Source: Siphonodentalium dalli
Taxonomy: Eukaryota > Mollusca > Scaphopoda > Gadilida > Siphonodentaliidae
Direction of reading: 5' to 3'
Length of the DNA: 64,000 bases
NCBI GenBank assembly: GCA_032622095.1
Contig: CP136062.1
Coordinates: 142,494,351-142,558,350, forward strand
In this document: positions 1 through 64,000 of the stretch, piece after piece
How the letters are laid out: every line of letters begins with the position of its first letter
Numbering within the stretch: position 1 is the stretch's first letter
The notes under the pieces: generated by a model
Seen by the model: only the letters and a program-made list of their open reading frames with translations
What the model was told of the DNA's origin: nothing
Database searches by the model: none
Position numbers and translations under genes: made by a program

Positions 1-57
1 TTTTTGCCGCTCTGGGCGGTTAGTTTTTCCACGTTTAGGTTGGTTTGGTTGAGTCAT
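1..57 (-). CDS. PLE ORF1, first 19 codons of a further unit (partial)
   Basis: An ATG at 57-55 (minus) starts the same ORF1 that begins at 4669 and 9282; only the first 19 codons lie in the window. It shows that the array continues to the left. Confidence 0.8.
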   Translation of the reverse strand, partial: MTQPNQPKRGKTNRPERQK

Positions 58-175
58 TTTGATCCAGGACTTGAATTTTGGCTGTGAATAAAGGTAATGA
101 TTAGTAACATATAATACACAAAGAACGGAACGCGAAGATATAAAATAAAAAAGTACTTAGGAGCGCACTGTCAAG

Positions 176-217
176 TTGCCTCAACGTTTCGGTAGAATTA
201 CCTTCTTCAGGAAGCAA
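176..217 (-). ncRNA. Hammerhead-ribozyme-like motif, unit 1
   Basis: Read on the minus strand from 217: TTGCTTC, then CTGAAGA, an extra A, a stem-loop GGTA-ATTC-TACC, then GAA-ACGTT, then GAGGCAA. TTGCTTC pairs with GAGGCAA (7 bp, one G-U) as stem I. CTGAAGA and GAA match the hammerhead core CUGANGA...GAA. ACGT can form the two-pair stem III seen in short-stem dimeric hammerheads. The predicted cut would follow GTT, between 183 and 182. Hammerheads are established in PLE pseudo-LTRs. One extra A between core and stem II departs from consensus, so activity is uncertain. Confidence 0.5.
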
Positions 218-607
218 GCTAGGTTCGAATGTTGAGGTTTTTCCATGGATCTTATATACCCGTGTGAGATAAGCTCCCATTGTGCTCCAGGGTTTCGAGA
301 GACGTGTCAACAGCTATGTTCCTGTTTAAAACAAACAGTGAAACAATGCATACAAAATGTTTGGCGCCGTCACGACGCCCGTGTTTATTTAAGATCGCGC
401 GTTCTTAATGGGTTGTGTAATGGCTTCCGGAAGCCCCTAATCCAAATCCTAGTGACAGTACGCAATTAGACAGTAATACATATGTGTTAAGTAAATAGAA
501 ATAAAAGATATCCCTGGCACAGGCGATATATATATTTTGAAAGTGTGGAGAGCGCGGGCACAGGTCGGAATCCGATTTCTTATGTAATTATTTCTATGGA
601 ACTAGCT

Positions 608-783
608 AAATTTTGTTAGGTTGTGTCGGAAATTGACATAAATTTTGTTAGGTTGTGTCAGAAATTGACATAAATTTTGTTAGGTTGTGTCGGAAATTGA
701 CATTGAATAATTTGTTGAGCATTGTTGCCATTCAAAGATGGAACTAGCTAAATTTGTTTGGGTTGTGTCGGAAATTGACATAA
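608..783. repeat. 32-bp direct repeats in PLE non-coding region
   Basis: A block built on TTGTTAGGTTGTGTCGGAAA repeats at 608, 640 and 672, with a degenerate copy near 749. It recurs at 5220-5395 and 9833-9935 because the whole unit is tandem. Confidence 0.85.
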
Positions 784-855
784 AATATTGTGTTGAGCAC
801 AAACTAAGGATAATGGTGTTGACATAAGCTAAAAGCTAATTGAACTGCGTGTTAA

Positions 856-3222
856 TCAAGGTCTGAGTCTAGATCGAACGAGCATATCTCTCAAACTGGG
901 ATTTTTCTTGTAGGCAATAATAACCCGTTTGTCGAGAGGCTCGGTCAATTTAGTGTTTAATAATGCAAAGTTTTTTCTGAAAATGTTTGCGATTTCAACA
1001 TTTCTACGATTGTAGATCAGAGGAAAGCACAAGAAATTTCGAGAAACACCTTTGTAGTCAATGTTAAGTCCGAACGGAAGATATGTTTTAAGTACGCCCA
1101 TCCAATGATTTTCGCGTTCTAGGCGTATTGAATCGGTTTGGTCTTCGTCGGCTAGAATTGGTGTCTGTTCTATTGGCTGAAAGCTGAAATGGGATTTAAT
1201 GTCATGATTAGATGAGTTGAAATGATCGGAAATTTGCATGTCGAGTTTTTTGCGAACACTGGAAAGATGATTAGACATTCTAACTTTGAGAGAGGTTTTT
1301 GTTTGTCCAACATATTGTATACGGCATCTTTTGCATGTGATTAAGTAAATTACATTTTTAGAATCACAATTAAGTTCGCTATGCATTTGATACGATATGC
1401 GTGTTTGTTCGCTGGTGAAAGTGTTACTAGTATTGATATATCCTATTGTATTGATGTAACATCGTTTTTTGTGACAAAATGAGGCTGAACCATTACCCAA
1501 CACCGGCCGGTTGTGCCGTATCCTTGTTGGTTCAGTCGATGTTGGGTCATGGCGTGACGAGTTCAATTCTCTGAGAGTTTCGGACTTTACTTGGCGCAGT
1601 AATCTACTAGAGTAGCCGCGCGGTCGTAAAGCCTGGAAAAGCACTGAACAAGCTTGATTTAGGTCGCTTCTGTTCGTGCAGTTCCGGTGATATCGAATGA
1701 TTTGAGATTTAATCAATCCATTGAAAAGTTTTGGCGGATGGAAAGATTTACGATGAAGTAGCTGGTGAGAATCCGTTGGTTTCGTAAAAAGTTTTGTATC
1801 TAAAATGTTGCATGATGTAAATTGTGGGCCCTTAAATATTGTTAAATCAAGGAAATCAATGCTGGTTTGCGATATTGATTCTTTGAGTGTGATTGATTCG
1901 TCATGACTGTTCAAGATGTCCAAGAACACCCTAAACTCATCCAGACCATGAGTCCAAATGATAAATATGTCGTCCAAGAATCTATAATAGGCTAATGGTT
2001 GTTTATCAGATTTGGCCAGGGCGCCTTTCTCCCACTCTGCAACAAAAATTGAGGCAAAATTAGGACTAAACTTCTTGCCCATACTGCAGCCGGAGACCTG
2101 TAAATAATATCGTCCATTAAATTCAAAGTCATTCCCTTTAAGAGAAAGTTCTAATAATTGAAGTAGTTCATCTCCAGGTCTATGAGGATCATGGTGGAAA
2201 TCAAATGCATTCTTAATTGACTTTAATCCGTCATCGATTCCAATATTTGTATACATAGATTCCACGTCGAGACTAATTAGGTAAGCAGAAGATGGAACTT
2301 CAATTTTCGACAATTTAATGAGGAAGTCCTCCGTGTCTTTTAGATAGCTCGGATGGCGGGTAGCAATTGGTTTCAAATAGAAATCAATAAACTCCGAAAT
2401 GTGGTACGACTCCGAAGCCACGTCGCTGATGATGGGGCGACCGGGTGGTGTGTATGGATTAGTCCAACAGCTCAAAGGTTTGTGTATTTTAGGTAGCAAA
2501 TAAAATGTCCTATTATTGGATTCAGGTTTTGCAATTAGATACTGAACATGTTTTTTCTTTAAAACGTCCTGGTCCAGCAAGCTTTTGAGAATGAGATTGA
2601 ATTTTAAAACATTGGATTTCCAAATTGGCTCATCCAATGGTTTGTAATATTTAGTGTTGCTTAATTGGCGCGTCGCTTCTAGAATGTAATTTTCTTTAGA
2701 CATGATGACGAGCGAGCTGCCTTTGTCACAAGGTTTGATTACAATGTTTTTATTGCTGCGAAGAGTTTTTAGTGCAGTTCTTTCAACTTTAGTGAGGTTA
2801 TCCTCGTTGTGAAATTTTGGTAAATTTGTGATGTCGGTTTTGACTAAGCCAGCGACCTCGGGAATGGAGTGGTCAATCTGGCGATCAGAGGGGGTCCATA
2901 TCGAAGGTTCTTTAAATTGATCTTTTAAACCTGTCGAATTGCGAAAGAAATCAGCCATAGCTGTTACTTCCCTAAATTGCATGCTTGCTGGACCGCCGTT
3001 CATTTCCATGGCATACATAGAGTCTGGTAAAACCAATGTTCCATCCTCCGTCTCAACAACATGTGGTGTTTCTTTGAGATCGGGTGGGGTAGGAACAAAG
3101 GTTAGACCATACCTAAGTATTGATTTCTCACCAGCGCTCAGGGAAAGGTCGGGTACAAGATTGACTATCTCGGTGCCGAGACCGACTCTTTCCGCATGGC
3201 TGATGCCCTTCTGAGGAATTAG
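856..3222 (-). CDS. PLE ORF2: reverse transcriptase with C-terminal GIY-YIG nuclease, unit 1
   Basis: This would copy the element RNA and nick the target. The protein has a PLE-type RT: an LPKIHKP block, SLDVESMYTNI, SGCSMGKKFSP and the active-site block YYRFLDDIF. Downstream come a C-x4-C motif (FCHKKRC) and a GIY-YIG domain (VIYLITC...YVGQT, with R and N/H further on). RT before GIY-YIG is the canonical order, not the permuted Naiad/Chlamys order. The frame is open from 3222 with no ATG until 3018. The stretch before that ATG encodes a GLTFVPTP-type motif that is conserved at PLE N-termini, so the first ATG is probably not the true entry. I therefore give the -1 frame entry point as the start. 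The stop is TGA at 858-856. Confidence 0.85.
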   Translation of the reverse strand, partial: LIPQKGISHAERVGLGTEIVNLVPDLSLSAGEKSILRYGLTFVPTPPDLKETPHVVETEDGTLVLPDSMYAMEMNGGPASMQFREVTAMADFFRNSTGLKDQFKEPSIWTPSDRQIDHSIPEVAGLVKTDITNLPKFHNEDNLTKVERTALKTLRSNKNIVIKPCDKGSSLVIMSKENYILEATRQLSNTKYYKPLDEPIWKSNVLKFNLILKSLLDQDVLKKKHVQYLIAKPESNNRTFYLLPKIHKPLSCWTNPYTPPGRPIISDVASESYHISEFIDFYLKPIATRHPSYLKDTEDFLIKLSKIEVPSSAYLISLDVESMYTNIGIDDGLKSIKNAFDFHHDPHRPGDELLQLLELSLKGNDFEFNGRYYLQVSGCSMGKKFSPNFASIFVAEWEKGALAKSDKQPLAYYRFLDDIFIIWTHGLDEFRVFLDILNSHDESITLKESISQTSIDFLDLTIFKGPQFTSCNILDTKLFTKPTDSHQLLHRKSFHPPKLFNGLIKSQIIRYHRNCTNRSDLNQACSVLFQALRPRGYSSRLLRQVKSETLRELNSSRHDPTSTEPTRIRHNRPVLGNGSASFCHKKRCYINTIGYINTSNTFTSEQTRISYQMHSELNCDSKNVIYLITCKRCRIQYVGQTKTSLKVRMSNHLSSVRKKLDMQISDHFNSSNHDIKSHFSFQPIEQTPILADEDQTDSIRLERENHWMGVLKTYLPFGLNIDYKGVSRNFLCFPLIYNRRNVEIANIFRKNFALLNTKLTEPLDKRVIIAYKKNPSLRDMLVRSRLRP

Positions 3223-3228
3223 TTTAAA
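3222..3228 (-). promoter_or_regulatory. Candidate -1 ribosomal frameshift site T_TTA_AAC, unit 1
   Basis: On the minus strand the heptamer TTTAAAC lies immediately before the stop TAA of the original ORF1 frame. A -1 slip makes the next codon CTA at 3222-3220, which is in phase with ORF2 (186 bases, 62 sense codons before 3036, no stop, no ATG). In this unit a one-base change upstream puts the ORF1 frame off the site; unit 2 keeps it. A small hairpin (3168-3181) lies about 40 bases downstream, which is farther than usual. Confidence 0.6.
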
Positions 3229-4669
3229 TGACCTTTAAAGATGTTGGTCCAGCCTTGGTAGATTTTCGCCGCCGTCTGTGATGTCCAGTGGATGTTGTCA
3301 TTCTCCACGTGAAAGTCGCGGGGGGGTATTGCCTTATGACCTTGAGGTTCTGTGTCTGACGAGCTTGGCTGTTAATGGCACGCAGAACATCCTGGTCCCT
3401 AGAATCTAAACTGAATGAGATATTTATTTCCTGAAAATGAAGTGTCGCATTAGGAAAAACTTTTCGGAAATTACTAACCATGTTAGTTACCCTGCTTTTA
3501 GCTGTGGTGCCTGCTGTTTTGCCTTTGTCGTTGTCTGTCTTCCAGTCCTCTCGGTTGTTGATGCCATTGTTGATGATGACGTGTCGAGGTGTCTTTTCTG
3601 GCTTCGATTTCAGTTTGTGGGCCATGTTGCAGAAATGACCTAAATTGCCACCTGGGTAAGAAGCAATACAAACATTTTTGGGAGGATCGACATCGATCCG
3701 GGACACATTAGAAGAGCCTAAAATAACAACAGGGTTTTTTATCTGTTTAGGGAAGGACCAATCCTTCTTAGGGCCAGGTTGACGAAATTTATAAAATTTG
3801 GATACCGTAGGTGATGTTGATAATACCTCGGCATACGATGGTGATGATGTTGAAATCGCTGGCGATGTCATCGAAGCAATGGAACCAACAGGCGAAGGAG
3901 GGCTGGAAGAGATGTGCTTTGGTGGTGTTGTTTTCTTGGCTGGTGAATTTTGAAGTGATGTATTTGGTGGAGTGGATATGCGTGACGTCCGTGGTTTTGG
4001 TGCAGGTCTCTGTGGCTGTGGTGTGGCTTTGACGCGTTTTGGTGTGGATCTCACAGACGACGACGTTGTCTGATCCCTGGCTGGACTATCCTGAAATTGA
4101 AGCTGGCGAGCGATTAGTGGGGGAGGGGAGGGTGACCGACCACGTTTGTTTGTATGAGTTTGGACGCCAACTCGTGTACCTATCGAGGACTGAAGATTAC
4201 CACAGATGCTCAAGAACTTTGATTTTGTCTCATTAGTTAATTTGGTGCCAAAATTCTTCAGTCCCCATTTTAATGCCGTGTCACGTGCTCGGTCGAAGTC
4301 AAGGGTTTTAGAAGAAAGAGCCGAAAGAACCTTGACTTCAATTTCTGATTCGGTTTTCCGATAATAATTTACCAAAGTTTTCATGGAGTTTAAACCCCAC
4401 TGAAAAGCGTCCGCTTTAAGCGAATTGAAGACATCGTCACAGGGGAGCACTGGTCGGAATGTCTTCTTTCGCCCTGACTCAACGATGGCCGAAAAGCCTT
4501 TCGGAAGGACCTTCTTCTCCAAACGGTCCTGTAAAAAATTAATATGGTGCCAAAGTTGTAGAATTTTGTATAGCAACTTTACTAGATTTGAATGGTCTAA
4601 ATAAGCCTGGTCTTTTTGCCGCTCTGGGCGGTTAGTTTTTCCACGTTTAGGTTGGTTTGGTTGAGTCAT
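3224..4669 (-). CDS. PLE ORF1: SGNH-hydrolase-like protein with altered C-terminus, unit 1
   Basis: 481 codons from ATG 4669-4667. Compared with unit 2, one base is missing near 3328, so the last ~40 residues are read in another frame and the DxxH block is lost. Residue 368 is also Asn instead of Ile, next to the G-I-N-N block. The N-terminal ~165 residues are helix-rich and basic, and residues ~175-305 are a Ser/Pro/Thr-rich linker. This copy therefore probably lacks esterase function, and ribosomes would not reach the heptamer in the phase needed for ORF2. Confidence 0.8.
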   Translation of the reverse strand: MTQPNQPKRGKTNRPERQKDQAYLDHSNLVKLLYKILQLWHHINFLQDRLEKKVLPKGFSAIVESGRKKTFRPVLPCDDVFNSLKADAFQWGLNSMKTLVNYYRKTESEIEVKVLSALSSKTLDFDRARDTALKWGLKNFGTKLTNETKSKFLSICGNLQSSIGTRVGVQTHTNKRGRSPSPPPLIARQLQFQDSPARDQTTSSSVRSTPKRVKATPQPQRPAPKPRTSRISTPPNTSLQNSPAKKTTPPKHISSSPPSPVGSIASMTSPAISTSSPSYAEVLSTSPTVSKFYKFRQPGPKKDWSFPKQIKNPVVILGSSNVSRIDVDPPKNVCIASYPGGNLGHFCNMAHKLKSKPEKTPRHVIINNGINNREDWKTDNDKGKTAGTTAKSRVTNMVSNFRKVFPNATLHFQEINISFSLDSRDQDVLRAINSQARQTQNLKVIRQYPPATFTWRMTTSTGHHRRRRKSTKAGPTSLKVI

Positions 4670-5467
4670 TTTGATCCAGGACTTGAATTTTGGCTGTGAA
4701 TAAAGGTAATGATTAGTAACATATAATACACAAAGAACGGAACGCGAAGATATAAAATAAAAAAGTACTTAGGAGCGCACTGTCAAGTTGCCTCAACGTT
4801 TCGGTAGAATTACCTTCTTCAGGAAGCAAGCTAGGTTCGAATGTTGAGGTTTTTCCATGGATCTTATATACCCGTGTGAGATAAGCTCCCATTGTGCTCC
4901 AGGGTTTCGAGAGACGTGTCAACAGCTATGTTCCTGTTTAAAACAAACAGTGAAACAATGCATACAAAATGTTTGGCGCCGTCACGACGCCCGTGTTTAT
5001 TTAAGATCGCGCGTTCTTAATGGGTTGTGTAATGGCTTCCGGAAGCCCCTAATCCAAATCCTAGTGACAGTACGCAATTAGACAGTAATACATATGTGTT
5101 AAGTAAATAGAAATAAAAGATATCCCTGGCACAGGCGATATATATATTTTGAAAGTGTGGAGAGCGCGGGCACAGGTCGGAATCCGATTTCTTATGTAAT
5201 TATTTCTATGGAACTAGCTAAATTTTGTTAGGTTGTGTCGGAAATTGACATAAATTTTGTTAGGTTGTGTCAGAAATTGACATAAATTTTGTTAGGTTGT
5301 GTCGGAAATTGACATTGAATAATTTGTTGAGCATTGTTGCCATTCAAAGATGGAACTAGCTAAATTTGTTTGGGTTGTGTCGGAAATTGACATAAAATAT
5401 TGTGTTGAGCACAAACTAAGGATAATGGTGTTGACATAAGCTAAAAGCTAATTGAACTGCGTGTTAA
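4670..5467 (-). other. PLE inter-ORF non-coding region, unit 2
   Basis: Copy of 58-855, with the 32-bp repeats at 5220-5395 and the hammerhead-like fold at 4788-4829. Confidence 0.7.
4788..4829 (-). ncRNA. Hammerhead-ribozyme-like motif, unit 2
   Basis: Identical to the fold at 176-217. The predicted cut between 4795 and 4794 (minus) lies 125 bases ahead of the ORF1 ATG at 4669, so cleavage of a tandem transcript would release a unit-length RNA carrying ORF1 and ORF2. Confidence 0.5.
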
Positions 5468-7834
5468 TCAAGGTCTGAGTCTAGATCGAACGAGCATATC
5501 TCTCAAACTGGGATTTTTCTTGTAGGCAATAATAACCCGTTTGTCGAGAGGCTCGGTCAATTTAGTGTTTAATAATGCAAAGTTTTTTCTGAAAATGTTT
5601 GCGATTTCAACATTTCTACGATTGTAGATCAGAGGAAAGCACAAGAAATTTCGAGAAACACCTTTGTAGTCAATGTTAAGTCCGAACGGAAGATATGTTT
5701 TAAGTACGCCCATCCAATGATTTTCGCGTTCTAGGCGTATTGAATCGGTTTGGTCTTCGTCGGCTAGAATTGGTGTCTGTTCTATTGGCTGAAAGCTGAA
5801 ATGGGATTTAATGTCATGATTAGATGAGTTGAAATGATCGGAAATTTGCATGTCGAGTTTTTTGCGAACACTGGAAAGATGATTAGACATTCTAACTTTG
5901 AGAGAGGTTTTTGTTTGTCCAACATATTGTATACGGCATCTTTTGCATGTGATTAAGTAAATTACATTTTTAGAATCACAATTAAGTTCGCTATGCATTT
6001 GATACGATATGCGTGTTTGTTCGCTGGTGAAAGTGTTACTAGTATTGATATATCCTATTGTATTGATGTAACATCGTTTTTTGTGACAAAATGAGGCTGA
6101 ACCATTACCCAACACCGGCCGGTTGTGCCGTATCCTTGTTGGTTCAGTCGATGTTGGGTCATGGCGTGACGAGTTCAATTCTCTGAGAGTTTCGGACTTT
6201 ACTTGGCGCAGTAATCTACTAGAGTAGCCGCGCGGTCGTAAAGCCTGGAAAAGCACTGAACAAGCTTGATTTAGGTCGCTTCTGTTCGTGCAGTTCCGGT
6301 GATATCGAATGATTTGAGATTTAATCAATCCATTGAAAAGTTTTGGCGGATGGAAAGATTTACGATGAAGTAGCTGGTGAGAATCCGTTGGTTTCGTAAA
6401 AAGTTTTGTATCTAAAATGTTGCATGATGTAAATTGTGGGCCCTTAAATATTGTTAAATCAAGGAAATCAATGCTGGTTTGCGATATTGATTCTTTGAGT
6501 TTGATTGATTCGTCATGACTGTTCAAGATGTCCAAGAACACCCTAAACTCATCCAGACCATGAGTCCAAATGATAAATATGTCGTCCAAGAATCTATAAT
6601 AGGCTAATGGTTGTTTATCAGATTTGGCCAGGGCGCCTTTCTCCCACTCTGCAACAAAAATTGAGGCAAAATTAGGACTAAACTTCTTGCCCATACTGCA
6701 GCCGGAGACCTGTAAATAATATCGTCCATTAAATTCAAAGTCATTCCCTTTAAGAGAAAGTTCTAATAATTGAAGTAGTTCATCTCCAGGTCTATGAGGA
6801 TCATGGTGGAAATCAAATGCATTCTTAATTGACTTTAATCCGGCATCGATTCCAATATTTGTATACATAGATTCCACGTCGAGACTAATTAGGTAAGCAG
6901 AAGATGGAACTTCAATTTTCGACAATTTAATGAGGAAGTCCTCCGTGTCTTTTAGATAGCTCGGATGGCGGGTAGCAATTGGTTTCAAATAGAAATCAAT
7001 AAACTCCGAAATGTGGTACGACTCCGAAGCCACGTCGCTGATGATGGGGCGACCGGGTGGTGTGTATGGATTAGTCCAACAGCTCAAAGGTTTGTGTATT
7101 TTAGGTAGCAAATAAAATGTCCTATTATTGGATTCAGGTTTTGCAATTAGATACTGAACATGTTTTTTCTTTAAAACGTCCTGGTCCAGCAAGCTTTTGA
7201 GAATGAGATTGAATTTTAAAACATTGGATTTCCAAATTGGCTCATCCAATGGTTTGTAATATTTAGTGTTGCTTAATTGGCGCGTCGCTTCTAGAATGTA
7301 ATTTTCTTTAGACATGATGACGAGCGAGCTGCCTTTGTCACAAGGTTTGATTACAATGTTTTTATTGCTGCGAAGAGTTTTTAGTGCAGTTCTTTCAACT
7401 TTAGTGAGGTTATCCTCGTTGTGAAATTTTGGTAAATTTGTGATGTCGGTTTTGACTAAGCCAGCGACCTCGGGAATGGAGTGGTCAATCTGGCGATCAG
7501 AGGGGGTCCATATCGAAGGTTCTTTAAATTGATCTTTTAAACCTGTCGAATTGCGAAAGAAATCAGCCATAGCTGTTACTTCCCTAAATTGCATGCTTGC
7601 TGGACCGCCGTTCATTTCCATGGCATACATAGAGTCTGGTAAAACCAATGTTCCATCCTCCGTCTCAACAACATGTGGTGTTTCTTTGAGATCGGGTGGG
7701 GTAGGAACAAAGGTTAGACCATACCTAAGTATTGATTTCTCACCAGCGCTCAGGGAAAGGTCGGGTACAAGATTGACTATCTCGGTGCCGAGACCGACTC
7801 TTTCCGCATGGCTGATGCCCTTCTGAGGAATTAG
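5468..7834 (-). CDS. PLE ORF2: reverse transcriptase with C-terminal GIY-YIG nuclease, unit 2
   Basis: Same architecture as the ORF2 of unit 1: PLE RT with YYRFLDDIF, then C-x4-C, then GIY-YIG with YVGQT. I see two residue differences, Ala for the second Asp in GIDDGL and Lys for Thr in ESITLKE. The frame is open from 7834, directly at the frameshift heptamer, and the first ATG is at 7630. Since ORF1 here is intact up to the heptamer, unit 2 is the better candidate for an active copy. Confidence 0.85.
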   Translation of the reverse strand, partial: LIPQKGISHAERVGLGTEIVNLVPDLSLSAGEKSILRYGLTFVPTPPDLKETPHVVETEDGTLVLPDSMYAMEMNGGPASMQFREVTAMADFFRNSTGLKDQFKEPSIWTPSDRQIDHSIPEVAGLVKTDITNLPKFHNEDNLTKVERTALKTLRSNKNIVIKPCDKGSSLVIMSKENYILEATRQLSNTKYYKPLDEPIWKSNVLKFNLILKSLLDQDVLKKKHVQYLIAKPESNNRTFYLLPKIHKPLSCWTNPYTPPGRPIISDVASESYHISEFIDFYLKPIATRHPSYLKDTEDFLIKLSKIEVPSSAYLISLDVESMYTNIGIDAGLKSIKNAFDFHHDPHRPGDELLQLLELSLKGNDFEFNGRYYLQVSGCSMGKKFSPNFASIFVAEWEKGALAKSDKQPLAYYRFLDDIFIIWTHGLDEFRVFLDILNSHDESIKLKESISQTSIDFLDLTIFKGPQFTSCNILDTKLFTKPTDSHQLLHRKSFHPPKLFNGLIKSQIIRYHRNCTNRSDLNQACSVLFQALRPRGYSSRLLRQVKSETLRELNSSRHDPTSTEPTRIRHNRPVLGNGSASFCHKKRCYINTIGYINTSNTFTSEQTRISYQMHSELNCDSKNVIYLITCKRCRIQYVGQTKTSLKVRMSNHLSSVRKKLDMQISDHFNSSNHDIKSHFSFQPIEQTPILADEDQTDSIRLERENHWMGVLKTYLPFGLNIDYKGVSRNFLCFPLIYNRRNVEIANIFRKNFALLNTKLTEPLDKRVIIAYKKNPSLRDMLVRSRLRP

Positions 7835-9282
7835 TTTAAATGACCTTTAAAGATGTTGGTCCAGCCTTGGTAGATTTTCGCCGCCGTCTGTGATGTCCAG
7901 TGGATGTTGTCATTCTCCACGTGAAAGTCGCGGGGGGGTATTGCCTGTATGACCTTGAGGTTCTGTGTCTGACGAGCTTGGCTGTTAATGGCACGCAGAA
8001 CATCCTGGTCCCTAGAATCTAAACTGAATGAGATATTTATTTCCTGAAAATGAAGTGTCGCATTAGGAAAAACTTTTCGGAAATTACTAACCATGTTAGT
8101 TACCCTGCTTTTAGCTGTGGTGCCTGCTGTTTTGCCTTTGTCGTTGTCTGTCTTCCAGTCCTCTCGGTTGTTGATGCCAATGTTGATGATGACGTGTCGA
8201 GGTGTCTTTTCTGGCTTCGATTTCAGTTTGTGGGCCATGTTGCAGAAATGACCTAAATTGCCACCTGGGTAAGAAGCAATACAAACATTTTTGGGAGGAT
8301 CGACATCGATCCGGGACACATTAGAAGAGCCTAAAATAACAACAGGGTTTTTTATCTGTTTAGGGAAGGACCAATCCTTCTTAGGGCCAGGTTGACGAAA
8401 TTTATAAAATTTGGATACCGTAGGTGATGTTGATAATACCTCGGCATACGATGGTGATGATGTTGAAATCGCTGGCGATGTCATCGAAGCAATGGAACCA
8501 ACAGGCGAAGGAGGGCTGGAAGAGATGTGCTTTGGTGGTGTTGTTTTCTTGGCTGGTGAATTTAGAAGTGATGTATTTGGTGGAGTGGATATGCGTGACG
8601 TCCGTGGTTTTGGTGCAGGTCTCTGTGGCTGTGGTGTGGCTTTGACGCGTTTTGGTGTGGATCTCACAGACGACGACGTTGTCTGATCCCTGGCTGGACT
8701 ATCCTGAAATTGAAGCTGGCGAGCGATTAGTGGGGGAGGGGAGGGTGACCGACCACGTTTGTTTGTATGAGTTTGGACGCCAACTCGTGTACCTATCGAG
8801 GACTGAAGATTACCACAGATGCTCAAGAACTTTGATTTTGTCTCATTAGTTAATTTGGTGCCAAAATTCTTCAGTCCCCATTTTAATGCCGTGTCACGTG
8901 CTCGGTCGAAGTCAAGGGTTTTAGAAGAAAGAGCCGAAAGAACCTTGACTTCAATTTCTGATTCGGTTTTCCGATAATAATTTACCAAAGTTTTCATGGA
9001 GTTTAAACCCCACTGAAAAGCGTCCGCTTTAAGCGAATTGAAGACATCGTCACAGGGGAGCACTGGTCGGAATGTCTTCTTTCGCCCTGACTCAACGATG
9101 GCCGAAAAGCCTTTCGGAAGGACCTTCTTCTCCAAACGGTCCTGTAAAAAATTAATATGGTGCCAAAGTTGTAGAATTTTGTATAGCAACTTTACTAGAT
9201 TTGAATGGTCTAAATAAGCCTGGTCTTTTTGCCGCTCTGGGCGGTTAGTTTTTCCACGTTTAGGTTGGTTTGGTTGAGTCAT
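7831..9282 (-). CDS. PLE ORF1: helical/linker protein with SGNH (GDSL) hydrolase-like domain, unit 2
   Basis: 483 codons from ATG 9282-9280. Residues 1-165 are a helix-rich basic region and ~175-305 a Ser/Pro/Thr-rich linker. Residues 318-483 resemble an SGNH hydrolase: block I G318-S-S320-N with S320 as likely nucleophile, a Gly-rich YPGGNLGHF block, block III G369-I-N371-N, and block V D458-N-I-H461. This suggests an esterase-like role of unknown substrate. SGNH domains are known in ORF1 of CR1 LINEs, in DIRS-like Ngaro elements and in giant rotifer PLEs (Terminons); here one accompanies a nuclease-bearing PLE. The Asp of the classic GDS is replaced by Ser, so catalysis is not assured. Confidence 0.8.
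   Translation of the reverse strand: MTQPNQPKRGKTNRPERQKDQAYLDHSNLVKLLYKILQLWHHINFLQDRLEKKVLPKGFSAIVESGRKKTFRPVLPCDDVFNSLKADAFQWGLNSMKTLVNYYRKTESEIEVKVLSALSSKTLDFDRARDTALKWGLKNFGTKLTNETKSKFLSICGNLQSSIGTRVGVQTHTNKRGRSPSPPPLIARQLQFQDSPARDQTTSSSVRSTPKRVKATPQPQRPAPKPRTSRISTPPNTSLLNSPAKKTTPPKHISSSPPSPVGSIASMTSPAISTSSPSYAEVLSTSPTVSKFYKFRQPGPKKDWSFPKQIKNPVVILGSSNVSRIDVDPPKNVCIASYPGGNLGHFCNMAHKLKSKPEKTPRHVIINIGINNREDWKTDNDKGKTAGTTAKSRVTNMVSNFRKVFPNATLHFQEINISFSLDSRDQDVLRAINSQARQTQNLKVIQAIPPRDFHVENDNIHWTSQTAAKIYQGWTNIFKGHLN
7834..7840 (-). promoter_or_regulatory. Candidate -1 ribosomal frameshift site T_TTA_AAC, unit 2
   Basis: ORF1 ends CAT TTA AAC TAA on the minus strand, so the slip codons are the last two sense codons. 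Slipping back one base continues CTA ATT CCT in the ORF2 frame. U_UUA_AAC is the heptamer used by coronaviruses and some other programmed frameshifts. No stop or ATG intervenes before ORF2's conserved region. Confidence 0.65.
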
Positions 9283-9968
9283 TTTGATCCAGGACTTGAA
9301 TTTTGGCTGTGAATAAAGGTAATGATTAGTAACATATAATACACAAAGAACGGAACGCGAAGATATAAAATAAAAAAGTACTTAGGAGCGCACTGTCAAG
9401 TTGCCTCAACGTTTCGGTAGAATTACCTTCTTCAGGAAGCAAGCTAGGTTCGAATGTTGAGGTTTTTCCATGGATCTTATATACCCGTGTGAGATAAGCT
9501 CCCATTGTGCTCCAGGGTTTCGAGAGACGTGTCAACAGCTATGTTCCTGTTTAAAACAAACAGTGAAACAATGCATACAAAATGTTTGGCGCCGTCACGA
9601 CGCCCGTGTTTATTTAAGATCGCGCGTTCTTAATGGGTTGTGTAATGGCTTCCGGAAGCCCCTAATCCAAATCCTAGTGACAGTACGCAATTAGACAGTA
9701 ATACATATGTGTTAAGTAAATAGAAATAAAAGATATCCCTGGCACAGGCGATATATATATTTTGAAAGTGTGGAGAGCGCGGGCACAGGTCGGAATCCGA
9801 TTTCTTATGTAATTATTTCTATGGAACTAGCTAAATTTTGTTAGGTTGTGTCGGAAATTGACATAAATTTTGTTAGGTTGTGTCAGAAATTGACATAAAT
9901 TTTGTTAGGTTGTGTCGGAAATTGACATTGAATAATTTGTTGAGCATTGTTGCCATTCAAAGATGGAA
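9226..9968 (-). mobile_element. Truncated PLE copy at the array's right edge
   Basis: Matches bases 1-743 of the array, then gives way to AT repeats at 9969. It carries the ORF1 start of unit 2, a hammerhead-like fold and the 32-bp repeats. Because the element reads leftward, this copy lacks its 5' part, as expected of a leading pseudo-LTR. Confidence 0.85.
9401..9442 (-). ncRNA. Hammerhead-ribozyme-like motif, partial copy
   Basis: Third identical copy of the fold at 176-217, with the predicted cut between 9408 and 9407. Confidence 0.5.
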
Positions 9969-9981
9969 ATATATATATATA

Positions 9982-10734
9982 CTAGAAGGTGACCCGACTT
10001 CGTCCGGGCTATTCAAAAACCAAATTTCAAGTCGATTGCTCCACCCGTTTCCTAGATCTGGTCTGCGCATGCGCGAAGCTGGTGTCGCGCGTGCTCGGCG
10101 ACCCGATAAAATTCGTATCCGGGGCAAGATACATTCACATACCAAATTTCAAGTCGATAGCTACACCCGTTTCCGAGATATATAGCCCAATGTCATTTGC
10201 GGATACCTCGGCCGGTGATGAGTTAACGCGACACAGTCAAATGCATCGGCAGGGTGAGAGTTAACGTAATCTAACTTTATGACCTCTGACGACGTCATAG
10301 AAATTACGCATTGATTTTATCCCGATAAAAGCATTGTACCACTTGTACCTAATAATTGAGGCAGATAACTAAAACGGATACATACATATTATATATCGTT
10401 GGAAAGATGAAGCCACACAGATTCTAACCGTGCAAATTATATGACTGGCAATTTATTATTCGCGCTATATCGAATCGATTTGTGAGCACCGAACTGAAAT
10501 ATATTAGCGCAAAAACGGCGTAAAAATAGATTTGACCTCCGCACGTGAAAAGTTGACCTCGCACGGACAAATAAATATGCCTATGTTCGTCTCCGGCCGA
10601 AAACACATCCAAATACCAAATTTCATCGGAATTGGCTTAGTCGTTTTGGAGTCCATCGATTTCAAACACACAAACAAACACATTTCAAACACACAAACAA
10701 ACACACACACAGATCTTTCAAAATATATAATAGA
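9982..10734 (-). mobile_element. Non-autonomous Helitron, family 1 (minus)
   Basis: Read on the minus strand it begins A|TCTATTATATATTTTG at 10734. It ends with a short hairpin built on CCCGGACGAAGTCGGG, then TCACCTT and CTAG|T at 9982. TC...CTRR termini inserted between A and T are diagnostic of Helitrons. A block near 10170-10310 is shared with the copy at 19580-20365. No Rep/helicase coding is present. Confidence 0.8.
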
Positions 10735-10741
10735 TATATAT

Positions 10742-11121
10742 GTAAGCAGCAGAATTAGCACACTTATCTGGCATATGGTGTATCTCGTTCAGCAGACCGC
10801 ATTCATATTGCTTCAACTTGGTGGATTCCCCTATATTCAGTGCTTAATGCTTATCCACAGCTTTCTTTACTTGTTCCATCCAGATTTCCGTTGGAGAAGG
10901 ACTCAGTATCCATAATGTCATAAGCTGAAGGCAAGGAGTACTTTTCACAGGTTTTCTGATAAAGGAAAACCAGCTTCTTCTATCAACATTCTTCATTATT
11001 AGCGGACGTCTGCTTAAGAGATTTTCTGATGATTTTGTTCTTATTGTTCTTATTGCAATGCTATTGAAAAGTAATAAGGAACGTTTCTCGACTTCCACTG
11101 TTATAGCCAAAGCTCCGACGA

Positions 11122-11194
<73 letters not shown>

Positions 11195-11295
11195 AGCAGC
11201 AGAATTAGCACACTTATCTGGCATATGGTGTATCTCTTTCAGCAGACCGCATTCATATTGCTTCAACTTGGTGGATTCCCCTATATTCAGTGTCA
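10742..11295. repeat. Direct duplication separated by (TA)n
   Basis: 10742-10845 and 11192-11295 are near-identical direct copies of LINE coding sequence (minus), each abutting an AT tract. The second tract is a (TA)n run at about 11128-11190. Confidence 0.8.
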
Positions 11296-12142
11296 CGACC
11301 TCCAACCCATAGATTATTCTAGGTCTGCTGAACATATTTTATAGATGGTGTGATACATACGGATTCAGTCCGTTTCCCCATGCAATCATATTCCCATCAG
11401 CGCATATAGTGTTCTTTGTCCCATTAGGATTGATTCGCTCTTCAATCATAATATGATTTCTGATTGTGGCGCGTTAATCCTAGATGGGTAATAGCAGGAA
11501 CTGCTTTAATTTTGTCGTTTATCATATTCCAAATCTTCAGTTTCATTTGATCTTGCTCTTGAACGGTTGAAGATTATGATGTTATTCTTAAATTGGAAGA
11601 ATTGATTTTCACGCTATCCTGCTTTGTGATGTCTAAATATTGAGGTCTGTTTGCAGTTCTTATACCTATTATATAATGTGGGCGCCCTGCCTAATTCCTT
11701 GGCCAGATTTGAAGGACTGTCCTATCATTTCTTCCCATTTGACTGTAGTAGTGGACTTAGCTTGGAGCGCTTGAATGAGCAACCAATGTTCATTTTTGAA
11801 TTCCACTGTGGTAGATCTTCCTCATCAGATGTGGATGACTAACTTTGTTAAAAACTTTGCTGCATCCAGTCTGACTAATGCTACAGGTTTCTTCTGATCT
11901 GTGGCATCATTGATTACTTCTGATATGATGAGAGCGGCGTGGGATGGTGAAGTAATCTCTGTGACGCCTGGTTGTAGACGGTTTTGGGTTAAGTTAAGAC
12001 AATCATTAATTTTGATGTGAATAATAGTTTCCAGGTTTTTACTGACTACCGTTGTGACCGTAATGCCTCTGTAATTTCCTGGGAGGGTCGGACCCTTATC
12101 CTTCTTATTTTCAAAGGTTGCACATGACACAACACATATCAA
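10844..12142 (-). pseudogene. Degenerate LINE reverse transcriptase fragment
   Basis: Minus-strand pieces match non-LTR retrotransposon RT. At 12142-11830 there is GNYRGITVTTV...LQPGVTE...ALIISEVINDA...LDAAKF; near 11790-11660 a GQSFKSGQGIRQG block; at 11335-10850 the post-RT region (YGLEVV...MPDKCANSAAY...LVGALAITVEVEKRSL). The reading frame is broken and a TA microsatellite sits inside the post-RT region. The order on the minus strand is correct for one decayed element. The clade is not certain. Confidence 0.7.
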
Positions 12143-12145
12143 TCG

Positions 12146-12436
12146 GTGCCTAGAGACGACTTCTTAACGCAAGCAAAACCAAAACGGCGCATTATACAAT
12201 CTCAAAAGTACACAGATGAGTACGTCACCAACATTGTAGAGAAATTCCAACAAAATAATAGTTATTGCTTCGACATAATTAAGGTAAACTCTACAGTATA
12301 TCGAAATTCATATTTCATAAGGACAATCCCCGCCAGTCGTGAAACAAGCTTACGGATACCTCCGTGCGTGCTAGCGCATGTTATCGTTGGATCTGCTGAC
12401 AGCTTCAAGACCATGGCTGCAGCGGAACTCTATTAA
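12146..12436 (+). pseudogene. LINE 3'-terminal coding tail (fragment)
   Basis: The plus-strand frame reads KPKRR...YRNSYFIRTIP...ADSFKT, which resembles the extreme C-terminus of jockey/CR1-like LINE proteins (Y-x-N-S-F-F-x-R-T-I-x-x-W-N...DSFK). The WN core is not intact. It abuts the opposite-strand LINE fragment ending at 12142. Confidence 0.45.
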
Positions 12437-12788
12437 CACCGACCTCTCAATGCTGAAATGCCGTTTTCATTTCATGCGTTGAAGTTGAACATTGTTTCAT
12501 ATGAATGTACTAATACTAATGTTCCTCGACTCGAATAAAATATTTTGTACGTCCTCCCCCCCCCCCCCCGAATCCAAATAAATAGTGAGGGGCGCTTATT
12601 CGGATTATGCCCCTTTAAGGTGTACTAGTAGGCCTATCGCTGTCGTCGTGCCTGGGTCGGTTCAAATTTAACCGATCAAACATGACTAGTTCAGAACATG
12701 CACGATAGAATCAGTCGTTATTGTATAGTTAATGCCACTAAAGTACAGGAGGTTGCAGGAGGATCTTATCGAAGTGTCAGGGGAAAAA
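12437..12788. other. Unassigned sequence with poly-C run
   Basis: No gene seen. It has a C-run of about 14 bases near 12556; nothing else is supported. Confidence 0.4.
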
Positions 12789-14209
12789 TTGTCAACGATG
12801 TTTATCACAACCCAAAGGTTGTTTTACGGTTCGTAAGCGACGCAAGTATAGTTGTGACGTCACTAATTTATGTAGTCCATCAACCTGAAAAAAATGTTTT
12901 ACATCCGGGCGATTCGGACCTATGGGCCCCTATGGGGGCCGCCATCGGGGAATAACATCGAACCAGTCTGTAAAATGAATTGACAAATTAACAAAACCAC
13001 TATATTGTGCTTCTTCGGTCAGCCTCCCCATAGCAACAATATTAGTAAAATTGAAAAACAAAATCAAACTTATTCAAAATTAAATGATTAGTGCGGAATC
13101 AGTTGAAATAGGCCCATAGCAACGTTGCAATCGGTGACGTAATTTTCGTAACAACATGGCGGCGCCCAGTATAAGTTATTGGCGAATGCATTCGAATTGC
13201 TCCGTTGTGGTTCTCGTGCTGAATTTGATTGGCATAAAATTGGCATAAATTGTTTGTGAAACCTCCAGATTTATGAAGTTGAAAAGTGAACTCAGTTACT
13301 CAGTGGAAAGAAATCGAATGATTGATAATTTGATGAATCTGTGACTGTGAACAAATAAAAAATAAATATGAGAATGAATGTCACTGGTCTGTGGACCAGT
13401 GTGGTCACGGTGATTTGACTTCTGTTAAATTTTAAGTCTGTTTTCAACTGGACTGGTTGGTGTTGCAAACGGGGATATGCTTCTCCAAATTTAATAGCTG
13501 ACATGGTCATGTCGAGGAAATCGGAAAATGGACATTTTAAAGCTGACTGATTTAGTGATTAGTTTTCACTGACTTCAGGCTCAGCCTCACTCACTGTGAC
13601 TCAGGTCGGGATACAATTCTAGCCATCTACATACTACACACAAAAGTGACAAACATGTGAAGCCTAGTGAACTGGTGACTAACTAAGAGTGTCCATTAAC
13701 TTGGTCAGTGAAGGAAAAGAAGAACATCTCCCATTCGGTCTCGGCACACTGTCGAGTGTAGTGAGAGAATATGTTTCCAAATTTCCATATATGAATTCTG
13801 TTTCCTGCGATGGACAGATCAAGTTAAATATAATAGTTGTAATGCATTAACTGTTAACGCCATTAACAGTGATTTGTTTTTACCAAAGTCACCTATTAAA
13901 TATTCATGATTCTAACACTGTGTTCTCAGTTTAAACTTTATAAAGCATTAACCGGGAGCTCGGTCAGTATGGCTAGCATCTATAGTGGCTATTTGTGGAA
14001 ACATTATTAAATATAGCCCTGTGTACTTGCTATTGTTGACTTGAGACTTTGGAATCAGCTGTATGCTATACATAACTAGAATGCACTCAGAGAGATGCCA
14101 ACGTGCGCGAAAATGTAATAAAAAATAATTTAAAAAATAATTTCACTGTATTTTATTTAATTTAATGTTAGCAAAAAAAGACAATTGCAATCTTCAATAA
14201 TTTTATTTA

Positions 14210-14349
14210 GGGGATAAAAGTGTGGTGTTTTTGTGATTTCGGAAAGGTACATGGCGAATATACTGTGGCAAATTTTATTAACGTGTATTTGCCACAGTAT
14301 ATTCGCCATGTACCTTTCCGAAATCACAAAACACCACACTGTTATCCCC
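14210..14349. repeat. Palindromic MITE inside repeat A
   Basis: The arms are about 60 bp and nearly perfect: GGGGATAAAAGTGTGGTGTT on the left, its complement ending at 14349. A half copy lies at about 14776-14850. Confidence 0.8.
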
Positions 14350-15120
14350 ATTCTAATGCTCTTCGAACTTAAAACAAATGTTATTTAGACAAACAAATGG
14401 CTCGTAATTATCAACGAAATGTGCGGCCATAGAAAACGCTCAGCCAATTCACGACTTTTTATTTTAAATTTAATGCGCTAGATAAAATATAGTCCCCCAA
14501 TTACCATCGCTCTTATCGTTAAAAATACTGATAAACATGAAAAATTGCCACCTCAAATAGAAATAAATATGCACAACAATTAGTTTCTGCATGTACCTGA
14601 TGTCTTTTTCTGAGGTTTACCACTTACAAATTGTGGTTTTGATTTTACCGCGATCTTGAAGTTGAATTGAAACAATGGGAAATTGTTTACTCAATGCGAT
14701 GTATTTCACGCCGTGTCTGTCGCGGTTTCATGTCAAGAAATTTGGTCAAATGATATCGATACACTGACATTGGTGGGGTATAACGTTGTGGTGTTTTGTA
14801 TTTTCTGAAAGTACATGTATACAGGGCGAATGTACTGACTGTCAATTTTCGACAAAAGCCACATCGCTGGTTTGTTTATATAGCAACGAGCTAGTAACGG
14901 AAGTCAGTGCCAAGGGCGTCAACTCTATAATCTACTCCGTAACGTCGCCGGCATGTACTGCGTACGTAAGGGTGATGTCATGGAGTGAAATCGGTAGGGT
15001 GACACCAACGTACGTACCTATACGAATCTGACTGATCGCCATACTGTTGCGCGAGCGCACGTAATAATTCAGAGGCCAAGATGGCCATGACCTCCTAGGA
15101 GCATGACTCGTGAAGCAATC

Positions 15121-16118
15121 CCAGCTCGTCCCAGGGCCAACTCGGTCCAGGCAGTTTTTGGGACGAGCTGGCCCAGCTTTCATGGCCGAGTTGCCCCGGG
15201 AATTAAATTTGTGTTAAGTTAATATATATTAATGTATTAATTTCTTAAGTTCAGATGATGATATATTTCAGAGTGTTGTATTCATCAATTTTGACATTTA
15301 GACTACTTTAGGCACGTTTGTTTACAAAGATAATAGCCAGTATATCACATTAGTCGGTTTGAACGAGAAACCGGCAAATTCATAAATAACAATAATGAAC
15401 TGTTTTCATATTCTGAATATTAAAGTATCTCTTAATCTCTATGAGTTCATCTCACTATCTCCGGGTTAATTTTGGGAAACCCTTAATAGTCGTCGGCTAA
15501 TCAAACCTCACACTTCAGAACGCGTGATAGATAATCACTTTCACATGCCGACCACATATACGGTATATACGCAGTGCAACGATTATCTGACCTCATATAC
15601 AACAAATCGTGGGGTGAAGGAGAAGATCACTCGATCTTTTCCACCATCCCGGGCGCTGCGCGCCCACCTACAATCTCTCCTCTGACCTCATATTGGGGTT
15701 AAGGAGAAGATCACTCGATCTTTTCCACCACCCGGGTGCTTCGCGCCCAACCACTATCCTCTGTCTGACCTCATAACCACAAAGCTGTTCCTTTGCGTAA
15801 AGTGCCTTAACGAAGTCATATTCATTCGTCAAATTCATTCAAGTTCATGTGTTATATTTATATAAATGTTCGTATGTTTTTATTCTTGTTGTTATCCGCG
15901 AAATGAATTAAATTATCAGGACCGAACTATCCAATCTGTCTCCCGACAACACTTTGACTTAGAGAGAGAGAGGGGGGAAAGAGGGGGAGAGCACGAAGAA
16001 AGAAACCAAACAGAAAGACACAAAAGAAAATCAAATTTAAAAATACATTATCCCTTGGGCCGCGCCAGCTCGGACGGGGCCACGTCGACTGGACCGAGTT
16101 GGCCCTGGGACGAGCTGG
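15121..16118. mobile_element. TIR element with perfect 30-bp GC-rich ends
   Basis: 15121-15150 (starting CCAGCTCGTCCCAGGGCC) is the exact reverse complement of 16089-16118. Inside is an approximate direct duplication (about 15610-15690 and 15695-15775) containing GGAGAAGATCACTCGATC. Non-autonomous; no transposase seen. It sits in the part of repeat A absent from repeat B. Confidence 0.75.
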
Positions 16119-17499
16119 CCCGTTTCCTAAATGTTTAATAATTTTCTTAGATCATTCCACGAATCTTTATTCTAGCTACTAGTAGTACCAATGCCCGTCG
16201 AGATTATGTATTCCCTCAATACGAAACCTGAGACCTTTTTGCTGTTGCGAAAGGGAAGTTTGTAGCAATGAAAAAACAGTACAGGTAATAAATTATAAAA
16301 TACATGTTCCTTAATAATGTATTTCACTGCACATGAAGGTCCAAACTTGAAATTGCATGATTTAAGTGACTTTGTGATTGATTTTGCTTTGCGTCTCTTA
16401 CACTCATGTAATTTCTCCCGGGCAATTCATTAAATGTGTATATACAGCTCTCAGATGCCTAACAATGGTGTCAGCATGATTATTAATTTTGGATTAAATT
16501 TTCAGCGACCACTATATTATTTGGCATTGAGACATATATAGAGTTAAATTGCCATCACTATTATTAATTTCGGACTAAATCCCCACAATCACAATTATTT
16601 TACCATCACAATTATTAGGCACCTGAGAGTACGAAATCAGCTCACAAAAGTCACAAATAACTGAAACAAGCATACAATCTCGAGCTGGGACTACCCCTAC
16701 TGTGAAGTAGATTATTGAGGAACAAGTATTAACAATTAAGAGAAATATATTCTCTGCCTTGCAAAGTTTGATCAAAGTTATAAAGTTCGCTGTCGGAACA
16801 GGTCAGAACATGTTTTGTACTGCATTGGTCTAATATGATCTTTGCTGGCATATCTAGTGTAGATTCATATGACATGATCTAGAATTTGTTATGGTTCGAT
16901 AGTCTATTATTTATCAAAATATAGTATCGTTGCACGTGGTATGATCTTTAATAAGTCATGACCTTCATTTCTAGGTGAAATCCGTAAATATACATGCATG
17001 CGCGCCTGATTAATGAGTAGTAACCGTATAGCAAACTCCCCAAACATACCACTATTGCACAATGACATCAGTTTGTTTGATCTAAATTATTTATTTCCTC
17101 CAGCCCCAAAACAATAGTCATTTGGCAAATTATATCATTCCTTTTCGAAGTGCCTATCATCTACTGAAGGTGGATCCTACCACAGGTCTGAAATTGTGTC
17201 TCATGAGTCAATGCGCCCCACCCCATGTAACTCACTGAAAGTCAAGCATACATAAATTTCTATAAATATATCAGATGTGCCTATGTGAAATATGCAAAAA
17301 TTAAATTAATGTTGCTTTGAAAATTGGTCACTGGGCCAGATTCAACCTTCACCAGATGATAGCCATTTTGACCAGATATAGTAAACATGTGTACCAGTCT
17401 TCTAATACGTTTATTCTCTGATTAAAAAAGTTATTGAGATACAAGTAGAAGATATATACAAAAGATTGAGAATGTTGCAGTATATGTACAATATATACA

Positions 17500-17695
17500 C
17501 GAACTTCCCATCATCGTCATCATTATCAACATCATGGTAGTCGTGTTCGTCGTCCTCGTCGTCCAGACATCATCACCATAACCTCGTCATCAGTATCACC
17601 GTCTTCGTTGTCATCACGTTATCGTCTTCGTCTACTCGTCGTCACAATCGCCAGTATCATTATCATCATTATCTCCAACAACAACAACAACACAC
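17500..17695. repeat. Imperfect CATC/CGTC trinucleotide-rich microsatellite
   Basis: Runs of ATC, GTC and CAT triplets, then (AAC)n. No open frame is supported as coding. Confidence 0.7.
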
Positions 17696-18268
17696 TGCGT
17701 ATTATTCAATATCATTTAACTTAAGGTTTATCAGTCGGATGAATGAACATAGTCTGCGCAGGCAATCCACATCTTCCAAATTCAGAATGTCATCTATAAC
17801 ATATCAATAGTTGCATGTTCTATTCTGGTATATTTGCTAGGCAAGAAGCGATGTCTGGCCTCACAGAAACATTCTCTGGACTGGAGCCATGGATATCGGT
17901 CTGGAAATTAGAAAAAAGTTAAAGCCAATGTCTCACTCTGCCCCATGCACATGTCTAACTGTGCCCCACCTCCCCCTACATCTGGTGCTGCAACATATTC
18001 TCGTGCAAATAGGTTCATATTGGACCCTAATATTCACCTAGGTTCATATTGGACTTAATTAATTCTGAAAAAAAGCCCATAGTGAGCTTATTATTATTAT
18101 TTTGTATTAAATTAAATATTTTTAAATCAAAATTTAGAAAAACTGAACCATTATAACCTCTGCCAGGGTACCCTGTATCACCACACCAAATGTGGTTGAA
18201 ATCGGACCAGCAGGTGTCTGGGAGGAAAATCCGAACATTGAGATAGACAGATCCTACTCTTTAATAGA

Positions 18269-18698
18269 TATAAATATAAATATTTTTAAATAAGCTCACT
18301 ATGGGCGTATTTCAGAATCAAATAAGTCCAATATGAAATTATTTGCACGAGGATATGTTGCAGCAGATATGTATGCTCTTTATATAATTATGTGTTTTCA
18401 CTGTGGACCGCGCCATCAAACGGAAAAACGGGTATAAGTCAACTATGGGCTTATTCCAGAATCAAATAAGTCCAATATGAATAAAATTAATGTCATATGT
18501 GAGTCCAATATGAACCTATTTGCATGAGGATATATTGAAGACTTGAAGTAGCATAATACATATCTATATATAGGATATGTCTGTCATGTGCGCAAAGCGC
18601 ACAGAGGGGCTGCAGCTAGGCCCATTTGTGTAGGGGGCACAGCCCTTTCCGACCTTGAAATAAGGCTCCCAAAGGGAGTCTGTTTTACGTAGTTTATA
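18269..18698. other. Rearranged pieces of repeat A's end
   Basis: Two copies (about 18300-18350 and 18445-18530) of the AATAAGTCCAATATGAA block found at the end of repeat A. No gene. Confidence 0.5.
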
Positions 18699-19569
18699 TC
18701 TATTATATATTTTGGAAGATCTGTCTGTCTGTCTGTGTGTCTGTGTGTCTGTGTGTTCGCGATGAACCCGAAAACGACCGAGCCGATTTCGATGAAACTT
18801 GGTATGTGGGGGTATTTTCGGCCGGGAACGGGCATAGGCCTGTTAATTTGTCCGTGCGACTGCGACGTGACCTTGAAATCGGGTAATTTCAAGGTCAAAC
18901 GCCCAAATATTACGGGATTTCAATGAAACTTGGTATGCTGGGGTACATTCGTATGGGGAGTCTCATAAGCATATTCATTTACCCGTGCGACGTGACCTTG
19001 ACCTTGAAATCGGGTCATTTCAAGGTCAAACGCCCGAATATCACGGGATTTCGATGAAACTTGGTATGTGGGGATACTTTCATATGGGGAGTATCATAAG
19101 CATATGTATTTGCCCGTGCGACGTGACCTTGACCTTGCAATCGGGTCAATTCAAGATCAAATCGCCAATTTTGATCGGATTTCGACGAAATTTTATACAT
19201 AGGGTTACTTTTGTCCACTGAGTGTTTTGGACGGGTCGAGTCGTGACCCCGACCTGACCTTGACCTTCAAAATGATCAATTCGATGTCAAATCGGGTAAA
19301 ACCGGATGGATTTCGACGGGCACGTTTGTCGGGTACTTTTGTCCGGGCAGTGTTTTGGACTGGTCAAATCGTGACCCCACTTGACCTTCAAAATGGACAA
19401 TTCAAGGTCAAAGCCCGGACGAAGTCGGGTCACCTTCGACGGGCACGTTTGTCGGGTACCTTTGTCCGGGCAGTGTTTTGGACTGGTCAAATCGTTACCC
19501 CACTTGAACTTGACCTTCAAAATGGACAATTCAAGGTCAAAGCCCGGACGAAGTCGGGTCACCTTCTAG
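18699..19569 (+). mobile_element. Non-autonomous Helitron, family 1, tandem copy 1
   Basis: Begins A|TCTATTATATATTTTGGAAG at 18699, followed by CTGT repeats. It ends with hairpin, TCACCTT and CTAG|T at 19566-19569. Internal direct repeats read GACCTTGA...GGTCAA, and an incomplete 3' end at about 19412-19438 lacks CTAG, suggesting internal duplication. Confidence 0.8.
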
Positions 19570-19579
19570 TATATATATA

Positions 19580-20365
19580 TCTATTATATATTTTGGAAGA
19601 TCTGTCTGTGTGTGGTGTGTGGTGTGTGTGTTCGCGATGAACTCGAAAACGGCCGACCCGATTTCGATGAAACTTCGTATGTGGGGGTATTTTCGGCCGG
19701 GGACGGGCATGGGCCTATTGATTTTCAGATCCGAGGTCAACTTTTCACGTGCCGAGGTCAAATCTGTTTTTACGCTGTGTTACGGGACTTTCATTTGAGT
19801 TCGGTGCTTACAAATCGATTCGAAACACCGCGAATAATAAAATGCCAGTCATAATAATTACACTGTGAGAATCATTCGTGTTTCCTCTTTCCAACGATAT
19901 ATAATGCGTATGTATCCGTTTTAGTTATCTGCCTCAATTATCAAGAAGAAGTGGTATTCTCTTCCATCAGGATAAAAACAATGCGTAACTTCTATGACGT
20001 CGTTAGAGGTCATAACGTTAGATCACGTTAACGCTTAACCGCCCGATGCATTTGACTGTTTCAGACGTCTTGGCGATATCTCGGGCACCGATGGTAATTT
20101 ATCTTTACGTTGAAACTTGATAATTAATGAGCGTGTGTATATGAGGCGCGTTTATATTCTTGAGTGGAAATCAAATCGGGTTAAACTGGCGGATTTTTAC
20201 GGACGAAATTTGATGCATAGGGTATCTCGGTATCCGCTGGACCGATTTCCCGGTATCCGCTGGGCCGATTTCCATCGTTTTTGGTGTGTTGGTGTTTGAC
20301 CCCACCTGACCTTCAAAATGGTCAATTCAAGGTCAAAGCCCGGACGAAGTCGGGTCACCTTCTAG
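19580..20365 (+). mobile_element. Non-autonomous Helitron, family 1, tandem copy 2
   Basis: Starts A|TCTATTATATATTTTGG at 19580, ten bases after copy 1 ends, and ends CTAG|T at 20362-20365. A block at about 19820-20080 is shared with the minus-strand copy at 9982-10734. Confidence 0.8.
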
Positions 20366-20377
20366 TATATATATATA

Positions 20378-21096
20378 TTTATTATATATTTTTGGAAGAT
20401 GTGTCTGTGTGTTCGCGATGGACTCGAAAACGGCCGAACCGATTTTGATGAAACTTGGTATGTGGGTGTATTTTCGGCCGGGAACTGGCATAGGCCTATT
20501 AATTTGCCCGTGCGACGTGACCTTTACCTTGAAATCGGGTAATTTCAAGGTCAAACGCCCGAATATCACGGGATTTCGATGAAACTTGGTATGTGGTGGT
20601 ACCTTCGGTCGGAGAGTGGCATAAACCTATTAATTTGCCCGTGCGACGTGACATTGACCTTGAAATCGGGTCATTTCAAGGTCAAACGCTCGAATATCAC
20701 GGGATTTCGATGAAACTTGGAATGTGGGGCTACATTCGTATGGGGAGTCTCATAAGCATATTCGTTTGCCCGTGCGACGTGACATTGACCTTGAAATCGG
20801 GTCAATTCAAGGTCAAATCGCCAATTTTGATGGAATTTCGACGAAATTTGATACATGGGGGTACTTTTGTCAACTGAGTGTTTTGGACGTGTCGAGTCGT
20901 GACCCCGACCTGACCTTGACCTTCAATATGATCAATTCAAGGTCAAATCGGGTAAAACCGGATGGATTTCGACGGGCACGTTTGTCGGGTACTTTTGTCC
21001 GGGCAGAGTTTTGGACTGATCTAATCGTGACCCCCACTTGACCTTCAAAATGGACAATTCAAGGTCAAAGCCCGGACGAAGTCGGGTCACCTTCTA

Positions 21097-21097
<1 letters not shown>
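20378..21097 (+). mobile_element. Non-autonomous Helitron, family 1, tandem copy 3
   Basis: The start is TTTATTATATATTTTTGG at 20378 (TC changed to TT) and the end is CTAG|T at 21094-21097. It is followed by about 60 bp of (TA)n. Confidence 0.75.

Positions 21098-21160
<63 letters not shown>
21098..21160. repeat. (TA)n microsatellite
   Basis: About 31 TA units directly after the CTAG end of the third Helitron copy. Confidence 0.95.
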
Positions 21161-21163
<3 letters not shown>

Positions 21164-21280
21164 TACCCAGGAACCAATATAAATCATGTTGCAGAAGAGA
21201 TAATCTATCTTTAACGTAAATTAATGCTGTCACTGTAATTCCGTTGTAAGAGATCAAGGGTACATGTAGATGAATCCACA

Positions 21281-21488
21281 GTAACATCCACCCTCGAATA
21301 TGCAGCGGAAGTTTGGGATCCATACCAGCAAAAAGACATCAACGCCATAGAAAGAATCAACAAAAGAGGGGTGCGATTCGTCCAAAACAACTACCACACA
21401 AGAACAAAAGGAGCCGTAACTGAAATGTTAATGGGACAACTTATGGAGCCACTACACCAAAGAAGAAACACGACGAGAATGAAGCTCT
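21281..21488 (+). pseudogene. LINE C-terminal coding fragment
   Basis: The open frame reads TSTLEYAAEVWDP...INAIERINKRGVRFV...VTEMLMGQLMEPLHQRRN. This matches the conserved post-RT region of jockey/CR1-like LINEs (LEYA..VWDP...LE..Q.RA.RF...LGW..L..RR). The frame ends at the start of the 26-bp minisatellite. Confidence 0.75.
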
Positions 21489-22370
21489 GTTCGGCAGGGT
21501 AGTGGGTGGGCTGGTGTCGGCAGAGTAGTGGGTGGGCTGGTGTCGGCAGAGTAGTGGGTGGGCTGGTGTCGGCAGAGTAGTGGGTGGGCTGGTGTCGGCA
21601 GAGTAGTGGGTGGGCTGGTGTCGGCAGAGTAGTGGGTGGGCGGTGTCGACAGAGTAGTGGGTGGGCTGGTGTCGGCATAGTAGTGGGTGGGCTGGTGTCG
21701 GCAGAGTAGTGGGTAGGCTGGTGTCGGCAGAGTAGTGGGTGGGCTGGTGTCGGCAGAGTAGTGGGTGGGCTGGTGTCGGCAGAGTAGTGGGTGGGCTGGT
21801 GTCGTCAGAGTAGTGGGTGGCCTGGTGTTGGCAGAGTAGTGGGTGGGCTGGTGTCGGCAGAGTAGTGGGTGGGCTGGTGTCGGCAGAGTAGTGGGTGGGC
21901 TGGTGTCGGCAGAGTAGTGGGTGGGCTGGTGTCTGCAGAGTAGTTGGTGGACTGGTGTCGGCAGAGTAGTGGGTGGTGGGCTGGTGTCGGCAGAGTAGTT
22001 GGTGGGCTGGTGTCGGCAGAGTAGTGGGTGGGCTGGTGTCGGCAGAGTAGTGGGTGGGCTGGTGTCGACAGAGTAGTGGGTCGGCTGGTGTCGGCAGAGT
22101 AGTGGGTGGGCTGGTGTCGGCAGAGTAGTGGGTGGGCTGGTGTCGGCAGAGTAGAGGGTGGGCTGGTGTCGGCAGAGTAGTGGGTGGGCTGGTGTCGGCA
22201 GAGTAGTGGGTGGGCTGGTGTCGGCAGAGTAGTGGGTGGGCTGTTGTCGGCAGAGTAGTGGGTGGGCTGGTGTCGGCAGAGTTGTGGGTGGGCTGGTGTC
22301 GGCGGAGTAGTGGGTGGGCTGGTGTCGACAGAGTAGTGGGTGGGCTGGTGTCGGCAGAGTAGTGGGTGGG
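21489..22370. repeat. 26-bp minisatellite (~34 copies)
   Basis: The unit GTAGTGGGTGGGCTGGTGTC plus GGCAGA repeats with sporadic single-base changes and two or three short length changes. Because 26 is not a multiple of 3, long artefactual open frames appear in three frames of the minus strand; none is taken as a gene. Confidence 0.95.
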
Positions 22371-25300
22371 CCATTTTTTTCGACTGCCCCACATGTATTG
22401 GCAGCCAAATTAACATATACTCAAATATTTGAAGATATCTCCAAATATTTGAAGATATCTCCAAATATTTGGAGATATCTCTAATCATTTGAAGATATCT
22501 TTAAATATTTAGAGATATCTCTAAATCGATTTGGAGAGCTCTTCAAATGATACCTTAATTATTTAAGGACATCAATCCATTTGAAGATATCTCTAAATAT
22601 TTAGAGATATCTGCAATTATTTGGAGATATTTCTAAATATTTGGAGATATCTCCAAATATTTGAAGATATCTCCAATATCTTCAAATCATTTAGAGATAT
22701 CCACAAAAGTATTTAAGGAGAAATAAATTTGATTTGTGGTACTTATCCATAAATGAATTAGAGATATCTTCAATTCATTTAGAGATATCTCCAATTTATT
22801 TAGAGATATCTCTAAATGATTTGGAGATATCTCTAGTTGTCCTTCTTGATTGGGGATAAGTACTCATATGAGGAGAAGTGCAAACCATTTAGAGATATCT
22901 CTAAATATTTGGAGATATCTCCAAATATTTATAGATATCTCCAAATATTTAGATATATCTCCAATTAATTGGAGATATCTTCAAATGAATTAGAGATAAT
23001 TATGTTTAAATATTTGGAGTTATCTCTAAATATTTGGAGATATCTCTAAATATTTCGATATAGCCTATAGATATTCCTAATTTATTTGAAGTCAATTAAG
23101 ATCTGACATATCCTCAAATAGGCTCATTGTGTGAAATTTATTTCAACATGCAATGATGCCTCCCTACATGCATGCGCAGACGTGCTATCGAAAACTGCCT
23201 AAAACAGCTAAATTTTCCAAAGTTCAGTTATTAAGAAGACTATTTGACATTTGGCTGGTGTCGGCAGAGTAGTGGGTGGGCCATTGTTTTCGACTGCCCC
23301 ACATGTATTGGCAGCCAAATTAACATATACTCAAATATTTGAAGATATCTCCAAATATTTGGAGATATCTCTAATCATTTGAAGATATCTTTAAATATTT
23401 AGAGATATCTCTAAATCGATTTGGAGAGCTCTTCAAATGATACCTTAATTATTTAAGGACATCAATCCATTTGAAGATATCTCTAAATATTTAGAGATAT
23501 CTGCAATTATTTGGAGATATTTCTAAATATTTGGAGATATCTCCAAATATTTGAAGATATCTCCAATATCTTAAAATCATTTAGAGATATCCACAAAAGT
23601 ATTTAAGGAGAAATAAATTTGATTTGTGGTACTTATCCATAAATGAATTAGAGATATCTTCAATTCATTTAGAGATATCTCCAATTTATTTAGAGATATC
23701 TCTAAATGATTTGGAGATATCTCTAGTTGTCCTTCTTGATTGGGGATAAGTACTCATATGAGAAGAAGTGCAAACCATTTAGAGATATCTCTAAATATTT
23801 GGAGATATCTCCAAATATTTATAGATATCTCCAAATATTTAGATATATCTCCAATTAATTGGAGATATCTTCAAATGAATTAGAGATAATTATGTTTAAA
23901 TATTTGGAGTTATCTCTAAATATTTGGAGATATCTCTAAATATTTCGATATAGCCTATAGATATTCCTAATTTATTTGAAGTCAATTAAGATCTGACATA
24001 TCCTCAAATAGGCTCATTGTGTGAAATTTATTTCAACATGCAATGATGCCTCCCTACATGCATGCGCAGACGTGCTATCGAAAACTGCCTAAAACAGCTA
24101 ACTTTTCCAAAGTTCAGTTATTAAGAAGACTATTTGACATTTGGCTGGTGTCGGCAGAGTAGTGGGTGTGCCATTTTTTTCGACTGCCCCACATGTATTG
24201 GCAGCCAAATTAACATATACTCAAATATTTGAAGATATCTCCAAATATTTGGAGATATCTCTAATCATTTGAAGATATCTTTAAATATTTAGAGATATCT
24301 CTAAATCGATTTGGAGAGCTCTTCAAATGATACCTTAATTATTTAAGGACATCAATCCATTTGAAGATATCTCTAAATATTTAGAGATATCTGCAATTAT
24401 TTGGAGATATTTCTAAATATTTGGAGATATCTCCAAATATTTGAAGATATCTCCAATATCTTCAAATCATTTAGAGATATCCACAAAAGTATTTAAGGAG
24501 AAATAAATTTGATTTGTGGTACTTATCCATAAATGAATTAGAGATATCTTCAATTCATTTAGAGATATCTCCAATTTATTTAGAGATATCTCTAAATGAT
24601 TTGGAGATATCTCTAGTTGTCCTTCTTGATTGGGGATAAGTACTCATATGAGGAGAAGTGCAAACCATTTAGAGATATCTCTAAATATTTGGAGATATCT
24701 CCAAATATTTATAGATATCTCCAAATATTTAGATATATCTCCAATTAATTGGAGATATCTTCAAATGAATTAGAGATAATTATGTTTAAATATTTGGAGT
24801 TATCTCTAAATATTTGGAGATATCTCTAAATATTTCGATATAGCCTATAGATATTCCTAATTTATTTGAAGTCAATTAAGATCTGACATATCCTCAAATA
24901 GGCTCCTTGTGTGAAATTTATTTCAACATGCAATGATGCCTCCCTACATGCATGCGCAGACGTGCTATCGAAAACTGCCTAAAACAGCTAAATTTTCCAA
25001 AGTTCAGTTATTAAGAAGACTATTTGACATTTGGCTGGTGTCGGCAGAGTAGTGGGTGGGCCATTGTTTTCGACTGCCCCACATGTATTGGCAGCCAAAT
25101 TAACATATACTCAAATATTTGAAGATATCTCCAAATATTTGGAGATATCTCTAATCATTTGAAGATATCTTTAAATATTTAGAGATATCTCTAAATCGAT
25201 TTGGAGAGCTCTTCAAATGATACCTTAATTATTTAAGGACATCAATCCATTTGAAGATATCTCTAAATATTTAGAGATATCTGCAATTATTTGGAGATAT

Positions 25301-25920
25301 TTCTAAATATTTGGAGATATCTCCAAATATTTGAAGATATCTCCAATATCTTAAAATCATTTAGAGATATCCACAAAAGTATTTAAGGAGAAATAAATTT
25401 GATTTGTGGTACTTATCCATAAATGAATTAGAGATATCTTCAATTCATTTAGAGATATCTCCAATTTATTTAGAGATATCTCTAAATGATTTGGAGATAT
25501 CTCTAGTTGTCCTTCTTGATTGGGGATAAGTACTCATATGAGAAGAAGTGCAAACCATTTAGAGATATCTCTAAATATTTGGAGATATCTCCAAATATTT
25601 ATAGATATCTCCAAATATTTAGATATATCTCCAATTAATTGGAGATATCTTCAAATGAATTAGAGATAATTATGTTTAAATATTTGGAGTTATCTCTAAA
25701 TATTTGGAGATATCTCTAAATATTTCGATATAGCCTATAGATATTCCTAATTTATTTGAAGTCAATTAAGATCTGACATATCCTCAAATAGGCTCCTTGT
25801 GTGAAATTTATTTCAACATGCAATGATGCCTCCCTACATGCATGCGCAGACGTGCTATCGAAAACTGCCTAAAACAGCTAACTTTTCCAAAGTTCAGTTA
25901 TTAAGAAGACTATTTGACAT
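22343..25920. repeat. 890-bp satellite, four tandem units in A-B-A'-B' order
   Basis: Units start at about 22343, 23251, 24141 and 25031 and the last ends at 25920. Units 2-4 are each 890 bp; the first carries an extra 20-bp repeat. Each begins with one copy of the 26-bp minisatellite motif, then CGACTGCCCCACATGTA and long stretches of GAGATATCTC/AAATATTT palindromes. Units 1 and 3 share one set of variants and units 2 and 4 another. Confidence 0.9.
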
Positions 25921-26984
25921 CAAGCGATATAGTCACTAAAATATAAATGGAGACAACCAATGTCAATGTAATTCTGATGTTGTGTCTGGCATGACCTTTC
26001 CAACTGCTGATAGTTTTATAACCAAACTTTGGACACAGGTTGAGAGTGAGAAATTACACTTACCCATATATAGAAACACCCCGCCCAACCCACCGCACCA
26101 GCCCTATATATTGTCGCCACTCACGTCCCTAAATTTACTTGTAATACCAGGGTAATTATTACAATGGTGAGAAAAAACACAATTATTTGCTTATATGACC
26201 ACTTAATGCCATTGCCTACTGGTACCGGTAGATATACGTACAGTTACAGTAGACTATACAGTAATACACACATATACTTGATTTTACTTTTAGCTCATTC
26301 CAAGATTTTAAGTTTAGAATTTTGTTAAAAAAATAATTACTTGTAGCTGTATATATATATGTAATTCAATGTTGAATTTACAATGGCGTTAGATACATGC
26401 ACCGGGTATAGATATAATTATCTATAATGATAAATGCACTGACTTGATTGACGTGTCAAAAATATCGGATAACAATTTCAACAGTTTCTTGCATTCATTT
26501 CCTTGATTTTAACGTTGATCTCGAAGTTGAGCACCGCAATAAAACGGACAAGAAAGTCAAACTGATACAAGTTCTAATATTTACCCCATAAGTTCATTGC
26601 CAATATGTTGCTAGACCTAATTCATAACTTCATATGTTGTGATATTAATAGCTCAATACAAAGTCTGAATGATAGTATTAAAATTTGCTTCTCTACTTTT
26701 CCACGATTCGTGTTACGTAAACGAAGCGTCGTTGGCAACCACTTCGCGACTCATTTTCTAAATATATCGCACCCAGATGGGTCACATGCCGTCATTTGAT
26801 GACGCCACCTCACATCAACATCTGCTGAAACAAAGTTATTCAGGGCAGATGATAGCTCATTTTAGCTAAACAAATACAATCGGAAAGGCTTGTGTACGTT
26901 ATCAGACAATCTATCGCAAAGGAAATGAAGGGGAGAATTTATTATTATAATATTTTAATTACAGATAATTATGTTCATTTCGAA
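25921..26984. other. Intergenic, no gene seen
   Basis: AT-rich single-copy-looking sequence. Short open frames have no recognisable motifs. Confidence 0.4.
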
Positions 26985-27511
26985 TTTGAATTGTGGATAT
27001 GTCGATTTAGAGATATCTCTATAATTCGATTTGGAGATATCTCTAATTCATTTGGAGATATCGCCAATTCTTTAGAGATATCTCCAATTATTCAGAGATA
27101 TCTTCAAATGAATTAGACATATCTTCAAACCCAATTATGGAGAAGTACTTAATTACGGATATGTCCAATTGTGGATATGTCGATTTAGAGATATCTCCAA
27201 ATATTTAGAGATATCTCTAATTCATTGGAGATATCTCTAATTTATTTGGAGATATCTCCAATTATTTACAGATATCTCCAATTATATCTCCAAATCAAAT
27301 TATTGAGAAGTATTTTATTACAGATATGTCCAAAAAGAACTTATCCTTAACTGAATTAGAGATATCTCTAAATGATTTAGAGATATCTCCAATTCATTTG
27401 GAGATATCTCTAATTCATTTAGAGATAAGTGCAATTTAAAGTCGAATTGTGGATATGTACCGATTTAGAGATATCTCCAAATATTTAGAGATATCTCCAA
27501 ATATTTAGATA
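26985..27511. repeat. GATATC-palindrome array, left block
   Basis: Repeated GAGATATCTC separated by AAATATTT-type spacers, with three copies of ATTGTGGATATGT...CGATTTAGAG starting near 26993, 27167 and 27445. Confidence 0.85.
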
Positions 27512-27513
27512 TA

Positions 27514-29077
27514 CCGTAAACCGGGGTAACTTTGAACATGGGGGTAACTTTGAACGTTTTTTCAAATAAAGTTTTCAATGTGTTCCGGTAAATGAAAAAT
27601 ATTGAAAGTAAATAGCATGTCCATTTGTTATGTTTTTATCTTTTTGTTCTGTCTTGAAATGTTTGATTTCTCATATTTGTATTTCTCATTGTGTATTATA
27701 TGACCAAAATATTTTCTTTTGCGGGAAAATTTGATTTTTGATACCTTTTTGAAAAATGTTATATCCTGGAAACTTTTATGCGAGCAGTTGATAATTAATG
27801 TCTTCTGTCACTCACCATTCACATAATGATCTTAACAATAGCGCTCCCACTGTCACTAAATGTTGCTTTTTACGATATATTAACTTGTTTATAAGATATT
27901 TGCAATTTTTTTTTAATTGTGCATGTAGTCTTTAATATTTGGGGGTAACTTTGAACGCTGACTGCTGTTTCTCCTCATTCTAGATATTTTGACTGCTTTT
28001 GTGAGGCATGGTGGTGTTTTCATGTTCACATCATATCATTCTGGTCACAAATCTAATATATATTGAATAAAAAATGGTTTGGACAGATTTAACCTGGTGT
28101 ATGTGCGTTGATGCAACGGTCAATAAGTCTGAAATCTGGCTTTGAGGCTTGTCTGTCACCTAAATTCGTAATTATAAACCTGGCTATTCGTAATAATTTA
28201 GGTTTCCTGGCAAATCATTAAAACATATTTATTTGTGGTCAGATTGAATGATCTTGAATTATGTTCGCATTAATGTTCTAAGATGAACATGTGCATTGCA
28301 CTGAGAGTATCAGCAACGTCGTTTTTTCTAAATTCCATTGTTCATAATTGTCAGGCATTGACAGTGATTGTGCCATTATTGGAACCTTGCTATTTTAGCT
28401 CAAAAATGTATACTCATTGTGGGGACGCCGTTCATATACAGTAAGAACCATAAGCTCAACAGCATGATAAATCGGTTGAAACATCTCGAGTATGTGTCAC
28501 AAGTACAACGAGGACAGCTTCCAATTAAACAGCTTATAACCCCTCAGTGGAAGGAGGTTTTTGCAATGAGGGACCATATTATATTATGTGTTTAAAGAAA
28601 AATATGAAGAACCAAATTAACAAAATGTTCATGATTGTTGTGTGCATGCAGCAATGTGCGAATCTTACCTATGGGGTGGTAATTGGTCACATAGCGACGA
28701 TAGCGTGCAAACAATACATATGCATCAAATACCATATATATATGTTTATGATTTTGTGCAAGCTGTTTAAGCAATGTCATCACATTGAGAAATGAGGAAT
28801 ACTCTTTACAACAGGCTGAAAATGATGCTTTCATATGACACATTCGCAAAAACAGACAGAGTGTTCAAAGTTACCCCAAACGTCGGGGTAACTTTGAACA
28901 CCAGTTTTTTAAATATCCATGTGTCATCAATGTGGGTACACATTAAAAAAGACCTTTGTTTTGCGAGAAATACTTCTTCCCATGTTTTTGGAAGCATTCA
29001 GATCTTACATAATATTAGCTTTTTAAAAATATCGACAGAGAAATACAAAAAGTTTTCAAAGTTACCCCGGTTTACAG
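27514..29077. mobile_element. TA-flanked TIR DNA transposon (non-autonomous)
   Basis: The left end CYGTAAACCGGGGTAACTTT (from 27514) is mirrored at 29077 with one mismatch over about 23 bases. TA dinucleotides at 27512-27513 and 29078-29079 are the likely target duplication, as in Tc1/mariner-like elements. The GGGGTAACTTTGAAC block also recurs inside (near 27542, 27943 and 28890). No transposase motif was recognised in the short frames inside. It is inserted into the GATATC array. Confidence 0.75.
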
Positions 29078-29081
29078 TATC

Positions 29082-29260
29082 TCGAAATAATTAGAGATGT
29101 CTCCAAATATTTAGAGATATCTCCAAATCATTTAGAGATATCTCCAAATATTTAGAGATATCTCCAAATATTTAGAGATATCTCCAAATATTTAGATATA
29201 TCTCGAAATAATTAGAGATATCTTTAAATATTTAGAGATATCTCCAAATATTTGAGTATA
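29082..29260. repeat. GATATC-palindrome array, right block
   Basis: Continuation of the array interrupted by the TIR element. It ends in a block (29240-29286) that is the inverted counterpart of 22398-22430 (GGCAGCCAAATTAACATAT). Confidence 0.85.
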
Positions 29261-29286
29261 TATATGTTAATTTGGCTGCCCATACA

Positions 29287-30547
29287 TATGCCCAATCTCA
29301 ATTTGGATGAAATATTAGTTGTACTCGCTTCCACAACCCTTGGCCTTGTTTGGAAATTGGGGTTCTTATAAATGAGTGAGAACTTGTGTTTACCCCCTCA
29401 TAATTTGGGTTGTTTGTTTGTTTCAAATCACAACCCAAATCATTAGAATATAAGAAAGGAATCTTAAGAACATTCAATTTCCAAGAACATGTTTTTGTTT
29501 GTACCTGTACAAATCCTATAGTGATTTTATAGGTTGGGATTTGATCAGTTTGATTACAATTGCATGGAGCTACATTTATACCAGCGCGGACTGGGAGCCA
29601 TGCACTATGAAACAACGTCAACCCAACCAAACCTAATATAATGCCAACCGTGCCAACATTATGCCTGCTTTGTGTGCTATGTCGCTGTCAAAACATCAAT
29701 AACTTTCGCGGGAAATGCGCGTGTCAATATGACGTCGCTAGCTTTGGATACAACGTATGACGTAACCTAACAGTTTACTTGAACATGCTTTTACTAATTT
29801 AATAAACTAAAGAAAAGTTTATTTGGTGATATGACAAACATTTTAGACATTTAGGCCTACGAGATGACTCATGTTGTTTTCGCGATCTGGCTATAACGAA
29901 AATGTGCAGCTTTACGTAATTTCCGCCGTCATTTTACGAATGGCATAGCAACCCGAGTCAGATGGGCAACATATTTATGATTTAAGAAATTATTATTGTT
30001 TAAAGTATAAACTATGTAATGTCTTCACGCAATGGATACTGTTATGTTAGCTATGTGAAAAGTAACATTTTGTAGTTTCAATTTAATTGTAAAGACGGTT
30101 CAAGATGGCGGTCCCTCAAATTCAAGATGGCGGCGCCCCTAATTCAAGATGGCGGCGCCCATGTTCGAAAGCGAACTTAGTATAAGGACGACCAGCGCAT
30201 GTGTTGCTGAGCAACACATGTGCGGCTGGGCTACGCCCAACTGGTCGTCCTTTAAAAAGAACGGAATGAAAATAAAGGCGAAAAAGTACCCATACAGGCT
30301 TTATTACATCAAACCTTGTCGAAAAGGAGGAGTGTATTAACTCGAACTCCCTCGAAAGGATACGAGCAAACACGGCACAATATAGGAAACAACGGACAAA
30401 ACAGCATAGTCCTCCCACAGCGCAAACACAGTCGAGAGGCTCCAGCGCTGAAACACATACATATACAGAAAGATCAGTATGGATTCAGCCGGGGAATATT
30501 TTTTTATGAAAATATTTGTTGTATATATACACGGGCAACTCCTTGAT
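29287..30547. other. Intergenic; three AAGATGGCGG motifs and a hairpin
   Basis: No gene supported. 30101-30155 holds three spaced AAGATGGCGG words. 30187-30255 is a hairpin with arms AAGGACGACCAG / CTGGTCGTCCTT around CAACACATGTGC-like inner repeats. Confidence 0.5.
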
Positions 30548-31417
30548 ATGATGACTAATTAATATGATTACGTCAGTACGTATGGACAACCCAAAACACG
30601 TACGTCCATCTATAAAATGATAAATGTATGTTTCATAGGAGTGCCTGTATTTCTGGCCAACTTGGGATATACGATCACGCCAACTGGTGCGTACGGACCG
30701 TAGGACGGCGACATGTCACTCTATGTCCAAAGGTTCGCTATTCCCAAGGTTCATTATACCGAAGTTTCGCTATTCCCAAGGTTCTCTATATTCCTCAATT
30801 AATATTCAGAAGGTTTTTATAACTTGTTATTTTGAAGTTTCATTCTATTATCTATATTCTAAAGTATTGAGAGGGTTCTTTATTATAAGACTCTTTTTAT
30901 GAAGGAAATAACTTAAAGGTACTCAATCCGATAAGACGCTGCTAAATTACTCTTTCTTTGGCTTCGGTGTGAAAAAAATATTTGATTAGTGTCGAACCCA
31001 CCCATCAAAGCTCAGAGTAATTAGATATCGATCTTTGCAGTTTGCTATTTTTATTGTTTCTGGGCCTAATCGTGCCAGGACGAGGTCAAACGGGCGGTCT
31101 TCCAGATAAAGATGGATAACTGTAAAATCGTGGTAATAATAACTACTTGGTATTAGAGTTTGTATTAGAGTTGTCCATCTTTTCTGGTTAATTACGCCCA
31201 GAATAGCATACCTTCAGAATAGCGAACCTTCTGAATAAGAACCTTTGGAATAGCGACCCTTCGGAATATGGAACCTTCGGAATAATGAACCTGATCCTGT
31301 ATGAAGAGCCCATGACACGTCCATCAATAAATGTATACATGTTTCATGGGACTGTTTATATAAACATATATAAGACTGGAGTAAAGTTGAGACCAACATG
31401 TCTTTGTTAATATTGGT
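30548..31417. mobile_element. Nested TIR repeats with GGTTCGCTATTCC arrays
   Basis: 30,548-30,645 and 31,300-31,417 match the inverted sequence at 36,398-36,575. Between them, 30,728-30,796 and 31,210-31,297 are inverted clusters of GGTTCGCTATTCC-like words bounding a smaller element, which itself contains a TTAA MITE beginning at 30,913. Several layers of insertion are evident; the exact ends are uncertain. Confidence 0.5.
30913..31170. mobile_element. TTAA MITE family 1 (truncated copy)
   Basis: Starts TTAA|AGGTACTCAATCCG, the end shared by the copies at 31901, 41795 (inverted end) and 55842. Its right part is not recognisable as a terminus. Confidence 0.6.
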
Positions 31418-31656
31418 GCTCAGATTTCAACGAAATTTGGTGTGGTGACTCATGGTGCCCTGGCAGAGTGTATAATGGCGTTAGTTTTTCTAAATTTTTA
31501 TTTAAACAAATTTAAATAAATAAAAAAAATATGAACATATGTGAATATTTAGGTACAAATAAACCTATTTGCACGAGAATATGTTGCAGCACCAGATATA
31601 GAGGAATGTGGGAATGTGGTCCACAGTTAGACCACGGGAGCTTGGAATTTGGTCAA

Positions 31657-31724
31657 AACCCCTCTTTTATTGGCGGAACCACCACCCGGGACCGGGTGGT
31701 GGTTCCGCCAATAAAAGAGGGGTT
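31657..31724. repeat. Perfect 33-bp inverted repeat, 2-bp spacer
   Basis: 31657-31689 is exactly the reverse complement of 31692-31724 (core CGGAACCACCACCCGG). The homologous place in repeat A lacks it. Confidence 0.9.
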
Positions 31725-31900
31725 AGACATGGGTCAGAGTGAGATATTGCCTCTAACATTTCTCTAATTTCCAGACCAATATCCATGGCGCCAGTCAAGA
31801 GATATTAGCCATATAGCACATGTTACTATATTTCTTCAAAATGCAATCATCAGGTGAAGGTTGAATCAAGGCAAAATTATTTAATTGAATTTTTGCAATT

Positions 31901-32345
31901 TTAAAGGTACTCAATCCGAATTAACCCTCGCAGATTACTATTTCCTTGACTTCGGAGGTGAAAAATATTTGATTCAAGTCGAGGAACCCACAACATCAAA
32001 GCTCAGAGTAATCAGATACCGATTTTTAAAATCTATCATTTAAATTTTACGTGGCCCAGCAAACAGCAGACGAGAATACTTTCTCTGACCAAATTGCAGA
32101 TGGAGATGGATAACTCTAAAATCAACTGGGTTTTTTGTGTGTGTGTCAGATGTTTGACAAACCAGCAATATTCGTGGAGCAAAAAGTTGATAAATTACAG
32201 GTTTTTGTCAATTTTATGCCATAATTGACTACAGTTAGCATTATTTTCGAGCAATTAATTCTGTCAACTGAAGTGGCATTTCAAAAAATCTTGTTGTTGG
32301 AATCTGATGATATGGGGACTATTGATTCGGATCGAGGACCTTCAA
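31901..32345. mobile_element. TTAA MITE family 1
   Basis: Left end TTAA|AGGTACTCAATCCG; right end a decayed version (GAGGACCTTCAA). The interior matches 41,382-41,795 and half of 55,842-56,317. TTAA targets and AGGTACTC ends suggest a piggyBac-type origin. Confidence 0.65.
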
Positions 32346-34175
32346 GGGAAAAATATCTTTATTGGATAAATTTACATATAATACTGAATACATTTTTATG
32401 AAAACGGGGATATATTGCATATTTCACATAGCCACATCTGATTGATTTATAGAGGTTTATGTATGCTTGACTTTCCCATGGATGGGACACAATGACTCAA
32501 TGAGACATAATTTATGGCCCTGGTAGGATCCAACTTCAGTAGATGACAGGCACTTCGAAAAGGAATGAGATAATTTGCCAAATTACTATTGTTTTGGGGC
32601 TAAATAATTTAGATCAAACAAACTGATGTCATTGTGCAATAGTGGTATGTTCGGTGTGTTTCCTATACGGTTACTACTTAGGGGTGACCCCTTCTGTGAA
32701 GTAGATGCTTGTTCATGACTTTTGTGAGCTTATATCGTACTCTCAGATGTCTAAGCATTGTAATGGTCAATAATAGTGATAGCGGAGACCTAGACTGAAA
32801 TTAACAATATTGATGGAAATTTAATTCTATTTAATTCTATTTCAATTTAATTCTATATATATCTCTATGCGAAAAAACTTAATGATCTTGGAGAATTTTA
32901 TCTGAAATTACTAATCATGCGGCACATGCTGACACTATTGTTAGGCATCTGATGGTATAAACATTTTAATAATTGCCCAGGAGGAATGACATTATTATAA
33001 GGGACGCAAAGGAAAATCCACCACAAAGTCACTTAAATCTTGCCATTTCAAAGTTGGATCTTCACATTCTATGACACACATTATTAATGAAAGGAACTTC
33101 ATAATTTATTAACTGTACTAGTTACTTCCCTATCGCAACAGCAAAAACTTTGTTCTGGTGGAATATATCATTCTTGATGGGCATAGATGCATATATATTC
33201 ATGGCATGGTCTGAGAAAATGCTACTAGATTAAACATTTATATGATTGCCTCATTAGTCATGTACATGTATAACAAGAAGGTCGTGACAGTTCAACTAAG
33301 TTGGCCTGGAATTATTATATTTAGCATACATATTATTCCAATCCCAATGTGTCAAGTCGACAATAGCAAGTACGCAGGGCTATATTTAATAATTTTCCAC
33401 AAATAGCCACTAGTTAATATATATGCTAGCCATGCTGGTTCCCGCTTAATGCTTAAGGTTTAAATCGAGAACACAGTGTTAAAATCATGAATTATTTAAT
33501 ATGTGAGAATGCTAAAACTAATCACCGTGTATTATAATTATTATATTTAACTTGATGTGTCCATCACAGGAAACAGAATTCATACACACAGATGGAAAGT
33601 TGGCCCATAAGCATATCCTCTCAGTCTCACCAGTCACTGCATGAACTCTGCAGTGTGCCGAGACCAAGTGGGATTGGGAGATGTTCTTCTTTTCCTTCAC
33701 TCAACAAGAAGATAAACGACTCACTTTGTTAGTCACCAATTCACTGGACTTTACATGTTTGTTACATCTGTGTGTTGACTGCTCTGTAGATGGCTAGAAT
33801 TTAATTTTGACCTGAGTCACATTCACATTCTGACATTGACTCATGATTGAGTGGGTGAGGCTGAGCCTGAAGTCGTTGATAACTAAATTTACTAATCTGT
33901 AATCACTAAATAACAGAACAAGTCAAATCGCCATGGTGATCAGTCTGCACAGACCAGTCCACATTTCACTCCAGTGACCTTCATATTTTTTTCAGTCACA
34001 GATTCGTCATTGAGTTTCTTTCCGACTGACTGATTTTCACTTTTAAACTTCCAAGTTCAAAACAAGTTGTTGTTGTTATTCTTCTTCTTTTGACTGCTTT
34101 GACACTAAAGTCATTCCAGTAATGGGCTCGTTGTGCTATCTTCGCTTGTGCTTTCTCGTTTGTTCTTAACGCTTA

Positions 34176-34316
34176 CGTGCTGTGATACCGTTGTATATTG
34201 TTTATTACATTAATATGGTTAATGTGTTTACACATATTTTAATAAACAACTCATTCTTCACAACAAATGGTTAATAACAAATGTTTATTATGTATCACAG
34301 CACGTAAGCGTTAAGA
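34176..34316. repeat. Inverted repeat CGCTTACGTGCTGTGATA
   Basis: The word at about 34172-34190 is mirrored near 34297-34315. The inner AATGGTTAAT...AATAAACAACTCATTC block recurs at 35,697-35,750. Confidence 0.6.
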
Positions 34317-34882
34317 ACAAAGTATTGTACATCTAAAATACGAGCGATAACAATAACAAGCAATTCAATTTCAAATTTCGCAAATAAGAGAGCGCCACCA
34401 TTTTGTAAAGAAATTACGTCATCATTTCCAACGTTGCTATGGCCTGCCAGGGGACGTAATTTTCAAACTTTAACGGTACGGAATCTGTCGAGGTTTGCCG
34501 AATGCTATGCGCCCGTGTCAGCTAAATCCACATTAAGCATTTAATTTAATTTAATAGTGTTGCTATGGGGAGGCTGATCGAAGAAGAAAAATAAATTCGT
34601 TTTATTAATTTGTCAATTCTATTCCAACATGGCGGCCAACATAGGGCCCCATAGGTCTGAATCGCCCGGATGTAAAAACAATTTTTTCATGTTGATGGGG
34701 TATAGAAATTACTGACGTCACAACTATACTTGCGTCACTTACGCAATACCGTAAAACAACCCTTTTGGGTTGTGATAATTATGTTGTCCAATGTTGTGTA
34801 TACATGTACATGTAGACCGACATCTCCGTGCTATGAGAAATGTAATTATTTTGGCTAAGTTGCCAAAGCAGCGTCAGATCGG

Positions 34883-36372
34883 GTCCGTGAAGATTCGGCG
34901 GAGGGAAGATTCGGCAGGGAAGATTCGGCGGGGAAGAATCGGCTGGTTTTATCGGCCGAATCTTCCTAGGTTTGTACCAATATATTGGGACGGGAGATGT
35001 TTTGTTTGAAATAATTTTAGAACTGGTAAGTTTATTAGTATGTTTTATGCTGGTTTTATGAGTGAATATTTTACAAGAATAAATTAATTTTATTATTACT
35101 TTTATGATGTTTTGTCATTAGTTTGTTTGACATATTTTAGGTTTATGATAAGGTAAGTTTATTATGAATATATTGAAGTTATTACTTACAAATTACCGGT
35201 ACGTGGTAAATCCAAATATCACGTTCGAACACTATAAGGAATTATGATTAATGAATATTTAATGAGAAAACGAATAAAAAATTTGACAGTTGTTCACACT
35301 CTGTTCACGTTGGCACCAAGTGTTTACATAACAGTCGGTAGAATATACAGAGTCGTCTTTCTGATGCTGATATGATCTAAGTGAGAACTATTCGATATTT
35401 GTTTAGATAAGTTTGCAGAGTGCATTTCAGTTAGGACTGATCAGTTGTTTGTTTTACCGCATCAGATCTAACGACTTTTAGACTATATATAGTTGAATGA
35501 AATTGACTTCACCATATTACATCTTCATCATGCCTTCGTACAACCTCCGTCAAAATCAGCTCATAGACTACCCGTGTATTAAGTTCGAACAAACAACCAC
35601 ATAGAAGGTAAATATATTTTTCATGTCAATAAAAAGTAATAGACGCTCTTTATTAATATGAGTAATAAACGCTCTTTATAAGATATAAGTTAAACAAATG
35701 GTTAATGTGTTTACACATATTTTAATAAACAACTCATTCTTCACAACAAATGGTTAATAACACATATAATAAATATATATAAATAATATATAATAAACAA
35801 TTCGTTCTTCATTTCAGCATGGCACCGAAGGATTAACAGCAAGTCTGGCCAACGCCTATCATTCTACAAGCTGGTGTCAATTCTTCAACTTGAAGCAGCC
35901 CATGTCGAAATTGCCGTTGCAGCCAGCGATCTCGAGACAGACATCAGGAAGAATCGGCAAGGCAAAGAAATAAGAAGACAAAACGACAAGAAGATAACAA
36001 GACAAGACTATTCTAAAGTTGATTTTGTATGTTTCAAATAAAGAATTTGTATTTCTGTTACACCTTATGTTATCAGCTTGTGTAAATATGTTTCATCCAT
36101 TCTAATAAGTCTAATAAAATCTGTCATTACTAAAAATGAGTTAATCGAGACCCTATAATCCCTCTAATTAGTTGTTATTGTTACAACAAAGAATAAGTGC
36201 GCACACAAGTTTAGTCCCACATAAGCCGTAATCCCCAAGCCGTAATCCTTCCACTAATTAGTTAGATCAAACGACTGGTCGAATCTTCCCCGCCGAATCT
36301 TCCCTGCCGAATCTTCCCTCCGCCGAAAAATACATGACCGAAACTTCCCTCCGCCGAATCTATACCCGTTCC
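34883..36372. mobile_element. 1.49-kb TIR element with 11-bp flanking direct repeats
   Basis: CGTCAGATCGG occurs at 34872-34882 and 36373-36383 in the same orientation, a likely target duplication. Inside it the ends are inverted arrays of GAAGATTCGGCRGGG words. A target duplication of 8-11 bp would fit hAT-, P- or Mutator-type elements. No transposase recognised. Contains an AATAAA near 36038. Confidence 0.65.
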
Positions 36373-36575
36373 CGTCAGATCGGTAGGGCCCGCGCACCAA
36401 AATTAACAAAGATGTGTTTGTCTCAACTTTATTCCATTCTTTTATGTATATATCTAGGCGCTCCCAATCCCATGAATGGCGAAACATGCATGCATTTATC
36501 AGTTTATTGATGGGCGTGTCGTGGGTTGTCCATACGTACCGACGTAATCATATTAGCGTCAACCCAGACTTGCTG

Positions 36576-37287
36576 TCAGTCAACACTGAGACCGAATAAC
36601 GAATAAGTAAACCAAACTTAGGTATATAACGGTAGCACAATACCGTACATATTGAAATTACATAAACTCTCTAAAACTGAGGAAAGAGTGCAATCTACTA
36701 ATTAACGAATCAATGTATAATTGTCAAGCAAGGTGACATTGATTAAATCAACATTGCCCAAGTTAATGTAAAAATGTTATAATTTGTCCCTTTACGTTTT
36801 CTAATTGATAAGCATATGAATTTGCTTTAGGTTAGAGAGTTTGATCTTCGGAAGGTCAATGTCATTTTGGTCGTGTATACTTTGAATAAAGTTTAAAAAT
36901 CAATTAAAGGACATCTATAGCAAGGCCATAATATAATTTAACCTGCCCCAGCTAGATAACATAGTGCATACATGTCATAATAGTATGAATATGTCATGTA
37001 ATTTGTTGCAGTGTTGACATAATCGTCTTATGACAATCCTTCATTGCTTCAGGAAGTTCAACTTAACTTCAAGCTTCACTAATTCATTGAATCATTTCGT
37101 TCCTGAAATTGATACACTAACATCTCAGATTAGATCATTCATTCACTGTTGATGGTATCACCATGTTCCAAATCTAATCTCGTATTCGATATAAACTGCC
37201 TCTGATGATCAATCGTGATTGTCACAGTTGTCAGTGTTGATACAATTTACCCAAAGAACTTTACTGTGTTGTACTGTACAATCCAGA
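36576..37287. other. Upstream region and 5' UTR of the PDP gene
   Basis: No open frame of note. TTGTTGCAG near 37004-37012 could be a splice acceptor for a 5' UTR exon. No core promoter element can be named with confidence. Confidence 0.4.
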
Positions 37288-38844
37288 ATGAGGTGTGTGT
37301 TGTCTCAGAGTCGAAGATCTTTTCTGCAATTCTTGAATATTCATGATGCTGTTTTCTCCAGGCGCGGATTTGCTGCCTTCAGGTCTGTTCCCGTTGCTGC
37401 TGACCATGTTGATCTCCAATTTATTTGGGGGAAACGAGGCACAGTAATGCGTGAATTTGTGCGTCCATTGATGAAAGAAGCAATTGAATTTCCTAGGCTG
37501 ACTCCTCAACAGGTTTCATCTCTAATACGTATGGCAGAAGATTCTGTGACCGTGGATACAGATGAGGGACCGATCAAGTATTTTGACAGAAACCAAGTAA
37601 ATTCAAATTCACCTATAGAAGATAGACGAGCTGAGGCCATGATAAAGGAAACAAACCAATATCTTTTTGGAGTATTTGATGGCCATGCAGGATGCGCATG
37701 TGCTCAAGCTGTTAGCGAGCGTCTATATCACTACATAGCTCTCTCTTTGGCATCAGATGAAGTTCTTGAGAAAGTGACAAATAAAAAAATTAATTTGTTT
37801 TCTGACTTGCTAAATTGGTATAAACATGAACATGACTATTCACATACAGACCTTAATTCACAGTTGTATAAAAGCCTAATGAATCTTGCAGAAGAAAACT
37901 TTGATTTCTATGATGCAGATTCAACTATAGGTGATAATCTAAAGACTGCATTCCTTCGACTGGACCAGGACATTTCGAAGGATGCACTAGCAACAGTCAC
38001 AGGCTCAAAAGACAGTCCAGAGTCTATAGAGGTTGCCTTTTCTGGAGCTTGCGCATGTGTGGGCTTGGTCAATAATTTGGATTTGTATATTGCAAATGTT
38101 GGTGACAGCCGGGCTGTATTAGGTGTTTCTGCAACCGATTCTGATTCTGACCAGTACGATGCAGTGGAACTTTCTACAGAACATAATTCAGAGAACAAAA
38201 ATGAAGTAAAACGACTTTTGCAATCCCATCCAAATGAATCGTACAATGTAATTCAAAATAATCGACTGCTAGGTGACCTAGCTCCTTTCAGAGCATATGG
38301 GGATGTCCGGTATAAATGGAGTGCCAGTAATCTCACTAATGCTTTGAGTTATATTAGATCTGAACCACAGGTTTCATTTGTGAATATCTACAGCGAAATA
38401 GTACCTAAAAATTATCGCACCCCTCCATATCTAATCGCAGAGCCAGAAATCATCAAACACCACTTGACTCCTAGGGATAAATTTCTAGTTATTGCAACTG
38501 ATGGCTTATGGGACATGTTGTCTCCGGAAAAAGTAGTGAATTTGGTTGGAGCTCATATGGAGGGTAAACAAGTACTTGGTCATTTTCATCAGACTGACAC
38601 AAGAATGTCATTGAAAGACATGAACAGAATCCTTGGAAGCAGGAAAACTGGACTGAAAAACAAGCCCATTGATGAAAATGCTGCCACTCATCTCATAAGG
38701 CATGCATTGGGAGCTGACCATGGTCAAGTTTCGGCAATGTTGTCACTCCCAAGTGATGTAGTTCGTTTCTACAGAGACGATATAACTGTATTGGTTATCT
38801 ATTTTAACACAGATTATATTGTTAACTCATTTAGTATGCACTAG
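37288..38844 (+). CDS. Pyruvate dehydrogenase [acetyl-transferring] phosphatase, mitochondrial (PDP1/2-like)
   Basis: A PP2C-family phosphatase that would dephosphorylate and reactivate the pyruvate dehydrogenase E1-alpha subunit in the mitochondrial matrix. The single exon encodes 518 residues, close to vertebrate PDPs. The first in-frame ATG is at 37288; codons before it lack ATG. The N-terminus is rich in Arg, Ser and Phe without acidic residues for ~18 positions, as in a mitochondrial presequence. PP2C metal-site motifs are present: D131-G-H-A-G, VGD273SRA, ATD405GLWD and R-D497-D498-I-T. The PDP-type segments LAPFRAYGDVRYKW and PPYLIAEPEI are also present. Frame intact, stop TAG. PDP1 versus PDP2 cannot be decided. 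Confidence 0.95.
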   Translation: MRCVLSQSRRSFLQFLNIHDAVFSRRGFAAFRSVPVAADHVDLQFIWGKRGTVMREFVRPLMKEAIEFPRLTPQQVSSLIRMAEDSVTVDTDEGPIKYFDRNQVNSNSPIEDRRAEAMIKETNQYLFGVFDGHAGCACAQAVSERLYHYIALSLASDEVLEKVTNKKINLFSDLLNWYKHEHDYSHTDLNSQLYKSLMNLAEENFDFYDADSTIGDNLKTAFLRLDQDISKDALATVTGSKDSPESIEVAFSGACACVGLVNNLDLYIANVGDSRAVLGVSATDSDSDQYDAVELSTEHNSENKNEVKRLLQSHPNESYNVIQNNRLLGDLAPFRAYGDVRYKWSASNLTNALSYIRSEPQVSFVNIYSEIVPKNYRTPPYLIAEPEIIKHHLTPRDKFLVIATDGLWDMLSPEKVVNLVGAHMEGKQVLGHFHQTDTRMSLKDMNRILGSRKTGLKNKPIDENAATHLIRHALGADHGQVSAMLSLPSDVVRFYRDDITVLVIYFNTDYIVNSFSMH

Positions 38845-39996
38845 CTCAACCTTTAATTTGCAAGGAACTGTGATGTTAATATATTAATTACATTTATATT
38901 TGATCTCTATTATCTGACAGTTATTATTTACCATTTTATCTTACTGCTACTTAATCTTCATTGCAAAAGGGGCAGGCCTGATTTGATTATCTGAAATAGG
39001 TATTGAACATAGTACTTAAGTCTTAGTGTATGATTAGTATTACTGAAGTCTACATCAGTTGAAAACATTTTGGCCATAATAAGTTGATTCTTTACAAAGT
39101 CTATGAATCAGCTGTCAGCTTAAAGCTATTAGTTTCGAATTTGAGTGATAACATTTTAGATCCAGGACATCGACCAGAGGCTTGAGTCCTACTAGAGGTT
39201 TGAATTACATCACTTGTTGCATTTTTGACTAATGGTTACCTTTGCCAACATTTATTAGCTGCCTTAGCCATTTTTCCAATATATTCATAACATTGTGCTT
39301 TCTGCTATAAAATGAATGGACTGGTTTGATTAATGGATTAACCACTCATTTGCCGATCGTTTATTTTATGCCAGTAACATTGTGCTTTCTCCTAATGAAT
39401 GGACTTGTTTGATTACAAATGGATTCACCACTTCGCTGCCAATCGTTCATTTTATATCAGTAACATTGTTCATTCTCCTGTAGATGAATGGACCCGTTTT
39501 GTTCTTTAGGTTAACCACTCATTTGCAGATTATTCATTTTATACCAGTGACATTTTTGACTATTTTGCCTGATTGATCAGCCATAGACAATGTAATATTG
39601 AAGAAACCAAAAAAATCTAACTTATTCATGATTAACAGAAAGAGTGAGTCTTATTTTCCAATTTACAAATTAATGACTAAATTGCATCCTCATTATAGCA
39701 CTTGCTTGCCAGATCCTGCACTTGAAAACTGGAATTTTCTTTTTAAAGTTAAAAACAACATTTTCCAACAAAATGTGATGTTTGACAATTTTGAGACAAT
39801 CAATCCAGGTTCACCAAGCTATCCTTTTAGTAAGTTTCAATTTATCATTTATGACTAGCTTGTTCTTAGAATAGTTGCTACATGTACATGTATGATTGTA
39901 TCAAATTTATATTGGGCCGATATTACCCACAGAATTTAATAAATATCTAATGACAATATTCATTTACCCTATTAGAAAGGCATATGATATTTCAAC
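38845..39996. other. 3' flank of PDP with ~87-bp tandem repeats
   Basis: 39,289-39,550 holds three diverged direct repeats (AACATTGTGCTTTCTCCT...AATGAATGGACT...CCAGT). The open frame at 39,598-39,858 has no recognisable domain and is probably 3' UTR or intergenic. Confidence 0.6.
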
Positions 39997-41132
39997 GGAT
40001 TACACTGGTGTAGCTTTTCTCAGTCATTATCGATGCCCGCTAATCCACTGAGCATGTTGCCGAAAAGATTTTTGTGATAGGCCGCCCGTAACTGAAGTTA
40101 TGCCAATTCATGCGATTGTATATTCCATTATGGACTATGCTGTCAGAATCATTTATCTTTCTTCATGTGATGTCACATGAGGGACTACTAGTGACACACA
40201 GTGTCAAACTTGAAAGGCTGTCGCAAGCTGAAAGTTTGTACATAAGTGTAATTGACCTACGGGATCTTATTAGATAGGCCCCGTTGACATCAGATGTCTC
40301 AAAGGGCACTAATAATTAATTAAATAAAATAATTAATTATGTACCCAAAATGGTTGTAATCTGGTCATTGAAAATTGAAAAACGTGGATAAATTGATCCG
40401 TAGAGTATAATGAGATAGATGCAATTGACTTCAGACAACTTAAAGGGGCATATATGAGCAATGAAGAACATTCCTTGTGCAGACAAATTGGTACAGGTGG
40501 GTCACGTGACCAGGGGAATGTCATGGGATAGGCGCATACTGGCTGAGAATAAAGCATTTCTTACTTACCTTTGACCTCAGATGACATAATAGGGGGGGGG
40601 GGGGGACAAGAAATTATATGATAAAAAAAGAGCCTTTATTATCAATTTAGAAGATATGTGGGAAATTGGTGGTGGTAAAACAATTGCATGATAGGTATTA
40701 ATCCGAGGTTACATGTATGTCACGCCATGTTTATACAGGTTGTAAATGGAATCACGATTGAGTTGTTAGACTGTTATCTAAAAATCGGCCACCGCTTTTC
40801 CCACATATCTTCTGAAATAATAATAAACGGTCTTTATTGATCATATAAGCTTGAAGTCATCTGAGGACAAAGGTAATTGTGTTATGTTTAATTCTCAGCC
40901 ATAATTCATGAATGGAACATGAGAAGATACGCATATCCAATACCACCCCCTGTCAGGTGCACATGAAGGACGATTAACGATTCAGACGGCATAATCCATA
41001 ATGGAATATTCAATCGCATGAATCGGCATAACTTCAGTTACTGGCGGCCTATCACAAAAATCTTTTCGGCAAAGTGCTCAGTGGATTAGCAGTCATCGAT
41101 AATGATTGAGAAAAAATACACTGGTGTAATCC
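39997..41132. mobile_element. TIR element with ~170-bp inverted ends
   Basis: 39,997-40,160 (start GGATTACACTGGTGTA) is mirrored by 40,965-41,132 at high similarity. A second, inner inverted pair (GAAGATATGTGGGAAA near 40650 and its mirror near 40808) lies between. A G-run of about 15 sits near 40594. No transposase; target duplication not clear. Confidence 0.75.
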
Positions 41133-41381
41133 TTTAAAGTAATTATTAGCTATGCCTCTTGAATGCATTTGAAATTAAGTTTTTACCAAAATATTGATCA
41201 GTACTAAGAACCTGTATTGGGAACAAAAAGCTCTTTCAACAATAAGTTTCCATAAACCTCATACTAGTAATATCACAAATGCAAAGTCATCCAAGACTGA
41301 CTTTTCCATGACGGGCTGTCAATATATACCAGGTTTTTAACCAGTGTTACGATTTGGATAGCTGGTTGAAGATGCAAATTC

Positions 41382-41795
41382 TTAATTAACACTCCCAAAT
41401 GAATATTTCTTTGGCTTTGGGGGTAAAAACTATTTGTTTCGAGTTGAGAAACCCACTGATTAAAGCTCAAAGTGTTTAGATATCAAATTTTTAAATCTAT
41501 TATTTTTCACCAACACCTGGCAAAAAGTCGACAGTCTCGGACCAAATTGCGGATGAAGATGGATAATCTAAAATCAATTTGTTTTGGGTGTTATATATTT
41601 GACAAACCGGCCAAATTTCGTTGAACAAAATGTTGATAAATAACAGGTTTTGGGCAATTATATATTATTGTTGACTGTGGTTTGCATTATTTTTGGCCAA
41701 TTAATCGATTTTAATAACTGAAGCTGCATTTAAAAACAAATTTTTGTTGGAATCTGATGATATGGGGACCATCAAATCGGATTGTGTACCTTTAA
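41382..41795. mobile_element. TTAA MITE family 1
   Basis: The right end GTGTACCT|TTAA is intact and the left end has decayed behind TTAA at 41382. The body matches 31,901-32,345. Confidence 0.65.
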
Positions 41796-42327
41796 TCAGC
41801 TGTGTGCAGCAATCATAGGCCTCCCATGGAGTTGAATTCTGGTATCATTAAGTATTACTGCTGCAGATGTACACAAGTTAAATATAGTAGCATTCCATTG
41901 GAAATTATGCAATATGGTCTTCAACGATGTGATGTGCATCACAAATTATGATGCAAACGTAAGTTAATGAACCTGATAATTGTTACTCCAGAATAATGAA
42001 CAATACACAGCTCATAATTCTTGGAATTTTGTGTCAAAAAATTAACAATTCCACCACTATAATTACAATTATGAATATAGTCTACATGTATATAGTAACT
42101 ATAGTGGTGGAAATTGTAATTTTTTCATGTGCTAAACTTGTATTTTAATTTTTTATACGTGGTACCAGATTCATTTTATGCTTTTTCCACTGCTTGGATT
42201 ATGAGAACGCAACTTCAGTGTCAAATTAGAACATTATATAACTATAACTGTCTGTAAATCTCGGTTTAACATACAAATGCATTACTTGCAAAACGATTTG
42301 TCTCACTTTTTTTATTGCTGGACAGCA
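41796..42327. other. Intergenic with small hairpin
   Basis: CCACCACTATAATTACAATT near 42051 has an inverted partner near 42092-42120. No gene. Confidence 0.4.
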
Positions 42328-42561
42328 TTAACCCTTTCATGGCGGGAGCTGCGCTGGTGCAGCATTAAAGATCCTGTGCCAGTGCATCCCATAGCGTTCC
42401 TCGCATATATAAGAGGTGAAGGTAAATATTTTTTGGCCAATGTATTCTCTTATATATATACATATTCTCCCTATGGGAGACTCGCATACCGGTATATACG
42501 AGAATTCATTGGCACATGGTTTTCGCAAAATTTCAGGAAACTCCAGTCATGGAATGGTTAA
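42328..42561. mobile_element. TTAA MITE family 2
   Basis: Ends TTAA|CCCTTTCATGGCGGGAGC and CTCCAGTCATGGAATGG|TTAA. The interior holds CGCATATATAAGAGG-type hairpins. Relatives are at 45,099 and 47,704. Confidence 0.7.
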
Positions 42562-43168
42562 TCGTGCCCACACAATTCAAAATCAAGCATATAAAAGCAG
42601 TATTTGAAGTAGAATTGAGCATTTACCAGTATGTATGTAAAATATTATGCGTATGACATGTTGTTATCTCAGACTTTCGACACTCGGCAATGATCTCGAA
42701 GCACATGTACATGTAAATGCTCAATTCTACTTTGAATACCACATACATGTACATATTACTGGCATGCCTAGAAATGTCTTAATGAAGTGATAGATCACCT
42801 TAACACTTTCTTTACTAAATATTCATTTACGAGTAGTTCCCTTAGCAAATGTTCAGATAATTATTATCTGAACATTTACCACCAATGAATAGGAATCCTT
42901 CTGCACTGTAATATCTTCCTGTCTGTCTGTTGTCTGCTTATATTACATGAACATCCCTCCAGAAGAATAGACCATTCCAATGTATTCTTTTATTTACTGA
43001 AATGGAGATTCCATTTTGTTTTGAAAGGGTTAAAATGAAAAACAGGATGTTTCTCTTGTGTGTTTTTGGTGATTAGAGTTGAAAGTGCCTTGAAAAAGAT
43101 TTCCAGACATTTTGTTGTTGGATATGCTGTCTGGAAGATGTATCATTTCACATAGTCTTTCCTAGACA
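42562..43168. other. Intergenic with two inverted pairs
   Basis: AGTAGAATTGAGCATTTAC near 42608 is mirrored near 42713-42732, and AAATGTTCAGATAA / TTATCTGAACATTT forms a hairpin at about 42847-42878. No gene. Confidence 0.5.
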
Positions 43169-43170
43169 TA

Positions 43171-43352
43171 CAGTAATGTCCTAAATAATCGACTTTTTAA
43201 CCACAGCAGAATTATGGGTAATTTTTCAGGATTTAGTCGGAAATATGGCTGGTTGCCATTCATTGGAAATATCTCAGTGAGAGCTTTCCGATGAATGGCA
43301 ACAAGTCATAATTCTTCTGTGGTTAAGGAGTCTATTATTAAGGGCATTACTG
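43171..43352. mobile_element. Palindromic TA MITE, copy 1
   Basis: TA|CAGTAATGTCC...GGGCATTACTG|TA; the two halves are diverged mirror images containing ATTATGGGTAATTTTTCAGG. Confidence 0.8.
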
Positions 43353-43451
43353 TATACAGTCAGTATGTAAGTACATGTACATGTTCTTCATGTATTTGCC
43401 AATCTATTTTCATTCAAGAAACGAAATTAATGCATGGAATTACTATGTTTA

Positions 43452-43655
43452 CAGTAATGCCCTAAGTAATCGACTCCTTAACCAAGCAGAATTATGGGTA
43501 ACTTTTCAGGATTTAGTCGCAAATGTGGCTTGTTGCCATTCATCGGAAAGGAGAGCTTTCCGATGAATGGCAACAAGCCATATTTGCGACTAAATCCTGA
43601 AAAGTTACCCATAATTCGGCTGTGGTTAAGGAGTCGATTACTTAGGGCATTACTG
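43452..43655. mobile_element. Palindromic TA MITE, copy 2 (near-perfect)
   Basis: TA|CAGTAATGCCC...GGGCATTACTG|TA. The arms are about 95 bp with only a few mismatches. Confidence 0.85.
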
Positions 43656-44868
43656 TAGGGTGTCGCTGTCATATCGGTTGTTACTATGTTTAGTTAGGCC
43701 ATTTGTTTTGTTGGTTTACGGATCCTCCTACCAAAAAAAATCACCTGAGTAGAACAAAATTTTTTTTTTTTAAAGGGGCGTATAGCAAAAAAAATTTATA
43801 ATAATTATTGAACATCAACATTCATTGAACAGGCCACAGCAATAAGCAATGCTGTGGCAATATTTGGAATCGAACATGCCACATCATTAAATTTGCTGTG
43901 GGACTAGCATCTCTCCATCCCAAAATCTTAGCTAGTTTTAGTACGAGAAGACTTGGGCTACAGGAAGGCCAGAATATTATATAATACAATTACGGACTGT
44001 ACTAGTAATTTGGATTAACCAACCAGATATTCCCTTGTTCATTAATCAGAAGGAGCCTTTCTCAACAATATTTTCTGAGTATGCTTTGCTAATATTTTAA
44101 TATACTGCCCGAAGGCTTTCTTTCACCACTACATCTAAAATTGATAAGTATTGCAGTATATTTAAGATTTTTTTTTTTTAAATCTTCCTACCAGATTTTT
44201 TTGATGGAATGGAAATAATTAAATTCAAAACCAATATTTTTCTTACCCCCCCCCCCTATATTTAAAAATAATATCCGTAAACCAAGAAATAAAACAAAAG
44301 TGGCCTCAGATCACATATTGCTTAATTTGCTTTAATTTATTTAGCAGAAGAATCAATAAGTGTAAGATCAGTATTTTCTTTATATTTTTGTATATATTTT
44401 TGTGTTCATCAAACCAAATGACCAATATCCTCCACTTTAGCCATCATTGGCTAGTAACTTCAGCCATGAATTGGGATAGATGCTGTCATAAACAAAATAA
44501 CAAACCATTCCACTCTTACTTAGCACCCATGTGATGCCTCCAACCTAGGGCAGAATTGATATCGCTTCTATATTGTTAATTTTGGCTAAATTGCTCACTT
44601 TTGCAAATATTGCTATCAGTATATATCTTTAATGATAGAACCGTAATGAAAAGTCTTTTTGGAAGGTTGCAATATAAAATATGTGTGCATTCATTGCTGG
44701 AGGGCGTCGGTGCCATAAAAAAGAGTTTATTTCCTCTAAATTGTCATATTTCTTGCTTTCAGTAATTCGGTAAAACAGTCTGTTAGATTCCAGTAGCATC
44801 ACACATTATCCAAGATAATGACAGTTTATGTTGAACGCATGTTATCTTGGAGCATACATATACATGTA
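43656..44868. other. Intergenic, no gene seen
   Basis: AT-rich, with T- and C-runs near 43761, 44170 and 44248. Nothing else supported. Confidence 0.4.
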
Positions 44869-45080
44869 CAGTATTGCCCTAAGTAATCGACTCCTTTAAC
44901 ACAGCAGAATTATGGGTAACTTTTCAGGATTTAGTCGGAAATATGGCTTGTTGCCATTCATCGGAAAGCTCTCCCGAGAGCTTTCCGATGAAAGGCAACA
45001 AGCCATATTTCCGACTAAATCCTGAAAAGTTACCCATAATTCTGCTGTGGTTAAGGAGTCGATTAATTAGAGCATTACTG
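44869..45080. mobile_element. Palindromic TA MITE, copy 3
   Basis: TA|CAGTATTGCCC...AGCATTACTG|TA; arms nearly perfect around CTCCCGAGAG. Confidence 0.85.
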
Positions 45081-45098
45081 TACATATACATGTATTTG

Positions 45099-45410
45099 TT
45101 AACCATTTCATGACAGGAGCATGCTGGTGAAGCATTTTTTAAAGATCATGTGCCACCCACACACGTCACACAGGCCTGCCAAATCTGTTCCCCCTCACTT
45201 TTGTGCGAGTAGTGCATTCTTTTATATATGCATAGGGAGCCTTGCATATGTAAGAAAAGGCACTGGCTTACAAGGTCAAGGTAAATATTGTTAGCCAATA
45301 TATTCTCTTATTTATGCAAGGCTCCATATGGGAGACTCACCTATAAAAGAGAATGAATTGGCACAGGGTTTCCGCAAAATTTCAGGAAGCTCCAGTCATG
45401 AAAGGTTTAA
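45099..45410. mobile_element. TTAA MITE family 2
   Basis: TTAA|CCATTTCATGACAGGAGC on the left; CTCCAGTCATGAAAGGT|TTAA on the right. It lies 17 bases from the neighbouring palindromic MITE. Confidence 0.7.
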
Positions 45411-45564
45411 TAATTGTCATAATTCTAGAATCACTCATTGACAAGTAGTTCCCTTAGGAAAAGTTCAAATTTGTTGATTTGTTTGGTTGATTCTTTGCCA
45501 GCATCTCTCTCTCCATTGATGTCTCTAGTTTGTATACATGTGTAAATTAAGTGTTTATGAGCTA

Positions 45565-45777
45565 CAGTAATGCTCTAAATAATTGACCCCTTAACCACAA
45601 GAGAATTATGGGCAATTTTTCAGGATTTAGTCGGAAATATGGCTTGTTGTCATTCATCGGAAAGCTCTTGGGGAGAGCTTTCCGATGAATGGCAACAAGC
45701 CATATTTCCGACTAAATCCTGAAAAATTACCCATACTTCTGCTGTGGTTAAGGGGTCGATTAGTTAGAGCATTACTG
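45565..45777. mobile_element. Palindromic TA MITE, copy 4
   Basis: TA|CAGTAATGCTC...AGCATTACTG|TA; same family as the copies at 43171, 43452 and 44869. Confidence 0.85.
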
Positions 45778-46260
45778 TACATATATTTTACAGGACATTA
45801 TACAATTATTTATATAGATAGATTCTGCTTGTAGATTGTGGTCTGTAACTTGTACATGAGCTAGACTACCACCCCACCCTTTTCATACGTCAGATTCCAG
45901 GTTTTTTGGAGCCGTACTTGCGAAATCCAACAAACTCAGTCATTTTAATTTATATATACATGTACTTGTATATATTTTCCTCCATCTTGCGATTTCCAAA
46001 TTGAGTAAATACTGTCAATTTCAATCATATCATTCTGATTCAGAGATAGGTCAGGGTTAATTATAATAGAATTGACTATGATGGACCTTTTATGAATTTA
46101 TAACTGGTCATAACTCAACTGATTGCCACAAGTTGTTTGAACTTGTCTGCAGAGTTATTTTTCATGCATCCACACTCATTATATACCGACAAAATCAGTG
46201 TAAAGAGATGTTCCATAATTACAAATATTTGTTTGCATTCTCTGTAAAAGGCTGTAAGTG

Positions 46261-46675
46261 GTGTGTCTGTCATTTGCAGAATGAGGTCCCCAGAGGGTGA
46301 ATTTAGTGACGCTATCATGCACAGCGGGTTAGCATCACAAAATTCACCCTCTGGGGACCTCATTCTGCTTAATCCTCAACTGCTATGGGAGACCTATGAT
46401 CAGATTGAAGTTCCCCAGTTGAAGTTGGTGATGTTCACCCATTAGTCACCTCGATTATGCATTTTATCTTCTGCAAATTAGGGGATTTAGAAACTGAAGA
46501 GAAGGGAAATGGTAACTAAAAACAATGTTTATTTGAGACTATAGATACTTCCCAGAAGATAAGGCCTAAGCATAATGAGGTCCCCGATGGTGAATTTGAT
46601 GATGCTAGCCCACTGTGTGGGATAGCATCACTAAATTCCCCTCTGGGGACCTCATTCTGCAAATGACAGTCACAC
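46261..46675. repeat. Two GAATGAGGTCCCC palindromes within a larger inverted pair
   Basis: Inner palindromes lie at 46,276-46,368 and 46,571-46,660. The outer flanks TGTCATTTGCAGAATGAGG (46,269) and its mirror (ending at about 46,670) pair with each other, so the whole block can fold at two scales. Confidence 0.75.
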
Positions 46676-48172
46676 TATTTGCAGGCTTGTTTACCTTACA
46701 AGCTACAAGCCACAAGCTTACAAGTGGAACCTTTCTACTCCTGTTACATGTAATAAGCCTCAGGTTGTCAGAGTGCCAGAATCCTGCCATGAATACCTGA
46801 TATGATACTCAGTTATGTCGTTCTATCAGCTATGAAAAAAGCTTATAACAGGAGATCTATTCTATTTATGTGAAATTTAGATGTGTATCCATACCATAGT
46901 ATGGTACACATAGCGTCGATGTTCGGATTGACCACTCGTCGTTCGTCCTTCTGTCTGTTTGTCTTTCCGTAGACACTTTATACATAGTGCGATAACTCAA
47001 ACATTTTCTATCCAATCAGAACCAAATTTTGTATATGAGTTTCTCAGCCCAAAATACAATTCTTATTAATATCAGATGCTTCAGGCACTGATTCTGATGA
47101 AATTTGGTAGGGGTTCCATCACTACAAGCAGATATTACGTAATTGCCAGCCAATCGCAACATCATGAGTAAAGCTTTTTAGAACTTTACGCTGCATGGCT
47201 AATTTCACACAGTGTTTACAAATTCAGAGTTTACGACAACTAATTAAACACTGAAAAGTGTATATAAAGAGTCCATAATTGACCAATATTACCTAATATG
47301 TCAAATATAATTGAAAATCATCAAGAAATTCAACATTTAATACCGAATAATTTAGAAGTCGCGATGTGGTAAATATATTTAATTTCCGGCATATGATGTT
47401 GATTTCGAAGCTAAACAAAAGATACTATTATTTTGTTTTGATTCATAAACACATTGAATGTAATTGATCGCAGTTAAAATTATATCACAAGGCACAGATG
47501 ATATTCTGAGAGAATGCGTAGAATAAGAAGCCATGTTATTCTTTTGCTCTGTATGAAGGATCTTGAACATTTTCGTCTATGTAATGAGGTTTATATCATT
47601 CTTTTTGATAACATCCAGGAAGAATTATCAGCAGTGCCATGCTGATCAACCCTTCCTTAAATTTATTGCTTCCTTTGGGGAAAATGGTATTCATTGACAT
47701 GGTTTAACCCTTTCATGACTGGAGCAGCAGTGGTGAAGCATTACAGATCCTGTGCCGATCTAATAATTTGTTTTATTGTGTACAATTGTCTATAATAGTA
47801 CATAACAGTATACTCCACAATTCAACATCAAAACTCTAAATTATGATTCCAATCATATTAATTTACTATCGCCAAGGGATGGGTTAAACATCTGCTGATC
47901 GTCTATCGTCCTTTTGTTCTTCATTGCTGCCATTACAAACATATTAATTTAGTTTTATTTGAATTCAATATTTTTGTTATTGGTTTTGATGTTTGAGCGA
48001 TGTTTTGAAGTTCAAAGTATAAAATATATATACTAAATTAGTGTTTTGGTTGGGCAGTTGCGATACCTGTGTGGGTAAAATCCCCTTACATGTAATTTTC
48101 AAATATTGAATCAATTCTAATCATTTTAGCTAAAGACCTATCTATTGGAGGCCAAATTCACATTTATTAATA
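46676..48172. other. Intergenic with half a TTAA MITE and a diverged repeat
   Basis: 47,704-47,765 is the left half of TTAA MITE family 2 (TTAA|CCCTTTCATGACTGGAGC). About 46,890-47,100 resembles the starts of Helitron-like repeats (GTCTGTTTGTCTTTCCG). No gene. Confidence 0.45.
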
Positions 48173-48625
48173 ATTGCACACAATTGAATTGTACTGAAGC
48201 ATAATCCAATTGCGATTCAGCTTATTAATGGGGTAATGTACACTAAAGCCGACAATTTATGGGACCATCTCCTTTTATACTCCACATATGCAACAAATGA
48301 ATGAATTTGAGCAATGGATTAGTGCAAACTACACCTGTGTGCTCTATGAACGATACAAACAACATGGTAATTATAATGAAAATGAATAAATGGCTGGAGT
48401 CATAAATTCATTTTCGTTATAATTACCATGTTTTCAAGTTGTATTGTTCATAGAGCATACAAGTGTATTTTGCACTAATCCATGGCTCAAATTTATTCAT
48501 CTGTTGCATATATTCTGCTGAGTTTAAAAGTAGATGGACCCATAAATGGCAGGATGTAGTGTACAGTATCACTTTAATTCAATTGGGCTTCAGCACAATT
48601 AAATTAAAACAATTAATTGTGCTTC
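48173..48625. mobile_element. Long foldback palindrome (~450 bp)
   Basis: 48,230-48,390 is mirrored by 48,405-48,565 (for example GTTGCATATG, CACTAATCCAT and TTATAATTACCATGTT in mirror order) with some mismatches. Likely a foldback MITE. Confidence 0.7.
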
Positions 48626-49239
48626 GTTACCCTCCAAGTAATAATGAAATAACCCGACTGGCTAAGGAATATCACACCAATAGGTTGGTCTTACAATCCA
48701 AAAGGCTCCACAGGCCTAACTGGTCATCTGGTAGGGTGTGGTCAACATGAACAATAAGCACAATTGACTTCCCTTACAATGAATTGTGCTTCAGCGCAAT
48801 TATTAAATGTTAATTTGACCTCCCATTTAGATGCAAGTTTTGCCTACAGTTCCTGTTACTTCAAAATGGATTTTATAAAGTTCTGTCTGAAAGTAAGTTT
48901 TCGAAATTACATGTATATAGATACAAGTGATTAATGTGACAGAACATTAACATCATTTATAAAATCATTAATCAGTCGGGGGTTGGTTGCGGTGGTCAAA
49001 CAATTTTTTTCCGGGCATGATAAGGGGGTGGTGGTCAAGGGGTGCCAACAAGAACATATTTATCATAACTCAAAATTGTTTCCCTCTACATTTCTTTTTA
49101 CTCTTTTTTGCCCTTAAAACTTAGAAATAATGACAGTTAAAATCCACACTGCTTGCAGTCAGTACCGTGATGTCTTGGTATCTTGTAAATTGTCTAGGTC
49201 ATTCTGCAAGTGCATGGACAAAATTATATTTGCAATCAA
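48626..49239. other. Intergenic, no gene seen
   Basis: Includes inverted AATTGTGCTTCAGC words near 48,585 and 48,783, probably another small foldback. No gene. Confidence 0.4.
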
Positions 49240-49259
49240 TCTATATCTATATTTGCGAA

Positions 49260-49294
<35 letters not shown>

Positions 49295-52083
49295 GTTCTA
49301 TAGAAATTCACAGGGGACCATCTAGATGATGCCAAATGGGTCTACTAGGAGTAGCTTTTTACGAGAAAGATAATGGTCGGGGTTAGAATTTTCTAGAGTG
49401 ACGCCGTTGTTGTCAGGGGCAGAAAAGGGGGAGGGGCAGAATTTGTTTTTGTCGCCGATTGCCACAAAACTTATATATAATCATCCCCATAATATGAGGA
49501 ATCTAATGGCGTGGTTTAAATATGGCAAAAGTCGCGCCGTTCGCGTCAGGGGTGCCCGGAAGGGGGGGGGGGTAGATTTTTTTTCTCTCGCCGATTGCCA
49601 CGAAACTTACATATAATCATCCCCATGATATGAAGAATCCAACGGTGTGGTTTAAATATGTCAAAAGTGGCGTCGTTTGAGTCAGGGGTGAACGGAAGGG
49701 GAGAGGAGCACCAAAATTGATAAAACTAATTTTAGCGCCGATTTCCACCAAATTGATATATATTCTTCTTCATGATACAAAGAATCTAATTGTGCGATTT
49801 AACAACGCCAAATTGTTGTTTTTGGATGAGATATTGGGAGGGGGTGGGCACTAAATTTGATAATAAGTCGCCGATTGCCACCACACTTATACAAAATCAT
49901 CCCCATGGTATGAGGAGTCTAATGGTGTGGCTTTTATCTGTTAGATGTGGCCTCATTCGAGTCAGGGTTGCATTGAAAGGGACAGGGGCACCAAAATTGA
50001 TGCACAATGTTTTTAGCGCCAATTTCCACCAAATTGATACACGTTCTTATCCATGATACGAGGAATCTAATCGTGATTTAAAGACGCCATAGTGGTGCTG
50101 TTTGGGTGAGAGATGGAGAGGGGAGGGATTGGCACCAAATTTGATAAAAAAATTGTTTAGTCGCCGATTATCACCAAACTTATAAACAATCATCTCCATG
50201 ATATCAGGAGTGTAATCGTGTGGTTTAATGATGTCACAAGTGGGGCCATTCGAGTCAGTGGTATATAGAGATGAGAGGGACACAACAAATTATATCTATA
50301 TGTTTAGTGCCGATTTCCACCAGATTGATACATATTCTTCTCCGTGATACGAGGAATCTTATCGTGTGGTTTAGATACACCACATTGGTGCCCTATGGGT
50401 GAGATATATGGGGACCTTAAATTTGATACAAATTTATATACTCGCCAATTTTCACCAATTTCATATATATACATCTATAATCTCTAATGAGTCTTAGTGT
50501 GTGCAGCTTGAGTCCGAAATAGGGACGGGAGGGTCACCAAAACTGACACAAAATATTTTTAGTACCAATTACCATCAAATTCAGACACGTTCTTCTCAAA
50601 TGATACAAGAAATAAAATCGTGCTGTCTGTCTGTCTTTTTGTCTGTCTGTGTGCGTTCTATATATAAATTCACGCGGTACAATCGAGATGGCACCAATGC
50701 GTTCTAAGAGGGGTAACATTTTACAAGGAAGATAATGGTGCCGGTTAAAATTTCTAAAATGACGCTGTTGGTGGGAGGGGAAATTTAAAACATATGATGA
50801 AATAGTTTTGTCGCTGATTTCCACCAAAACGAATACATAATCACTTTCGCAATATGCCGTTGTTCAAGTCAGCGTTGCATCAACAATTGATTTAATAAAC
50901 CAAATTCGACCAAATTCATACACGTTTTTCTCTAATGATATACCATGAATTAAATCACATTTGGTGTCGTTTGCGTCACGGATGGCGAACGGATATGCAC
51001 TATCATTGATAAGATTGCTATTCGCCGATATCCACATATAAGTTATATACAGTCACCAGGCCATCTCCATATCATTTTAAGTAGTTGGGCGTTCACATTT
51101 CACAATCCCGACATTATGGTGACCCACATTAGTCACTTGAACAATTATATCTTCTTAACAGTCATATTTATATGGGAATGGCAATTAAGGCATTCACACA
51201 ATGAGCTAACAAAAAGAGATAAATAGAAGAAGCATTAAACGTATATTTATCATTCTATTGAAGAGATACATATATTCGTGCAAACTGAGAGACCTCGAAC
51301 CGTCAGAGGATTGCATATATATAATAAAACAATTTAGTCTGTTCCATTCAATACAGTTTCCACAAAAAGTTACAATTTGTCAAGAGATATGGAAGGCCTG
51401 TTCAAAAATAGTGGTCACAGTGTGCAGTCAAATATAGTTTCTTCTGATATACAAGAAAATGCAGTTAGTAGCACAAGACTTTTCAGGATCCTACCAATTC
51501 TGTCATCTGACAAGGGTTTTAGAACAGACTCATCGACTGACATAAACAATTCAAAATCTCGCTCTGTGCCTGGCACATGTAGCTGATATATCTGCGCAGC
51601 AACATTTCGTTTAAACTAAGAATATTTAGCCAATATATAGCACCATGAACAGAGGAGCACCTGGAAATTTCTTTGAAACATCTGTATCTTCATGGAGATA
51701 TGATAGCCATGTGTCCTCGATATCTTAGTCCAACCCACTAGATTGATTGATACATCTCAATATGTAAAACCCAATTATCATCTTTTATCGAACTAATGTG
51801 TTTATGATGTTCGTGTATCATATTATAACGTCTAATGTATACGCAGTTGTATATAAATAAATACTTCATTATTGGTGGAACGGATTAATCGCGATAAACA
51901 GAATGACAATTGACAAGGTGGGCCACTACTTATATCCCATGACTGTAATAATCATGTTTTATGATGCTATTTGAATATACAATTTATGAGAAAACGTATA
52001 ACACTTTATGCAAGAGCATTCTCTATTCCCAACAAATATCCACAGCATACATTAACCTGGGCAACGCCGGGTAACCCTGCTAG
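49240..52083 (+). mobile_element. Complete non-autonomous Helitron, family 2 (2.84 kb)
   Basis: Starts A|TCTATATCTATATTTGCG at 49240, followed by (CTGT)n. It ends with hairpin-forming GGGCAACGCCGGGTAACC, then CTGCTAG|T at 52083. The interior has about six diverged ~190-bp direct repeats (49,390-50,600) built on CGCCGATTGCCAC and ATGATATGAGGAATCTAAT. A 65-codon frame at 51,389-51,586 has no recognisable domain. No Rep/helicase, so it moves, if at all, by a partner. Confidence 0.8.
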
Positions 52084-52521
52084 TATCATATAAAACTTAA
52101 CTAATCACATATACCCACCTGTCATGGGAAACAGGAAACAGTTAAGGACATGTATCTTGCATTGCAGAAGGTTTTAGTTTATTAGTTCAACTCAATAAAA
52201 AGGGAAGGGAATTCTAATATAAACAAGAACATTTGTCATATTAAAAATAACTTTTTAGCATAATCTGCATATAAAACAAATGAAAATAAAAAGTTTTGCT
52301 GATGGATATCCCAATATTGGCATAACACGCAGCTGTAAAACTAAGAAAACAAGTGCACCGCTGGGCGGAGGTAACGCCCCCGACTGTACAATCAGAGAGG
52401 ATTTTTCTTATTTTTGTGCAAATGCTTATTAAATGGCACTTTGTAAAGTTATGTTATTCATGAGTAAACAATCCAAAATCAAGTTATCATCTGGAAACCA
52501 AAAAAAGTAGCAGAAAACCTG
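52084..52521. other. Intergenic, no gene seen
   Basis: AT-rich; nothing supported. Confidence 0.4.
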
Positions 52522-52845
52522 AATTTTCTAAGTCCAAAAAGGGGCGTAACTCTGGAAAAAATGGGCGGACGAAACCACGGCTATGGGGAAATCTTGTCCC
52601 CCTGGCTGGTCTATTAGCATACCAAAGATCAACTGAATTGAGTTAGCGAAACCAAAGTTATGAGTTGAAACGTTCGTACGGACAATTTTCTAAGTCCAAA
52701 AAGGGGCGTAACTCTGGAAAAAATGGGCGGACGAAACCGCAGTTATGGGGAAATATTGTCCCCCCGGCTGGTCTATTAGCATACCAAAGATCAACTGAAT
52801 TGAGTTAGCGAAACCAAAGTTATGAGTTGAAATGTTCGTACGGAC
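52522..52845. repeat. 162-bp tandem duplication
   Basis: 52,522-52,683 and 52,684-52,845 are near-identical (AAGTCCAAAAAGGGGCGTAA near the start of each). Confidence 0.9.
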
Positions 52846-52922
52846 GGAAGGACGGACGGAAGGACGGGCGGACGGAAGGACGGACGGAAGGACGGACGGA
52901 CGGAAGGACGGACGGACGGAGG
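52838..52922. repeat. CGGACGGAAGGA microsatellite
   Basis: Purine-rich (GGAC/GGAA)n; produces spurious repetitive open frames. Confidence 0.9.
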
Positions 52923-53016
52923 GCTCCACTATATACCCCCAAATCTCCATCGGAGATCGGGGGCATAATAAGGGGAAACATCCTCACAGAAACAAAAACA
53001 TGGAAATATATAAATA

Positions 53017-53455
53017 CTAGCTGAAACAGGCTCCATCCAGGAGCATTTATTCAGCATCGATGCAGCCCCATTATGTGTTATATAGGAGACCTGCGGCCCC
53101 TGTATGCGCTCTGCGTACATTTTAAACACAGCCTTTTTTTCAGCGATGGCCCCTTTGTGTGCACATCATGTAAACATTTTGATTAAAAAAAATAATAATT
53201 TAAATCAAATTAAATAAAAATATTTTTAGATCAAACTCTTTGCTAAATTTAACAAAAACTATTTTTTTAAATCAAAATTTTGAAAGAAAAAAAACCCATT
53301 ACAACTTCCACCAGGGTACCCCGAGTCACGACACAGTATTTTGGTTGAAATCGGTCCATGAGTCTTGGAGACAACTGTGAATAGACAGACATACCTTCTC
53401 CTGAACTTTTCCTAAGCTTGTCCCAAGTTACTCTTTTATATAAAATATATATAGA
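53017..53455 (-). mobile_element. Short non-autonomous Helitron, family 3
   Basis: On the minus strand it begins A|TCTATATATATTTTAT at 53455. It ends with hairpin GCTCC-TGGAT-GGAGC, then CTGTTTCAG and CTAG|T at 53017. The first ~200 bases resemble the start of repeat A (GACCGATTTCAACCA, GGTACCCTGG). Confidence 0.7.
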
Positions 53456-55841
53456 TAAAAATTAAACACTGAAATAGAATCATGAATAACTCTTGATCTT
53501 CTGACCACACAGAATTTTTTTTTTATTAATGTATGGACAAACTTCAGACCTCAAACTCATGTCCAATTCAACTTGTAAACTAGTGAGATTTCAGCATCAT
53601 GTATGCTATCACTAAATGCACTGCCTCTGTACAGCACTACCAGTAACATATTTTTCCAATAAAATATATGGCACTTCTCAATTAGAATCCAGTGCTAAAA
53701 TAAATAACTAAATTTGAGTCAGTTGTTTATATCAGAAATACAAAATGTTGTATGACAATATTTATTCATTTACATGAAAAAAAGCAATACTGGTAGAGAC
53801 CAAATCAAATATCATAGGTTGCAGTGATACACCATATTAAACGGACATGGCTCATTTGAGCTTCCAAATTTTGTCGATGTAAATTTGAAGGAGGTATAAG
53901 ATAGGTTGACAAATACACAAAATATTCATATCCTGGCTTCATATATGCTCTGAAATATACTTGCCATGGTCGCAATCATTTTCCAGCTGTTTTCAATTTT
54001 TCGAATAGAAGTGAGACAAGTGCTCTTTATTTCTACCATGAAATTAAACCCTAATTACAATTACATCCTAACCAATTACAATTGCAATTACATGTAATTG
54101 AGAATAAACTCAATTACCAATTACATGCAATTACTTGAAAAAAATGTAATTAATTACAATCAATTACAATTACAAATTACAATTACCCCATCCCTGACCA
54201 TGGACCAATAAGAACGCTCTTTTCTGTTCCATGCCGTGCAAATGGCTTCTTTTTTTGGGGGGGGGGGGGGGCAAAACATCATGTTCAATGTTGTATTTTT
54301 CATGACTACATTGCGGTTTTTTTTTGGGACACAATGCTCGTGATAAGGTATTTCAGATATTTGTCGACCTATTTCAATACCGAAAAAAAATAAAAACCAA
54401 ATTTTATTACCTATAGGTGTATTTTGGAGCACAAACAGCCACGAGGCTTTAAAGTTGTTTCCCCCCCCCCACATTTTGTTTAATGCTGCTGGGGGGGGGG
54501 TCAATCCTGTCAAAATTGTTGCACAAAAATTGCTATAACGGAAAAAAAAATTAGGTCAAGGAGTGGTTGGTGGGTCCCAAAAATGGCCATGGACAAATCT
54601 CAGTGATAGAATATGTTATGCAGATAAAGTTATTTCCATGTTAACCGTGTAGCTTGACAAAGATTTGACTTCGCTAATTTGAAACTAAAATTTTGATTCT
54701 AAGGTCTGACTCGCTTGAATGGTACACCTTTGATGATCTCGAGCACTAGTAACAATTATTCGCATAAAATATTTGTTGCCTGCGAATGTGACTGTTCTAT
54801 CTTGTGTTTTTATACAATTTAAAGTGGAAGCGAATATGTACGTATTCTATAATAAGAGAGAAAAGCGGCGAGGATCTAGAGAAGAACACCGGCAACAGTT
54901 AATCCTTTGCGAAAAGGGTCCACTATAGTTTCGGATTAAGATTAGCATTCGTTAGGACCTGTGGGTGAGAAGAAAATATTTTGATGGTCAAATGGGTGGA
55001 TATTTAGACAGAGTATTCTTTCCAGTTCTATGCTGCTATGGAAAACTTCTTGATTATATCTGGCTTCAGATCACTAATGGCATTAGCAGTTGAAAACTTA
55101 TCACATTCATCCATCTGCATAAATTCGGTCATTATTGAGTGGAGCACATCTAGTTATCTCGGACAACTGATATCGATCATGTTCATGCATGTATATAAAT
55201 ATAATACTATTTTTTTTGCTATATATTTCTCCAGTTAATTATAAAGTATTTCCTCAAAACTTATTGACCATGATGTTTTAGATGGACTTGAGACCTCGGT
55301 TTAATAAATCTAAGGCAAATTAAAGCACCATAGTTATGCAACATATATATTCACCTCCTACATGTACAAGTACCAAAATAGTTTTATGTATACATTAGGT
55401 GAAAATTTTCAAGCACCAGAAAAAAACAGGTTTTTCTGTGCTCCCGACCACCCACCCACCCCGGCACTATGTACGGATTTTTTTGTCAACCCCCCGACAC
55501 CCCCCCCCCCACCCGTTATATCTCACAGAATCATACTCACTGTATATGCCTAATTTTAAATTGCTTATTTCATGGTAAGATTAATTTCGACATGTAATAA
55601 TTATATAATCACGAAACGCTCTTTAAATTTGGAAAACCCCTTAAAAGGTGGGATAAAGTGAAATTTCAGCGTGGCTCCACATCTAATATCAATTAGTATG
55701 TGAATATGTACATATGTGCAAAATGTCATGCTTTATTCACAAATTGAACAATTGCCTTGAAATTTTGACCTAATCTACTCCACCAGACAGGCAAATCGGA
55801 TATGATTAATCATAACTAGCCTGGGCTTGGCGTATATGTGC
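53456..55841. other. Intergenic with AATTAC microsatellite and G/C homopolymers
   Basis: (AATTAC)n-like tract at about 54,045-54,190. G- or C-runs of 10-14 lie near 54,258, 54,462, 54,491 and 55,499. No gene supported. Confidence 0.5.
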
Positions 55842-56317
55842 TTAAAGGTACTCAACCCGATAAAACTCCTCTCAATTACTATTTCAATGGCTTCGGGGGT
55901 CAATAATATTTGATTCGAGTCGAGGAAGTCACCCATCAAAGCTCAGATTTGTTAGATATCGATTTTAGAAATCTATTATTTTTCATTATCGGGAATACTA
56001 TCTGGCCCAGAACTCAGTCAAAATTGCGTTAAAATTACCACTTGATTTTAGAGTTATTCATCCTTGTCTGTTTGAATAGATTTGGAGTACACATCCAGAG
56101 CAGATTACGGCAGTTATTGGTACTCATCTCGAGAACATAACAAATTTGAAAAATCAATATCTAATAACTCTGAGCTTTGTTTGATGGGTTTCTCGACTCG
56201 AATCAAATATTTTTTACCCCCAAAGCCAAAGAAATAGTAATATAGGACCCTCTGATCGGATTGTTGTTGTTGGAATCTGTTGAGATGGGGACCCTCTTTA
56301 CGGGTTGAGTACCTTTA
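55842..56317. mobile_element. TTAA MITE family 1 (best-preserved ends)
   Basis: TTAA|AGGTACTCAACCCG on the left and CGGGTTGAGTACCT|TTAA on the right. Inner halves mirror each other (TCGAGTCGAGGAA / CTCGACTCGAATC), so it folds back. Confidence 0.8.
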
Positions 56318-56341
56318 ATCTTCGTCAGTTCAACCCATGTA

Positions 56342-56709
56342 TTAACCCTTTACCCAACAGAACGGCCCTGTGCCAATGCATTCTCTTATATATGCGAGTC
56401 GACCATAGGTCGCCTCGCATATATAAGAGAATGCATTGGCTTAACACATTAAAAATTATAAAATTGTTAAAGAATGTAAGAAAAAATGCCAATGCATTCT
56501 CTTATATATGCGAGGCGACCTATGGTCGACTCGCATATATAAGAGAATGCATTGGCACAGGGCATAACTGTAACCATCACAATGTGGTCAAGGAGCCGGT
56601 TCCAATGATATCCATATTTGTATGGTTCTATTGAGACAGACCGAAGATATTTAAGGCTGTTGAAGCTTTATTTGGCCGGTTTTGGCCGGTTTGTTGGGTA
56701 AAGGGTTAA
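56342..56709. mobile_element. TTAA TIR element with internal palindromes
   Basis: TTAA|CCCTTTACCCAACA and TGTTGGGTAAAGGG|TTAA ends. Inside are two palindromes of CATTCTCTTATATATGCGAG around CGACC-TA-GGTCG. Confidence 0.8.
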
Positions 56710-56966
56710 GCTATCCCATGGCATCAGATGGTTCTCTTATATATGCGAGGCGACCTATGGTCGACTCGCATATATAAGAGAATGCATTGGCACAGGGCAT
56801 AACTGTAACCATCACAATGTGGTCAAGGAGCCGGTTCCAATGATATCCATATTTGTATGGTTCTATTGAGACAGACCGAAGATATTTAAGGCTGTTGAAG
56901 CTTTATTTGGCCGGTTTTGGCCGGTTTGTTGGGTAAAGGGTTAAGCTATCCCATGGCATCAGATGG
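56497..56966. repeat. 235-bp tandem duplication
   Basis: 56,497-56,731 is repeated at 56,732-56,966 with virtually no difference. It includes the right end of the TTAA element plus 22 bases of flank. Confidence 0.9.
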
Positions 56967-58839
56967 TTCTCGAATGTGATCTCATTAAAGTACTTGGTAT
57001 ATGATCGAGCAAACATCTGGGACGATTTTGCATATTTCTGAATCTGAAATCAGAAACTCGGTTGGCAACCAGAAGCAAGGAATCGCAAAGTGACAAGAGT
57101 ATTGATACGGAGTCAACGCATTCCTGAAATTTCACTCATGTTTCTTTATCAATGTTCAATGCTCGTGTGAGTCGTGTATAGTTCGTCGGAATTATAGAGG
57201 GGTGTCAGGTTGGAAATTCCCAACACTTGGAAAGCTGGAGGTCAATCTATAGATGCTAGGATTTTGCTATGTTCATGTTCATTTTTCAAAATTCTCACAC
57301 CGGGCAGACCATGATTCTGGTTCCCCCTTCCGGTGCAGCAAAAGACAAACGGATCACCGGGAGGGTGGAAATGGAATTGTGAAAGCTCGTGGGACTGGTC
57401 TGATTCAAGGAGAGGGATGCAGTTCGAAATTCCAATGTGGATGCCCCCACCCCACGGAGACATGTGCAGGGATATGGCTAGAGGGTCTCCTGGGGGGGGG
57501 GGGGGTCCACCGTGGGAGAATTCCAAATGCACCCCCTTGAATCAGACCAAATACAAGTTGTGCATAATTCCATTTGCAACCCCCTTTTTGCACCCCAGTG
57601 CTCAGGCCTAATCCGAATAGCCTGTATATTCATAAACCATGGTTCTATATATATATATATATATATATACCCTGTCAGTGTTTGCCCTGGCCCAAAATTG
57701 TACAATCTATTTAGCCACTTTTGAAAAAGTTTCTCCACATACTGTTGGATTAATTCGCACAAGATGTAATACGATATAAACATTTATTCACTCAAAGTTA
57801 TCAGCTCTTATAAGTCATAACAATATACACCATTAACAAATTAACAGTACCATTCAAAATTAAAACCCGATATGAGAACATTCAGATATTTGAAACTGAA
57901 AATTGCTTAAATCCTAACATCTAGTGGTCTAACTCAAGACCAATGCACAAGGCCACGGGCAATAGACCAGGGCACACTGGGCCGACCATGGTTGTTCGGC
58001 CCGGTGTGAGAAAAATTTGAAAACTAAACAAGAAAAATCGCAAAATCCTAGCATCTAGACTGGCTTCAAGCTTTCTTGGTGTTGGAAATTTCAAACCTCA
58101 TACTCACCCTTAGGTTGGGAAATTCTCCAACTGATGACCATTCCAGTCCACAATTTTGACCAAATGTAGTAGCATATTGTTTTCTTAAACCAACAAGAGG
58201 TGTGCACTCGAGTGCTAGCATACCCCCACCGTGGCAAATTCAACCCGCATTATCCGTAAACCAAACAAAAAAGATTTTTAACTTTAAAGAAAAATTCGGA
58301 CTAATTATATCGATATGGTGTCACAAGAAGCTTGTACAGAAAAAATTATTCAAATTGGTTCATATTTGTTAAAGTTATTAAGTCGGACAGAATTTTCTAA
58401 GTCAAAATAAGTCTAAAATGAAGTGTAATATTACGAAAAACAGTCTGAGCCAATCCCTAGCCGTATCATGTAGCGAGGGTATTGTGAAAAGCATGTTCAC
58501 ATATACCAAAAATTAATGAAATCGGTTCATATTTGTTAAAGTTATTAAGTCGGACAGAATAAGTCGAAAATGAGGCGTAACTTTAAAAAAAAAAGTCGGA
58601 CCGAACTGCAATTAGCATCATGCGGAGAGGCAGTCCTAATAGTAGGGCGGCTCCGTGTCAAAAAAAGGGTGACGTGCATTTTATGGTAAAAGCAACAAAC
58701 TTTGTATACAACATCCTGAGGTGATATCTTGTGGATGTAGATATCATGCCAAGCTAAGGAGAGCCCATGGTTGCCATGGTAACCACCGAAAAAAAATGGC
58801 CACCAAAAATGCCAAATTGGCTTTTTGCGGAAGTGCGAT
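56967..58839. other. Intergenic with diverged repeats
   Basis: G-run near 57,492 and (TA)n at about 57,644-57,669. At 58,280-58,620 there are two diverged copies of TTAAAGTTATTAAGTCGGAC-containing sequence. No gene supported. Confidence 0.45.
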
Positions 58840-59255
58840 TTTGGCGCCCCTCTCCCTGCACTGCACCCCTGATAAATAGCGCCACTTTTGCCATCTTGAA
58901 ATCACACGATTAGATTCCTCGTTTCATGGAGAAGATGTGTACCAACTTTGTGGAAATCGGCGCTATACAGGTTTATCAATTCTTGTGCACCTCTCCCCTT
59001 GCGTACACCCCTGACTCAAATGGCGCCACTATTGACATCTGTAAACCACACCATTAGATTCCTCATATCACGGAGATGATTATGTATAAGTTGGGTTGAA
59101 ATCGGCGACAATTTTGTTTCTGCCCTCCCCCTTTTGTGCCCCTGACTTTAGAAAATTCTAACCCGCACTATCTTATCCATTATCTTTCTTGTAAAAAAAA
59201 GTACCAAAATAGACCTCTCTATTGTTATCGAGATGGTCCCTGTAAAATTGTTTAG
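58840..59255 (-). mobile_element. Fragment of Helitron family 2 (minus)
   Basis: The reverse complement matches the first ~600 bases of 49,240-52,083: AAGAAAGATAATGG, TTAGAATTTTCTA, CGCCGATTTC and ATGAGGAATCTAATGGTGTG in the same order. Confidence 0.7.
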
Positions 59256-59321
59256 TCTATAGGCCTTTCGTGCTTCTTGCATTTTTCAATATACATTGAT
59301 TAACAACGAGTTATTATGACG

Positions 59322-60170
59322 TCACTTCCGTTGTGGGTTGTACACGTCACTTCCGGCGTTTAGTTTCGACCGGAAACGTTGTTTAAAGAGATCTTCTTGT
59401 GCTAGTCTAGCCATAATATTGTCTGTTTTCATTTTGTAGAATGGGAATATCCTGAAGTTGCCATTGTTGCATTCTTCCAAATGCCCACTTAGTGGTATCT
59501 GTCGATATTCCTTATGATTTATTTGTTGCCGATGGATGGTCACCCTTTCACGTACAGTGTTTCCTGTTTGGCCTACGTATCCTTCGCCGCATCCATCGCA
59601 AGTTATGTAGTATATTAGATTTTTTGATTTACAGTCCAAGTCAGTATTTGGGAATATTTCCATTTTGTTTTTTAATGGTAATTTTTTCCCCGGAAACACG
59701 TGACGGCATGCTTTACATCGTTTGTCACCACAGCGTTTTACTTGGTATTCAGTTTTGTTTTCTGTGATGAAGCGTGCCTTTGTCAGGATTCGTTTTAAGT
59801 TACTTGGTTGGCGCTTACTATCTATAATTTCGTCCCTATTCACCAGCGATCGCATTTTGTCACTCTTTTCTAGGATAGGAAAAAAGGTCCTTTGCACATC
59901 GCGCGATGTTGTTGTGGCGAGGATTGTGTGTGGTTACAAATGGTATAGATATTTTTGTTATTTTGTTTTAACTTTTCGGCGCGAAGTTCTTCTAATGTGG
60001 TGTTCCGCGCTCTATCTATCCCATTCATTATTAATTGTTCTGGATAATGTTGTTGTTTCAAGAATACGTAGAGTTCTTCCAATCTTTTATCTCGTAATGT
60101 TGGTTGGTTCGACAAAAATGGTTCCAACCAAACTCAGAATTGCAGGTTCCAACGATGTTTATTATCTGTG
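59322..60170 (-). pseudogene. 5'-truncated Penelope-like element, different lineage from the array
   Basis: 59,897-59,322 (minus) encodes a C-x4-C-x2-C motif (CGDKRCKAC) followed by a GIY-YIG domain (LIYYITC...YVGQT...R...H). Just upstream in another frame (60,127-59,870) is the RT-to-nuclease linker (LFLKQQHYPEQLI-like), so the frame is shifted between them. The RT itself is absent. The sequence differs strongly from the array PLE. A free-standing GIY-YIG host gene is possible but less likely. Confidence 0.7.
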
Positions 60171-61469
60171 CCAAATTAAAAAAAAATGACAGAATATGTA
60201 TACAGGCTCGGGCTAAAGTTGGATCCCAGGATGTATGATGTCAAAAATGTTTTCTATTAAATATGTATGTCAGTGTGCGTTTTAGTCATGGTTCGGACGA
60301 TGAACCCATTTCTTTGTGATAGATGCCAAGATTAATCAATTAGTTTGCAATTGAGTTAAAGGGAGGTAAAAGCTATTCTGCATCATAAGTTTCAAGATAT
60401 ATCCAATTAGACCCACGGAGCGTCGATAAACCTAGCGGTATTTTCAATTGGGAGATTCATTTCAACAGAACATATTGTGTGTCATTATCTAAAGAGTGAT
60501 TTGTAATCACCTCTCCAATTCTGTTCGCTGGAGACTACAAAATGCCACCAGTCTCATAATATTAATATATGGATTTCCAGAATAACAGGTGCGCCTCGGG
60601 TGGTAAAAGCCTTTTGTATTTATCACATTGAGTGCTTCTTTCAACGGTTTACATTTAAACATCAGAATCCCCTTCCTGCTGAAAACTTTGACGAGCGACA
60701 CATGCCAATCGATAGAGGTATCGCTGGACATGTAGTGACAAGGCTGAAATCTAGCTCCAGTCTTATAATTGATGCTACGTACACATAATGACAATGCTTT
60801 CATGAAATTCCTATCCGATTGATTTAAACCTATTACAATACAAATTGGCATTGTCTTGGAGAATGACTATATACATATATTGCATATTTTGGTTATAAAT
60901 GTTGAAATCGTTGTCCGACTTAAGTTGGCTGAATATCAGGCACAAATCAATTGCTAGTTTTCCGGGTGACATCCTGTCTGAGTGTAAACAAGAAGCCAAG
61001 ACAGTCACCGTATACTCAACTTGTTTTATAGTATTAGTGTATACTTAATGCAGATATAAACAAATACAAATACCGTATACATGAAGATGTTGTCCGGGTG
61101 GGATGAGGTGTGTTTGACAATTAATTTGGAAATGCCGCGCCGCCTCATACATGTACTATAGGCTATAGTCCCTGGTTTGGCCAATGGGTCGATAGTCGGT
61201 GTGACTATACAGAGCGTTTAGGATTTCAAGTGGGGTTCTCTTCGTGGTATACCTGCCAGTATCTTGGGTTCTGGGACTTCTCTTCCCGATATCGTAACGT
61301 CGTATCGTTTATACCACTATAGACCGTATTCGCTAAGGTTGTATATAGTTATTCCTCTTGCGCGCCGCCATCTTGTGCGTCAAGCTCGTCTGTGTTTACA
61401 TTTCTATCCACGAAGACATTTTTCTACAATTTTACTCTCGATAAACGACTATGTGTTAATTTGAACGAG
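60171..61469. other. Upstream region of the SWIM/YqaJ gene
   Basis: No gene seen. The ~60 bases before the ATG are the likely 5' UTR; no promoter element can be named with confidence. Confidence 0.4.
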
Positions 61470-63952
61470 ATGGCGACAAAAAAGCAAACCGGACAAAAGT
61501 ATATCGATACTTTAGACGAACGTTCTAAGCGGAGATACCTTGAAAAGCTGGAGTTAATCGACGGAATCGACCCGTACGACAATGTCAACAAAGGAAAATG
61601 GAGATCTGAAACTGACGCAACTAGCGGATTTGTAGATATGACTTATCCAGATATTGTGAACTACCTGGTGAATTCTGTGAGCGCATACACGTTGGAGGAA
61701 TTGAAAAACTACAAGACATTAAATTCCCATAATTATTTCACCAGTGGCTGGGTATCTGACATGAAACATTTACCTGTAAACAGTGGAAATCGGATTCTTG
61801 TCCTAGCAAAGGTGGGTGTGTTACTTTCGTTTTGCAAAAGAAATTTCTGCGTAAATTCACATGAATTTATTTATGACTAATGTCCTTACAATTAGTAACT
61901 TTATTTTAAATACATGTGTAAGTTCTGAATTTGAGACATGGTTAGATCATGCCATAAATCTCTATTCCACTGTTCCAGCTGGAGTAGAGATTCATGGCAT
62001 GATCTAGGACATGGGCAGATATTCAGGTACATGTAATATAACTTAAATAAGTACATGTATGTAAGTACATAGTACATGTGATATGTATATTGCATATATA
62101 CATGTATGTAGACACGTATGATGTACATGTATAAGTGGAGTCTTCTAACAAACATAACAGCATTTCAAGATTAAAGATTCAATAGTATTTATTCAATACT
62201 AAATTTCATATTAATAATATTAAATGTACAAACAGGACCCTGCAAAAGTTCAACTTATTAAGGCAGGGCCCTTCAATATACCAGTTATGGTAATATAATA
62301 TACATGTAGCATTTTGTCAACGTATATATTTTTATTTCCATACAACAAAAGAAAAAGCCAACACAAAAAGAAAACGCAATTTACAAAATATAAAATAATT
62401 AAAAAAAGTTCTCATCATTTAATATTATGATCATAAATATAATTATGTGAAATATGTTCATTCGCAGGTTAAGCATTCACAGAGGATGAATGAACCACCT
62501 CTATCGCCATGGGTGATAGCTGAGAAGAATGGAACTGTGCTTGCGGCTCATTGTACATGCATGGCTGGGTTGGGCGAGAGTTGTAGTCATGTTGGTGCAG
62601 TACTCTTTGCTATGGAAGCCACTGCTAATTTGTATAGCACAAGGACTGTAACCCAGGAGAAGGCATACTGGCTTGTTCCGAATGGTGCAAAAAAAGTTGA
62701 TTTTGACATGGTTAAAGACATAAATTTTGCATCATCAAAATCAAAGAAAAGAAAGATTGACAGCATTGAAGTTTCGAACTCAACAGTTACGATTCACACA
62801 CCAAAGCGCTCGTCTACCCCACTCCCTAAAGTTGCTGCACCATCTGATGAGGAACTTAATAATTTCTTCACAAAACTCCACAATTCCGGAACAAAACCAG
62901 TTACATGTATGTTATCACTAGTTCCAAACTTTGCTGGATATTATGTACCTTCATGTTTGAGCAGTATTTATCCAAAAGTATTGCCAGATTTATATAGTGA
63001 AGATTACTGTGGATACACCAGTGAAGAAATGAATGAACATGTGCATACTGTTTTGGAAAACCTGACAATCACATCAGTTCAGGCTGCTAAAGTTGAGAAA
63101 GACACGCGTGCACAGAGTGACTCTAAACTGTGGTTCAATTTTAGAGCAGGAAGAATCACAGCATCTCGTGTTAAGGGTGTATGTTGTACGTCCGTCCAAA
63201 TTCCATCAATTAGTTTGGTTAGAAATATATGCTACCCACATAGTTACAAATTTTCTACAAACGCTACTAGATGGGGATGTGACCATGAAAAGTTGGCTCT
63301 GGAGGAGTATGAGGTTAGGATGAATTCACATCACAAGAATTTTGAACTGCAAAATAGTGGCTTTGTGATAAACCCGGAGTACATTCATCTTGGAGCCACA
63401 CCTGATGGCATCACCAAATGTGACTGTTGTGGCATGGGGACAGTTGAAGTTAAATGTCCCTACTGTGTCAAAGACTTGATACTCAAAGACACCCTCGACA
63501 CAAAGAGCTGTCTTGAGAATGTTGAGGGCATAATGTGTTTGAAAAAGAAGAATGCATACTACCACCAGGTCCAAACACAAATATTTGTCTGTGAAAAAAA
63601 ATTTGCTGATTTTGTAGTCTGGACTGTAAAAGACTTTCACATGGAGCGCATTATGCCCGATTTGGAACTTTGGAAGGAAACAATTTTGCCAAAAACAAAA
63701 GGATTCTTCCAGAAAATCATTTTGCCTGAACTTATGTCAAAATGCTTTTCTCGACAATCTGTCCTTGATACAAGAGGAAACTCATTGGAGTATTCAAATT
63801 CAAATGATTCAGCAGCTGTGAACACTGCAAGTGAAAAACATACTAGTATTATAAATCAATCTTCCAAAAATGTGTGCATATGTCAATCTACATTTAGTTC
63901 AAAGGATTTGATTGAGAGGCTTCACCTCAGCATCAGTTCCTCTGAAGCTTAA
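61470..63952 (+). CDS. SWIM zinc finger and YqaJ-type nuclease protein, join(61470-61811, 62468-63952)
   Basis: A 608-residue protein in two exons. AAG|GTGGGT at 61811/61812 and TTCGCAG|GTT at 62467/62468 join in phase 0 and restore the segment VLAK-VKHSQRM. SWIM motif: C143-x-C145...C153-x-H155 (CTCMAGLGESCSH), usually a nucleic-acid or protein binding finger. From ~W336 comes a YqaJ / lambda-exonuclease-like PD-(D/E)XK fold: R-x-GRITASR, WGCDHE, G-A-T-P-D427-G, V-E441-V-K443-CPY and Q481-V-Q-T-Q. All expected catalytic residues are present, so it may be an active nuclease. Proteins of this architecture are numerous in aquatic invertebrates; their role is not established. Stop TAA at 63950. 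Confidence 0.85.
61812..62467 (+). other. Intron of the SWIM/YqaJ gene
   Basis: GT...AG ends. It contains a foldback (about 61,937-62,010, arms with AGATCATGCCAT / ATGGCATGATCT) and a tract rich in ACATGTA words. Confidence 0.8.
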
Positions 63953-64000
63953 TGAATTGATTCTGTACGTGTATCTGAAATCTGGAATACGATTATCGGA

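Follow-up and report, generated by a model that had tools for sequence, protein, structure and literature searches.

The 64-kb window (the whole stretch of DNA analysed here) carries a Neptune-type Penelope-like element (PLE) arranged as a head-to-tail tandem. The features on which the analysis draws are the following:

9283..9990, minus strand: pLTR-like segment 5' of ORF1 that repeats most of 4670-5467 (5' limit approximate, set by eye)
7831..9282, minus strand: ORF1, 483 aa, with a predicted helical N-terminal part, a low-confidence linker and a C-terminal SGNH/GDSL-type domain
7843..8343, minus strand: esterase-like SGNH domain spanning roughly residues 314-480 of ORF1, its blocks GSSN, PGG, NIGINN and DNIHW assigned by eye
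7834..7840, minus strand: slippery heptamer TTTAAAC, in ORF1 phase T_TTA_AAC
7831..7833, minus strand: TAA stop of ORF1, immediately 3' of the heptamer
7739..7827, minus strand: predicted RNA structure starting 6 nt past the heptamer; folding 104 nt gives -33.7 kcal/mol and z -2.25
5468..7846, minus strand: ORF2, in the -1 frame and open from 7846, with RT, Cys-rich segment and GIY-YIG in the 788 codons past the heptamer
7631..7834, minus strand: first 68 codons of ORF2, which lack an ATG and encode GLGTEIVNL and GLTFVPTP, motifs that recur in relatives
6515..6925, minus strand: RT domain (Pfam RVT_1, E 7.1e-7; 29.6 bits, which is at the cut-off)
5936..6088, minus strand: Cys-rich segment linking RT and endonuclease (C583, C588, C619, C630 and C633 in P0001 numbering)
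5705..5968, minus strand: GIY-YIG endonuclease domain match, E 1.9e-8
4670..5467, minus strand: non-coding, repeated pLTR-like segment between the tandem copies, containing 32-bp repeats
3222..3228, minus strand: TTTAAAC in the tandem copy
856..3228, minus strand: ORF2 of the tandem copy, its protein 99.7% identical

Two properties mark the element as a PLE, namely the union of RT and GIY-YIG in the single ORF2 protein, found by Pfam domain search, and tandem copies with pseudo-LTRs at repeat spacings of 4612 and 4613 bp; more junction matches spaced about 4.6 kb apart occur in its own genome. The Neptune group is defined in the available portions of PMC3846280 by a Cys-rich domain between RT and endonuclease, and such a domain separates the two in ORF2, with its listed cysteines invariant when 30 of the 121 collected proteins are aligned. 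Rfam gave no hammerhead ribozyme match in either the whole window or the 5' segment, where a core-like string at 9435-9411 was picked out by eye; across the whole window nothing reached gathering scores, and the 5' segment yielded one weak match well under its family's gathering score.

The SGNH-like domain of ORF1 ends just 5' of the heptamer. Profile comparison matched ORF1 to the ZfL2-1 ORF1p esterase (PDB 4c1b; E 1.9e-7 over about 90 residues), and no Pfam match to retroviral Gag appeared at E up to 1. The single ORF1 protein relative found, P0122, has the C-terminus LNLN, consistent with a putative TTA AAC preceding its stop.

On the minus strand the 3' end of ORF1 reads CAT TTA AAC TAA, placing an X_XXY_YYZ heptamer (7840-7834) in phase with ORF1 and the stop (7833-7831) directly behind it, exactly where the original prediction had located both. 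That prediction had also counted 62 sense codons (186 bases) without an ATG before the listed ORF2; the count holds between the CTA at 7834 and the first codon of the listed ORF2, TTG at 7648, and the ATG-less run actually extends to 68 codons, the first in-frame ATG being residue 69, at 7630. The GL-x-F-x-PTP motif reported within these codons is there as GLTFVPTP, and the pair GLGTEIVNL and GLTFVPTP is paralleled by GLGTNIVNL and GLNFVPTP in P0002, a protein 51% identical. Past the heptamer the -1 frame continues for 788 codons through RT and GIY-YIG, and 5' of the heptamer it is open for only 2 codons, to a stop at 7849-7847, so that any slip is confined to about four codons. Readthrough of the ORF1 stop was rejected because a ribosome passing the stop would keep to the frame of ORF1 and never enter that of ORF2. 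From the sequence we consider it very likely that this Neptune-type PLE produces its RT-endonuclease through programmed -1 ribosomal frameshifting, as an ORF1-ORF2 fusion that forms the minor product.

The tandem copy has a one-base difference 106 nt 5' of its heptamer, so that its ORF1 arrives at the heptamer in a different frame; the frame given for ORF1 of that copy (3224-4669) was considered as the ancestral one and rejected, its C-terminus being without the SGNH end block DNIHW. Searching the element's own genome with the 301-nt junction returned 275 candidates, of which 40 were scored, all 40 given as 100% identical and 8 of them at a slightly lower score. We examined 30 near-identical copies, including the window's own, that had been picked by matching junction and are spread over 8 of 9 contigs. 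Heptamer and stop are present in every one. Upstream of the junction the ORF1 frame runs open for 511 codons or more in 25, where 481 are required, and is interrupted in 5; in 29, ORF2 stays open as far as the locus extends. Among 27 near-identical copies (window's included), ORF1 shows 7 distinct synonymous and 16 distinct non-synonymous variants and the ORF2 part 10 and 13, respectively, a level of variation too shallow to reveal selection. Alignment of genomic copies, proposed in the original prediction as a check, thus returns the expected heptamer and stop throughout, but from copies that are too young to reveal selection on the junction and were chosen by junction match.

The same copies bear on the reading that decay and chance produced the junction, in which a formerly single frame was split by recent loss of one base and the heptamer is coincidental. 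One-base frame changes do occur, the copy at 3224-4669 being an example, and the element has several in-phase heptamers; nevertheless, 30 near-identical, junction-selected copies on 8 of 9 contigs still carry heptamer and stop, in most of them neither ORF is otherwise interrupted, and the same design recurs in a distant element (L001, below), which makes this reading barely credible. Bare TTTAAAC is not rare, with 32 occurrences in the window against a shuffle mean of 21.5 (sd 5.1; at least 32 in 3 of 100 shuffles), and ORF1 has five in-phase X_XXY_YYZ heptamers, four besides the junction site, including a second TTTAAAC at 9007-9001. When ORF1 codons were resampled, an in-phase slippery heptamer fell within the four-codon overlap in 1.7% of draws and within the 26-codon overlap of L001 in 7.2%. 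Each of the two sites, taken by itself, is no more than suggestive; the heptamer exceeds chance because it recurs in relatives.

A search of genome contigs recovered 7 DNA-level relatives, with a junction in L001, L002 and L004, one continuous ORF in L003 and no junction recognised in L006 or L007; a heptamer scan of L005 gave one, on the minus strand. Searches of viral contigs, plasmids and phages yielded no DNA relatives; among 83 genomes from the same order as the genome of L003, that genome alone matched; and a locus taken from the genome of L004 (L041) proved to be the same element as L004. L001 is a distant element, 37% identical, that carries TTTAAAC at its ORF1/ORF2 junction in the same phase as the window. 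Its SGNH-type ORF1 ends TAT TTA AAC TTC AAA GCC CCT TAA, the junction heptamer is the sole in-phase slippery heptamer among 612 ORF1 codons, and its own tandem copy carries the same site. The ORF2 frame of L001 spans 765 codons. The SGNH end block is common to the main copy (DNIHW), L001 (DHLHW), P0122 and L002.

Other relatives couple their ORFs differently. L002 has an ATG overlapping the ORF1 stop (GAT TTA TGT TAG) and L004 an ATGA start/stop overlap, both of which look built for reinitiation and indicate that the group can use it. For the window element, however, we regard termination-reinitiation or leaky internal initiation, with ORF2 begun at the ATG at 7630 or at a non-AUG codon close to where ORF1 ends, as unlikely: its first 68 ORF2 codons hold no in-frame ATG, leaving none near the stop; a start at 7630 would lose the conserved GLGTEIVNL and GLTFVPTP; and the first Met of ORF2 in L001 is residue 392, inside RT. 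The expectation that relatives keep the heptamer and have no upstream ATG was borne out in part, by L001 at the DNA level and, for the heptamer, by the xKL pattern of 17 of 28 proteins (below), but not by L002 and L004, with an ATG at the stop, or by L003; two refuting conditions set in the original prediction are in this way partly realised. At the DNA level the heptamer is known from two distinct elements only, the window's and L001, and frameshift coupling is not universal among relatives. Since L002, L003 and L004, at 32-35% identity, are more distant than L001, their junctions limit the generality of frameshifting and do not refute it in the window element.

In the protein search 1097 of 7997 scored candidates matched at E<=0.001, the best 120 of them being listed, and 28 of the ORF2 protein relatives extend at least 14 residues N-terminal of the VNL anchor. 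In 17 of these 28 an xKL lies 12-25 residues ahead of VNL, x being F in 12, K in 4 and G in 1; clustering at 60% identity leaves 12 clusters (F 10, K 1, G 1). By comparison, F, K, G and P together make up 105 of 597 (17.6%) of the residues preceding KL past residue 110 of the collected proteins. F, K or G before KL is as would be expected if TTT, AAA or GGG followed by AAA-C were being read, a protein sequence leaving its codons unfixed. The motif is absent from 11 of the 28, among which P0008, P0030, P0053 and P0079 are long enough to show it, and a search with the P0041 N-terminus returned 3 proteins, every one already known. A spliced intron that takes out the ORF1 stop and fuses ORF1 to ORF2 has a precedent in a PLE copy with an intron within its ORF (described in the available portions of PMC3846280), but would leave both the in-phase heptamer of L001 and the F/K/G-K-L pattern unexplained and is highly improbable. 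Programmed -1 frameshifting, put forward in the original prediction as the simplest reading, is thus the one best supported by the conserved ATG-less motifs, the L001 heptamer and the F/K/G-K-L pattern.

Signals for -1 frameshifting have a spacer of about 5-9 nt plus a stimulatory structure. The best folds at some lengths start 6 nt past the heptamer in both the window and L001, with support that varies with fold length: in the window folds shorter than that of 104 nt are ordinary (z -0.17 at 74 nt, -0.65 at 49 nt), and L001 reaches z -2.22 with 45 nt folded, against -0.58 with 75 nt and -0.96 with 105 nt. A search for simple H-type pseudoknots found none in the window, and a crude score gave a candidate pseudoknot in L001. 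The proposed RNA-structure prediction gives a 6-nt spacer in both elements, with folds that are unusually stable at certain lengths only.

Under programmed -1 frameshifting, most ribosomes would terminate at the TAA and release the 483-aa ORF1 protein, while a minority would slip at U_UUA_AAC, where the Leu and Asn tRNAs would re-pair with UUU AAA and reading would resume as CUA AUU CCU to give a 1271-aa fusion; the ribosome would probably be slowed by the predicted downstream structure, for which support is weak. The sequence relatives suggest that frameshifting is old and common to this PLE group. We lean towards the view that X_XXA_AAC frameshifting (U_UUA_AAC, A_AAA_AAC or G_GGA_AAC), which would link RT to a gag-like esterase ORF1, is ancestral to animal Neptune-type PLEs, with repeated switches to an ATG/stop overlap (L002, L004) and a continuous ORF (L003). 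If frameshifting operates, the RT gains an N-terminal ORF1 fusion, and the conserved N-terminus lost from RT annotations that begin at the first ATG is explained, which is relevant to expressing PLE RTs. With junctions ranging over slip site, start/stop overlap and continuous ORF, related RTs offer a way to test how ORF coupling has evolved.

A literature search of partial coverage found no report of frameshifting in PLEs, so an earlier report is possible. Canonical PLEs have RT and EN within a single ORF according to the available portions of PMC11167929, and esterases occur in Neptune-like PLEs of fish and mollusks (PMC5408684, likewise in part). Such esterase-bearing elements share with the window RT, Cys-rich segment, GIY-YIG and tandem pLTR layout, whereas their descriptions in the available portions of PMC5408684 mention no frameshift coupling. 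ORF1p of the ZfL2-1 LINE resembles the window ORF1 in having an SGNH esterase after an N-terminal helical part, although ZfL2-1 is a non-LTR element with a different RT. The heptamer of the coronavirus ORF1a/1b frameshift signal is UUUAAAC, and that junction matches the window in heptamer, phase, short spacer and a second ORF without its own start; unlike it, the window junction belongs to a retrotransposon, has a stop directly after the heptamer and yielded no pseudoknot. Retroviruses and LTR retrotransposons use a gag-pol -1 frameshift that sets the ratio of their products. The window element differs from retroviral gag-pol in its helical and SGNH-esterase-like ORF1 and in an RT protein with GIY-YIG, and Pfam gave no protease or integrase match in the element. 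As in gag-pol, the first protein lies upstream, RT lies downstream and -1 slippage would couple the two, setting the ORF1:RT ratio; if ancestral in Neptune-type PLEs, such coupling would extend gag-pol-style dosage control to a third class of retroelements.

Two ORFs of a Neptune-type Penelope-like element (PLE) lie on the minus strand of the window, and the first of these, of 483 amino acids, ends in the codons CAT TTA AAC TAA. The element and its junction are laid out as follows.

9282 to 5468, minus strand: the two ORFs
7840-7834, minus strand: TTTAAAC heptamer, in phase with ORF1
7846 to 5468, minus strand: open -1 frame (ORF2), ending at the stop at 5468
7630, minus strand: earliest ATG of the ORF2 frame, codon 69

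From the heptamer's final base onward, ORF2 comprises 788 codons. The original prediction had placed a slippery heptamer in phase at the end of ORF1 and 62 codons between it and the TTG at 7648, and both the heptamer and the count proved correct. Judged from this anatomy, the arrangement is most likely a terminate-or-slip scheme in which most ribosomes would stop at TAA to yield the ORF1 protein and a fraction would slip, giving a 1271-residue ORF1-RT-EN fusion joined at HLN-LIPQ.

The identity of the element is indicated by ORF2, which matches a reverse transcriptase (RT) at the Pfam cut-off (7.1e-7) and a GIY-YIG domain (Pfam, 1.9e-8), and which has 1097 relatives at E<=0.001 among 7997 scored candidates. 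When 30 of the listed relatives are aligned, five cysteines between these domains are invariant; cysteines in this position are given as a feature of Neptune-like PLEs in PMC3846280. Copies of the element stand head to tail with a spacing of 4612-4613 bp. The pseudo-LTR upstream of ORF1 carries a hammerhead-core-like string (CTGAAGA ... GAAAC; 9435-9411, minus strand), for which no Rfam hammerhead match was found and inspection by eye showed no stem I. Further features of the window are listed here.

59322-59897, minus strand: stand-alone GIY-YIG fragment (Pfam, 6.5e-7) that includes a Cys-rich segment and shares 30-39% identity with C-termini of PLE ORF2; no adjoining RT match found
62447-63952, plus strand: ORF encoding a YqaJ-like recombinase domain (3.1e-19), possibly of another mobile element
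37219-38844, plus strand: 541-aa ORF encoding a PP2C phosphatase domain (9.5e-38), probably a host gene, intronless over this stretch
23004-25680, minus strand: TTTAAAC four times, exactly 890 bp apart (23004, 23894, 24784, 25674), suggesting an 890-bp tandem repeat
21441-22488, minus strand: long low-complexity ORFs in overlapping frames, built of the short repeat PTHYSADTSP

ORF1 alone gave a Pfam Lipase_GDSL_2 match below the cut-off (0.012), and a four-sequence profile matched the esterase in the ORF1 protein of zebrafish ZfL2-1 (PDB 4c1b) at 1.9e-7. An AlphaFold2 model built from four sequences is of low overall confidence (mean pLDDT 53.7); its residues 310-480, mostly above 70, match SGNH hydrolases (top Foldseek E 8.1e-6). 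The SGNH domain ends just before the heptamer, and ORF1 therefore looks complete. That PLEs can carry esterase ORFs is already documented in PMC3905857 and PMC5408684.

Searching the 2.23-Gb source genome (9 contigs) with 301 nt of the junction returned 275 candidates, of which 40 were scored; these are spread over eight of the nine contigs and all print as 100% identical, eight with a slightly lower score. In the 30 scored copies examined, the window's own included and all picked by their junction match, heptamer and stop are present throughout. In 25 of the 30 the ORF1 frame stays open upstream over 511 codons or more (481 needed), and ORF2 is open through the end of the locus in 29. The family, with its present junction, is young and has been mobile recently; chosen as they were by junction match, the copies are uninformative on selection.

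More distant DNA relatives came from one scan of genome contigs, which yielded seven loci that we infer from their PLE content to be eukaryotic sequence filed under bacterial records. One of these, L001, from an Epulopiscium single-cell record and probably derived from its fish host, carries an SGNH-type ORF1 whose last codons are TAT TTA AAC TTC AAA GCC CCT TAA, the heptamer being the sole in-phase slippery heptamer among 612 codons. The ORF2 frame of L001 starts 21 codons before TTT and has its first Met at residue 392 of 765, and a tandem copy has an identical slip site. At L002 (1069-1100) the junction reads GAT TTA TGT TAG, with an ATG that overlaps the ORF1 stop, this ORF1 too being SGNH-type; TTTATG stands in the place of TTTAAA, as though a slippery site had been turned into a start codon. 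The expectation that relatives would retain the heptamer thus held for one of the two SGNH-type elements with a readable junction, L001, and failed for L002. At L004 the ORF2 ATG overlaps, as ATGA (1664-1667), the stop of an upstream 442-aa ORF in which no SGNH motif was recognised by eye. The PLE at L003 (1271-3499, Bathymodiolus symbiont assembly) consists of a single uninterrupted ORF without a separate ORF1; some 208 residues, in frame with the RT, precede the VNL motif that is conserved near ORF2 N-termini, and an origin of this extension from an ORF1 is conjecture.

Protein relatives extend the comparison to xKL, the residue trio expected where X_XXA_AAC is read in the ORF2 frame. GLxFxP occurs near the N-terminus in 95 of 121 proteins (the window's ORF2 protein and the best 120 of the 1097 relatives). 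Database ORF2 proteins begin at whichever start codon was called, and 28 of the 95, the window's excluded, extend 14 or more residues beyond the VNL anchor on its upstream side. Seventeen of the 28 carry xKL 12-25 residues upstream of the anchor (FKL 12, KKL 4, GKL 1; an extra PKL closer to the anchor in P0107 was left out of the count), falling into 12 clusters at 60% identity (F 10, K 1, G 1). For comparison, F, K, G or P precedes KL in 105 of 597 cases (17.6%) past residue 110 of the proteins examined. The constraint looks to be at the nucleotide level, as X_XXA_AAC, because F, K and G share little chemical likeness and are the residues encoded by TTT, AAA and GGG. The residue after xKL is codable by an A- or G-initial codon in 16 of 17 (exception P0038), which fits a stop directly after the heptamer, weakly so since most residues have such codons. 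Eleven of the 28 are without xKL: six begin 15-20 residues ahead of the anchor, perhaps too short to cover the site (P0004, P0040, P0049, P0051, P0057, P0077), P0082 appears to begin just past it, and P0008, P0030, P0053 and P0079 cover the site yet are without the trio. For ORF1, a single protein relative was found (P0122, 27% identical), and its last residues are LNLN; this and xKL are residue-level patterns. Weighed as rivals, reinitiation at ORF2, splicing of the two ORFs and decay of a once continuous frame each leave at least one of two observations unexplained, the shared in-phase heptamer or the xKL pattern.

Prediction of RNA structure downstream of the heptamer gave support that varies with fold length. 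In the window, the 104-nt fold is stable (-33.7 kcal/mol, z -2.25; 6 of 200 shuffles equally good), its first pair lying 6 nt downstream of the heptamer, and folds of 74 nt (z -0.17) and 49 nt (z -0.65) are ordinary. The 45-nt fold of L001 also starts 6 nt downstream (-22.4, z -2.22; 5 of 200 shuffles), its longer folds being ordinary (75 nt, z -0.58; 105 nt, z -0.96). Ranked against same-length windows across each element at a spacer of 6, the window's 80-nt fold lies in the lowest 0.13% and the 35-nt fold of L001 in the lowest 0.05%, ranks uncorrected for the five lengths and eight spacers tried; other lengths rank at 5-24% (window, 35-60 nt) and 3-7% (L001, 80-100 nt). By a crude score, L001 has an H-type pseudoknot candidate (0 of 100 mononucleotide shuffles equally good), and the same score found none in the window.

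In the literature searched, judged mostly by title or abstract opening, we found no report of frameshifting in PLEs; -1 frameshifting and the TTTAAAC heptamer itself are well known from viruses.
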